Positions 1 to 64,000 of a stretch of DNA of 64,000 nt are shown piece by piece (positions within the stretch are counted from its first letter, which is position 1; the number at the start of each line of letters is the position of its first letter). Source of the DNA: Lutjanus erythropterus. Lineage: Eukaryota; Chordata; Actinopteri; Lutjaniformes; Lutjanidae. The notes below the pieces were generated by a model, which was not told the origin of the DNA, did not search any database, and saw only the letters and a list, made by a program, of their open reading frames with translations. The stretch spans positions 38,969,947 through 39,033,946 of the forward strand of contig CM034603.1 of assembly GCA_020091685.1 (NCBI GenBank), in the 5' to 3' direction. The position numbers and the translations under genes were made by a program.

Positions 1-1321
1 AAAAACAAAAACACTAAATGTCGTCCTGAACTGAGAAAAGATTAGAAAAGAGAAGCTGTCACTCAGGAGTTTTGTCTAACGAGGTCCCTGAACGGGATCC
101 ATCTGTCCGTCCTGACCTGGAAGCTGATTGGCTGAGCAGCTGACAGACCTGACGAGCGCCTGCAGGTAAGAAACTAGATGACTTGAAACAGATTCAGCAC
201 ACAAGTAGTTATTGATGAAAACCAGAGACTTTACAAACAGACCCATATTTTTTCTACAGTAAGGATGAAATATATAATAATAGTAAAAACGTGTTGATTC
301 TTTTCTTATATTTCCAAACATTTGTCAATAAAAACAAGCGTCTCACTTCATTTGATTCAAGGACAGCAGAAAAATGTTGCCTGCTGATTCAGTGAGTTTT
401 TTCTTTCTTATTTTATTTGATATTTTATGTGATCAGGTCCATTCTGTGAGGCAGCAGCTTCATGTAGTTGGTGTCTTCAGCAGGAGGACCAGAAAACCTG
501 CAGCTGACGGCGCCGCTGCACACGTCCATGTCTGTGTGGACATGTATTAACAGCTCCCTCAGATGCCACTGAGCAATTCACAGTTTTAACTGACAGGTTT
601 TTTTTTGTCTGACATGATAACTAGCCGCTGCAGGACAAACAGGACAAACAGGACCTGTCCTCGTCCTCCTTCACTGGTGAGAGTCCAGCTGTTCTGTGTT
701 TAACATTTTTCAACAATATATGGGAAAAAAAAGACAGTAAAGCTCAAAAACATTCTGTAGTTTGAGTTTAGAGTCGAATCAAACCACAGAATGAGTCGTG
801 TTGTTGATGTAAATATGAAAATATGTTCAGACATCAGATCAAAATGAATCCAGTCGAATTTAAAACAACAGCAGCTTTATTTTCTCCGTCCAACAGAAAT
901 GTGTGACTGTCTCCATCCTGTCCTAATCAGGAAGAGGACGTGTCACAAAACACGGCTGAGACATGTTGTGAAAGAACTGTGGACACGTCCAGAGAACGTT
1001 TCAACAGTCTTTACTGCAGTACAAGTACACAGTACTTAAAAGCAGAAGTACTGATTCAACTTGTTTACTGCAGTAAAAGTGGAAAAAGGTCAGTCCTCAA
1101 AGCACAGAAGTAAAAAGTTGTCCTTTTGTCTTTGACTTGTTATGTCTTTTATGGATTTTTATTTGTCTTGTTTTTACATCTTTTTACATCTGTACGTCTT
1201 TTTTGTCTCATTAGATCTTTTTCATCGTGTTACTTTATGTCCAGCTCATTAAAGAGCATAACAAAGAAGGAATGAGTCATTTATTAAAGGAAACTCAACA
1301 TGGATTAAGTAAGTGATCAGT

Positions 1322-1364
<43 letters not shown>

Positions 1365-1631
1365 ACATGGGTGTGTGTGTAAAAGGCAACCAAAGCTGAA
1401 CTACATGCAGTCCTCCAATGAGGAGGGAGCAAACAGAGAGAGTCTGCAGGGACAAATCAGGACAAATTATAGCTTCATACAAACTATATAAAGTAAATAC
1501 AAATTAAGGCATTAAGAATATAATAAATAATGAACTAATAAATAACTAAATACAAATAAAGCTTAAAACAATAGTGATTTCAAAATCTGATGAGAAATTA
1601 TTCTTTTAATCTAAGTAAAGCAGAATAATAC
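1..1631. other. Gene-free upstream stretch
   Basis: No coding exon could be supported here. The stretch is AT-rich non-coding DNA with one (GT)n tract at about 1323-1363. It would be expected to lie between lamc1 and lamc2 if the vertebrate gene order holds, but no lamc1 exon is visible. Splice-like strings such as CTGCAG followed by GTAAGA near 164 are not backed by an open frame. The 8 bases AATAATAC at 1624-1631 are the left target duplication of the hAT element that follows. Confidence 0.5.
1323..1363. repeat. (GT)n microsatellite
   Basis: About 20 uninterrupted GT units, followed by a short second GT run near 1371-1380. Ordinary dinucleotide microsatellite. Confidence 0.9.
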
Positions 1632-2515
1632 TAGACTTGCACCGATTTCAACTTTCTTAGCCGATTCCGATTTCCGATTTTTGAGGGGTCTGACCTACCG
1701 ATTCCGATTTTGGCCGGTTCCGATTTTCAGTCTTTCTAAGAACTGTAATTGACAGCATTCACAAACATTTTTGCAACTTTTCTTGTAAATATGTTCATAA
1801 TAAGACACTGACTATTAAATATTCATTTAATACTTTCTCCAAAATCATCCAGATTACAACCAGGCCTTATTATAATTTTATATTAAGATTATGAATTGGG
1901 TGAACGTGATCTCGCGAGATCATGTCGCGGGATTTCGTGGGACGCGATTTCACGTGATCTTTTGTGGAAAGATGTAAACAAACCGGAGACTAACGCGGTG
2001 CAACAGTTTGAAGTAAAACTTTGCCGTGAGAAAAACAGACACAGAAGTTAAAGGAGTCTGGATGAGAAAATGTTTGAGGAGACGCATCAACACAGGTTGT
2101 TTATTCTTCAGCCAGAACAGGAGGTGAGATTTGAACTGTCCCTCTGTGAACAGCAGTCTGCTGCTAGCTTGCTAGCATTAGCCTGAAGTGCGAGAGAGTT
2201 TACGGCTGTTTTGCGACATTGTCAGCTGCTCTGTCTCGTTGTAGACTGTCTGTCTTCTCTTTATCCTGTTCTTGGAATCTGTCTCTGACACCAGCTTCAA
2301 GCAGACGTGTGTCTGAGTGTGTAGCTGTTATCAGCGCTGTGTTGACGTCACGGTCAGTTTGTCTGCTGCGCGCATGACGTGACCATCGTGCAGAACATGT
2401 GTGTGACAATGACGGACACAGAACCGGATTTGTGACGCTGACCGGCCGGTCACCGGTCAAGGCGGTCACGTGAAAACTGGCCCGATTCGAGCATTGCCGA
2501 ATCGGTGCAAGTCTA
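1632..2515 (+). mobile_element. Non-autonomous hAT-type MITE, copy 1
   Basis: An 884-bp element bounded by a perfect 16-bp terminal inverted repeat, TAGACTTGCACCGATT at the left and its reverse complement at the right. It is flanked by an exact 8-bp target duplication, AATAATAC at 1624-1631 and 2516-2523. Eight-base duplications with TAG...TGCACCGAT-like ends are typical of the hAT superfamily. Subterminal copies of a GATTCCGATT-like motif lie just inside the ends. No transposase is encoded; the short minus-strand open frame at 2200-2469 is not transposase-like. A near-identical copy in the same orientation lies at 34024-34910. The interior is CpG-rich and holds TCTCGCGAGA at 1910-1919, CACGTG at 1951-1956 and 2467-2472, and TGACGTCA at 2343-2350. 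Confidence 0.9.
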
Positions 2516-2523
2516 AATAATAC

Positions 2524-2934
2524 AATTTAAATTTGTTCATAAAACAGGAGAATGAATGTTCGTTATCTCTACATTTGTTACACTGGATGTGATATTTGGC
2601 TAAAAATATGACTTGATTTATGAGGGTGGAGTTAGATGGGCCTGAATTATCCATGTAAAATATGATATGAAATACTTATTGAAGGAATATTAAGTTCAAT
2701 AGATAACCAATTTCTGATATTTAATCAAAAATATTGTGAATAATGACATGAAAAGAACAAATGCTTGAGGGTTTCATCATCGAAAACAAACAGTGATGTC
2801 AGGTCTGTGGTCATTACATCATCTTATATCTTTTTGTCTTGTTACACACAAAGAGCACAGCTGTATGGATCAGTGTGTATGATACATACAGAAAAATTAT
2901 GCATCTTTTAAATACAGAAACTGTGGAGAAACAT
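2524..2934. other. Unremarkable spacer between MITE and minisatellite
   Basis: AT-rich single-copy-looking sequence, except for the 8-bp hAT duplication at its left edge. I see no gene or repeat in it. Confidence 0.4.
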
Positions 2935-5900
2935 GACTTCTTCTGCTGTCACTGCGTTGTGTTCGCTGCCCTCTGCTGTCACTGCGTTGTGTTCGCTGCC
3001 CTCTGCTGTCACTGCGTTGTGTTCGCTGCCCTCTGCTGTCACTGCGTTGTGTTCGCCTCTCTGCTGTCACTGCGTTGTGTTCGCTGCCCTCTGCTGTCAC
3101 TGTGTTGTGTTACTGCCCTCTGCTGTCACTGTGTTGTGTTATTGCCCTCTGCTGTCACTGCGTTGTGTTCGCTGCCCTCTGCTGTCACTGCGTTGTGTTC
3201 GCTGCCCTCTGCTGTCACTGCGCTTGTGTTTGCTGCCCTCTGCTGTCACCGCGCCGTTACTGCCCCTGCTGTCACCGTTGTGTTACTGCCCCTGCTGTCA
3301 CTGTGTTGTGTTATTGCCCTCTGCTGTCACCGCGTTGTGTTCTGCCCTCTGCTGTCACTGCGCGTGTGTTCGCTGCTTCTGCTGTCACTGCCCTCTGCTG
3401 TCACTGCGCTGTGTTACTGCCCCTGCTGTCACTGTCCTCTGCTGTCACCGCTGTGTTACTGCCCTCTCGCTGTCACTGTCCTCTGCTGTCACTGTGTTGT
3501 GTTACTGCCCTCTGCTGTCACTGCGGCGTGTTCACTGCCCTCTGCTGTCACTGCGTCGTGTTCGCTGTTCGCGCCCTCTGCTGTCACTGTGTTGTTTTCG
3601 CTGCCCTCTGCTGTCACTGTGTTGTGTTACTGCCCTCTGCTGTCACTGCGCCGTGTTACTGCCCTCTGCTGTCACTGTGTTCTGTTACTGCCTCTGCTGT
3701 CACTGTGTCGTGTTCGCTGTTCGCCGCTCTGCTGTCACTGTGTTGTTTTCGCTGCCCTCTGCTGTCACTGCGTGTGTTACTGCCCTCTGCTCACCGCGTC
3801 GCGTTCGCTGTTCGCTGCCCTCTGCTGTCACTGTGTTGTGTTTGCTGCCCTCTGCTGTCACTGCGCCGTGTTACTGCCCTCTGCTGTCACTGTGTTGTGC
3901 GTTGTGCCCTCTGCTGTCACTGCGTTGTGTTCGCTGCCCTCTGCTGTCACCGCGCTGTGTTCGCTGCCCTCTGCTGTCACTGCGTTGTGTTCGCTGCTCC
4001 CTGCTGTCACTGCGTTGTGTTACTGCCCTCTCGCTGTCACTGTGTTGTGTTATTGCTCCTCTGCTGTCACTGCGCTTGTGTTCGCTGCCCTCTGCTGTCA
4101 CTGCGTTGTGTTCGCTGCCCTCTGCTGTCACTGGGCGTTGTGTTCGCTGCCCTCTGCTGTCACTGCGCTGTGTTACTGCCCTCTCCGCTGTCACTGTCCT
4201 CTGCTGTCACCGTGTTGCGTTACTGCCCTCTGCTGTCACCGCGTCGTGTTCACTGCCCTCTGCTGTCACTGCGTCGTGGTTCGCTGTTCGCTGCCCTCTG
4301 CTGTCACTGTGTTGTTTTCGCTGCCCTCTGCTGTCACCGCAGTTACTGCCCTCTGCTACCGCGCCGTGTTACTGCCCCTCTGCTGTCACTGTGTTGTGTT
4401 ACTGCCTCTGCTGTCACTGTGTCGTGCTTCGCTGTCCGCCGCCTCTGCTGTCACTGTGTTGTTTTCGCTGCCTCTGCTGTCACTGCGCTTGTGTTACTGC
4501 CCTCTGCTGTCACTGCGCTGCGGTCACTGCCCTCTGCTGTCACTGCGCTCGTGTTCACTGCCCTCTGCTGTCACCCGCGCGTGTTCGCTGTTCGCTGCCC
4601 TCTGCTGTCACTGTGTTGTTTTCGGCTGCCCTCTGCTGTCACTGTGTTGTGTTACTGCCCTCTGCTGTCACCGCGTCGTTACTGCCCTCTGCTGTCACTG
4701 TGTTCTGTTACTGCCCTCTGCTGTCACTGTGTCGTGTTCGCTGTTCGCCTCTGCTGTCACTGTGTTGTTTCGCTGCCCTCTGCTGTCACTGCGCTTGTGT
4801 TACTGCCCTCTGCTGTCACCGCGCGTGTTACTGCCCTCTGCTGTCACTGCCAGTTCGGGCTGTTCGCCCTCTGCTGTCACTGTGTTGTGTTTGCTGCCTC
4901 TGCTGTCACTGCGCGTGTTACTGCCCTCTGCTGTCACTGTGTTGTGTTATTGCCCTCTGCTGTCACTGCGTTGTGTTCCGCTGCCCTCTGCTGTCACTGC
5001 GCTGTGTTCGCTGCCCTCTGCTGTCACTGCGCTTGTGTTCTGCCCTCTGCTGTCACCGCGCTGTGTTACTGCCCCTGCTGTCACTGTGTTGTGTTATTGC
5101 CCTCTGCTGTCACTGCGCTTGTGTTCGCTGCCCTCTGCTGTCACTGCGTTGTGTCTGCTGCCCGCTGTCACTGCGTTGTGTTCGCTGCCCTCTGCTGTCA
5201 CTGCGCGTTGTGTTACTGCCCTCTGCTGTCACTGTCCTCTGCTGTCACTGTGTTGTGTTACTGCCCTCTGCTGTCACCGCGTCAGGTTCACTGCCCTCTG
5301 CTGTCACTGCGTCAGTGTTCGCTGTTCGCTGCCCCTGCTGTCACTGTGTTGTTTTCGCTTCGCTGTCACTGCGTTGTGTTACTGCCCTCTGCTGTCACTG
5401 CGCCGTGTTACTGCCCTCTGCTGTCACTGTGTTGTGTTACTGCCCTCTGCTGTCACTGTGTCGCGGTTCGCTGTTCGCCGCCTCTGCTGTCACTGTGTTG
5501 TTTTCGCTGCCCTCTGCTGTCACTGCGCTGTGTTACTGCCTCTGCTGTCACCGCGTCGTTACTGCTCCTCTGCTGTCACTGCGTCGTATTGTTCGCTGTT
5601 CGCTGCCCTCTGCTGTCACTGTGTTGTGTTTGCTGCCCTCTGCTGTCAGCGCCGTGTTACTGCCCTCTGCTGTCACTGCTCGTGTTACTGCTCCTCTCTG
5701 CTGTCACTGCGCCGTTCCTGTTCGCTGCCCTCTGCTGTCACTGTGTTGTTTTCGCTGCCTGCTGTCACTGCGTCGCGGTTCGCTGTTCTGCTCCCGCTGT
5801 CACTGTGTTGTGTTTGCTGCCCTCTGCTGTCACTGCGCCGGTTACTGCCCCTGCTGTCACTGTGTTGTGTTATTGCCCTCTGCTGTCACGCGCTTGTGTT

Positions 5901-8900
5901 CGCTGCCCTCGCTGTCACTGCGCTGTGTTCGCTGCCCCTGCTGTCACTGCGCTGTGTTCGCTGCCCTCTGCTGTCACCGCGCTTGTGTTACTGCCCTCTG
6001 CTGTCACTGTGTTGTGTTATTGCCCTCTGCTGTCACTGCGTTGTGTTCGCTGCCCTGCTGTCACTGCATTGTGTTCGCTGCCTCTGCTGTCACTGCGCTT
6101 GTGTTCGCTGCCTCTGCTGTCACCGCGCTTGTGTTACTGCCCTCGCTGTCACTGTCCTCTGCTGTCACTGTGTTGTGTTACTGCCTCTGCTGTCACTGCG
6201 CGTGTTCACTGCCTCTGCTGTCACTCGCGCTGCCTGTTCGCTGCCCTCTGCTGTCACTGTGTTGTTTTCGCTGCCCTCTGCTGTCACTGCGCTGTGTTAC
6301 TGCCCTCTGCTGTCACTGCGTCGTGTTACTGCCCTCTGCTGTCACTGTGTTGTGTTACTGCCCTCTGCTGTCACTGTGTCGTGTTCGCTGTTCGCCCTCT
6401 GCTGTCACTGTGTTGTTTTCGCTGCCTCTGCTGTCACTGCGTTGTGTTACTGCCCTCTGCTGTCACCGCGCTGTTACTGCCCTCTGCTGTCACTGCGCCG
6501 TGTTCTGCTCCGCTGCCTCTGCTGTCACTGTGTTGTGTTTGCTGCCCTCTGCTGTCACCGCGCCGTGTTACTGCCCTCTGCTGTCACTGCGCCGTGTTAC
6601 TGCCCTCTGCTGTCACTGCGCTCAGGTTCGCTGTTCGCTGCCCTCTGCTGTCACTGTGTTGTTTTCGCTGCCCGCTGCTGTCACTGCGCGTGCCCGCTGT
6701 TCGCCCTCTGCTGTCACTGTGCGTTGTTCGCTGCCCTCTGCTGTCACTGAGCGCCGTGTTACTGCCTCTGCTGTCACTGTGTTGTGCTATTGCCCTCTGC
6801 TGTCACTGCGCTTGTGTTACTGCCTCTGCTGTCACTGCGCCGTGTTACTGCTCCTCTGCTGTCACTGCGTCGTTCGCTGTTCGCCCTGCTGTCACTGTGT
6901 TGTGTTTGCTGCCTCTGCTGTCACTGGGCGCCGTGTTACTGCCCTCTGCTGTCACCGCGCCGTGTTACTGCCCTCTGCTGTCACTGCGCCGTGTTCGCTG
7001 TTCGCTGCCCCTGCTGTCACTGTGTTGTGTTATTGCTCCCCTCTGCTGTCACCGCGCTGTGTTACTGCCCTCTGCTGTCACTGCCGTGTTACTGCCCTCT
7101 GCTGTCACCGCGCCGGTTCGCTGTCTTCGCGCCCTCTGCTGTCACTGTGTTGTTTTCGCTGCCCTCTGCTGTCACTGCGCTGTGTTACTGCCCTCTGCTG
7201 TCAATCCCTGCTGTCACTGCGCTTGTGTTACTGCCTCTGCTGTCACTGTCCTCTGCTGTCACTGTGTTGTTTTCGCTGCCCGCTGTCACTGCGTCGTTTC
7301 GCTGTTCGCTGCCCTCTGCTGTCACTGGGCGTCGGTTCGCTGTTCGCTGCCCTCTGTTGTCACTGTTGTGTTTGCTGCCCTCTGCTGTCACTCGTGTTAC
7401 TGCCCTCTGCTGTCACTGCGCCGTGTTACTGCCCTCTGCTGTCACTGCGTCGTGTTCGCTGTTCGCTGCTCTGCTGTCACTGTGTTGTTTCGCTGCCCTC
7501 TGCTGTCACTGTGTTGTGTTACTGCCCGCTGTCACTGCGCTTGTGTTCGCTGCCCTCTGCTGTCACTGTGTTGTGTCTACTGCCCTCTGCTGTCACTGCG
7601 TCGTGTTACTGCCCTCTGCTGTCACTGGCGTCGTGTTCTGCCCTCTGCTGTCACTGCGTCGTGTTCGCCCTCTGCTGTCACTGCGCCGTGTTACTGCCCT
7701 CTCTGCTGTCACTGCGCCGTGTTACTGCCCTCTGCTGTCACCGCGCCGCGGTTACTGCCCTCTGCTGTCACTTCGCGCCGTGTTCGCTGTTCGCTGCCCT
7801 CTGCTGTCACTGTGTTGTGTTTGCTGCCTCTGCTGTCACCGCGCCGTGTTACTGCCCTCTGCTGTCACTGCGCCAGTGTTACTGCTCCTCGCTGTCACTG
7901 CGCTGGTTCGCTGTTCGCTGCCCCTGCTGTCACTGTGTTGTGTTTGCTGCCCTCTGCTGTCACTGCGCGGTTACTGCCCTCTGCTGTCACTGCCGTAGTT
8001 ACTGCCCTCTGCTGTCACCGCGCGGTCACTGCCCTCTGCTGTCACTGTGTCGTGCGGTTCGCTGTTCGCTGCTCTCTGCTGTCACTGCGTCGTGCCGCTG
8101 CTCCCGCTGTCACTGCGCTGTGTTCGCTGCCCCCGCTGTCACTGCGCCGTGTTCGCTGCCCTCTGCTGTCACTCGCGCCGTGTTCGCTGTTCGCGCTCTC
8201 TGCTGTCACTGTAAGGTTTTCGCAGTTCCTGCTGTCACTGGCGCTTGTGTTCGCTGCCCTCTGCTGTCACTGCGCTCAGGTTCGCTGCCCTCTGCTGTCA
8301 CTGCATTGTGTTCGCTGCCCTCTGCTGTCACTCGCGCGTGTTCGCTGCCCTCTGCTGTCACTGCATTGTGTTCGCCTCTGCTGTCACTGTGTCGTGTTCG
8401 CTGTTCGCTGCTCTCTGCTGTCACTGCATTGTGTTCGCTGCCCTCTGCTGTCACTGCGTCGGTTCGCTGCCCTCTGCTGTCACTGCGCCGTGTTCGCTGC
8501 CCTCTGCTGTCACTGTGTCGTGTGCTGTTCGCTGCTCTCTGCTGTCACTGCATTGTGTTCGCTGCCTCTGCTGTCACTGGCGTCGTGTTCGCTGCCTCTG
8601 CTGTCACTGCATTGTGTTCGCTGCCCCCGCTGTCACTGCGTTGTGTTCGCTGCCCTCTGCTGTCACTGCGCCGTGTTCGCTGTTCTGCCCTCTGCTGTCA
8701 CTGCGCCGTGTTCGCTGTTCGCTGCCCTCTGCTGTCACTGTGTTGTTTTCGCTGCCCCTCTGCTGTCACTGCGTTGTGTTCGCTGCCCTCTGCTGTCACT
8801 GCGTTGTGTTCGCTGCCCTCTGCTGTCACTCGCGTTGTGTTCGCCCTCTGCTGTCACTGCGTTGTGTTACTGCCTCTGCTGTCACTGTCCTCTGCTGTCA

Positions 8901-9112
8901 CTGTGTTGTGTTACTGCCCTCTGCTGTCACTGCGTCGCGGTTCGCTGCCCTCTGCTGTCACCGCGCCGTTCGCTGTTCGCTGCCCTCTGCTGTCACTGCG
9001 CTGTGTTACTGCCCTCTGCTGTCACTGTGTTGTGTTCACTGCCCTCTGCTGTCACTGCGTTGTGTTCGCTGCCCTCTGCTGTCACTGTGTTGTGTTCACT
9101 GCCCTCTGCTGA
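2935..9112 (+). repeat. Large GC-rich minisatellite with higher-order organisation
   Basis: About 6.2 kb made of roughly 200 tandem monomers of about 29-30 bp. Each monomer has a constant core CTGCTGTCACTG followed by a variable tail of two main kinds, ending in TTCGCTGCC or TTACTGCC. The plus strand is strikingly poor in A, usually one or two per monomer. Consequently stop codons are almost absent from all three forward frames, which gives open frames of about 1300, 2060 and 2020 codons over the same DNA. These read as degenerate decapeptide repeats like AVTALCSLPS and are not regarded as genes. A marker monomer containing GTTGTTTTCG recurs at about 150-bp spacing, and whole blocks recur at roughly 0.9-1.0 kb (see findings). 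Monomers differ by many one- to few-base indels as well as substitutions. Confidence 0.95.
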
Positions 9113-9259
9113 AATAAATAAGTAAATGTCCTGACAGTGAGTGAAATATCTCAGCTGTGTGTGTCTCACTACAGTAGTTGAGTAAATGTACTCAGTTACA
9201 CTGATATTGTGTCTGAAAAGTGAACTCAGTGTTGAGAAATGCTCTCAGATGTTGATAAC

Positions 9260-9262
<3 letters not shown>

Positions 9263-9323
<61 letters not shown>
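9263..9323. repeat. (GT)n microsatellite
   Basis: About 30 GT units. It is followed to 9540 by several shorter GT-rich runs, so the whole 9263-9540 stretch is low complexity. No gene is supported in it. Confidence 0.9.
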
Positions 9324-9324
<1 letters not shown>

Positions 9325-9621
9325 CAGGGTGTGGTGTTGACAAGGTAACAGGAACGAGCCGGGTGTGGCTCTATGTGTGTGTGTGTGTTGAGGCTTGCGG
9401 CGGTGTTTTCTGGAGCTCAGTGGTGGGAAAGTGTTGGTAAGGTGTGTGTGTGTGTAACCAGGTATGGGCAGGGTGTGTGTGACGGATCATAATGTGTGTG
9501 TGTGTGTGAGTAACAGTGAGTGTGTGTGTGTGTCTGAGGTTCAGGGTGTGTCTGGCTGCTCTGTCAGAACTACAGCCTCAGGATACAGTTTACAAATGGA
9601 GACAATCCTCAGCAGGAAGAA

Positions 9622-9622
<1 letters not shown>

Positions 9623-9673
<51 letters not shown>
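9623..9673. repeat. (CA)n microsatellite
   Basis: About 25 CA units. Together with the GT tract at 9263-9323 it forms an inverted pair of complementary dinucleotide repeats separated by about 300 bp. Confidence 0.9.
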
Positions 9674-9678
<5 letters not shown>

Positions 9679-9899
9679 ATTGTCAGTGTACAATCACATA
9701 TTTCACCTGAGTAATAAAATTAGTTCATATTTCAAATGGATTTCATAACTGCTGAATAATCATAAAGAAATCTTACTTTTTACTCCATTTATTTAGTAAC
9801 TTTAGTTACTTTTCAGATTAAGATTAATGATACAAACTGTCCTGATCTACAAAGGAAACTTTAGTTTTGTCAATAATCAATCAGTGTCATATTTTATCA

Positions 9900-10200
9900 G
9901 AAAAGGTTTGAGGGTTTTGAATATTTGAGGACGTCGTCTTAAACTTTGATCTACATTTTCTGACATTTTGTGGATCAAACAACTGATCGATTAGGAAAAT
10001 TGGACCTGTTTTTCAAGAAGTGATCAATCTGGAAATAAATATGTGAAAACAATTGGACACAGGATGTATGTCCATACACATACATCCTGTGTCCACTATT
10101 TTTCAACTGAAAAGATTCTGACAGGATTAATTAATCAGTTAATCAATTTGAGTTATTTTTAGTTATTGATTGATGGAGAAAATGATCAAGAAAGATTTGA
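9900..10200 (+). repeat. Fragment of an AATCGATTA-type teleost MITE family
   Basis: The segment carries blocks such as TGAGGACGTCGTCTT, TTTCTGACATTTTGTGG and ACTGATCGATTAG. The same blocks recur at 13250-13930, 26115-26440, 27500-27600, 35996-36175, 51015-51150, 51484-51680 and 61150-61400 in both orientations. The recurrence is visible directly; a MITE origin is inferred from the family being dispersed and non-coding. A perfect short hairpin at 10054-10095 is embedded in this fragment. Confidence 0.6.
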
Positions 10201-10833
10201 AAAATAGGTCCAAATGTGAGCAGGTGAAGCACACAGATAAATATATTTATATTTATTAACTTCTTTTACGTCGTTTCGTTTTGTTACGTCTTTAATAACG
10301 TTGTTTCTGTCCTGAGTTAAAACTAAAGTAAAAGTTTGTGTTTTTGAAAACGTAAGGAGGAGGAAGTTCAAATGTAGAAAAATAAATACTCAGATACTTG
10401 AAAAGTCTACTGTAATATAGTAACTATGTATTTGTACTAAGTTACTTCCCATCTCTGCTTCTTAAATGTGTATTGGTTCATTTCAAATACTAAAACTCTT
10501 TAAGTTGCTTCATCACTTCCAGCATTAATGACCACTTTTGATGCTTTATAACAGCTAATAAACATGAATAGTGATCTGATAAGTTGTTATGATGTTTTAT
10601 TGTCCTCATCAGCCTGTTGAGGTTGAAGTCTGCTGAGCAGCAGACATCATCATCTTCATCATCTTCATCAGTCTAAATCAGAATCTGAATTATAATATTT
10701 TCCATTTGTGGAACAGAGTGAGGATTCACTTCACGTCCGTCCATCTGATCCTCGTCTCTGTCCTGTGAAACGTCTTTGTGTGATGAAAACGTCCCAGTAA
10801 ACGTCCAGAACAGAACAACGCCCCGGCTGTCCT

Positions 10834-10835
<2 letters not shown>

Positions 10836-10877
<42 letters not shown>
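10836..10877. repeat. (CA)n microsatellite upstream of lamc2
   Basis: About 20 CA units, lying about 170 bp upstream of the lamc2 start codon and so close to its probable promoter. Confidence 0.9.
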
Positions 10878-10879
<2 letters not shown>

Positions 10880-10973
10880 CATGTCCTCTGACTGTGTGTG
10901 TGCTCTGTGAATCACATGTGAGTAAGTGTGTCTCAGTATGTGCAGCGTGTTCAGACCTGCAGCAGCAGAGGAG

Positions 10974-10980
10974 TTAAAAG
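10974..10980 (+). promoter_or_regulatory. Possible TATA-like box of lamc2
   Basis: TTAAAAG lies about 67-73 bp upstream of the lamc2 ATG. If used, transcription would begin around 11005 and give a leader of about 40 bases. This is a position- and composition-based guess; no transcript evidence is available. Confidence 0.3.
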
Positions 10981-11046
10981 GAGACACTCTGAGGAGTCGG
11001 ATCAGTTTTAGTTACAGATCTGATTTGTTCAGGATTCACACTCGAC

Positions 11047-14000
11047 ATGAAGAACAGCTGGATTTCACTCTGCAGCCTCCTGGCTGCACTTTCTGCCGTC
11101 CAGGCCACCTACACATACTACTGTAAGTACCTGAACGCCACACACTTCTTCTTCTTCTCTTCTTCTTCTTCTTCTTCACACACATCTGCTATCACCTGAG
11201 CTTAAACACACTGATGCTTTTTACACAAAACTGCTTTTTTATTTAAGAATGAATTCAATGTTTCAGAGTGGAGACAGTTTCTACTGCCTCAGATTTCACC
11301 AGAGAGCAAAATCCTTTAATTACACTCCTCAAACTTCTCCTCAAAATCATCAGATTATGATGAAAACTGAATATTATCCTTCATAAACTAAAGTTACCCT
11401 CTAAATGTTATTTATTCTCTTCAAATGTAAAATTATAACAGTTTAAGTCAATATTCAAAGATGTTCTGTCAAAGTTCTAACTTTTAAAATAAAAAAAAAT
11501 GAAATACTGAGTCAAAATTATGGTTTTTACAGTACGTTGAAATAATGAGACAGCAAACCAAAATTTGTTTTTTTTAAAATTTTATTATATTTATATATTA
11601 TGATGAAAGAGAAGTGCATGTAGTAAGATAAGGAGGAAACTGAATTTTATCTTTTCTCTTTCATTCACCTTCACAGTATTAATTTAGAGCTTGTGACTGG
11701 GATTTAATGTGATCAAATACTCATCATCAGTCATGATTATATAACAGTAAGTCAAGATTAGAATTGTTTAAGTCAAGATTAAAAGATGCTCGGTCAAAGT
11801 TTTAACTTTTCATCCATCCATTCATTTTCTGTAATCGCTTATTCTGTAAGGGTCGCAGGGGGTGGAGTCTATCCCAGCTGACACTGGGTGAGAGGCGGGG
11901 TTCACTCTGGACAAGTCGCCAGTTCATCACAGGACTGACACACAGAGACAGACGACCACTGACACTCACACTCACACCTACAGACAATTTAGAGTCACCA
12001 GTTAACCTGCATGCATGTGTTTGGACTGTGGGAGGAAGCCGGAGAACCCGGAGAGAACCCACGCAGACATGGGGAGAACATGCAAACTCCACACAGAAAG
12101 GCCCTGATCCAGCAAGTTTTAACTTTTGAAATAAAAAATTAAACTTTTTAAGTCAAAACTTTGAAATATTGAGTCAAAGTTCAGCCTTTTTATTGTGTTT
12201 ATGGTGAGATTGAAGGAGCTCAGCAGCATCTTTATTCGTCTGTGATGCTTTTTGGACAAAACTGCTTTTTTTATTTAACAATGAATTCAATATTTCAGAG
12301 CTGAGACTGTTTTATACTCAAAACTCAAACTCAAACACTCAAACTTCTCTTAAAATCATCAGATTATGATGAAAACTGAATTTTATCCTTCATAAACTTC
12401 AGTTACGCTCTAAATGTTATTTATTCTGTTTCATTTATTAATTAAGAGGCTGTGACTGAGTTTTAATGTGAATAAATATTTGAAGTATTCTGATCTCTCT
12501 GGTTCTGTTTGTTGGATTTGTTACATAATCAATGAAAGAAAAAAGTTGTTTTTGATAATTCGTGAATCGTTCCAGTCACATTTTCTGCTTGCAGCTTCTT
12601 AAACATGAGGATTTTTAAAAAACCTTTCATCTATTTTTCAAGTCTTTCCTGTTACGGTTATTTTCTTTATTGATTAATCTGAAATCTGACTCATGAACTT
12701 ATTTTAAAGAGTTTAGTTTGATAGACTGCTCATTTTTAATCTTTTTCATTTTCAAATTGAATCAATTGTATTGATTTCTTCAAATTCTGTTTGCTTTGTC
12801 TGTTTGATGACAGAGAACAATAATGATTATTATTTTTTATTATAGAAGGTTAACAGCAGAAAATGTTTCATGATAAAAAAGTTTTTTTAGGGTCGAACCC
12901 ATAAAATTTAACTTAAGACGAGTAAAAATACCTTAAAGTTGAAATAAATGAAAATGACACAATTCGGTTGTTTGTGACGAGACTTCAGCTGCTCCGTGAA
13001 GCAGGGAGGCGCCCGCAGGTGAGGCTGCAGCCGCCGCCCTGCTCTCACCTGTGGAGGAGGCGAGGCCTGAACCTGAGCCGCCTCCCCCCTCAGGGAGGGA
13101 CGACTTACTGCAGTCCTGATGTTTACCTGCGCAGGTGAAAACACCTGGGAACATGATCCAGGTGTTCTTGATCTGGAGAGGAGATCATGATAAATATCTC
13201 AGCTTTTAATACATTTAAACTGAAGGATTTAAAACGAAAAAAGCATGAAGTTTTCAACATTTTGACTTTTAAAACTAATCAATTAGTGGAGAAAATGATC
13301 AATAGATTGATCGATAATGAAAGTAATCGTTACAGGAAAGACTTGAAAAATGGGTCTTAATGTTTGTTTCATCTGTTTCGTTGTTTTTGTTTTGTCTTTT
13401 ACGTGTTTCTCACCTTCTTTCATTGTTTACATCTTGTTACGTCTTTGATCTTGTTTTTGTTTTGTTACGTTTTCTTTGGGGAATTTTAAAATTTTAATGA
13501 CAGGACCAAACAAAACTTTTCCATTTACTGAAAGTCTTTGGGCTGTTGACAAAACAAGTTATTGATTAATAATGAAAATATTTAACAGATTGATTGATAA
13601 TAAATATAATCAATACACGAACGTGTTTCTCGTGCTCCACGTGTTTGAACCTATTTGACAGAATTAATTAATCGATAAATCACTTTGAATCGTTTTTGTA
13701 AAGACAGAAAATGTAAAAATTCTCTGATTTCAGCTTCTTAAATGTGAATATTTTCTGATTTCTGACAGTAAACTGAATATCTTTGAGTGGTGGACAAAAA
13801 CAAGACATTTGAGGACGTCGTCTTGGACTTTGAACAACACTTTCTGACATTTTATTGATGAAAAAAACTAATTGATTAGTGGTAAAATGATTGCCAGATT
13901 GATCACCAACTGAAAAAAACCAGTTGTGTAGTGGTTTCACTGGTCTGATCCACTGAGTTTGACAGGTTGATTTATTGGTAGCTCTTCATACGCTGCTTTG

Positions 14001-17000
14001 TTTTTGTCTGTTTACCATCTTCTTTTTAAATTTGTCACATTAATTTTCTGTCTCAGCCTGTGATGTAAGAACCAACAGTTTGTGGGCGTGGCTTAGTTTC
14101 CTCGGGGGTCAAACCTCCTCAGGTGTTTGCAGTTGCTCCCTCCTGTGTTGTATTATTATTATTATTATTATTATTACTATTATTATTATTATTATTATTA
14201 TTATTACATATTTTTACAGTGTTCAGGGAGTAATCCTCTCAGACACACACGTGTCAGAAACCGTCTTATAAAAGCCACAGCAGCTGAGCTCATCGCCAGC
14301 GGCGACGCTCAGACGAACATTAACTGCGATCACAGAGTGAGTCACAGTGAATCACAGGCTGACTGAGCTCAGGTGAACTTCGTCCCGACTGGCTGACACA
14401 CCTCAAACTCACCTCACACACCCTCTCAGCACTTACATCAGTCTGGGTCAGCAGTGGATTGTAATCAAGTACTTTTACTCAAGTACTTCAGTACAAAATC
14501 AAGGAAACTTTAGTTGAGTATCTCCATGTTCAGAGGCAAATATAACATTTTTACTCGATTACATTTGTCTGAAGAGCAGCTCTGTGGTGTTCCTTCTTTT
14601 ACTTCAGTAAAGGTTCTGAATACTTTCTGGTCTAAATACATCAGCAGTACAACAGTCACGTTTAACTCAGGATTAAAACTTTAAAAAGTTGTTTTTAGAC
14701 GAAGCTGTTTCAGGATGAAGCCGCTCTTACAGATGTTGTCTGCTGTCATGTTTTTTATATCACAGGGACTCTGAGAGGCTGCTGACGTCCTCATGAATCC
14801 ACCACTATTTTATTTTAATTCAAAACTCTTAATCCAGATCAGAATGATCCCAAAATGATTAACTCTCAGATTTGGGTTTTTCAAAACCAGGACATGTGAT
14901 CCTGATCCTTCAGAACTGAGATCTGGTAATCCAGCCCTCCACAGAATCCAGATCAGATGTTATTTTTGGACATTTCAAAACTTTAAGGTGGAAATTTTCA
15001 GAGTTTTGATGCTAAAAATCAGGATTATCGTGATCCTGGTGGAGGGTGGATTCATCCTGGATCCAGGGCTCATGGGATGTTTTTAATCATTATTATTTTT
15101 CTTTATATTCTTTATATTTCTATTCTAAATAAAACAAGTAACCAACAAACTGACATTTTCAATTAAAACACTAAAAAAGAAACTCCAAGCTGCTGTTGTG
15201 TAAAAATGTGTTGGTGCAAAAACAAGAATTTCACCTTTGTTCCTCCAAAAATGCAGCGTGGTTCTCACCTGCATGGAGTTTAAAGGACGCAGCGTTCCTC
15301 ACTGCAGAGGAGAACATGATCAGAGTTACTGAGGATCTTCTGATCAAGACAAACAGCAGCACCTCCCAACATTTTCACACATCTGTTTTAATGAAAAACA
15401 GACAGAGGCCCATCTAAAGACTGCAGATCCAGACTCTGTAATCCTGATCCTGTGGTATCTGGATTAGAACGATTTAATCTGAAAATTCTTTGAGAAACCA
15501 GGACAAAACCTACGAGATCCCGTCAACCACAATAGCAAAAGAAAAAAAAAGGGATTACAAAATGTGGATCATTTTGATTTAGATGAAAAGTTTTGACGTA
15601 CTGACCCCAGGCCTGATGAATATGACACTCAGATCCTCCTAAATGAATCCATTTCAGTCCAAAAAGACGTCTGCCTCCACCTGTCTGTCTTTATGTAACC
15701 TCACTACTAAACTCTGCTCACGGGTGTGAAGTTTCCTGTCGTTGCCAACAGCAGCAACAAGCAGCAGCCTGTTGAAACTGTCAGGATTTAAAATGGCGCT
15801 TTAATGCAGCGGGTCAGAAAAAATCTCATCAGATGTCTCTGTGATGATCTGTGGGACGTCTCGTCACACGAGGCGTTGTCTGCTCTGGGTGGGACTCTGT
15901 GGAGTCTGAGGATTTGTCTGCAGGGCTTCAGACTGGGAGGTGCAGTTCTCTGTGGGATTTCAGAACAAACCACAGAACATAGAACAGCCTTCACCCTCTG
16001 TAAACATCCGTGACGCTTTCCAGGAAAAGAAAAACTCTGTCAGTCTGTGTAACACAGCTCCCCACTGAATCCCACTGATTTTAATCACAGATGGGAAGTA
16101 ACTAAGTACAAATACTTAGTTACTGTACTTCAGTAGAGTTTTCAGGTTTCTTTACTTGAGTATTTACTTTTCCACATTTGAAGATAAATGTCTGAACTTT
16201 GTCCTCGTCACGTTGTATCCATCAAAATCGACACAAAAGAGGAAACAAGACATCAAATATATCGCAAGATGAAAAGATGTAACAAAACAACAAGACAACA
16301 AAGACACATAAAATGTAACGAGACAAAAAAGAAGCAAAAGACTTGAAGCAAACTACATAAAAGACACAAAAGACGTATTAGGATAACAAAGATGTAACAA
16401 GACAAAACAATACAAAAAAGACACAACGAGGCACCACAGACAAAGACGTCGCCTTTTTACTTTACTTACATTTCAGAAATTGTATTTTTTTAACTTTTAC
16501 TGCAGTAAATAAGTTGAATCAGTACTTCTACTTTTACTCAAGTATATCTGTACTCGTACTTGAGTACAGAATGTTTGTGCTTCTGTCACCTCTGATCTGA
16601 ATCACCTTCTGATGTTTCCTCGGGAAAATTTCCACTATTAAACAAAATAAACTTGGACTTTTTTTCTGTGTCCTCCCACAGCGATGGTACGCTGCGACTG
16701 TAACGGGAGATCTCGGTACTGCCTTCGGGATGCCTGGGGTCTGCACTGCGTCGACTGTCAGGGAAACACTGAGGGCCGCCACTGCGAGCGCTGCAAGACC
16801 GGCTTCTACATGCAGGGGGCGGGACTGAGCTGCACGCCCTGCCGCTGCAACCTCACCGGTGAGAAACCACAACATACAGCTTTCCTTACATCTCAACTAA
16901 ACAAACGCTTCAGTTTTGTTACCAATGTGTTTCTTTCCCTGCAGGTTCTGTCAGTGCCACATGTGACAGCAGGGGGCGCTGCAGCTGTAAAGAAGGCATC

Positions 17001-19660
17001 ACAGGAGACAAATGCAACCGCTGCCCAGACGGGCCGATCGGACCGAACGGCTGCTCGCAAAGGTGAAGAAACACAGAGTCCTTAAAATTAAGACCTGACA
17101 GATGTCTGATTTTGGGGCTGATAAAAAAATCCAGATATCGATTCATATCAGCTGATATTCTTTATACATTTCAAGTGCTGATAGAAACTCTTAGAAATAA
17201 AGGTGCTAACTAGAACCAGGTTTTTTCTATATTTGGTTCTAACTTCTTGTCGCTTGTTGTGTTTTTCAGACGTCAGCTCAGAGAGGATGCTGGGAGTTTG
17301 ACTCTCCCGTGTTTCTGTTTCGGTCACAGCAGCCAGTGTTCTCCACAGTCCGGTTACTCCGTCCACAGCATCACCTCTGCCTTCGCTGACGGTAACCTTT
17401 CACCCCTCCACTTCACAATAAAAGACCCCTGACAATGCTTCGGGGTTCAATTTCAAAATAAAAGCTTGTGATTTTGTGTCAGGTGACAGAATGTGTTGTG
17501 TTTTCAGGTCCCGAGGGATGGACAACGGCGACAGCGCAGGGCGTCACCCCCAACGACGTTCACTTCCGCTGGTCGCCAAAACACCAGGACCTGGAAGTAA
17601 TCTCTAAAAACAGCCTGCCAGTTTACCTGTATGCCCCAGGTGAGAACAAACCCCGCCTCCTTTATCCTCCTTTATTTTTTTCCCTTTCCTCCTGATCTCT
17701 TCATCCTGTCTTCATGTTTCCTTTCCTTTCCTTTCCTTTCCTTTCCTTTCCTTTCCTCTTGTTTGACCAGGTGTGTCTCACCCTCTCCTTCAGCTCCTTA
17801 TCTGGGGAATCAGTTGCTGAGTTATGGTCAGAACTTTTCCTTTTCGTTGCGTCTGGACCGGGGCGTCCGACACCCGTCCACCAATGACGTGATCCTGGAA
17901 GGTGCCGGTCTACGTGTCTCCGCCTCGCTGGGAGACCTGCGCTCCATCGTGCCCTGTGGACAGAAGATCAGCTACAGCTTCAGGTCAGAAAATCAACCTG
18001 CAGAAACTTGAAACATGCTGCAGAATGTATTTCTTACGCCGATAAACTCCCCCCACCTGCTGCTTCAAAGTGGTTAAATTTTACACGTATGATTCACAAA
18101 GTATGAATCTTCACATTTTCACGTTTACTGACTGGAACAGTAACAGCAGCTGGAGTCTCAGTCATTGTTGTAAAGTGTAAAATCATATCTTCTGTCTCAT
18201 GAACAGACTGGATGAGCAGCCCGGCAGCAGATGGAGGCCTCAGCTCTCCTCCTTCCAGTTCCAGACTCTCCTACAGAACCTCACCGCCATCAAGATCCGT
18301 GCAACATTTGGAGAAAATGGTGAGCTTCCTTTTTTACTTCCATATTTTTACATTTCCCTTCTTCAGTTCTCTTTGTTCCTATTTTTTTCTGTTTTCATTT
18401 TATCCAGCCTCCTGTCAGAGAACTTGAAACACTGATGCTCTTTCTAGACTACAGCTGTTGCTGACTATTTCGAGGGTGATCTTGATCTTGATTGGTTGAA
18501 CTGTTGTCTTTACAGGACGTGGTTACCTCGACAACGTGCAGCTGGTGTCAGCGCGGCGTGGAGACGGTGTCCCAGCCCGTTGGGTTCGGACTTGCAGCTG
18601 CCCGCCGGGATACGAGGGCGAGTTCTGTGAGCGATGCTCGGCTGGTTTCACCCGCAGGACCCCTGCAGACGGAGCGTTCAGCCCCTGCCAGCCCTGCAGC
18701 TGCAGAGGAGGCAGCTGCGACCCGCAGACCGGAGACTGTTACTCTGCTGATGAGACGCCCGGAGACCTGAGCTGCTCCGAGGGATTTTACCGGGACCCCT
18801 GGCAGCCTCAGAGCTGTGTGAAGTGTCCCTGTCCGGATGGAGTGTCCTGCTCACTGGCTGTCGGCTCACTAGAGCCTCGTTGTGACCGCTGTCCAACCGG
18901 AACCACAGGTGCGTCTCAGGATTATCACGTCACACGCTACAGTCACTGTAGTCAGGATTCCTTCTAGATGTATTGCAAATTTTAACCACATTTCAAAAAA
19001 ATCAGCAAAAGCAAATGAACATCCACTACCGTTACGCAAATATAAGGAGTCAGTTCATCGAGATGAGCGGTAGGTGGCGCAGTTTCTTCACTCAGACGAG
19101 CCTTTCATATGGAGACAAACGAGGGCCACATAAAAAGATAGGAGTGTCCATGTCTCAAAGATTTCTGCACAAATTTGAATTACAAATACACAAAACACTT
19201 CAACAAAAGCTTCGTACACAGGATAAATAAACTGTGTTAGTCCTGACTAACAAAGACATGAGGGAAACACACACAAGAAATACACAAGGAAGTAAGGTCA
19301 ACACAGATAGACTCTTTCAAAGTAAAACAGGAAACAACTAAACTGAAAGCCAAAACCAATAAATCAATAATTTTGTGCCTTGTTTCCCCCCTCAGGTGCT
19401 CGCTGTGACGTCTGTCAGGAGGGTTTTTACGGTGAGCCTGCAGGGGGCGCCGGCGTGCAGCAGCCCTGCCGACCCTGCCAGTGTAACGGCCACATTGACA
19501 CGAGTGTGGCGGGAAGTTGCGATCGCAGCACCGGTGAATGTCTGAAGTGTCTGAACAACACGAAGGGGTGGAGCTGCGAGGACTGTGAGCGAGGTTTCTA
19601 CCACAGCCGAGCCACCGACGCCTGCAAACGTAAGATGACTGTTGTTATTTTCTAATCTGA

Positions 19661-19713
<53 letters not shown>

Positions 19714-21127
19714 TCCATTAATCATCATCCAGTTTCAGCTTCTCTGATTCAGATTTCTGTGCAAATGGAAATGTTGCAGTGAAATAAATGTTTGTTAATT
19801 AGCTATTTATTCTCACTGACAGCTTCATTTTAGATGTAAAGGTCAAAAAACAGAAGAAAAGGTTCAATATTTTGGATGAATTTGGTTCAATCTGATCGTC
19901 ACAGTGGATTTATGGATTTATGTCCTTGTTTGTATGAAGTTATTCCAACACTTTCACCATATTTGTGTTTGACAGCTGTTATAGCGCCACTATAAACAGC
20001 TGAACTTATTAACCCTTTCCTCTCTTTCTTCTTTTTGTGGAGCAGCATGTGACTGTGACGTTCAGGGCTCCGAGTCCAGACAGTGTGACAGTTCTGGTCG
20101 CTGTCGGTGCAGACCGGGCTTCGAGGGTCTGAGGTGCCAACGGTCCAACTGTCCCGCCTGTTTCAGCCCCATCAAATTAAAGGTATAGCTGAGAGGACAA
20201 TTTAAAGCTTCTACAGGGAGTTTTATTTTTAGATTTTGTTATATTTAAGCTCAGTTTATTTTCAGCCACACCGACAACAGTTGTAAATTATTTTCTTAAC
20301 TAACTACCTGTGTTTCAGATGGAGGCTTACGCTGCCAAACTGAAGGAGCTGGAGAGACTGTTCTCAAACGTGGATGGAGGTCTGAAACCAGCCAACAGCG
20401 CCAAGATGGAGGCGGAGCTGAGAGCCACAGAGACGCTGGTGGAGGATCTGCAGGATGATGCCAAGCGGCTCGCAGGTGAGACAACACGGTCACGGTGAAA
20501 CGTTTCCCTCAGAGATCTGTCACTAAACATACGATGAATAAATGACTCGTCTGATGTCACACCCCTGGTATCCAACAGGGTCGGAGAAGAACCTGCAGGG
20601 TCGTCTGTCGTCCATCAGCAGGAGCCAGCTGGCTGAAGGTCAGGACATCCAGAACATCGCCGACACCGCTGATGACATCAAACAACTACAGCAGACATAC
20701 AGGACGAAGGTGGAGGAGGTCCAGACCCTGATAGAGGAGATGAAACGCAAACTGAACAAAGCCAAGACTGACATCAGATCAGCTGTAAGACCTGAGGGTG
20801 ATGTACTTGTCACCGTATGAACATATAATCAGAATGTCCAAGAATTTAAAGGAGCAGGCCGCAGGCTTTATATCTGCTACACTGACAGCAAATACAGAAA
20901 CATTTATCAAACCACAGCGACAGTTTGTAGATTTTAATCTCTGCTTTTATGTTGAAACTTATCTGAGGAGACTCTGGATGATGGTGATGATGATGATAAT
21001 GATGATGGCGATGATGATGATGATGATGATGGCGATGATGATGATGGTGATGGTGATGGTGATGATGATGATAATGATAATGATGATGGTGATGATGATG
21101 ATAATGATAATGATGATGGTGATGATG

Positions 21128-21186
<59 letters not shown>

Positions 21187-24100
21187 GGTGATGATGATGA
21201 TGCACCTGTTTGTCTCTTCCTTCCTGTTAGGAGGTTCCTCTTGGAGATGCTCCGCTAGGTCCAAACTTCCTGTCCTCTCTGGTGCAGACAGCTTCCAGTC
21301 TGGCTGATCAGTAAGTCCTGATCATTTATTGAGTTATTGATGAATTGATAAATGCTCCCATCACACTGTGTGAGACGCATGTGTCTTATTTCCTGTTTGT
21401 CCGTCCTGCAGACATCAGACAAAGGCAGATGCTGTGGAGCGAAGCGCCACCGCCGCCCTGAGTGACTCGGAGAAGAGTCTGGATCTGGTCCGAAATCTCA
21501 TGAACAGAGAGAACAAAGTCAAAGAGCTGATCGGAGATCTGAAGACCATGTAAGTCACTTCTGTCTGTTTTTCTTAATCTGATGATGGCAGTAACGCAGG
21601 AATTTGACATCTCACTTTCCTCTGATCTCAACTGAGAAATGCACATGTGCAGTAATGATCAGCACTTTCTCTGGCCATGCTAGCATTGTTAGCGTCCACC
21701 TGAGTCTGGCTGGACCAGGATGGAACAGACAGGGAGTACAGTACTGAGGTGGTTTTCTTGCTGGAGCTGTCAACTAATTAGGTGGCAAGCTCCACAGCTA
21801 ACCAAGCTAACTAGCTAATGGCAGCTACAGATAACAGCAGAGAGCAGTAAAACTACTTTAGCAACAAGTAAACAAGCTAAGAGCTATCTGTCATCTGCTA
21901 AACTCTGTAAGCTAAGTTGGTATTGTACTCTACTGGCCTCATGACATTTAATGACATGTTTATGACAAGTCCGAATGTGTTTACTTGAGGTCAAGGAAAA
22001 TATTCATGACACACTCATAACACTGTCTCACTGTCAAAATCAGCCACATATGACTGTTTAATGTCATGTAAACAAAAAGCTAAACAGCTTCTTTAAACTT
22101 GATAATGTCAAGTTGTTATAACAAAGACATCTCAAACAATTTCAACTTTGCATTAAGAGTGACATAACTGACCAAATATCACTTAATGACAACAGTTATA
22201 AACATTCACGAAGACTTATGACAGTCTTATGCACATTTTTGAAAAGGAAAAGACCCAACTGACAAAAACTCAGCTGCAAAAAACCCCAAAGAACTCTGCA
22301 TGTCATGGCTGAGTGCCCCAGATGTGTTCTGTGCTGCGACGTTCTCTCAGACGAGTGTTTAAAATGGTCAAAACTTCAGTATCATTTAAAACAAAAACAC
22401 CCAACAAAGCAGAAGATTCTGGATTTTTAAAGACATCTTGTAAGCTAATGTTGGAACGTGGAAACGCTTGGGAACTCTAAACTAATGATGTTCATGTGTG
22501 TTCAGGTACGACCAGACTTCAGCCCAGGTGAAGGGTCTGGAGAACCAGGCGACCCGGCTGAGCAGTGAGGCCAAGGACGAGAGCAAAATGGCGGACGGCA
22601 TGCTGAAAGACATCGCCAGCATGGAACAAAGCATCCCATCATCCCTGAAGGTAACTGCTGCTGTCACAACAAGGAGCCGTGACTTTAGGAAACATTACTA
22701 TTAAGTACGTTCTCATTCTGTGAAGTCTCTAATCTCTCTGATATCCCATCATGCTCAGGAGGGGGTGGACGCCATGTTCGCCAGGTTGGGCGGTCTCAAG
22801 CAGGCAGTGGAGGGGGACATCTCAGGCTTTGAGGCACTGCAGGACAGTGTGCAGCGAGACATGGCTGCCACTGAGGACCTGCTGGCCAAGGGGAAGATCG
22901 CCCAGCAGGTACTGAAGGATTATGGGAATCCAAACATTTAAATACATCGTTCATTTTGTGAATTTGCCACCTTGGATAACTTAGTATCCTGTTAGAAAAT
23001 AAGCAGATAACTTGCTAGCTGGGGGATAGCTGACCAGCTGGCAAGCCAGCCAGCTTGGTGAGCTATTTTGGCTGACTGCCCAATATGTTACCGTGCTAGC
23101 TAGCATGTTAGCGGTTTGCTTTCCAGCTACAGTAGCACTAGTCTGACTCACCAGCTGTAGACTGTGGGTAGAGATGGGTTTCTGGTGCGCACATTCAGGG
23201 GCAAAATGACTTTGATACAAAAGATTGTAGTCCACAGTTGTAATCAACATACATTTTGCATGGTTTTGTAAATCCTTGTTGACTCAGTGATAAAAGTTTC
23301 AGAGTTTTAGAGTTGAGTCTAAAATCTTACAACAACAACCTCTGAACGAGCAGTCTGTGTTGATAATAGTATGAACGTTAACAAGCTAGCAGCTTCTCTT
23401 ATGTCAGCTGTTTAAATATCAGTGTTCACATCTCCACATGCAAAGTCGTCACTATGCCAATGAGATTTGTAAGAACACACAAATAAAGTCCTTTCAGACA
23501 CTTCATGTGATTATTTGGCACAAAGTTCAACCATAACATGAACAATTTTGATGAAAAACAGCAAATCAGCAAATTGAGGCACAAAGAAGAAATAAGTAGA
23601 ATAAAAATCATCTAATTTTTCTCATACAGACCGTAGAAGTAAAAACACAGACCTGGCCCACGTCTGGTCTTAGTTGAATGTTGATGTGGTTCATCTCTGC
23701 AGGGTTTTGACAAGCTGCTGGACAGAGTCAACGTCGCCAAGGCCGACACCGAAGGCGCTCTGCAACGCATCAACAGCAACACCAACGAGCTGGATGACGC
23801 CCTGAACACCCTGAAAGGTAGAGACACTGACTGACTCTGTTTTCTCTGAAATCAAACTAAAAGCACTGGACTGAACGTGACTCCTCGTCCTCTCCGCAGG
23901 GTTTGATCAACAGATCGACAGCAGCAAAGCTCTGGCTGACGCTGCCATCAAGCGCCTTCCTGGCATCAACGCCACCATCCAGCAGGCTGTCAGCAACAAC
24001 GGTGAGACACTGTCCATCCTGGGAGACGTGACTAATAATTATGACAACGCGCTGGGAACCATCAATGTGCTGGAGAACCTGGTCAACAGTCTGGAGGTAA

Positions 24101-25435
24101 GAATCCATCATCAACACTCTTACAAAATGGAGAGCAAATTACCAGAGATGATTAAGACTTTGACAAGATGAGAGGTGGTGTCTGAGGAGGAGATGTGTGT
24201 GTCCAACAGTGCCAACACTGTAATAACAAATATACAACAAAAATGATTCAGAATACCATATTTCCTCAAATAAAAGCAGGGTCCCAAATACAGGCCTGGG
24301 CTGGATAAACCTAATGTTTATTTCCAACACCTCCTCGTTCTGGAGTTCGCAACTTAAACGTTCTCTCTGGTCCTGTGTTTGCGGCAGGCGCTTTGACACT
24401 AACTGTTCACAAAAACTGGCTTGGTTCCAGTGTTGGATCTCGGTTCTGTGCTGACTGCGTGTCTTGTCTACTTTCTTCAGGGAACGTTTGGCTCTTTGCC
24501 GTCTCATGCTGGTCTGCTGAACGAAGCCACCAAACTGAACAAGGACTCGATGGATCTGAGGACAAAGGCCAACAGTGCAGCCAGAGAGCTGAACTTGGAG
24601 CTGGACACTGCCAGGAGGCTGGAGGGTGACGCTGAGCAGGTAACTCATAGATACTATAATAGTAAGTGAGTATATTTACTCAAGTACTGTACTTAAATAC
24701 AATTTTGAGGTACTTCCACCTTACTTTCATGCCATTATTTAACTGCTACTGCCCCAGCTTTGCACACAAAACATATGAAGAGTTTATAAAATATGCTATA
24801 AATTTAACTACCCAAGAGTCTATACAAACGTTCAGTTGATTAAATAACATTTGAAGTGTATTTGTTGTACTTTTACTGTAGTAAAGGCTCTGAACACTTC
24901 CTCCACCACTGTAAGACTTGTACAAAGGCACTAAGTTAATGATGTGAATGTTTCCTCTGCAGGCTGCTGCTGGAGCGGCTGCAGCTTTCGACAACGCCAG
25001 ACAGACGAGAGCCGCTGTGGGGAAAACTCTGCAGGACATCAACAGTCTGCTGGCGAACATGAGTGAGTAAAACTCTTCACTTTATCAAACAGAACAGCTG
25101 CTCTGTGGTGTCGTCTTTCTTCTTTTCTCCTTGTTTCCTGGAACGAGTCAGACACTGATGAGTCTCTTGTATTCTTCTCAGACCAGCCCGGCGTCGTGGA
25201 TGAGGACCGTCTGAAGCAGCTGGAGGACGATCTGGCCGACGCTCAGAAGGACATGGAGGGGAGGCTGCGGCCTCGTCTCAGGGACATGGAGGAGCAGGAG
25301 GCCGCTCAGAGGCGCCGGCTCAACGGCATCAACGTGGACATCGACACCATCCTGGGAGACATCGCTAACCTGGAGGACATCCTGAGGGCCGTCCCCAGGG
25401 GCTGCTACAACAGCCCGCCCATCGAGGAGGCCTGA
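11047..25435 (+). CDS. lamc2: Laminin subunit gamma-2 (21 coding exons)
   Basis: Secreted chain of laminin-332, which anchors epithelia to basement membrane. Exons: 11047-11122, 16682-16858, 16945-17062, 17270-17391, 17508-17639, 17794-17983, 18207-18319, 18516-18908, 19396-19629, 20043-20182, 20319-20475, 20579-20784, 21231-21310, 21412-21549, 22506-22650, 22759-22908, 23703-23817, 23900-24096, 24481-24639, 24963-25062, 25182-25435. Every junction is GT-AG and phase-consistent, giving 1131 residues (human about 1193). Residues 1-20 are a signal peptide ([20 protein letters not shown]). There is no LN domain, as in gamma-2. Laminin EGF-like modules span about 27-124, a laminin IV-A domain about 150-330 (motifs [29 protein letters not shown]), more EGF-like modules about 340-565, and a coiled coil about 566-1131. 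The C-terminus keeps the conserved Cys (GCYN) and a Glu third from the end (EEA), the residue known to be needed for integrin binding in gamma chains. One LE module of human gamma-2 appears absent (see findings). The order of genes supports gamma-2 over gamma-1 or gamma-3. Confidence 0.95.
11807..12115 (-). mobile_element. Teleost interspersed repeat, probably a LINE 3' end
   Basis: Lies in lamc2 intron 1. It starts with CATCCATCCATTCATTTTCT and runs through blocks such as GGTCGCAGGGGGTGGAGTCT and GTGGGAGGAAGCCGGAGAAC to ATGCAAACTCCACACAGAAA. From memory this is a very abundant fish repeat. On the minus strand it ends in an ATGGATGGATG tail, as RTE-like non-LTR retrotransposons often do. The family assignment is from memory and was not searched; an antisense orientation is inferred from the tail. 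Confidence 0.65.
13200..13930 (+). repeat. Copies of the AATCGATTA-type MITE family
   Basis: In lamc2 intron 1. Two or more degraded copies sit close together. The best, 13680-13925, has the full block order: TCTGATTTCAGCTTCTTAAA, GTGAATATTTTCTG, AAACTGAATATCTTTGAGT, TGAGGACGTCGTCTTGGAC, TTTCTGACATTTT, TTGCCAGATTGATCA. The related segments at 13255-13360 and 13550-13680 share only the terminal GATTAGTGGAGAAAATGATC-like part. Confidence 0.6.
14151..14206. repeat. (ATT)n microsatellite
   Basis: Trinucleotide ATT run with one interruption near 14178, in lamc2 intron 1. Confidence 0.9.
17717..17757. repeat. (TTTCC)n microsatellite
   Basis: Pentanucleotide pyrimidine repeat in lamc2 intron 5. 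It lies 37-77 bases upstream of the exon 6 acceptor, so it may add to a long pyrimidine tract. Confidence 0.85.
19661..19712. repeat. (AAT)n microsatellite
   Basis: About 17 AAT units in lamc2 intron 9, some 30 bases past the exon 9 donor. Confidence 0.9.
20978..21203. repeat. (GAT)n microsatellite with GGT/AAT interruptions
   Basis: About 226 bp of GAT repeats with interspersed variants, filling the 3' part of lamc2 intron 12 and ending 27 bases before the exon 13 acceptor. It yields spurious poly-Met and poly-His open frames. A shared internal block, GATGATGATGATAATGATAA, occurs twice, pointing to segmental expansion within the tract. Confidence 0.95.
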
Positions 25436-25888
25436 GGACCGCCGAGAGACACGTCACCGTCTCTGCTGCCAGGTCCTTGTCCACCATACAACTAACTTCT
25501 GAGTGTTCCTAAATAAATATGTTATTGTGAAAAAAGTATTAGCATCTTTATAAAATTGTTTCTTTTGCATCAAACATGATTTTCCTTTGCACTGTTGCAC
25601 AAAAGTACCACTGATGACCTTCTTTGTCTTCATCGACACACGTAAGAAATAACCATTGACCTTCTGAGTGGACGGACGCTGTTTATATGACACTCTATTA
25701 TTTCTTTGTGTTAATATTTCTGATAATGATGTGATGTATGTGAGTGTGTGGATGTAAAAGTATTCTATTTATAACTGTACATACAGTACATCTGTTTTTT
25801 TTTAAATCTTTTTAAATTCAGTGTTTGTGTTTGTTCTGCTGTCGGTGACGAAGCCGACCAGCAGACAAATTTATATGTAACTGCTTCT

Positions 25889-25894
25889 AAATAA
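25889..25894 (+). terminator. Probable lamc2 polyadenylation signal
   Basis: AATAAA about 450 bases after the lamc2 stop codon. A closer AAATAAATA at about 25510 is an alternative. The span 25436-25900 is therefore the likely 3' UTR. Confidence 0.5.
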
Positions 25895-26114
25895 AATATG
25901 CTGCACTGTTTTCTAATTTACAAGAAGTTTTAGTCTCATCATTGATCACTTTGATCATATTTATGTACAACCGCATTTCTAAAAAAGTTGTGAAAAAGTT
26001 GTGAATGAAAAGATTTGCAAACCTATATTCAGTTGAATTCATCACAAAGACCAGATATTTAATGTTCAAACCAATAAACCTTATTGTTTTTGTAAATTTT
26101 TTCTTTCTTTCTTT

Positions 26115-26440
26115 CTGACATTTTCTTTTATGGACCAAAAAACTGATCGATTATTGGAAAAATTATTGCCAGATAGTCAATAAGTGAGTGACTGTGGAAA
26201 AAGTGGGAAATCAATCCTGTCATTAAATCAAATTAAACATGTGAAAGGAGGTGGAGCTGATCAGTTATTTGCTCCATAAAATGTTGATCAAAGTCCAAGA
26301 TGACGTCCTCAAATGTCTCGTTTTGTCCTCAACTCAAAGATCATCAGTTTACTGTCAGAGAGGAAAGAAACCAGAAAATATTCACATTTAAGAAGCTGAA
26401 ATCAGAGAATTTAGACCAACAGAATGACTGTATTTTACAA
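26115..26440. repeat. Two opposed fragments of the AATCGATTA-type MITE family
   Basis: A forward fragment (TTTCTGACATTTTCTTTTAT then ACTGATCGATTATTGGAAAA) is followed by a reverse-orientation fragment at 26270-26410 (TGACGTCCTCAAATGTCTCG, CAGTTTACTGTCAGAG, CCAGAAAATATTCACATTTA). Another reverse fragment lies at 27500-27600. This intergenic stretch between lamc2 and nmnat2 has no gene that I can support. Confidence 0.55.
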
Positions 26441-27271
26441 ATAAATAAATAAATATCTTGTTTTTTTACTGTATTCAACTGAATTTAGGTCAAAATGTTT
26501 TGCAAGTGGCAACATTCTGTTTTTATTAAAGTTTTACACAAAGTCCCAGCTCTTTCAGAAGAAGTTCTGTATGTATTTCTGTATGAGGCACCAAATCCTG
26601 TCAAAATAAACCCTCAAAAAATAGTATGTAAAAACTCAGGAATAATATGAAATTATAATTATACTATTATAAGGATGAAATGGATAAAAAAAAATAGACA
26701 TGAGATGGTGTCAGACCTGAAGAAACTAATAACAGATTTGTCATCAGGAGAAAACTTTGTCAGATCATCTTAAAATTTAGAAATAAAATGAAAGTGTTTT
26801 CTGTTCTGTCCTTCAGCCACGACTTCCTGCATCTCATGTTTACTTTGCATCAACATGTTTTTAGTCATTTTTAAGTATCACATGAGGAAAGGTTGATGGA
26901 AAAAGCAAAATTAAAACAAAACTTCCTCAATTTCACAAAAACTTTTTATGTTCTCTTGAGGTAAGTTTGTCTTTATTCTAAAACTAGTTCATTCTCTGAA
27001 TGGTAGATGGATTTATTGAACACTGATCAGCTGTTTCCTCAGGGCTCTATAACACATTCATGATCACTCCATGCTGAACTGGCGCCACCTGCTGCTCATC
27101 TCAATGAACACACTCTTAATAATGGAAACAAGCTTTCAATCATATTTGCTTTTTACTCAATATTTGGTTTAAAAACTGTGAAACATTTGGATGAAACACA
27201 GCTTATGAAGCTTTGTAGTCCCTGCCGTCCTCCACCTCTGACCTACAGAGGAAACGGGCAGGAACTTCTCT

Positions 27272-27493
27272 GAGAAAAATGACTGTAAAGTTTTCTTGTT
27301 GTTGCAGACAGATAATTGTATATGTGTCAGTTTTATATCTTTATATCAGGTTATTGTTTCTACATATTGATCCTGACCTCTGATTTGACCTTTGACCTTA
27401 TTTGGAAGTTCCTGTATTCTGCCTTTGCAGAGCGAACCAAAAAATATTGGGTCATACCAAAAAATATTGGGTCATACCAAAGCAAAAGGCAGA
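27272..27493 (+). repeat. Dispersed repeat carrying a 20-bp tandem, copy with 2 units
   Basis: About 220 bp nearly identical to 38895-39162. It ends with two units of ACCAAAAAATATTGGGTCAT enclosed between TTCTGCCTTTGC and its near-complement GCAAAAGGCAGAA, so the tandem sits in the loop of a potential stem. The other copy carries four units. I do not recognise the family. Confidence 0.75.
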
Positions 27494-27888
27494 ACCTATA
27501 ATTAGTGATCAATCTGGCAATAATTTTTCCACTATTTGATCAGTTGTCTGATTCATTAAATGACAAGAAGTATTGATCAGTGTTTCTAAAAGTCCAAGAT
27601 GATGTCATCAAACCTTTTCTGATAAAATATGACACGACTGATTAATTTTAATGCGATGCATTTTTGAACCTCTGTAACTGAGAACAAAACTGTTTTTTTA
27701 TTTTAAGATCAGTAGTGTTGGATGAGAATGTAAAAAAAACAAACTCTGCAGTGAAAATGAAATTTTTTTAAATAAATAAAACTTAGTTTTTTCTTTTTCT
27801 TTTGCTGTCAGGTCATCAGTCAGTCAGCTGCATAAATGTTGTTTAACTATTAATAACATTAAATTATTACTTTATGTCCTGATCTGTG

Positions 27889-27889
<1 letters not shown>

Positions 27890-27931
<42 letters not shown>
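27890..27931. repeat. (CA)n microsatellite
   Basis: About 20 CA units downstream of nmnat2. Confidence 0.9.
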
Positions 27932-27932
<1 letters not shown>

Positions 27933-28061
27933 AAAAATGACACGTCATTTTTAAGAGTGCATCACAGTTTACAATCAAAAGAAGAAGTCAGAGCAACAAA
28001 AGGCAGATTCATACAGAAAACAAGGTTCATTTACAGCTACATGGTACAACTGAAAGTGACC

Positions 28062-28063
<2 letters not shown>

Positions 28064-28122
<59 letters not shown>
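28064..28122. repeat. (CA)n microsatellite
   Basis: About 29 CA units. It may lie in or just beyond the nmnat2 3' UTR, where it would read as (TG)n in the transcript. Confidence 0.9.
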
Positions 28123-28124
<2 letters not shown>

Positions 28125-28436
28125 AATAAATGTACAAATCATTGCAAACAGATGTCCATCAGACGCTGATGAGGTCTGTACAGTTACAGAGCGGATAGAA
28201 AATGGACCGGATGTTATATTCATATTTATATTTATATATTTCACTTTTTGTGTTGTTTCTTTTTTTTTGTAAACACATTCACAACAGATCTTATTCTACC
28301 GAGTGATAAACGTTCATGCCAGAACCAAACTGTCTAAGCATGCAGTCTATGAGGAACTAACAGGAGCACATGAAGAAGAAAAAAACAACCGTACACACTC
28401 CACAACAACGCCACCCACCTGTCACCTTCTACACAA

Positions 28437-28437
<1 letters not shown>

Positions 28438-28470
<33 letters not shown>
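28438..28470. repeat. (ATC)n microsatellite
   Basis: About 11 ATC units in the region that is probably nmnat2 3' UTR or flank. Confidence 0.85.
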
Positions 28471-28471
<1 letters not shown>

Positions 28472-28499
28472 ATACAGCTGTTTGTCAAATGATTTCCAG

Positions 28500-30638
28500 G
28501 ATCCTCGACGTCCTAAAATCTTATTCTGTCTGAGTTTAAATCCTCCATGTTTTAGACGGGGTTTGTCAGAGCCTGAAGCAGCTGTGCTGTTGCTATGGTT
28601 ACCTGCAGGTTAACATACCTTAGCTCTGATTTAAACTGGTTTAAACCTGAACTATGAGCGACGTGTCACTACAGTATGTACAGTTGTAGCTACAGAAGGA
28701 CCTCAGGTTTCCTTCAGACGATGAAACTGGGCCTCATGCAAGAACAATTTTCAGCTTTTTCTTATTCTCTGTTTGCTGGAAGAGCAGCAGTTTCATCACA
28801 TTCACCTCCAGGACGTGTCTGTGACGCAGCCGGTCTGTCCTGCAGGTTTTTTTCCAGTCAGGATTGAGAAATTTTCCGCTCTACTGGCACATCTGAGAGG
28901 AATCAGTCACCAAAATGTCTCCAAAGAGTAAATTTAAGAGCTTCATGGTGAATTTTAAATCCTGCCATCAACAGCGGACAACAGAGAATAAGAGCGGTTT
29001 AACTGGATGAGAGAAGTGGGCGGAGCTTCTAGGTCTTTGTAATGTCTGTAGCCATTTTAAAGGAAACCAAAAAGACTAAAAAGAATATCTTGACAAAAAC
29101 AGAAGGAGGTCAAGTTACTACTACTTTTCCATGCTGTAACATCGAGGCTGTACTGTTGGAGTTTGATTTACTGACGTCACTCAACACTATTAAAATGTAT
29201 TTCATATCATAATGCACTGGATGTTTTACCTTTAAACAACTATTGTTAAATTTGAGATTAAAAAGTGGATTCATTTTCAGTCCTGCTTCTCAACCTGTCT
29301 GCAGACAGACACATTTACCAACAAGAGGAGAGCTCACAGTTAGTTTTTAAACTTTTGGAATTGAAAGTTTGCATACTTTAAAGTTGAAGAAGTCAGATTT
29401 AATACATAACCTGTTTGATTTAACCTGGAGAGAATTAAAGTTTTTTTTTTTTAAATACTCTTTGGAAATCATGATGTAAGGAGACATGACTGAACATGTC
29501 CTGAATGGGAGGACTGGGACTTTCCATGACACTGTTGAAATTTAAAGTCCAGTGAAATCAGACACCAAATGAAGAAAACATCATACGATTGTTTCCAGGG
29601 CAACAATGTAAGTGTTTTTAAAAAGTAAGGTGGGATCAGCCCTAAGAACGAGGGAACAAAAGGACAATATGAGAACAGGTTCTTCAGTCAGACTCTGGGC
29701 TCTGCTTGGGTTTAGCTCTTTTTCAAAAAATAAACTTTATTGCATTGACCTTTGACCTCCTCCAGTGACTTCCTTGAACATTTTTGTGACCTCAGTATCA
29801 GTGTAATAGTGTTATAGACTATGTGCTGGAGCAGAGGGTTAGACTTCTTTACTGGCCCAGCCTGGACTTACGTTTCCCAACACTACACATCAACTGGAAA
29901 CAAAGATGATGCATTAACTGGGACCTGTTAGCTTTAGCCAGTTAGCATATCAGTGTGTATTTAGTCATCATGTGCATACGTAGCAACAGATATTAAAAAG
30001 ACAGCTGTAGACGAGTTTTCCATCGACTCAGCGTTCGCTACATCGAGAAAAGTGAAGTTTTCTTAAGTCATTCATATGTGCCTTTACTTAACGAGTCCGT
30101 TTGTGGTTCTTGCATGAGGCCCAGAAACCATTTTAGTTGCCACCCTGATACAGAAGAAGAGTTTGTTTTTTTTTCCCATCTGCCACTGGTACACTGAGCA
30201 TGCCGGGCTGTGTGTCATGCACCCCCAACTTTAATAAAGACAGATAACAAACAGAGTGAGAAAACACTGCCGTCACCGCAGTGGAAAAATACATCAATGA
30301 CACCTCTGCAGCCCTTAGAGATTACCTCCATATCTCGTCTCCAACACCCCCACCTCGTCCCAGAAAATACCCCCCATCCCCACCCCTTCCCAACCCCCAA
30401 CCTGATGGTAGAGTCACATGACACAGACAGACAGGAGGGACACTAATGCTCCTGTTGGAAAGCGACAGCTCGAAGAAGAGTATATGTTTGACACAGAAGA
30501 CAGAGAAGGAAGTTTTAGTTTTTTTTTAGGGGATGGAGGGGGGGGGGCGGTTATATTTATATAGATGATGGTGGTTGTAGGTAGCCCCTCCCCTCCCTGC
30601 TCCACTTTCCCTGTTGTCATGCGGGCAGGTTGTTGTCT
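28500..30638 (-). other. Probable nmnat2 3' UTR and downstream flank
   Basis: No coding exon is present between the nmnat2 stop codon and this point, and mammalian NMNAT2 has a long 3' UTR of several kilobases. Reading the minus strand, AATAAA occurs at 29741-29736 and could end a UTR of about 0.9 kb; a longer UTR is also possible, with another AATAAA at 27701-27696. A Pumilio-type TGTACATA lies on the minus strand at 28682-28675. The true end cannot be placed from sequence alone. Confidence 0.35.
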
Positions 30639-33600
30639 CTATCCTGAGGCGTTGATGTACAGCTGACTCTGCAGGATGTAGTCGATGACCGGCTGACTCA
30701 GGTAGTCCACGACATGTCCGTCACCGTGCTGCAGGGCCAGTCTGAATGGGTGGGGGGGGGGGGGACAGGATTTCATATTTAGGTATAACGTAAACGTAAA
30801 GACACATCATCTGGTGCAAATGATGCAAATAATGCGATACGAGCGCAGAAAATGTGCATCATTTGTGTATTCCTGTGAGTTTAAAATATTCAACCTGAAT
30901 GAAAAAATCCTGTCTATGTGCAGGGTTTTTGCTGAGTGTTGTGTGGAGGACCAGGGCGGAGCTGAGGCACACAGCTGAGAGACAGCTGCTGAGAGTCAGG
31001 GAGCTCTGGAGAAGACAGCCTGGGACAGACTGGAGCTTCTGGAGAGAGACACCCTGGAGTCAAACTAATTTTGCTCTGATGCCGACTTCTTTACTGCCAG
31101 GAGGGGAACTCAGAGTTGTTATTAAACTTTTGGGATTAAGAAATGGTTTCATCTTCACTCCTGCTTCTCAACCTGTCTGCAGCAGCAACCAACAGAGGAG
31201 TCAACCTCTGTTCACTAACTAGTCTCCATTTTAAAGTTACTTTGTGAATGTATAGAGAGGAAGGGGGGAGGAGAGAGACGGGAGGGACAAAACAGAAAGA
31301 ATGGTCTTTTCTTGTGAGTGCACACAAACACGCACACAGCTGGTGCATGTCGGCCGCGGCTAACTGACCACAATCAAACTTGTGCGAGTATTGCAAGACG
31401 AATATTTGCTTCATTTTTGGTGGTTTAAGCTTTGGAGCATCTCTGAAGTCCTGATTTCATGGTGAGGTTGGAGTTAGGATAGCAGTGTCCCCTGCAGACT
31501 TTGTGCTAAGCTAGGCTAAACACTAACCTTCTGAATAATTTGAAAAAGTCTCAAATATGAAGGCATGAATCTTTTGGTAGATTTGTTGCATCATTCACAG
31601 CTTCTGTGCGCTCAAACTGACCAGGATAAAAAGCCCAGTAGGCTGTGGTCTCATAAAATTCACTTTGTGCAGATCCTCACCTGCTCTTGGTCGAGCTGAC
31701 GATGGACATCGGATGGCTCATCGCGTCTTTCACCACGATGATGTTGTCCTGAAACCAAGAGACCAGACAAGACAGTGAAAGAGGACATTTCTCTGACATA
31801 AAAGGTAAAAACTGATGTCAGGGTACATGAACAGAGATATTTGGCTCTGACCTTGTACTTGCGGAGAATGGAGGAGTGATTCATGATGCGCTCTGTGTCG
31901 GCTCCATCACGAGGAACCACCACGATCCCAAAATCCCCCACAATCACCTCCATCTGAAACCAACAGTACGAAGAGCTTGAGTCACTGCTCAGGGTGCAGG
32001 GTTTCCCAGTCACACCAGCATTTATGACACATGTTGGACACAGTCAGGTCATCTAGTGGACGTGTCACAATCAGCTCCCTGAGGTGAATCCCTGTGACGT
32101 GCTAATTATCACCGCTGCTAAATTATAAACCATCCTGAGAGTGTTGATCTTTGAGAAAATAAAGCACAGTGTGCAGAATGGAGGACGCGCTCATACAGTG
32201 ATACAAACACACTGTCCTGAATGAACTTACTGTCCAGTCAACAAACAAGTTAAATAACTGTTGTGTCTGGAGGGGACAGATCTGCAAAAGATTCATTCAG
32301 TTCATCATGTTTTGATCCGTCCTCCACACAACTACATGTCCCAGCAGCACTGTTTCAGAAGTGGAGCGTTTTTCCCACCTGATTCTGTTGACTTGCTCAC
32401 ATTTTGTTGATTCTTTGTTGCTTTTTGTGCTTCAACAACACACCAACAGGCTGTGCAGTTAAATACTTTGTGTTTTCTTGTCTGTTTTTATAATCAGGAG
32501 TCTACACAGTTTTTTTTATTTTGAAAAACAAACGGTTCTGGTGTGTAACTTCCTGTGTGCTCAGTCTGCTCTGTGCAGCTTGATTCAGCATCCATCAAAA
32601 ACAGACTGACAGCGATCAGCTCGCGGTGCAGCTGTGCCCCGTGAATCAGGCCGGATCCCTTCTTGTACCCTTTTCTCATCTTGTTACATTTTTTATGTTG
32701 TTTTATCTTTTACATCATTTTCGTCTTGTTTTTTTATGCTGTTTTTGTCGTGTTACATCTTTTTAATTGTTCTCACCTTATGCCTAGCTGCATCTTTCAT
32801 GCTGTTTTTGTCTTATGATTTGTCTGACGTCTTTTGTCATTTTCATCTCGTACATTTTTTCTTGTTATGTCTTTTATGTTGTTTTATCTCTTACATATTC
32901 TATGTCATTTTTGTCTTGTTACATTTTTGACGTTGTTTTTGTCTCGTGAAGCACAGAGCAAAAAGGGGCAGGACTTAGGAATGCAATTCAAACCTGGAAT
33001 ACTGTCACTGTTTTGCTAACAGCTAGCACTCATGTTAGCATGGTGGTTAGCTTGTTAGCAGTGTGAGAGAAGAATTACACTGCATGCTGTGAGGAGGGGA
33101 CGCTTTCTTTTTGCAGATGCTTCCTTCATCAACAACATCAAAATGACTGTTCAGTTATTACGATAGAGTTTGGAGGAAAGAAGTAAGAGTGGAGGAGCTA
33201 CAGGATGGATTGGGGCAGGGTTAACGGTTGGGTGGGGGCGGGGCTACAGTGTGCTTACATCACTGTCCTTCCAGAGGCCAGGGATGCAGAAGGACTCCAG
33301 GAGATCACTGCCACACAGGAGCAAGATGCGTAACTCTACAGACGACAAACAGGCAGGAGGAAAGAGACACCAGAGTCCTCAGTAAACAAACAACATGTTT
33401 ACTGGATACAAACCAACCAACCGACCAATCAGAAGGAGTTCACACACAGCAGGACAGACACGACACAGCACACAGGTTCACGTTCAGATCCTGAACTCAC
33501 CGATCTCCTCGTATCTCATGGCGGTGCCCAGGTTAGCATTTTCATCTGACACAACGAGACAAAACATTATTAGATTATCAATACAACATTTAATTATCGT

Positions 33601-35020
33601 CAATTGGTCAATGTTAAGATGTTATTAAAAATTAATTGATTTATTACTCTTTAATAATAAAGTACAGCTGTTTTGTGTTCTGGCCAATCAGAGCTTCTGT
33701 TGCTGCTCTGTGATTTGGACGTTCAAATGAAACTAATCTTGATGTACAAGCTGTAAATGATAAAACAGGAAACAAATAAACAGAGCGACAGAATCTGATT
33801 GGTCTTTTTAAATCCAATTATTAATCGAGCATTATAAAGACAGAACAGCACTGACTTTTGATGAAACATGAAATTTCTAACTTCACATTTAATAAGAGTC
33901 CCAGCCTCAACACATCTACATGACAATCAGGAGTCTCCTAGTGGAGACAGGAAGTGACATCAAACTCCTTTCTGCAGTGTCCAAAGTGGGTGAAAATTAA
34001 GAGCTTCATTAAGTGGTCAGAATTAGACTTGCACCGATTTCAACTTTCTTGGCCGATTCCGATTTCCGATTTTTGAGGGGTCTGACCTACCGATTCCGAT
34101 TTTGGCCGGTTCCGATTTTCAGTCTTTCTAAGAACTGTAATTGACAGCATTCACAAACATTTTTGCAACTTTTCTTGTAAATATGTTCATAATAAGACAC
34201 TGACTATTAAATATTCATTTAATACTTTCTCCAAAATCATCCAGATTACAACCAGGCCTTATTATAATTTTATATTAAGATTATGAATTGGGTGAACGTG
34301 ATCTCGCGAGATCATGTCGCGGGATTTCGTGGGACGCGATTTCACGTGATCTTTTGTGGAAGCGGATGTAAACAAACCGGAGACTAACGCGGTGCAACAG
34401 TTTGAAGTAAAACTTTGCCGTGAGAAAAACAGACACAGAAGTTAAAGGAGTCTGGATGAGAAAATGTTTGAGGAGACGCATCAACACAGGTTGTTTATTC
34501 TTCAGCCAGAACAGGAGGTGAGATTTTAACCCTCTGTGAACAGCAGCCTGCTGCTAGCTTGCTAGCATTAGCCTGAAGTGCGAGAGAGTTTACGGCTGTT
34601 TTGCGACATTGTCAGCTGCTCTGTCTCGTTGTAGACTGTCTGTCTTCTCTTTATCCTGTTCTTGGAATCTGTCTCTGACATCATCTTCAAGCAGACGTGT
34701 GTCTGAGTGTGTAGCTGTTATCAGCGCTGTGTTGACGTCACGGTCAGTTTGTCTGCTGCGCGCATGACGTGACCATCGTGCAGAACATGTGTGTGACAAT
34801 GACGGACACAGAACCGGATTTGTGACGCTGACCGGCCGGTCACCGGTCAAGGCCAGTCACGTGAAAACCGGCCCGATTCCGAGCATTGCCGATTAATCGG
34901 TGCAAGTCTAGTCAGAATTCAAACATACCAAGTCGCCTAAAAATATTTCCAGCACGTTTTTATCCTAAATCTTCACTGTAGATCTTTAGCTTGGAGCCAC
35001 GTTCACGTGCACACTGTCTG

Positions 35021-35060
<40 letters not shown>

Positions 35061-36522
35061 TGTGACGGTGTGCAAACAGCATGTTGGGACTTTAGGAGAC
35101 TTGGATCACAGCAGACCAGCAGTATGGAGGTGTTTTATGTTTTTATTCTGTTGTTTACATTTGAAAACTGGTCACCATTCACTTCCATTGTTTTCCTGTG
35201 AAACTAAAAAACTAAACCCGACCTTCAATCAGCAAGAAGGTGAGGAGATAATGACTGGATTTTCAAACACTTACAAACTGCTGGTTTCTCTGTGCTGGGT
35301 TGGGTGGACCATCAGGACATATGCACTGTGTCTTAGAGGCAACAGTTAACTGTCTGATTAAAATGTTGATAAAGAGTTTTACAGACTCCTGACATCCTAC
35401 GCATCCACTCAAACACCACTACGACCTGAAAACCACCCGAAACATGTGACCCCTGTCAGACAATCTACTGTTTTCTATGGTGTTAACTCTGGTTTACTGG
35501 CTGCTGATTGGCTGTTACTTTTCCCTCCATTTTCTTCAGTTTTACTTACCAACGAAGGTGAAGCGTTCGATGTGTGGGCGCATGCAGCAGATCTTCCCCA
35601 GGCTCTCGCTGACCTTCCCCCACAGTTTGACTGAGTGGAGAGTGAGAACAGGTTAGTTACTCTCCAGTATCATCATCATCATCATCATCATCATCTTCAT
35701 CATCAGTTTAAAATCACTAACTGCTCCTTTAACTTGAGCTGTATGAATGATGAACGTGCAGGAATGAGACTCACTGGCTGTGGGCTTGTGGTTCATGTTG
35801 TTGTGGTTCTGGTAGATGGGTGGAGTCTGGTTCTGTGGCTGACCAATCACAGGGGTCGTTGATGGTGTGTTGACGTTGGACAGAATACAGCCGGTCACTC
35901 TCTGAGGAACAAAAAGCATTTTAACTATAAATACTGCCAGTAACAGACAAAGATACAGTGTACATACGTCACATGCTTCAGATGAGAAGATGATGATGGG
36001 ATTAAATGTGAATATTTTCTGGTTTCTTTCCAGTAAACTGAATATCTTTGAGTTGTGGACAAAACAAGACATTTGAGGATGTCATCTTGGACTTGGATCA
36101 ACATTTTCTGACATTTTTATGGAGCAAACAATTGATCAGTTAGTGGAAGAATTATTGCCAGATTGATCAGTAGTTGAAAAAGGTGGTGCACACAGATGTA
36201 TGTAATAATGAGGATGAATAAATCCTGACCTTCATCAGGTCGCGGTGATGCTCCAGCACACTGCAGGTCGTCTGCCAGGTGTCCTGGTAACACTCCCAGG
36301 GGTCCACCCTGCACCCAACCACACAAACAAAACAACCTGTCTATTCATTTATGTGTCAGAGGTAAAGGAACATACCGCTGCTTTTAGATGATCAACACAG
36401 TATTCTATAATTTACTGTTTGTGGTGAATGAAAGTGATCCTGGTCTCACCTGATCCAATCAGAGGACTGGACAGCCAGCTGACACATGGTGAGACGATGT
36501 CTGCTGGGCACTAAACCCTGAA

Positions 36523-36597
<75 letters not shown>

Positions 36598-39500
36598 AGA
36601 CAGTCAGTCCACAGGTAGTTGTGATATTGTGATTTCAACAGTCTCTGTGATTTCTGCACAGTCTGCAATTTTTTCCAATCAATGCAACTTTTTCACGAAT
36701 TTGACCAGTCATCATAGCGTCCTGCAGTTCCACCAATCACAGTAGACCCCTGTGCAAATGTCATACATGTACTTCTCAGTGAACTGACTCAGTGTTTTCC
36801 TATTTTTTTGTTGTGCTACAGTGTGTGTGTTGATTTCTGTGCTCTTGCCCCTCCCCCTCCTCCTCGCAGCTGCTGCACTAATCGAGTCCCTGCTCTTCCT
36901 TTTCCCACATTAATGAGTGTATTTCTGTCATCTATCATGTAGATATACCTGCTGTATTTCACCATCTGACCAATGTTAGCTGAGATGTAAGCTAGCTTTA
37001 GCCTCAGTCTGTTAGCATTAATGTTATATCATGTACGCAGCTGTTAGCTAACTTTACATAAACACTTTCACAGGGTTCTTGTTTTAAAACGTGTCAGACG
37101 GAAACATTAAAACATCAGCTGGAGACTCTCATCTGACTCAAGTCCAGCTAGCATTAGCATTAGCATTAGCTTACATCAGCAGCTACACTTATGAAATTTA
37201 CTTGTGAGTCTTTATTTTAGTGACAAAATCCACCGTCATCAGCTGGAAATGAGAATCTGCTTTTGTTTCTGTCTCTAAGGAATCACAGACCTCGTGTTTC
37301 AACAATTACTAACAATTTACATGTTAAATCTGCAGTAATAACAGTAACTAAGGAGGGCGGGGCTTAGCGAAGGGTCAGCTCTCAGTGAATGAGTGATAAA
37401 TGTGTGTATGAAGCATGTTAAGAGGTTGTGATGAAAGAGGTAATAACTGATGTGATTAATGTGCAGCGTTAATAATCAGCTGTCTGAGCTGCAGGTGAAG
37501 CTGAAACTCTGGTGCTGAAACGAGCAGCAAAGATTCCTGCTGTTTCTGCAGCATCTATTATTCATGTGGTGTGTTTCTATTGAGGCCGAGCAGAAGTAGG
37601 ACAAGAGCTTCATTAATTCCAGCAGCAGGAAACAGAAAGTGGAAAACAAGAGCAGCTGCACACAGGACGCTACAACGGTTTCAACAGACTGTATGAGACA
37701 CACACAGGCTGCTGATTACCGTCTGACACTGTGTGAACGAGGATAAACCAGGATCTTTATAAACTCACTGGTTTCCCGTAGGAGTCGTGCACCGGTGAGA
37801 TGATTCCTCCGATCACGATGAAGCGACCTGTTTTGTGCAGATATTCTCTGGCTTTCTCTGCAAACACACAAACACAAAGAACGTTAAACAACAGAACCGT
37901 CGCTCGACATTAAACAGAGCAGCTCAGTGCAGAAAGAAATCAAGTGTCACATCACCAAAATACTGTTAGTATTATAATCAGGTTCCTTTTGGGGTCGTCG
38001 TTTAAAATACTTTGATTTCTCTGCAGCTTCTCTAAAAAAATGTGATGCATGTTGTGATGCTTTAAAAAAGGAATATCAAATAAAGTGTTCCAAATAAATA
38101 ACAAAATTAAAACTGGTGTATTTTAAACCTGTGAAAAACATTTTCTTCAATCACTAAGTCACTAACTAACCCAGATTATTTTATTGTTACAATTCTGTGA
38201 TTTATTGAGATGAAATCTTGTTGTAAATCCAGTTTTTTGCAGCTCACTGTTCCTTCTGTATCTTGAAGTTGCAGTTTAACGTTTTGTCTCAGGTTCTCTG
38301 AGGTTCTCTGGAGTTTCTGAGCTGAATGAAGTCTTGTCTTCAGACTGAATGTCTGGTAAAATGTTGTCACTTTCTCTGTTTTTGTCTCAAAGTCTCTGCT
38401 CAGATCACAACAAAGACTTTTTGACTGCTGACTCTCATTTTGAAAACTCATCTGCATTCCCAACAAATGTTTTCTTCACGAGGGGAAACTGTTGAGTGTC
38501 TGTTACTATGGCGACAGTGATGCTAACGCGCTCTTTGAGGTGAGTTGTTGGTGTTTCACTCTGAGGAATCTGAAGCTGAAATATCATGAAGGAGGAAACT
38601 TTCAATCTGTTCTTCTTCCTCAGTGATCATTTTGACATATTAACACACCTCATTCTTCAATTTTAACAAGAAAACTCTCCTTATAATGAGACGTCACCTT
38701 GTTTTGTAAAAAGGTTTCATTATGAGACCAAATCTCAACACGTTCTCGACCTAAACAACAGAACAGATAGATTTACAGAGCAACAAACGTGACCTTTTGA
38801 CTCGTGGTTAATGTTGTAAAATGGTTGCAGTTTGGTTTGACTTTAGTTGAACTTGTGGTTAAAATAATAGTGTGACTCACATAAGTTAACACAACTGAGA
38901 AAATGACTGTAAAGTTTTCTTGTTGTTGCAGACAGATAATTGTATATGTGTCAGTTTTATATCTTTATATCAGGTTATTGTTTCCACATATTAATCCTGA
39001 CCTCTGATTTGACCTTTGACCTTATTTGGAAGTTCCTGTATTCTGCCTTTGCAGAGCGAACCAAAAAATATTGGGTCATACCAAAAAATATTGGGTCATA
39101 CCAAAAAATATTGGGTCATACCAAAAAATATTGGGTCATACCAAAGCAAAAGGCAGAAACTTCCATTTGATCTGATGACTTTAGCTTTAAAAAGCAGAAT
39201 AATGACAAATATGATCAAATCCTCAGTCTGATAATGATGTCAAATAAAATGACACCTTTTACTGTTATTATTTACATTATTGTTATTTATTTACTACATT
39301 TATTATTATATTATGGTTCACTTGTGACGGAATCTTTAAAATCAATGTCTCTGAAGATTTGAAGCTACTAAAATTTATGTTCTAATAAAATAAAGATTTA
39401 AATATAAAAGGCAACATGTTGCAACAGAAAAACGTGAAAACAGGTGGAGTACGTCTGTCCGCTCCACTGTTTGATTTTGGTCTTGACTTTGTGCTTCATG

Positions 39501-42500
39501 TCTCTGATGAATTAATATTTACATCAAAGAAAAATCATGTTGTTGTTTTTCTTATTAATTTTCCGTCTCCACCTTCAGCTGAGGAGAAGAAAGCTTCAAA
39601 CAGAAAGAAGAAAGGTTGGATGTGACTCAACGGCCCAGAGGAAGATACAGAGACGGAGGAGCTGCTGGTGAAAATAGGTCATGATGGGAACATGGCTGCT
39701 GCTGGTGCTACTGCTGCGGCCGCCGCCGCTGTTGCCGCTGCGTCCAACCAAACATCCCCGTCACAGAGTCTCATCTGATCTGATCGCAGCACACGTTCAC
39801 GTTCAGCTCACAGCAGCTTTGGACAGTCACAGAGTCTGAATCAGCTCCTCATTAATGTTCCAGCCTGTTTGTCACCACGAGTCAGCTGGACAACACATGA
39901 CTGACACCTGATTGGACAACACGCCACTCACTGGCCTGTCATTGGTCTTTGCTTCTGATTATCAAATTGAGAAAAAAAAAAACATGGCAGCTGTTTAAGA
40001 TGATCTCTCACATTTATCTTTAAAGAAGATGTAACACCCAACACTCTCAGAAATAAGGGTTCCATGAGGGTTCCTCCTCATGGACTGAGGCTCTACCTAC
40101 AACCATTTTCTTCTGAAGAACCCTTTTTTGAAGAAACACTTTTTCAGGGGTTCTTTGTAAGACTAAGAGTCCCATTAAGAACACTTTTCATCCTAAGAAG
40201 CCTTTATGGAGGAGTTCTTCAAGGATTGTTGGGATCCTTTTTTGTCAGTGGTTCTTTTAGCTATAATATAAAAAGGTTCTTAGTCAAATCCCTTGGAGGG
40301 TTCTGGATAAAACCCTTGGAATCCGAAAGATTTCTTGAAAGAACCTTGTTGTTTGGTTCCCTGGAATCTGAATCTATCAGGTTCTAGGAAGAACCACCTG
40401 GGCAGGTTCTTGTTAGCACCCTTGGAGGGTTCTGGGTGGAATCATTACACCATAGAAGGGTTCTTTGTAGAACCTCTCATAGAGGGTTCTGGGTGAAACC
40501 TTTCACAGATAATTCTAGATATAAGCCTTTATGTTGGGTTCTAAGTTGAACTCTCTGAAAGGGTTCCAAGTGGAGTGTTTATAAAAGGTTCTACCAGGAA
40601 AAAAAAAGGGTTCTTCTATGGGGACAGCTGAAGAACCCCTCCAGTTAGCACTTTTACTAAGAAAGCAGTGCTTAAAAAAGGTTCTGCAGTCTGAATTAAA
40701 ATGTTAGAGCAAGTTATTTCCCTCCTCCTCAGACTGAAGCTCTGCAGGAACACTGCAGAAATACTGCAGAAATACTGCAGGAACACTGCAGGAATACTGC
40801 AGGAACACTGCAGAAACACTGCAGAAATACTGCAGGAACACTGCAGGAATACTGCAGACGGCCATCTTTATTTACAGTTTAGTGGTTTTGAATCGTGAAT
40901 CTTGTCCGGTCAAACGATGAGCTGCTGTCACCACTGGCAGGCGCTGTGATCACTGTGATGACCAGACACCAATTATATATCAAATCATTTAAGCCAGTAC
41001 AGATTCAATTATTCCTCTTTCATCAGTTTTGTAGTTTTTGTAATTCAGTTTTTGTTTTCAAAATCTCAAGGCACACCTGGATTCATATACACACAAAATA
41101 GCCTCTATAACCAACCTGCGAGCCAATCAGAGTGAGATGAAGGGAAAAAAAAAAGAGAAAAACGAATAATCTGAATTGTAGGCCTTAAAATGTCTCAAAT
41201 ACAAATTTTGACAGGAAAGAATTTATGAAGTTAATGTTACTTTTATAGAGTTAAATTTAACTTCAGTTTCACTTGTGAATGTGTTCTTGTTGGAAAAAAT
41301 TGTTGATTATTGATCATGCTGCAACAACTACAAAATGAAACCAACACTGAACCAATAACCATTAATGCAGACGGTGTGTGGACTTTTTTGTGAAATAGGT
41401 TGAATTCATAATTATCTTAAAAATGTGTTAAATAGTCTCACATTTAACATTGAAACTGACAGAAATTCTCTTTAGAAGTGAAAAGTTGAGCCCAAAAAGG
41501 CCAAAGCCCGAGAAAACTCAGTCCAAACCCGACCCGCACCCGTCCCTCATTAGCATATTTCAACCAGAACCCGATTACAGCCGGACATTTTTCTTAACGA
41601 GCTTCCCTCCATGTTCCAAATAGTCAGAGGTAGCAGTGGCAATACTACTACTACTACTACTACTAATAATAATAATAATGTTATACTGCCAGATGTTTCA
41701 GATTCAGTTTGTCTGCTCTCTTATACTCTGTATCTGTTTTTAATATAATTAGTAACAATTAAAATATATTTTTTTTAAAGAATAAAGAACACTACACACA
41801 CCTTTTCATTAACAGATTACCTTTTTTCAGTGAAAATCATGGACTCACTCATCTTCATTCATAATCTGCTATAATTCTGCACAGTTTAAAGGGTTAACAG
41901 TCATCGCTCAGGTCACTTTCAGGTATAAATTGTTATTTGGTCAATTTTAATCACTTAAACATCACCTGTCCCGGAGATACTCAGCTCACTTTTACTTTTT
42001 AATTTAATTTTCATATAATAACTGTACAGAGGAATGAAATTATAGAACGTATACTATCAAAAATCACATATTTAATAAGTAAGATGTTTTTAAGTTGTTT
42101 AAAGAGATATTGAATGGCACAGAGAACCAGCACTTTATGTTGTGCTTCATAATATCTGATTCATGATCATTAATGTGGAACTTTCTGTATCGTCGTATAT
42201 CACTGGATACCATGTCTTTATGGTATTATTATTACATTTGACCATATCAAATGTTTTACTGACTATTTTTAGATATAATGTAGGGACTTGGTGTCATTGT
42301 TGTTATTAATAATTAATACATCGTTTGTGTTGTTGTCTGTGTGTCTGTCTTTGCTCTTCAGCGTCTTTGCTTCTGTCTATTGTTCTTAAATTCTTTTTTG
42401 TCTTGTGTCTGTCCTTGTTTGTATTTGTTTGTTGTTTGTTTGTGACCTTGCTTGTGCTGTTGTTGTTGTTGTTGTTGTTGTTATACTGTGATTTGCTCTG

Positions 42501-44748
42501 CTTTTATTCCTCTGTCATGTCTGTTCTTTGCTTAATGCTGTCTGTGTTCTCCTTTTACTGGAATTAGCATTTAGCCTTTAGAGCTTGTTTCTTACTTCTC
42601 AATTTTTATATTAAGAATATAATATACACTGTCCCTGAGAAATAGATAAATAAATAAATTACAACATTAGTAGTTTTATTGGTGTTGATTTGTTGTTTGT
42701 TGATTTTTCTGGTTTTGTCTCTTTTTGCCTTAAATCTGATTATAAATCGATTATGATGTAATGTTCACTATATGGACTCCAGGAGGAGTCGCTCTGTATT
42801 GGCTAAAGTGGATCAAAATAAATAAATGAACAAACAAACAAATAAATCAATAAAAAGCGTCCAAATAAAAAGTGTCCAAATAATTATCATTATCATTAAT
42901 TATCCTCTTAATTATGTAAAGCCATTTGTGTCAAACAGTTGTATCAGTGCCTGTGAATATTCTCATTCATCCAGGTCATAGTTTTCTTAAGGGATTAAAT
43001 CGATCGCAACTGGACTGGTAAAATTGTCTTAGAAGACGTTTCGCCTCTCATCCGAGCAGGCTTCATCAGTTCATGCTCATCAGACTAGATAGGACAGCTC
43101 TAGTCTGATGAATAGTAGTTGGACTTCAATTATTTATCCTCTAAGAGAGGCCGCCTCCAGACCAAGAATGGTTTCACTCCCTATTGTGAGGCCTAACGAC
43201 AGTCGTTTGGGTTGAGTGGGGTGAAACCCCAGTGAGCCAACAACCGTCGTTGGGGGGGTCTCACTCGTTAGTGTTCCATTCTGTTCTAACGATGGTCGTT
43301 AGAGGCACCTGGAGCCAGGTTGTATCAGTCTGAGACGTGTCTTCTTCTGCCCTCTGGTGGATCATTACTTCACTGCAGGCAGCAGCTGGTCTGTCAGGGC
43401 AAAATCCAACATGGCTGCCTTTACATATTTTGGCAAAATAAATAAAAAGAAGAAGTTATAGAAAGAGTAAATATTTTTATTTCAATAATATAAATATTTA
43501 TTATATTGAAACAGCCTCTAACTACTTGATATTTTGTTGATTGTTTTATAGTTAGATCAGGTTTAAAATGTGTGAATCAAATATGATAGAGTAGATATTT
43601 ATCTGTGACTCACTTCTCTATTCATATTAGTATTATTACACAACAATAACTAAAACACTGCCAAATAAACTCAATTAAATTTCAGATGTCACCTGAAGAT
43701 AAATTCAGTGGAAATTTAGATATTTAATGTGTTTTTTACAGACACAACCTGCTCTCATTATAATCACTGGGATGTTTTTAATTGATTTTCACTCAAAAAC
43801 AATTGCTTGATTACCATAATTGTATGTTATATTGATCAGTTCAGATTTATATTGATTATATTGTTTTGTTTTTATCACAAGGTGAAATAAAATAGTCTCC
43901 AAACTAAGAAAAATGTGACAAATTTTCCAAAAGCAATGAATAATATTTGTTTTTGTTAGTTTCTGTTAATTAAAACATGATTGTGATCAATGAAATCTCA
44001 TAAACGTATCAAAAGTGTCAAAATAGCACAAATGTAAACGATGTAGAAAAATATATTTTGTCAAATGGTCCAATAAACACTTCAGGTTTTAAAGCAGCAT
44101 CACAGTTCAGTTAGATGCTGAAGTAAATCATTACATAATTCTGATGACTAAGATAAGATGGTTGTGTTTCTGAGGCTCGATATGATCCAAACATCTGTAC
44201 AAACATCTGTAAAGTGTGTGTGACGGTGGATTAGAGGCAGCAGAAATCTTTCATTTGTCTCTGTGAATAATTCATCTGCTGCTGGTTTAATAACCGCAGC
44301 TCCTCCGGCTCTCATCAGGCCGGTTAGTGACGCAGGAAGGCCGGCCACCACCTGCGGCCTCCCCCGCTGCTGGAGCCCCGCTGCCTGCGTGTCTGTCAGT
44401 CTGTCTGTCCCACATCGTGTCCGTGCATCGTGTCTGTAGACGTGTGCGGACCGTCAGGGGGAACCGACGCTTCGTTTCTGCGCCACACGCCGCGAGGCCT
44501 GCATTCATTCCCGTGTTTTTGACGTCATAACCCGTTTCAGACCGCGCTGAGTTGCGTTGGACTGTCCTCTTACTGTGTGACGATTGTGTGTTTGTTTGTG
44601 TTGTGTGTGTGTAACCTGCTGTTTCCTGCTGGATGACGAGCCGTCGCCCCTTTCAGCACCGCCCTGCTGGACAGCGACACGCGCCTCACACCAAACCCCT
44701 TTTACCTCCGATGATGAGATGATGTTGTTCTGAGAGATCTTCATCTTC

Positions 44749-44820
<72 letters not shown>

Positions 44821-44931
44821 CTCCACCCTCGCGCGCAGATGCTCACCGAACATATGGATGTGTCCCTTGGTGATGGGGTTGAAGCTGCCGCAGGACAGCA
44901 GGATGACGTGTGTTTTGGTGGTTTCTGTCAT
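30639..44931 (-). CDS. nmnat2: Nicotinamide/nicotinate mononucleotide adenylyltransferase 2 (11 coding exons)
   Basis: Condenses ATP with NMN to make NAD+, mainly in axons; short-lived NMNAT2 protein restrains SARM1-driven axon degeneration in mammals. Exons in transcript order (minus strand): 44931-44847, 37857-37769, 36517-36450, 36308-36230, 35901-35775, 35630-35550, 33545-33501, 33335-33259, 31953-31852, 31748-31681, 30741-30639. All junctions are GT-AG and in phase, and the total of 924 bases encodes 307 residues, the same as human. Residues 1-28 begin [19 protein letters not shown] and hold the nucleotidyltransferase [10 protein letters not shown] motif. Near residue 160 is ICCMRP, matching the adjacent cysteines palmitoylated in mammalian NMNAT2 and so the Golgi/vesicle-binding region, which NMNAT1 and NMNAT3 lack. 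The second ATP-binding motif is VSSTKSR, and the C-terminus is QLYINASG. Intron 1 is about 7 kb. The match is clear enough that no other family is plausible. Confidence 0.97.
33240..33545. other. Closely spaced nmnat2 exons 7 and 8
   Basis: Exon 8 (33335-33259) and exon 7 (33545-33501) are separated by a 165-bp intron. Exon 7 is only 45 bases and encodes [14 protein letters not shown] plus split codons. It is too short to be found by open-frame length and was placed by phase and by the conserved human sequence at that position. Confidence 0.85.
34024..34910 (+). mobile_element. Non-autonomous hAT-type MITE, copy 2
   Basis: An 887-bp near-identical copy of the element at 1632-2515, with the same TAGACTTGCACCGATT terminal inverted repeats. 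It is flanked by a different exact 8-bp target duplication, GTCAGAAT at 34016-34023 and 34911-34918. It sits in nmnat2 intron 6, antisense to the gene. The same palindromes are kept: TCTCGCGAGA at 34302-34311 and TGACGTCA at 34733-34740. The differences from copy 1 are scattered small substitutions and indels, so the two insertions look recent. Confidence 0.92.
35024..35059. repeat. (GT)n microsatellite
   Basis: About 18 GT units in nmnat2 intron 6, just right of the hAT element. Confidence 0.9.
35075..35295 (+). mobile_element. Fragment of a TTAA-flanked foldback MITE
   Basis: Shares blocks with the complete element at 48744-49318: TGTTGGGACTTTAGGAGACTT, ACTGGTCACCATTCACTTCC, TTTTCCTGTGAAACT and AGGTGAGGAGATAATGACTG. 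Only the right half is present and no terminal TTAA pair is evident. It lies in nmnat2 intron 6. Confidence 0.65.
35672..35694. repeat. Short (ATC)n run
   Basis: About 8 ATC units in nmnat2 intron 5, about 40 bases from the exon 6 acceptor on the minus strand. Confidence 0.8.
35996..36175 (+). repeat. AATCGATTA-type MITE fragment
   Basis: A clean copy of the shared blocks (GTGAATATTTTCTGGTTTCT, AAACTGAATATCTTTGAGT, TTTCTGACATTTTTATGG, TTGCCAGATTGATCAG) in nmnat2 intron 4, ending about 55 bases from exon 4. Confidence 0.65.
36524..36594. repeat. (AC)n microsatellite abutting the nmnat2 exon 3 acceptor
   Basis: About 35 AC units. On the transcribed (minus) strand this is a (TG)n tract that ends only a few bases before the CTTCAG acceptor of exon 3, so it stands where a polypyrimidine tract would normally be. 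Confidence 0.95.
38895..39162 (+). repeat. Dispersed repeat carrying a 20-bp tandem, copy with 4 units
   Basis: Near-identical to 27272-27493 but with four units of ACCAAAAAATATTGGGTCAT instead of two. It lies in nmnat2 intron 1. The flanking arms TTCTGCCTTTGC and GCAAAAGGCAGAA are complementary. Confidence 0.8.
40047..40690 (-). mobile_element. Degenerate AGGGTTCT/AGAACCCT-rich repeat element
   Basis: About 640 bp filled with irregularly spaced GGTTCT and AGAACC motifs, starting CACTCTCAGAAATAAGGGTT. It is the reverse-orientation counterpart of 57494-58035, with shared blocks including the TCTTCAAGGATTGTTGGGATC type. It lies in nmnat2 intron 1. Shorter related fragments occur at 17185-17230, 46690-46885 and 55595-55765. 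A DNA-transposon origin is likely but unproven. Confidence 0.65.
40742..40858. repeat. 12-bp minisatellite based on ACTGCAGGAACA
   Basis: About nine units alternating ACTGCAGGAACA, ACTGCAGAAATA and similar, so CTGCAG recurs every 12 bases. It lies in nmnat2 intron 1. Confidence 0.9.
42945..43325 (-). mobile_element. Probable 3' end of a Penelope-like retroelement
   Basis: Contains GAAGACGTTTCGCCTCTCAT, CCGAGCAGGCTTCATCAGTT, TTATCCTCTAAGAGAGGC and GGGGTGAAACCCCAGTGAGC. I recall these phrases as recurrent in fish genomes next to Penelope/Neptune-type elements. No intact open frame is present. The orientation and family are inferred from memory and not searched. It lies in nmnat2 intron 1. Confidence 0.5.
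44751..44818. repeat. (AC)n microsatellite next to nmnat2 exon 1
   Basis: About 34 AC units, beginning about 28 bases past the exon 1 donor on the transcribed (minus) strand, where it reads (GT)n. Confidence 0.95.
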
Positions 44932-45026
44932 GTTTCTGTCCGCGTCTGTCCGCCTCTGTGTCCCGGTCCGGTCCGGTTGGGTCCCGGTCCTGTGTGGATC
45001 TGTCGGTTGTTTGGAGCAGCAGCCGC

Positions 45027-45042
45027 AGAGAGCGAGAGAGAG

Positions 45043-45098
<56 letters not shown>
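45027..45098. repeat. (GA)n tract in the nmnat2 leader or promoter
   Basis: About 35 GA units with two GC interruptions, 96-167 bases upstream of the nmnat2 start codon. In the transcript sense it is (CT)n. It lies either in the 5' UTR or in the core promoter. Confidence 0.9.
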
Positions 45099-45102
<4 letters not shown>

Positions 45103-45189
45103 GGCTGGTGTATCTGCGGCAGGAAGCAGCGTCAGTGTGTTAAAGAGACAGACTTCATGTCCCCAGGATCAGATGTTCAACAACTAAGA

Positions 45190-47230
45190 CATTTATCCTA
45201 AAATACGGAGGAGAACCAGAGTTCTGAGTTTTATTCATTGATTATTATACATATATTCTTCTTATTATTATCATTATTACAGATTTATCAGGATTAAGTC
45301 CGAATTCTTGCTGTCTGCAGTGTTTTGACAGACAAAGTCAAAGAGCAGAGGAGCAGGATGACATCAGAGGGTCAAACAGGAGGAGACAAAATTAAGTTAA
45401 AATTGAAGTAAAACTAAGACACATGAAAACATAAGAAAGAATAACAACATTAGAATAATGTTATTATAGAATATTAATGTTACTTTAGAATAATAACATC
45501 AATATTTTGGTTGGAATTATCTGGGATCAATGAGTCCACATGTTAACATGTTATTAGTGAACTGATGATATTTTTATTGTTTTTGTGAATTTGAATAAAT
45601 GTTTGAAACTCATGTGACACATGAAGAAACTTCATTCACAAAAGTCTGAAGAATGGAGATGAAAAAGTTGGAACACTGGAACAGGAACACTGAGATCTAA
45701 AAGGACTGATAAACTCTTTAAAGCTGGTACTTTAAAGTAAAAGTACTCATCATAACAAATGGCACCATTTAGGGTGTTCAACTATATCGATCATATATTA
45801 CTGAATTATGATTGCAACGATAACGATGCACTGAGGTGAAACTGATCTGAACTGTTTTAGTAGTTTAATTTTTAACAGTGCATCATAGAGAGATCAATAA
45901 ACTGCATTAAAGGGGTAATGTGCAGTTAACTATATTTTAGCAGAATATTCCTTTAGAAGTATAAAATGACCTGATGTGGAAATACTGAAATAAAGCAGAA
46001 GTGATTAAACATCTGTTCAGTATCACCTCCCACCTCTGGAACTGTCTGATCTTTTTATCTTTTATGTTTTCTACAACTACTGATAATACTGCAGTCTTAC
46101 TACATACTGTACATGTAAATACATCTTTATGTTGCAGCTTTCATCAGAACGTGTTGACTGGTTCCACTATCATCACACTAACAGAACACTGAGGGAACAG
46201 GAGCAACAAGCAGCTGCTCTTAATGAGCTCTGACTCAGGCTCTGTGTCGTCTTCAGCCTGATTACTGATAAATAATATTCAATAAGACAAATCATCAGTT
46301 CTCATTCCAAAACTCTGTTTGGTTTCAGTTTTGTTTTTGTTTTTTTGTTTTTGATACAAACAAACTGTAGAAAATCTTCATGAGAAAGCAAATCATGATG
46401 TATGGGAGTCAGAATCAGAATCAGAATCAGAATCAGATCAGATCAGATCAGAATCAGAATCAGATCAGAATCAGAATCAGATCAGAATCAGAATCAGATC
46501 AGAATCAGATCCATGAAAACATGAGACCCAAAAACGAACTGAAGAGCGATGATGTGAGTAAAAAGAACAGTTGTAAGATGTGATCATGTGGTCCTCAGCC
46601 AGGAGGGGGCGCCACACTGAACACAGCTGTTAATGCTGTACAAAACTAAAACGAGCTGGTAGACTGAGATTTACACAGAACAACTGGAATTAAAGTAGGA
46701 ACCCTGGGTAGAACACAGTGGGGAGGTTCTACAGAGAACCTTTTTTAAATTATGGTATAAAAACCATTTATGAATCTTCAAAGATTTCAACAACCCCTGA
46801 AGAACTCTTTCTAATAAAAGGGTTCTTTGGATGAAATGTGTTCTTAATGGAACCCTGAGTCTTACAAAGAACCCTCGACAAACGTTTTCTTCTTCTTCTT
46901 CTTCTTCTTCGTGTTCGTCTTGTTGTGTCTTTTCTTTTTGTCTCCGTCTCGTCCCGTCTGTCCTGTGTGATGTCCTCTGATGGATCCTCCAGTCAGTCGT
47001 CTTTTCTATGTCTTATTGTTTCGTCCATTCAGGTTGAAATCAGTCTTGATGTTGGAAGGCGGCGCACAATGATGCTAAATAACAATAATCAATAATTAAA
47101 GTCATTAAAACCAAAGGAATGAGTATGTTTAGAAAATGTGAGGAGGAGAAAGTTCAGATGTTTGTGTTCAGATGTAGAAAAATAAATAAATAATAATAAG
47201 TAAAGTACAGATACCTGAAAACCCCCACAG
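45190..47230. other. Head-to-head spacer between nmnat2 and smg7
   Basis: About 2 kb between the divergent starts of nmnat2 (left) and smg7 (right). It contains the 46408-46510 minisatellite, a GGTTCT-repeat fragment at 46690-46885 and a (CTT)n run at about 46887-46910. No coding exon was found. Confidence 0.5.
46408..46510. repeat. Mixed (GAATCA)n/(GATCA)n minisatellite
   Basis: Alternating 6-base and 5-base units, so the reading frame slips throughout. A short plus-strand open frame over it is an artefact. Confidence 0.9.
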
Positions 47231-47244
47231 CGGTTTGTGTGATA

Positions 47245-47263
47245 CCCCCCCCCCCCCCCCCCC
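47245..47263. repeat. 19-base poly(C) run upstream of smg7
   Basis: Homopolymer C on the plus strand, about 30-50 bases before the YY1-type motif that probably marks the smg7 start region. Its complement is a G run able to form a quadruplex. Confidence 0.9.
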
Positions 47264-47293
47264 TCCTCACTGTGGGTCAGACAGACAGGAACA

Positions 47294-47303
47294 AGATGGC
47301 GGC
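47294..47303 (+). promoter_or_regulatory. YY1-type AAGATGGCGG motif at the smg7 start region
   Basis: AAGATGGCGGC is the canonical YY1 site found just downstream of transcription starts in many housekeeping genes. Here it lies 58-67 bases before the smg7 start codon, in a locally CpG-rich stretch. It also supplies the ATG of a short upstream open frame. Confidence 0.65.
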
Positions 47304-47340
47304 GGGAGGAGCGTTAGCTTCTGGACCAGTCGTTGTCTGA
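47296..47340 (+). CDS. Upstream open reading frame in the smg7 leader (14 codons)
   Basis: ATG at 47296 opens a 14-codon frame (MAAGGALASGPVVV) ending at TGA 47338-47340, which is 20 bases before the smg7 ATG at 47361. It exists in the mRNA only if transcription starts upstream of 47296, which the adjacent YY1-type motif makes plausible but does not prove. No peptide function is implied; the interest is regulatory. Confidence 0.45.
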   Translation: MAAGGALASGPVVV

Positions 47341-47360
47341 GAGACTGGTGATCCGTCAGG

Positions 47361-50300
47361 ATGAACCTCTGCGCCCAGTATCTGCGGTAAGCTCGCTGCG
47401 TTGTCACCTGTCCGTCCAGGTGTATGTTCAGGTGTGTCGCAGACGGACAGTTTAACCTCACTGATGAACTGTTTTGTTCGGCTGCTAACGCTGAAGCTAA
47501 CTCTGAAGCTAGCTGTTGGCGCTAGCTAACGTTAGCTTCACATATCAACAAACAGTCAATGCTAACACCTGCCGTCCCTTTCAACTCACATTCAGACACA
47601 CAGACAAACCTGTTTGACACATGTTGGCGTGGTGGTGTGAAGATTTAATGTTCGATGTCAATTTAAGGTTAAATGTGTTTTTAGCGCCACACACACACAG
47701 ACTGTTTCTCACTGTTGTTGCTAGTTAACCTAGCTTTAGCATGTTAGCGTCATTCTGCGTATGTCAGGTTAGCACCAAGCGGACTGATGCTGTTCGTATT
47801 AATTGTGTGATTTGATTTGGTTTGATTCACACTCGGTCTGTTTCACACAGTCTATTCAGTCGTGTGTTTCAACGTGAGGAGTGAATTAGCTTCCTGTTAG
47901 CAAGCTGACGGCTCTGTAATGAAGGTTTGTTGTTTGTTTTGGATCCAGGTAATAGTCAGAGCCTGACATCACCTCTGTGTCCTCCTGTCCACACCTGATC
48001 TGAGCTCTTTAATGTTTAAATGAAGCTTCAGTTGATCACTGACAGCAGCATCAGGTTTCTGTCGTTAACTGTTAGCTTGGTGACACACCTGGATTGTAAC
48101 CGATAAGGAAGTGCTGCATGTTGTTAGCATGTGTGAGGACCAGTGTGGCCATGATGTGTCATGCTGTGTGTGAGAGAGAGTGTGATGGAACTGTCTAACT
48201 TCCTGCTATCTGTTTACATCCGAGCAGACAGGCAGAGGCCCTGAAGGCTGACATGACAGGTAGGTCCTGCACCATCACCTCCAACATCTTTCTGATCGAT
48301 CACTGTACCTGTTCACTCTGTCTGTATCTGCACACCTGTGATCAGACAAGGCTGCCTTGTGTTATCAGGGATGTAAATCTCTGATAGGAAAGTTTCATCA
48401 CAATATACTCCTTTGTCAACTGATGGAACAATGATATTTGTCGATATTAGGGGTGGGTATCGATTCAGATTTCCCACGTTGATTCGATTCAGTATCAAGT
48501 TGGTTAGAGATATTTCAGTCACAATACCAGCTGGGATATGAAAGAGATTTACAGAAAACTAATGCTGTATACTGTACAAAAATGAACCTCTAATCTGGTA
48601 CATTATTAAAATAACATTAATGTTTACATTAAGAATTGACCCCAAGAGTAGTGACATTAATGAACTGACCAGCACACTAAAAGTAGCAAAATGTTGTGCT
48701 ATGAGATCTCGTGCCAAAGGCTGCTCATGCGAGATTAACAGGGTTAAAGTGATAGTTCACCCAAAAATGAAAATTTCGTCATTATATGTTCATCCTCATG
48801 CTGATTGAAGGTTGAGTTCAGTGTCTTTAGTCCACAAAACACTGCTGGAGTTTCACAGGAAGTTAGTTAATCCAAAAACCCCATGAAATGCCTCCATAGT
48901 GTTCATCTGGTGTAATCAAAGTCTACTAAAGCCCAACATGCCGTTTGCACACTGTCACAACACACATACACAGTTCTGACAGTGTGCATGTGAACGTGTC
49001 TCTAAGCCAAGGATCTGCAGTGTAGATTCTGGCTAAAAACATGATGTAAATGACCTCTTTCATGTTGGGGCTTTAGGAGACTTAGATTACACCAGATGAG
49101 CAGTATGGAGGCATTTTATGGTTTCATTCTGCTGTTTTATTTAATATTTGAAAACTGGTCACCATTCACTTCCATTGTTTGGGAGATTCTGCAACACCTT
49201 TTTCCTGTGAAACTCCAGCAGTGTTCTGTGGACTAAAAAACTAAACCTGACCTTCAGTCAGCATGAGGGTGAGGAGATAATGACTGAAGTTTCATATTTG
49301 TGTGAGTTATCCCTTTAAAACTGCAGGCTCTACCACACATCCACAGGAGAAGAGACATATATTAAAAGATCAATTTTGGGATTTTATGAATCGATATCGG
49401 ACCAGGCAAAGGAAAATTGATTTGGATCGATTTCTTTTTTAAATCCAGCCCTAGCCACACGGATTCTTTCTCGATAGGATTTCGATTAATTTGTCTTGTG
49501 ATTGATATGAGACGTTATTGTCTGGACATTAAAACAGGATCAGTTACATAATGATCAGGAGAGCTGAGTGTAACTGCTGAGGATAGATATCGATTCAGAT
49601 TTCTCAAAATCAATTTGATTCAGATCACAATTTTGGTGTGTTGGTTGAGTCAAGTTTAATAAAAAGTGAATGATTAATGTCACTACTTTGGGTTTTAAAC
49701 ACTTTTTACAGACGATTTAATCTGAAACTCTGAACATAACCTGCTCCTGACCAGGTGAGCATCAGTTACCATGGTGATCTAGTCAGGTTAAAGAGGGGCA
49801 CCTTTGTGACACTGAAAACTCTTTTTTCCCTTTAGACTCAACAGACCGTGATAAGCTCTCTGATCTCGTCGATTTATTTGTTAGTGTTCTGTTTGAATGT
49901 TTAGACGTGCCTGGCTTCATGGATCAGTGTTTTCTTTGATCGTTGACTATTGAATCGATGTATTGATCCAGATTGATGGATCCTACTACAAATAGTCTTG
50001 ACTTGCGTGCTGAATTCCTCGTCAGTGATGAGTGGAGATACTTTAGTAATCAGGCCTGGGCGATACAGCTGAAGGTTATCTACCTATCATGATAGTGAAG
50101 TTTCATATCAGTTGATATCAATAATTATTGATCTTAAAGGTTGTGACTGACAACATGTTGTGTACTCCAAAGGGTGGAGGTTAAAACAAGTTTGTGTTGT
50201 TGTAGTTTGTATATTTTATTTTATTATCACTGGGCGATATGGACAACATCACATCACAATAATATAATGATTTCAATATTTTAGGTATGACAACTGGTGT

Positions 50301-53300
50301 TTTCACAAAATATTAACTCTGGGGTTGCAAATCTGCATTTTCCTTAACAGGTTGTTGAAAATGGTAACAGTCAATTAATCATCAATAATTAATTAGATAT
50401 AATATTTTGTCTCTTTTTCCTTTTATTTCAAATATAAGTTGAAGTTTCCTTATTTAACAAATCAAGTCAAAACAATGTCACACTAGATTCCTGCCATTTC
50501 TAGACTATTGATTAATTATCACTTAATACACTTTCAATTGGTTAAATTATTAACTGCGATGAATCTATCATGATATCTAGTTTCATAGTTTCATATCATA
50601 AAACATTATAATATTGATATATTGCCCAGCCCTAGGAGTGCTGACTGATTTTTATTGCCAGCACCAAATGTGGAATCCTGTCAAGTGTTGAAAGTTGGTA
50701 CCAAATGTCAGACTGTCAGACTGTTGTTTACATAGAGTGTGTTTACCTGTACACAGGTATCCTGCATATGATCAAGAGTCTCAGGTCACAGTTTTCACTG
50801 TCATGAAGCTGGCTCTCTTTTAAAGGTGTAAGATTGAGGGGGATTTATTGTCAGAATATATCAGAAATGGAATATAATATTCATAAGAAAGTTTTCATTA
50901 GGGTGTCGTCAGCTGAAAATAAAGAGTTATTGTGTTTTTCGTTACCTTAGAATGAGCCTTTTATATCTACAGAGGGAGCAGCTCCTCTAACACGGAGGCC
51001 GTCATGTTTCTACTAGAGCTGCAATAAGTTAATCGACAACTGTGTTGATAATTGATTATTATTGGTTTGAGTCAGTTTTCCAGATAAAAAAGTCCAAATT
51101 CTCTGATTTGAGCTTCTTGGATGTGAATATTTTCTGGTTTCAAGTTGCAGGTCTGTGTAAACTGTGCAGCTTCACATGGAGGCTGGACTCCTGCCAGAGA
51201 GTCTGCTGGAGGAAACTACACTCAACCTCCAGGCCTCCGCTGCTCTGTATGCTTTGATGTGAACTTTTTGTCTGGAGGACTGTCTGACACACCTGATCCT
51301 GATGAGATGGATCTGCTGTCTCAACAGAAAGACAAACATGTCTGACACACAGTCACAGCAGCTGCTGCTCTCGTCTCAAACGTCCCAAATGCTCTTTAAA
51401 TCTGTTGCTGCTTGTGTCTCTGCTCAGATTCATGCACAACAGAGGAGTCAGATTTTAGTCACATGACTCAGGAGAACAGATAAAGGCCGCAACTAGTGAC
51501 TATTTTCATTGTCCAAGAAACCGATGATTATTTCCTTAATTGGTTGATTTGTTGTTTGGTCCATAAAATGTCTCAGCTCAAAGATATTCAGTTTATTGTC
51601 GGAGAAGAGTAAAGAAACCAGAAAATATTCAGATTTAAGAAGCTTTTTTTAATTTAAAAAAATGACCCAAAACGATTAATCAATTAAATCTTAAACTTAA
51701 TCTTGTCACTTGAAAAATAGTTCCAAACAGTCCTTGAATCTTTAGAATTTTGGTGCTGTGAGCACCAAAAAGTTCATCTGAAAAACTGGAAACCAGTGTC
51801 TCTTTCCAGAGATCCTGACCCAGTTACTGAAGATAATCCACAGATCTTGTTGTGAGCAGTTTCAAATAGGAACTTCTTTCTTTCTTTCTTTCTTTCTTTA
51901 TTTCGTTCTTTCGTTCTTTCGTTCTTTCTTTCCAAAAGAAAGAGACACTGGTTTTGAGTTTTTCAAATGTACTTTTTGGTGCTTTGACCACTGCAGGACT
52001 AGTGCCATTTAGTTCCATTATATTGTAGAGAAGGCAGACATCTCCACAGCTGATATCTACAAAACTCTGCAACTCACACCAGAATAACTAGATGGAAAAA
52101 ATATGTCTTTGATTTTGGGGTGAACTGTCCCTTTTAAATGAAGTCATGAAAATTCTGATCCAAGTTTCTGATACTGGGTGCTGTGAACACGTGTCGAGGT
52201 TCAGTTTGTCCTCCAGCTGCTCTCCTCCTCTGTCCGTCAGATTCGAAGCTGGGGGCGGCAGAGGTGTGGACGTCTCGGCAGGCCCTGCAGGACCTGTACC
52301 AGAAGATGCTGGTGACTGATCTGGAGTACGCCCTGGACAAGAAGGTGGAGCAAGACCTGTAAGCTGCTCCGCCTGCATCTCTGTCAGAAATGAACTAACT
52401 GCCAGCCTGTGTAGGATGAGGTGTGGAGGTCTGATGTATAATGGGGATTTTTGTTGTCCACCTGCAGGTGGAATCACGCCTTTAAGAACCAGATCACCAC
52501 ACTGCAGAGCCAGGCTAAGAACCGAGCCAATCCCAACCGCAGCGAGGTCCAGGCCAACCTGTCGCTGTTTCTGGAGGCTGCCAGTGGATTCTACACACAG
52601 GTAAGAGTCAGGTGGTGCCCAGGGAGGAGCAGCAGAGCAGCTGCTTCAGCTACAACAAAGGTTTTTACTGCTCACTTTTCATCAGCTCTCATTCTGCTCA
52701 TTGAATTTAGTCATTTTTGAATCCTGGTCCTGATTGTTTTACAAAATCAGGTGGTGATTGATCAGGAGAAGATTCTGTGTGTATCTGTGATCTCTGCAGA
52801 ATAAAATCACATTTTTCCTCTTTGATTGAACAGAGCAGAGGGCTGGGTGTACCATGTAACTTCTCCAGTCAAATGAGACCTGCAGTCAATCCTTTTTGTA
52901 CCTAGTTCTAGAAAAAATTGACTGTTTGTTTGGTTTTGCTCACTGCAAACGTTCTTAGATTTAATGTGTCGTGTGATTGGTCCACAACCACAGCTAGCAG
53001 CTAAATGCGGTCTGTGGTGGTGAAGTTGAGCGCAGCGTATGCTGAGATCCAGACTGCATACTTGCTCTAATTTAGCTGTAAATGGTCCAATCTGCACCAG
53101 ACTTGACATGTCTGATCAGAGTGCCGGTCTGAACACATCTACATGACATCTCTTTTTTTAGATTCTATTTCTGCTCGGCTGGAATGATCTGACATACGAC
53201 TAAATTAAGCTTGACAGTTACCCTGCCACGGAGCAGGCTGGTTCAGTGGTATCAGTTACCATGGTTACTGAGCAGGGGTTGCTGTAAACTACAGTCAGTC

Positions 53301-56300
53301 AGTCTCATTTAAATGATCCAGACTTATCAGAATAAGCGGTGTTTTTCATTTATTCACACTGATAGAACACGCCTCTGTTTGTGTCCAGTTACTACAGGAG
53401 CTGTGCACTGTGTTCAATGTGGACCTGCCGTGTCGAGTCAAGTCGTCTCAGCTCGGCATCATCAGCAATAAACAGAGCAACACCAGCGCCATCGTCACCC
53501 CGCAGCCCAGTTCCTGCTCCTATATCTGCCAGCACTGCCTCGTCCACCTCGGAGACATCGGTGACTAAATCCACACGCCCGTCCTTTTATTTACATCTCA
53601 GTGTTCTCAGAGTTGATGTGTCTGGTTCTTACTCTGAACACGTTTGTGTCTTTCAGCACGTTACCGTAACCAGACCAGCCAGGCGGAGTCATACTACCGA
53701 CATGCAGCTCAGCTGGTCCCATCAAACGGTGAGTGTGTCATACTGCAGATGGGACATTTTACTTTAAAGGGACAGTTCAGATTATTTGAAGTGTGGTTCC
53801 ATGAGGTTCTTCTCCACAGTCTGTGGATGGAGGTCAGTTTGGAGAAGCATCAGTATAGGAAGCTGAGCAGTGTCCTGCTGTGGACAGGGTCAGCAGCAAC
53901 ATGGATTTTAGAGACCTAAAACATTAATATCAGTTTAAGTTAGACAGACTTTTCTGACAGGAAACCACCTTTATATGAGAAAAATCTTCCTCTCTACAAA
54001 CCAACCAAACCTGCTGCCTCCATCTGTTAGCTTGTTTGTGAGACTTCAGTGTTTTAAAGGGTTATTTCAGATTCACTGAAGTCACACAGTAACACAAACG
54101 AACTAACAGATGGAGGCAGCAGCAGACCAACAACTCCTGTGATATGTGAGTTTAAATGACTGACTTTTGTCAATGGAGTTTGGTTGGTTTGTAGAGAGTG
54201 ATATTTGTCTTATATAACTGGTTTCCTGTCAGAAAAGACTGTCTGACAGAAAGGTAAAGAGGAGAAAATATTCTAAATATCATGTACACTTAAAGTTTTT
54301 AGGTGTCTTAAATCCATGTTGCTGCTGACCCTGTCCACAGCTGGACATTAGCTTAGCATCCTACACTGGTTCTCCTGCTGCTTCTCCAAACTGAGCTCCA
54401 TCTACTGAAGGTAAGACACTGACTGTGGAGAAGAACCTCATACAGCCACACTTTAAATAATCTGAACTGTCCCTTTAACTTTGTTTGTACAGTTTAAATA
54501 AACATGCCTTTAAATCTGATCTGTCCAAAAGTTTTTTTAATGTCTCTTTTTCTCCTTTGGCTGCCAAATGTTCTCCGCCATACCTGTGACAGAACAGCAA
54601 CTTTGCTTTCCAACCCAAAGATACTTTTACTTGCTGCAGTAAACTGCAGAAGCTGAAATCAGAGAATTTGGACATTTTATTATTTATATTATTATAGGCC
54701 AGTATACCTGATGAAGGTCGTTTGGACCGAAACGTCGGATATTTAATAAAATGGAAAGTGAGACAGTGTGCGGCAGTCTTTGCTGTTTTTCTTCAAGTTG
54801 ACGTTTTATTATTAAAATCTTAAATATAAATATTAAAAAAATGTCTGTAAAAAAGTGTCTGTAGTGTGATGCTCCTCTGTGTCTCCTGCAGGTCAGCCAT
54901 ACAACCAGCTGGCCATCCTGGCCTCGTCTAAAGGAGACCACCTCACAACAATCTTCTACTACTGCCGCAGCATCGCAGTCAAGTTCCCGTTCCCAGCAGC
55001 CTCCACCAACCTGCAGAAGGCCCTGTCCAAGGCTCTGGAGAGGTAACAGAGTAAACAGCTGCTCTCTTCCACCTCTTCTCTCATACACACAACACACATA
55101 ATGATTATTTATCAAAAATCTCCATGTGTTTATATTTTGTCAAGGCACCAATAGTCACCTCTACATTATTGTTTCAGTATTGATATTTGAGGGATTTGGA
55201 CAGAATCATAAATCAGTATCTTGGTATAATTTGATTTTGTTCATATCACACAGCCCTAATCTACAGCAGTGCATCATAGTCTGTAAAATTATCATATGTC
55301 TGCATGAACGATGATAACAATTTATCTATGATCGATTAATCAATCATTAAGAATTTGATCAACTGAGAAAATTTAATTAACCTTTTATCAAACAAAGATC
55401 TGAAATAGAACAGTGATTATTTTTATGACTGTGCTACACACATTTTCAGATATTGAAGTATATGTGTTTAATATAGGCATGATAACAATTAATCAATGAT
55501 CAATTTATTGTAAGATTTAGATCGATTGTGTGAAAATTAATCGATCAACTATCAAATTAACATGTGAAACATGTAGCTCTTAATATGTTTCATAGGTCAC
55601 ACTTTTAAAAATACGGGTTCCAAAAGGATTCTTCCTGGGAGGCTGTGGTTCTATGCAGAACAGTTTGTTTCTGAAGAGGTGTATAAATGTGTAATTAACT
55701 ACAGCTGTAAGGTTCTGGAAAAGCTTGAGAATGAACGTTGAAAAATGGTGAAGGAACCCTGAGCCTACAAATATACAGACATGTTATTTTTAAGCCATAT
55801 CGCCCAGTCCTACGAGAAACCACCATTATACAAGACAAATATCACACCAAAGTCCATTCATAAAATCAGTGATTGTACTTCACAGAACAAAGGAGTTGTT
55901 GGTCTGCTGCTGCCTCCATCTGTTAGTTTGTTTGTGTTACTGTGTGACTTCAGTGTTTTAAAGGGTTAATTCAGATTCACTAAAGTCACATAATAACACA
56001 AACTAACTGACAGATTAAAGCACGTTCTGTGTTCTGTGAGCTGAAATGACTGATTTTCCTAAAGGAGTTTGGTGGCTGTGGAGAGAGTGATAGTGGTTTC
56101 CTGTCAGAACAGTAAGGTAAAGTATATTTTGTGAAATATTCACAAATAAGGGAAGCAGTCCAAAAGAAAGGACTCAGAATTCTCAGCAAATATATTGTTT
56201 TTTTCATGATTGGTTTAAATCAAAGAAAATGATTTGATTTGAATCTGAAACCTTGTTCCTTTAGAGAAGGGAATGAAGGCCTCTGGAGACTGAAAACAGT

Positions 56301-56573
56301 CCTGTGACTCAGATGTGTTTCTCATGTATGAACTCCTCTGTCCTCCCTGTGTGTGTCTGCAGCCGTGATGAGGTGAAAACCAAGTGGAGTGTATCAGATT
56401 TCATCCGGGCCTTCATCAAGTTTCACGGTCACGTCTACCTGAGTAAGAGTCTGGACAAACTGGACGCTCTGAGGGAGAAACTTGAGGAGCAGTTTCAGGT
56501 AAAACAAAAGTCTGTGCACCTGTTTGTCTCGTGCCTGCAGCGTGATGTAAAAGTCTTTAATCTGATGATCTGA

Positions 56574-56613
<40 letters not shown>

Positions 56614-56788
56614 TGCGCAGAGGCTGATCCTGCAGAAAGCCTTCAGCTCTCAGCAGCTGGTCCACATCACCGTCATCAACCTGTTTGAGCTGCATCACCT
56701 CAGAGACCTGACGACCGACGGTGGCGAGCAGAGCTACAGCAGCGAGCAGCAGATCAGCTGGTTCCAGCTGCTCGGACTCTTCAGTAAG

Positions 56789-56828
<40 letters not shown>

Positions 56829-59800
56829 CTCGTATTCATACTGCAAACAGCCTCCAGAGTCACAGCAACAATTCTGCTTCATTCTTTAAAACTGTGTGCT
56901 CATTTATACACGCTGAGTGGTTTAAAATATAAAACTTTGTGAAATGATCTCAGCGTGTGTTTCAGTCGTTTTAGAACATTTTCAGCACATTTTAACTTCA
57001 GGCTGATCAATATTATCAATATTATACCGTACTGTGATACAAAGAAGAAATATCTCGATGAGGCGTAAGTGTTGTTTCTTTCTCTTTTTTAAAGGCTGTT
57101 ACAGTAAAGTGATGTGATTTTTCTGAACTTATTAAACTGTTCTAGCTGTTCTGTTGTCTGTCTTTAGTCAGGAAGTCATTAAGTTCATGTTACTGATGAT
57201 TATTGATCAATAATCTCCTCTGCTCCCTCTGTAGTGATAAAGGACTCATTCTAAAGTAACAAAAACACAACAGTTCTTGTTTCCAGCTGATTATACACTA
57301 ATGAGAACATCTCTTTTATGTTCCAAGATGGAAACGTTACTACGGTTTCAAATTATTTGCTCTTTCTGTTATCAATCATTGGTAAAATTAATGATCAATT
57401 AATCAAACTTACAAACTCTGTAATGTTTCATTTACCAAACAACAGTTTTATTTCCACTGCAGCATGTTCCACGTTCTCTGACAGTGTTCCATACACCCTT
57501 AGAAATAAAGCTGCTAACTAGAACCATATAGGGTTCTTCAGCTTGTCCCCACAGGAGAACCATTTTCTGGTTCCTGTTAGAACTTTTTATAATAATTCAC
57601 TTGGAACCCTTTCAGAGGGGCTATACCTAGAACCATCTGTGAAAGGTTTCACCTCGAACCCCCTGTAAGGTTCTGCAGAGAACCTCTTATGGTGCAGTGG
57701 TTCCACTTAGAACCCTCTCTGGAGGTTCAATCCAGAATCTTTCCACTTCTCTAAGGGTGCTAACAAGAATTCACCCAGGGGGTTCTACCAAGAATCTTTT
57801 GACATTCTAAGGGTTTTATCTAGAACATATTCAAGAGGTTCTACTGAGAATCTTTTTATATTCCAAAGCTTTTACCTAGAATCAACCCAGGGCGTTCTAC
57901 TGAGAACCATTTATATTACGTACAAAGAACCCTTTATGAAAGAGTTTGTCAGGGATCTCAACAATCCTTGAAGAACTCTTTCTTCTAAAAAAAGGTCTTT
58001 GGATAAAAAGGGTTCTTAAAGGAACATTTTGTCTTACAAACGGTCAGCCATCTCACATGAAGTTGCCGCTGACATTAAGCTCACTGATTGGTTGGTTGTT
58101 GGCTCGCTCGCTGTCCCCTCAGTGTCCTTCCTGGGCGTCATGTGCAGCCGCGTGCTGCTCAACAAGAACCGAGGGGAGGAGATCATGGGCGAGTGTCCTC
58201 TGCCTGCCATCAAAGTGTCTCTGGACTGGCTCAAACTGAGACCCAGCGTCTTCCATGAGGCCGCTGTCGACAAGAGGCAGTAGTGAGTCTTTTCTTTGTC
58301 TTTTGTGGAAACGCTCGGCTGTTTGGTGAGTTCTTACAGAACGTTTGACTCGACTTTCTGTCCCCGTCCCTCAGCGTCTGGCCCTGGCTCGTCTCCATCC
58401 TCAACAGTTTCCAGCCCAAAGAGGACGACGTGTCCTGTTCCTCAGGTAGGACACCAGCTGCTATTGATTCTTTATTTAGTTCAGTGATCAATACGAGCTC
58501 TGATCGGAGTCCTCCTCAGGTTACAGTCGGTCACATCTGAGAACAGTTGTCAACTATTACAGGAACAGATGATTCCTCTTCATAATAAAAGCTGTTTGTC
58601 ATGACATGATGCAGTGTTCCTTCAGAATAAAAGCGGTAAATACATCTATGGATCAGCACTGTCACACACAAGTCAAGAACACAGCCTCTGATTGGTTGAC
58701 AGACTCAACCCAAGCCATCTTGGCATTGCCAGTGGACAGCTAACAACATGCTAACCACATCAACAACTGTGTTCCTCATGGAAACAAATAACTACGGAAG
58801 ACATTCGGTGTTGGATTTATCTTTATGGATTTGTTTCCCAAAAAGACGCTGCAGTTCAAGGCTTCTGAAAGGGAAGTGATTGCACAGGAGCTAACGTTAT
58901 GAAGCTACAATCAGAACACTTTAAAATGTGATCATCTACCAGCCACCGGCAGACAAATGTTTAATTTCACCAGTCTTTCAATAGTAAACTGTGAGTTTCT
59001 GTCTGCCAGCCACTTTCATATTTTACATTTTGCATTCGGCTGGTGACTGATGCTAATTTCCCACCCTGGCTACAACACTAACATTAGCATTAGCTTAACA
59101 TGGACCTGCACTGCTCAGCTTACTTTGTGGCTAACCCCGTCACTTTTCCAGCAGTTTGAAACAACAGATGAGATTTTTCTTGGGTTTGAGAACCTGCAGC
59201 GTTAATAAAATGACACACTGTGACCTGAACTGTACATTTACTGACAACTGACTGCTTCTGCTTACAGCTTCCTCACTGCAGTGAGAAAGAATCTGTGCCT
59301 CAACAGCCCTGGTTATTGTCACTGATTGTGGCACCGAAGACATCATATCACGGCCACATGAACTTTTTTCAGTTGTAAAATGATAATTTGTAGTTGATCA
59401 GCTGAAGATACTGGTTCATTTCCAATCTCTGTCAGCTGGCCTGTGTCTGCCTCATGTGTATGTATGTTGATGTTTTAATGCTGTTGAAGCTGAAGGTGTG
59501 TTTCTTTTCTCTGTAGTGATGCCCCTGCCTGAGGAGTTTGAGCTGCAGGGTTTCTTGGCGCTCCGGCCTGCTCTCAGGTTCTGCACTCCTACATTCACTA
59601 GTAGGATAAATGTTCAGCACTGCTGAATCCATCAAACCGTGTCCACATGCTGATTTGTGTCTGTGTTTCAGGTCTCTGGACTTCACTAAAGGTCATCAGG
59701 GCATCCTGGTGGACAGGGACGGCCTGCCGGTCCACACCAGACATCAGAGACTCATCAGTCTGGGCAAGTGGGTGGCCGACAACCAGCCGGGGTGAGTGCC

Positions 59801-60684
59801 GATCCGTTCTGTCACTGCTCCGTCACTGTCACTTTAAAAACTTTTTACTTTTACTGCCCTGTAGTAAAAGTAAAGGTCTCTATTGAACGTGCAGCTGTAG
59901 TTTGTGTGTGTTTGGTTCTCATTGCATCGTGAGCTCCTGGACAGATCACAGGAGGTCAGGACACCTTGACGGGACATCGGTACATTATCTGTGTCCTCTC
60001 TACAGGCTGATCCAGTGCAGAGTGAGTGAAGACGGCCTCCTCGTCTTCATCACTGACATTCCAGAGCAGGCCATCGAGGAGCCGCAGGAGAAGGAGGCGC
60101 CGGTGCTGCAGGAGTCGTCCAATGGCGAGCAGATGCCCAATGATGGTGGGAACTCGGGCCTGAAGTCGGTGCTCTCGGCAGGGAAGACGCAGAGCTCATG
60201 GCCTGACGGCAGCGACCGACCCGTTGTCACCTTCAAGGAGAACATCAAACCACGAGAGCAGAGCCGCGAGCCGACACGAAACCATCATCTGAAAGACAGC
60301 GGCAAGGAGCGGCGAGACTTCGCTAAGGGCAACGGGGCCGCTGGGAAAGGAGAGCTGAAGAGGGATGGGAAGAGGAAGAGCGAGCTGAAAAAAGCTGCTC
60401 ACGAGAAAAGTGCAGACGCTGGAAAACAGGTGCAAACACGAGACCTTCATCACTGACAGAGCTGCTCATCTGAATATGTTGATGAAGAGTCGGGTTCAAG
60501 CAGCCAATGACGATGTGGGATGTGTTTTCTCTTCTTCAGGTGAAGGCGCAAACAGAGCTGAGGAAGACTCCGGTGTCAGAGGCGAAGAAGACTCCTGTCA
60601 CTCAAACTCAAACCACCTGCTCCTCCCAGTTCATCCCCATCCATCATCCTGGAGCCTTCCCACCTCTGCCCAGCAGACCTGGTA

Positions 60685-60753
<69 letters not shown>

Positions 60754-63691
60754 AAATATTTAGATTATATGTCAATAATATTTTATCAATATTTGTTTTG
60801 ATACCTTGGGGAAATATTGACGCAGCACAAACAATATTATATCATATTGTGATATGAGACTAGATGTCATCTGAGGTTTTGGATATCATCATATTGTGAT
60901 GTTCTAGACATTAAATGCTGCATTATAGTGAAGTGATGTAATGTTCTGAACTCAGCAGGTTGTTCTTGCTGCTCTACATCATGTGTCTTATTAATTATTA
61001 ATGATTAATCAATTGTTAGCATTTTCAAACAAATTTACAGCTGTGGTGTAAATATTTTATGAAAGCACCAAGAGTCATAACTAAAATATTGTTGCAATAT
61101 TGATATTGAAGATTTGTGATATTTGATTTTGTCCAGTGATGTTTTTCAAGTCTTTCCTCACATGATTCTTTTCATTATAAATTAATTCTGTTGATCATTT
61201 TGTTGATCAATCAGTTAGTAATTTGGTCCATAAAATATCAGAAATGTTTCATTGTTTCCCAAAACCCAAGACAACGTCCTCAGAAACCAGAAAATATTCA
61301 ATATTTAAGTTTTTTTTTTCTTTTTCTTTTTTTTTTACATTTTTGTTTTAAAAAAATGATTCAATGTCAATTGATTATAACACTATTTGGCTAATTGATT
61401 ATTTTATTAACTACTCAATTTATTACCTAAGCCTCTTCCACCCTTAGGAGCATTTTGTTAATCTTGGCCTATATGATCAATAATTATCAATACTGACTGA
61501 TATCGTGATAGATTTTCCAGCTGTATCATCTAGATCTAAGTGATCCAGATGTTCGCTGCATTTTATTAGCGTTACCTCATGTTTTCCTGTTATATTTTAA
61601 ATCTTGTTCCTGATTGGTTCCTCCACAGGTTTCCCTCCCTCAGCCTACGTGATCCCGCCCCCGGTGGCGTTCCCGGGCCTTCAGGTGAATCCGGGCTTCA
61701 CCTTCTCCACCGGAGTGTCCGTCCCCGGACCTTTCCTCCAGCCGGGCGTCCACACGCAGGCCGGCACCCAGGCCGGGAAGCAGTCCCACATTCCCTACAG
61801 TCAGCAGAGGCCCTCCGGTCCGGGGCCGGGCCAGGGGCCAGGATCCGCGGGCCAGGGTCCGGGACCCATGAACCAGGGCCCCTCCCAGGGTCAGCAGCCC
61901 CAGAGCCAGCCGCCCTCCCAGCAGGCCTTGCAGCAGTCGGTGCAGCTGCAGGTGCAGGCGCTGAGCCAGCAGCAGCAGCAGTCTCCCACCAAACCGGTCC
62001 AGCAGGTCGGGATGGGGAAGAGTCCACCTCACCACCCGGGGCTGCAGCAGGTCAGTACTGTCTGTAGGTTTTACTGTTACACTGAGGGATGGGGAAGTCT
62101 GAGTGAAGCCTGAGGAACGAAATGTGTTGGTCTTTGATTCACAAACACAATATTTACTGAAATGTAGGTAATTCAGTGCTTTTTTCATTAAAAATGTTTC
62201 AGTTTTAGAATTTCCTAAAGTTCAGCTGTAGGTCAAATATGTCTCTGTGATCGAGAAGATGAAATATATAATTTGCATGAATCTCCACTAGGGGGCAGTA
62301 CTACTGAGGTAGTCAAGTCAGGTGCTTGTGCAGTCAGGTGACGATGAGCGTTCATCCTCGTTAATACAACCACACCTCGCTGTTAGCCCACAGTCAGCTG
62401 AGTAAAGTCAGGGATCACTCAGAGTTAAAAAGCAAAACTCTCACTGACTTCATGTAAGGTTTCAGGTGGATTCTTCAGGACAGTTTCTTGTTCTTCATCA
62501 GTTTTCTGACACAGCTGACTGTTGAGGTAAATCCATCATCTCTTGCATCTCTGCCTGGATTTCAGCCCGAAGTGTTTTGGATAAAGTGAATCCACAGTTT
62601 TTGCAGACTTTGGGCTTCTCTATGAGTTTTTAAATGTGGCAGCAAACCGCTCGTTGATCCCTCATTCAGACAGTGCAGACACACTTCACAGCCTGGTTTG
62701 GTTACATGTTCTATCCACAAGGCTTTGCATTTAAATATACTTTATAAATTTCAGCCTTTAGTATTTATCTTAGGTGTATTTTATAAGAGTATATAAGAGA
62801 ATGAGAGTGTGTAAATGTTCTGTCCTCAGACATGTTGCATCTAGTTTGTTCACTTTTTGTCATTATGGTTAAAGCATCTTTTTCATAAATAAAGAAGGTT
62901 AAAATGGTAGAACGACACCTGTTCTGGTTTAATAACATGTTCTACCTCTGTATGATATAATGAGGGGAAAATAGACCGTCTGCATCTCTTTTCCTAGAGG
63001 AAAGCTTGTTAAGGAAACTGTCGGGCTCTAATCGGGTTCGGGTTGAAATATGTTAACTGAGTGTCAGTTTGGGACAGAATTTTGTCAGGCTTGGGCCTCA
63101 AGCTCAACTTCTCAGGTCTGATTAAAGCTCTAGTGACAACCAATCAGATTCAACTGAAGAAACGGTGAGTCGGGTACAGCCCTACAATAATATGTGTATT
63201 GTGCTGGGCAGGTTTATAATTTATATAAACATAAGCAAATATTAGCAGTTTGTCACTGAACTGAAACTGTTCAGTTGTAAGTTGTAGCAGTATGCTGTGT
63301 CCAGGGTTAATGTTCCCTGTGGATGTTTCTCATTTATGAAGTATTGATCCACTATTGTTCACTTTTAGGATTACAACAGATCACAGGTGTCCTGTACAGA
63401 CCCCCACAGACTGTCATCACAGTGTGAAACAGTTTTATTCTCTCTGTTACTTTTATATCAGTAATAAAACCTGAAATCTGTCAGCAGAGTGTCAGTAAAC
63501 AGACAGGACAGATACTGCTGTGTTTGACTCAGCAGCTCATCTCTGTGAAGAGACACTGATTTAAAAGATGTCACATGACCTCCAGTGACATCATGACCAC
63601 GACTTTTCACTGGTGTAACCATGCTGTCGTCATAGAAACACATCATAAGATTGTGATATTTATTTAATCTTTGGCAGCTGCTGTCTGAACT

Positions 63692-63760
<69 letters not shown>

Positions 63761-64000
63761 CTCCTCTCAGCTCTCTGGAGCAGCTCTGTGTCTGTGTTGG
63801 TTCAGTGTTGGTTTGAAGAAACATTTCAGCAACATGTTTAAATGTTTTGTGCACTGCTGTTGACTTGGGCTGTGTGTCTGCTGTCAGCAGTACATGCAGG
63901 TGCAGGATCAGCCGGCTCAGATGTGGAACCAGGCTCAGGCCGCTCTGCAGAAGATTTCTCCCCTGCAGATGCCCATGAAGCAGCCTCAGCAGCCTCAGCA
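47361..64000 (+). CDS. smg7: SMG7 nonsense-mediated mRNA decay factor, 3' end beyond the window
   Basis: SMG7 binds phosphorylated UPF1 through its N-terminal 14-3-3-like domain and recruits deadenylation/decapping factors in NMD. Coding exons: 47361-47386, 48228-48259, 52241-52358, 52468-52600, 53389-53560, 53657-53728, 54892-55042, 56363-56498, 56621-56783, 58123-58282, 58375-58445, 59517-59577, 59672-59791, 60006-60429, 60540-60681, 61629-62050, and 63891 (or 63888) to the edge. All junctions are GT-AG and in phase; the first 16 exons give 801 codons (human total about 1137). The protein starts MNLCAQYLRQAEALKADMTD. Family-defining stretches include LYQKMLVTDLEYALDKKVEQ, RYRNQTSQAESYYRHAAQLV and GDHLTTIFYYCRSIAVKFPF. 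From about residue 470 it becomes low-complexity: a lysine/arginine-rich block in exon 14, then Pro/Gln/Gly-rich sequence with PLPSRPG and SHIPYSQQRPSGPGP. It is probably constitutively expressed. Confidence 0.95.
48448..49453 (+). mobile_element. hAT-like MITE split by a nested element
   Basis: In smg7 intron 2. The left end TAGGGGTGGGTATCGATTC and the right end CCAGCCCTA are imperfect inverted terminal repeats (TAGGGGTGG against TAGGGCTGG). A TTAA-flanked foldback element at 48744-49318 sits inside it, so this is the older insertion. No clear 8-bp target duplication remains. Confidence 0.55.
48744..49318 (+). mobile_element. TTAA-flanked foldback MITE (piggyBac-like)
   Basis: Bounded by TTAA at 48744-48747 and 49315-49318, with related ends (AGTGATAGTTCACCC and, reversed, AGGGATAACTCACAC). 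From memory, the phrase GATAGTTCACCCAAAAATGA is the signature of a very common teleost MITE. The two halves are inverted repeats of each other: CACTGCTGGAGTTTCACAGG is matched by CCTGTGAAACTCCAGCAGTG, and CTCCATAGTGTTCATCTGGT has its counterpart ACCAGATGAGCAGTATGGAG. The whole element could therefore fold into one long hairpin. TTAA duplications are diagnostic of piggyBac-type integration. Confidence 0.75.
50054..50635. mobile_element. MITE cluster with GGGCGATA / GCCCAGCCCTA ends
   Basis: In smg7 intron 2. GCCTGGGCGATAC opens at 50054, a second TGGGCGATATGGACAACATC lies near 50231, and the segment closes with TATTGCCCAGCCCTAG at about 50620-50635. The ends resemble teleost hAT-like MITEs. 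Individual boundaries and target duplications could not be fixed. Confidence 0.45.
51015..51150 (+). repeat. AATCGATTA-type MITE fragment
   Basis: Starts AGAGCTGCAATAAGTTAATC, which matches my memory of the terminus of this family, and runs to GTGAATATTTTCTGGTTTCA. A reverse-orientation relative lies at 51484-51680. Both are in smg7 intron 2. Confidence 0.65.
51484..51680 (-). repeat. AATCGATTA-type MITE, reverse orientation
   Basis: Begins AAGGCCGCAACTAGTGACTA and contains GTTTGGTCCATAAAATGTC, TCAAAGATATTCAGTTTA and AAACCAGAAAATATTCAGAT in the reverse order of the copy at 35996-36175. Confidence 0.65.
51870..52138. repeat. (CTTT)n tract and degraded TTAA-type MITE end
   Basis: A CTTT/CGTT tetranucleotide run spans about 51870-51932. 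The segment ends with GGTGAACTGTCCCTTTTAA at about 52118-52136, which resembles the terminus of the TTAA foldback family. It lies about 100 bases before smg7 exon 3. Confidence 0.5.
53764..54478. mobile_element. TTAA-flanked foldback MITE in smg7 intron 6
   Basis: About 715 bp bounded by TTAA at 53764-53767 and 54475-54478. The terminal inverted repeat is AGGGACAGTTCAGATTATTT against its complement at the right end. The inverted arms extend inward with blocks such as GAGGTTCTTCTCCACAGTCT and CATGTTGCTGCTGACCCTGTC, so it is nearly a palindrome. A related fragment lies at about 55850-56120 in intron 7. No coding capacity is seen. Confidence 0.75.
55595..56125. repeat. Mixed repeat remnants in smg7 intron 7
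   Basis: A GGTTCT-repeat fragment at 55595-55765 is followed by a fragment at 55850-56120 that shares CTGCCTCCATCTGTTAG, GACTTCAGTGTTTTAAAGGG and GGTTTCCTGTCAGAA with the foldback MITE at 53764-54478. Confidence 0.55.
56577..56609. repeat. (GT)n microsatellite abutting smg7 exon 9 acceptor
   Basis: About 16 GT units followed directly by GCGCGTGCGCAG, the acceptor of exon 9. The alternating purine-pyrimidine run has Z-DNA potential and replaces the usual pyrimidine tract. Confidence 0.95.
56790..56824. repeat. (AC)n microsatellite just past smg7 exon 9 donor
   Basis: About 17 AC units starting 7 bases after the GTAAGA donor of exon 9. It is complementary to the (GT)n on the other side of the exon. 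Confidence 0.95.
57494..58035 (+). mobile_element. AGGGTTCT/AGAACCCT-rich repeat element, second copy
   Basis: About 540 bp starting CACCCTTAGAAATAAAGCTG and filled with GGTTCT/AGAACC motifs. It is the reverse of the element at 40047-40690. It lies in smg7 intron 9 and ends about 90 bases before exon 10. Confidence 0.65.
60684..60752. repeat. (ACGC)n microsatellite at the smg7 exon 15 donor
   Basis: About 17 tetranucleotide units beginning within the donor itself: exon 15 ends ACCTG and the intron opens GTACGCACGC. It is CpG-dense and alternating purine-pyrimidine. Confidence 0.95.
61150..61400 (-). repeat. AATCGATTA-type MITE fragment
   Basis: Degraded reverse-orientation copy in smg7 intron 15, with TTTGGTCCATAAAATATCAG, GACAACGTCCTCAGAAACCA and AAAATATTCAATATTTAAG, then a T-rich run and GTCAATTGATTAT. 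Confidence 0.5.
63695..63760. repeat. (AC)n microsatellite in smg7 intron 16
   Basis: About 33 AC units, 130 bases upstream of the exon 17 acceptor. Confidence 0.95.

Follow-up and report, generated by a model that had tools for sequence, protein, structure and literature searches.

Minisatellites born inside transposable elements are an already known kind, with published cases from Alu, B1, MaLR and soybean Gmr9 (PMC6947457) and a human census (PMC3389668). These two sources also describe seed-repeat birth: PMC6947457 recounts the Haber-Louis model, in which short flanking repeats serve as seeds, and the slipped-strand model expects an incomplete terminal unit (PMC3389668). DNA transposons, too, have given rise to tandem repeats, the Tetris satellite being one (PMC4079207). 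Among tandem units reported to bind CTCF are the LPR and STin2 VNTRs of SLC6A4 (PMC2848977), the VNTR of SVA, which binds CTCF/BORIS (PMC5007689), and the macrosatellite DXZ4, with CTCF-bound units (PMC6985041) of 3 kb (PMC3218863).

The array described here lies in the window (the whole stretch of 64,000 nucleotides analysed, C13:38969947-39033946) of a Lutjanus erythropterus genome of 938 Mb in 444 contigs. It is very probably a minisatellite that arose within part of a hAT-like non-autonomous transposon, whose copies are dispersed in the genome, and grew by block duplication near lamc2. Founder sequence, seed direct repeats and single-copy relatives all occur in one genome, which makes the birth of a minisatellite readable, and the order of its variants can be taken as a record of block duplications.

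The array and its surroundings

The following features define the locus (positions in the window):

2942..9111, plus strand: minisatellite array, ~207 monomers of ~30 bp (TRF and segmentation)
9105..9111, plus strand: incomplete terminal unit TCTGCTG, read from the sequence and identical to the source element's left seed repeat
11047..11122, plus strand: predicted laminin exon 1, signal-peptide-like, whose donor is in the right phase to join the exon at 16682
16682..16858, plus strand: first exon with a laminin EGF domain (Pfam EGF_LMN_ATRN 5.4e-9, EGF_laminin 5e-7; splice sites read)

The array spans ~6 kb at 0.69 Mb from the end of the 39.67-Mb contig C13 and has a GC content of 0.593, a CpG observed/expected ratio of 0.72 and only ~5% A on its plus strand (316/6,178). 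TRF gave the unit TCTGCTGTCACTGCGTTGTGTTCGCTGCCC in two rows, 2942-8887 (period 30, 198.4 copies, 76% matches, 14% indels) and 8882-9111 (period 30, 7.5 copies). With a TRF period of 30 and 207 monomers, it consists of head-to-tail units of ~10-100 bp at one locus, as a minisatellite should.

That the array adjoins a laminin gene is borne out by EGF domains from 16682 and a Laminin_B match that follows them on the plus strand at ~17793. The name lamc2 comes from the first-pass annotation and presumably holds, fitting the domain layout. Its placing of the array 2 kb from this gene agrees with the predicted exon 1 (one of two candidates in a scan of 1-16600), which starts ~1.9 kb from the array end. 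Some 5.2 kb upstream of the array, an EF-Tu domain 2 match on the minus strand (E 1.4e-8) probably marks an eef1a-like gene or pseudogene. The literature match found for lamc2 together with a minisatellite concerns, by its title, mouse retrotransposon insertions, and we claim no absence from print.

Six minisatellite arrays of >=150 bp (nine TRF rows) lie within the 20 kb that precede the window, and the end of contig C13 (L014:9183-9712) carries an 11-bp minisatellite, GTCACTGCTGT, which shares words with the array unit; doubled TTAGGG or CCCTAA does not occur in the last 9.7 kb of C13. A 20-bp tandem unit, ACCAAAAAATATTGGGTCAT, is present both at 27436-27481 and at 39060-39145, 11.6 kb apart, and these two tandems are perhaps internal repeats of one transposon family.

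Nested order of the monomers

Earlier reading of the letters alone had proposed a three-level order in the array, of ~30 bp, ~150 bp and 0.9-1.0 kb. All 16 of the marker positions on which this rested proved exact, the spacing of ~150 bp recurs (147-157 bp in 6/15 successive intervals), and the marker offsets of 913/915/913 and 1024/1022/1037 follow from the exact positions. A further point, that the TCACCGCG variant stands at matching places, was true in part: the copies at 5544 and 6459 are in register, but those at 5270 and 6551 face another monomer in the opposite block. Distances between repeated 16-mers (10-bp bins) were most often 30, 120, 910 and 1030 bp, the 150 bin being sixth.

For a test of order the array was cut into 207 monomers, whose types were set from monomer sequence after the array had been read and of which 2/207 remained untyped. 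Local self-alignment of monomers pairs 78 of them between 3485-5940 and 4506-6858 with a best score of 46.7, where 100 permutations of monomer order averaged 10.6 and peaked at 17.0; the order is thus not random. The level of four to five monomers is best described as a phrase, in which type A or D is followed by one to four e/B/J and closed by the long type H. There are 16 such phrases, 93-157 bp long (mean 2.3 and maximum 9 in 10,000 shuffles). The word s-B-J-H opens four super-units (at 3469, 4187, 5225 and 6145) and occurred at most once in any of 10,000 shuffles. All four super-units lie on the plus strand, with the following monomer types:

3469..4186, plus strand: super-unit 1, 718 bp, 24 monomers, sBJHABeBHAeHDe?fffeCfffe
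4187..5224, plus strand: super-unit 2, 1038 bp, 35 monomers, sBJHAeeBHAeJJHABeBHAeeHDeCfffeCfffe
5225..6144, plus strand: super-unit 3, 920 bp, 31 monomers, sBJHAeeBHAeeHDeeHAHDeCfffeCfKfe
6145..7238 (or 7196; the end is unsharp), plus strand: super-unit 4, ~1050-1094 bp, sBJHAeeBHAeeHDeeHAHfeCeeHDeeHCeeHAe, then a short s-e pair

Because the super-unit lengths differ, a rigid-lag test was weak: lag 67 alone stood out (its value being reached at any lag in 13/2,000 permutations), and lags 4, 5, 31 and 36, with z ~1.9-2.5, stayed below the multi-lag null. Strict periodicity was therefore set aside and the claim recast as local block order. On the evidence of 16-mer distances, permuted self-alignments, typed super-units and phrase counts, the nested levels are real and not due to chance, yet they are not strictly periodic.

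Similarity between blocks follows the same register. Identity is 96.4% without and 90.6% with gaps for 4187-4475 vs 5225-5515, 97.6% and 89.1% for 5225-5795 vs 6145-6709, and 96.4-98.2% and 89.1-92.5% across all six in-register block pairs, vs a mean of 76.6% and a maximum of 85.6% (with gaps) in 47 out-of-register pairs. This order fits repeated, irregular duplication of multi-monomer blocks. A nested period was also found in at least two of seven other arrays (>=200 bp, period >=10), namely 22/174 bp and 16/62 bp, in comparison arrays drawn from 144 kb of sequence mostly near this locus, which are not a fair sample of the minisatellite background:

L012:4107-4708 (C13:38.95-38.97 Mb): minisatellite of 22-bp unit, longer period 174 bp
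L011:2790-3157 (C13:38.95-38.97 Mb): minisatellite of 16-bp unit, longer period 62 bp

Since other nearby arrays are nested too, nesting is not special to this one.

Three other accounts of this intricate order, and of the sequence that carries it, were weighed. It is possible, if less than probable, that sequencing or consensus errors make up part of the apparent complexity, many of the small indels being false and the real array cleaner. Indel events outnumber substitutions in the six in-register block pairs (102 vs 54) and gather within 3 bp of CpG (68/102, 32.6 expected) and near CCC (39, 16.2 expected), with only 2 near the GCTGTCAC core (24.1 expected), counts that are not independent as some blocks were used in more than one pair; moreover, TRF indels amount to 14% in the array vs 0-3% in the six arrays (>=150 bp) of the 20 kb that precede the window. 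This pattern looks like long-read consensus error, to which slippage, itself a source of indels, could contribute; indels of 7-10% are also found in three other arrays (L014, L033 and window 20977-21202). Block order does not depend on the small indels: marker order, monomer types and super-units are defined by substitutions and by length variants of ~7-14 bp. The first-pass annotation had further likened the array to centromeric higher-order satellites, a resemblance that holds for the nested order and is not supported beyond it. A centromere-like satellite was rejected, and we find this reading barely credible: the array is one locus of 6 kb, 0.69 Mb from the contig end, gene exons flank the array on both sides, super-unit length is not fixed (718, 1038, 920 and ~1050-1094 bp), in-register blocks are not near-identical (89.1-92.5% with gaps) and the whole window holds no CENP-B box within one mismatch, a box that not all centromeres need. 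Hardly more probable is a repetitive protein encoded by the open frame of 2,066 residues. This frame and another of 2,062 residues do run open through the array (window 2912-9112, plus strand), but the low A content of the plus strand (~5%) explains such long open frames and leads one to expect that two plus frames are open to the same extent, frequent 1-2 bp indels break the reading frame and Pfam has no match for the 2,066-residue frame; a coding repeat was rejected on the two open frames and the missing Pfam match.

The dispersed element and the origin of the array

The unit itself is found elsewhere in the genome, as single copies. Its 17-mer core matches exactly at 103 plus-strand places, every one of those listed being in the array, and additionally at one isolated place on C8. 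With <=3 mismatches the unit has 17 places outside the array; the spelling that the element uses occurs at 124, a figure that counts array copies too, and the reversed-pattern control gave 0 in each case. In a genome-wide search for the unit-unit junction with <=3 mismatches the tandem was found at this locus alone: all 58 places lie in the array, beside one isolated non-tandem place on C8, and no other tandem fell within 3 mismatches of the junction pattern, from which divergent tandems could escape.

All 17 off-array copies carry one unit each, with no tandem, inside a longer shared sequence. To the left of the unit this shared element can be aligned over as much as ~770 bp, to the right mostly over ~200 bp, though two copies reach 312 and 340 bp there; median identities of aligned copies are 70-85%. 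In 14/17 copies TCTGCTG and TCTACTG, two 7-mers that differ by one mismatch, lie exactly 30 bp apart, a distance that accounts for both the length and the phase of the array unit. At its two ends the element reads CAGAGGGGAACC and GGTTCACCACTG, which form near inverted repeats. In the three copies where a script located both ends, the flanking 8-mers agreed at 7/8 (L023), 7/8 (L032) and 4/8 (L026) positions, and in copy L029, read by eye, at 8/8; the other 13 copies have one or both ends missing in the stretch tested. An 8-bp target-site duplication is a mark of hAT elements. To judge from its ends and from 8-bp duplications compared in four copies, among which L026 (4/8) falls short, the source is classed as a hAT-like non-autonomous DNA transposon.

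A piece of this element adjoins the array:

2906..2941, plus strand: remnant of the hAT-like element, directly left of the array (median score 12 vs the 17 element copies)

Among 2,717 random 36-mers from the window no median exceeded 7, a score that the left 36 bp attain or exceed, in register, in 15/17 copies (no match in L027, 0, and L032, -3). By blastn, matches run through the left junction in 17/17 copies, starting at <=2910 in 13/17 and at 2885 in L019. No homology was detected for 2701-2900, and the right flank of the array had no match to the element (median -8; null mean -5.4, sd 2.8).

Dispersed single units, an element that adjoins the left side and seed repeats that bound the source unit are the features of a minisatellite born in a transposable element. 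Slippage or unequal exchange between TCTGCTG and TCTACTG would have doubled the intervening 30 bp, and the tandem may then have grown by slippage, unequal crossing-over or conversion, in steps of single monomers, of 3-5-monomer phrases and of 24-35-monomer blocks, the variant monomers preserving these steps as nested order. The similarity of in-register blocks is observed; the mechanism of exchange we infer from it.

Several points tell against this origin. As the element was not detected right of the array, its right half must have gone exactly at the seed repeat, a loss that the model does not require. The remnant on the left is only ~36-57 bp long and 2/17 copies are unmatched there. The 32-bp unit stretch of copy L032 (C8:41346626-41346657) recurs without a difference in the array, at 9015-9046 and again at 9075-9106, yet this copy, spelled like the array's last monomers, has a left flank unlike the array's and lacks the right seed repeat, its right seed site reading TCTGCCC. 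Finally, the array consensus has CpGs where most of the dispersed copies seen have TG, so that the model has to suppose either an ancestor richer in CpG or GC-biased conversion.

CTCF-like motifs and comparison with known systems

Motifs were scored with a CTCF weight matrix and with the CTCF consensus, CCASYAGRKGGCRS.

2966..9112, minus strand: CTCF-like motif copies, 117 one-mismatch consensus matches

All of these sites are on the minus strand and all but four read ACAGCAGAGGGCAG; none of the 117 matches the consensus exactly, the first core C being replaced in every one. The window holds 123 one-mismatch matches, 6 of them outside the array, where whole-window shuffling leads one to expect 0.66. 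With the matrix at 7.35 bits the array has 162 minus-strand and 0 plus-strand sites (mean 11.0 and maximum 19 in 100 dinucleotide shuffles of the array); at 12.5 bits it has 136 sites (shuffle maximum 5; 12 in the rest of the window) and at 17 bits 111 (shuffle maximum 1; 6 in the rest). The element carries GCCCTCTACTGG, whose complement is the exact consensus in 13/17 copies, and the matrix calls a CTCF-like motif at p<=1e-4 in 16/17 dispersed copies, L032 being the exception. The array motif was thus inherited from the transposon, and the tandem junction altered the motif's end, so that array units carry ACAGCAGAGGGCAG, one base off consensus. The array shows that a transposon's CTCF-like motif can multiply at one place near a promoter.

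Elsewhere in the window, exact consensus matches occur at 43347-43360 and 62285-62298, and the best matrix match is at 46596. In the eight columns of the GCTGTCAC core, 8/1,584 cells differ, insertions (11 placed there) aside. Selection on this core is not claimed, as the monomers had been cut by means of the core itself, and variability is highest in columns with CpG-type changes.

Could the array be a one-directional CTCF cluster that separates lamc2 from the neighbour upstream, as an insulator or loop anchor whose strength is tuned by copy number? The motifs make this conceivable, and we consider it unlikely. The 117 sites on one strand (0.66 expected per window), the matrix counts at 12.5 and 17 bits far above the array-shuffle maxima, the inheritance of the motif (16/17 dispersed copies) and an array end ~1.9 kb before the predicted laminin exon 1 all speak for it. 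VNTRs that bind CTCF or CTCFL/BORIS have been published (PMC2848977, PMC5007689), and for zebrafish HATN9_DR PMC9341505 gives 647 CTCF-bound sites by ATAC footprinting. On the other side, SVA VNTR probes lost their binding of CTCF and of BORIS when the CpGs were methylated (PMC5007689), and this array is CpG-rich. The motif is damaged by the tandem junction, its exact consensus standing in 13/17 dispersed copies and in no array unit. Tandem copying turns any motif of the founding unit into many sites, so that their number is no evidence of selection, and sites 30 bp apart are probably too crowded for full occupancy. Slightly more doubtful still is the specific proposal that an inherited CTCF-like site, multiplied to more than 100 one-directional sites ~1.9 kb upstream of lamc2, would let copy number set insulator strength towards the upstream neighbour. 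Most likely the array serves no function of its own; should it have an effect, the most plausible one would be occupancy by CTCF-like zinc-finger proteins at the transposon-inherited motif.

Human MVR-type minisatellites have GC-rich units of ~30 bp, interspersed variants and block duplications. The array, known from one assembly, is like them in all three respects. It shares with centromeric alpha-satellite higher-order repeats (PMC8502840) the recurrence of monomer variants in a longer order, and is unlike them in that size, fixed period, homogeneity and the CENP-B box differ or are absent. Like the SLC6A4 and SVA VNTRs and DXZ4, it is built of units in tandem that each may carry a CTCF or CTCF-like motif; binding is demonstrated there, whereas the array is known from its motif, one base off consensus. 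Its units are more numerous than the SLC6A4 repeats and about a hundredth of the size of those of DXZ4. By description, and in another species, its source is like zebrafish HATN9_DR, a hAT family that supplies CTCF motifs, for which, unlike the hAT-like source here, the consulted part of PMC9341505 reports no array. The closest likeness is to minisatellites born in transposable elements: an internal piece of a dispersed element, bounded by short direct repeats, has expanded at one locus and ends in an incomplete unit. In contrast to the published cases, whose sources in the parts consulted are retroelements, the source here is a hAT-like DNA transposon, and the array comprises ~207 units whose order is preserved over blocks of ~1 kb.
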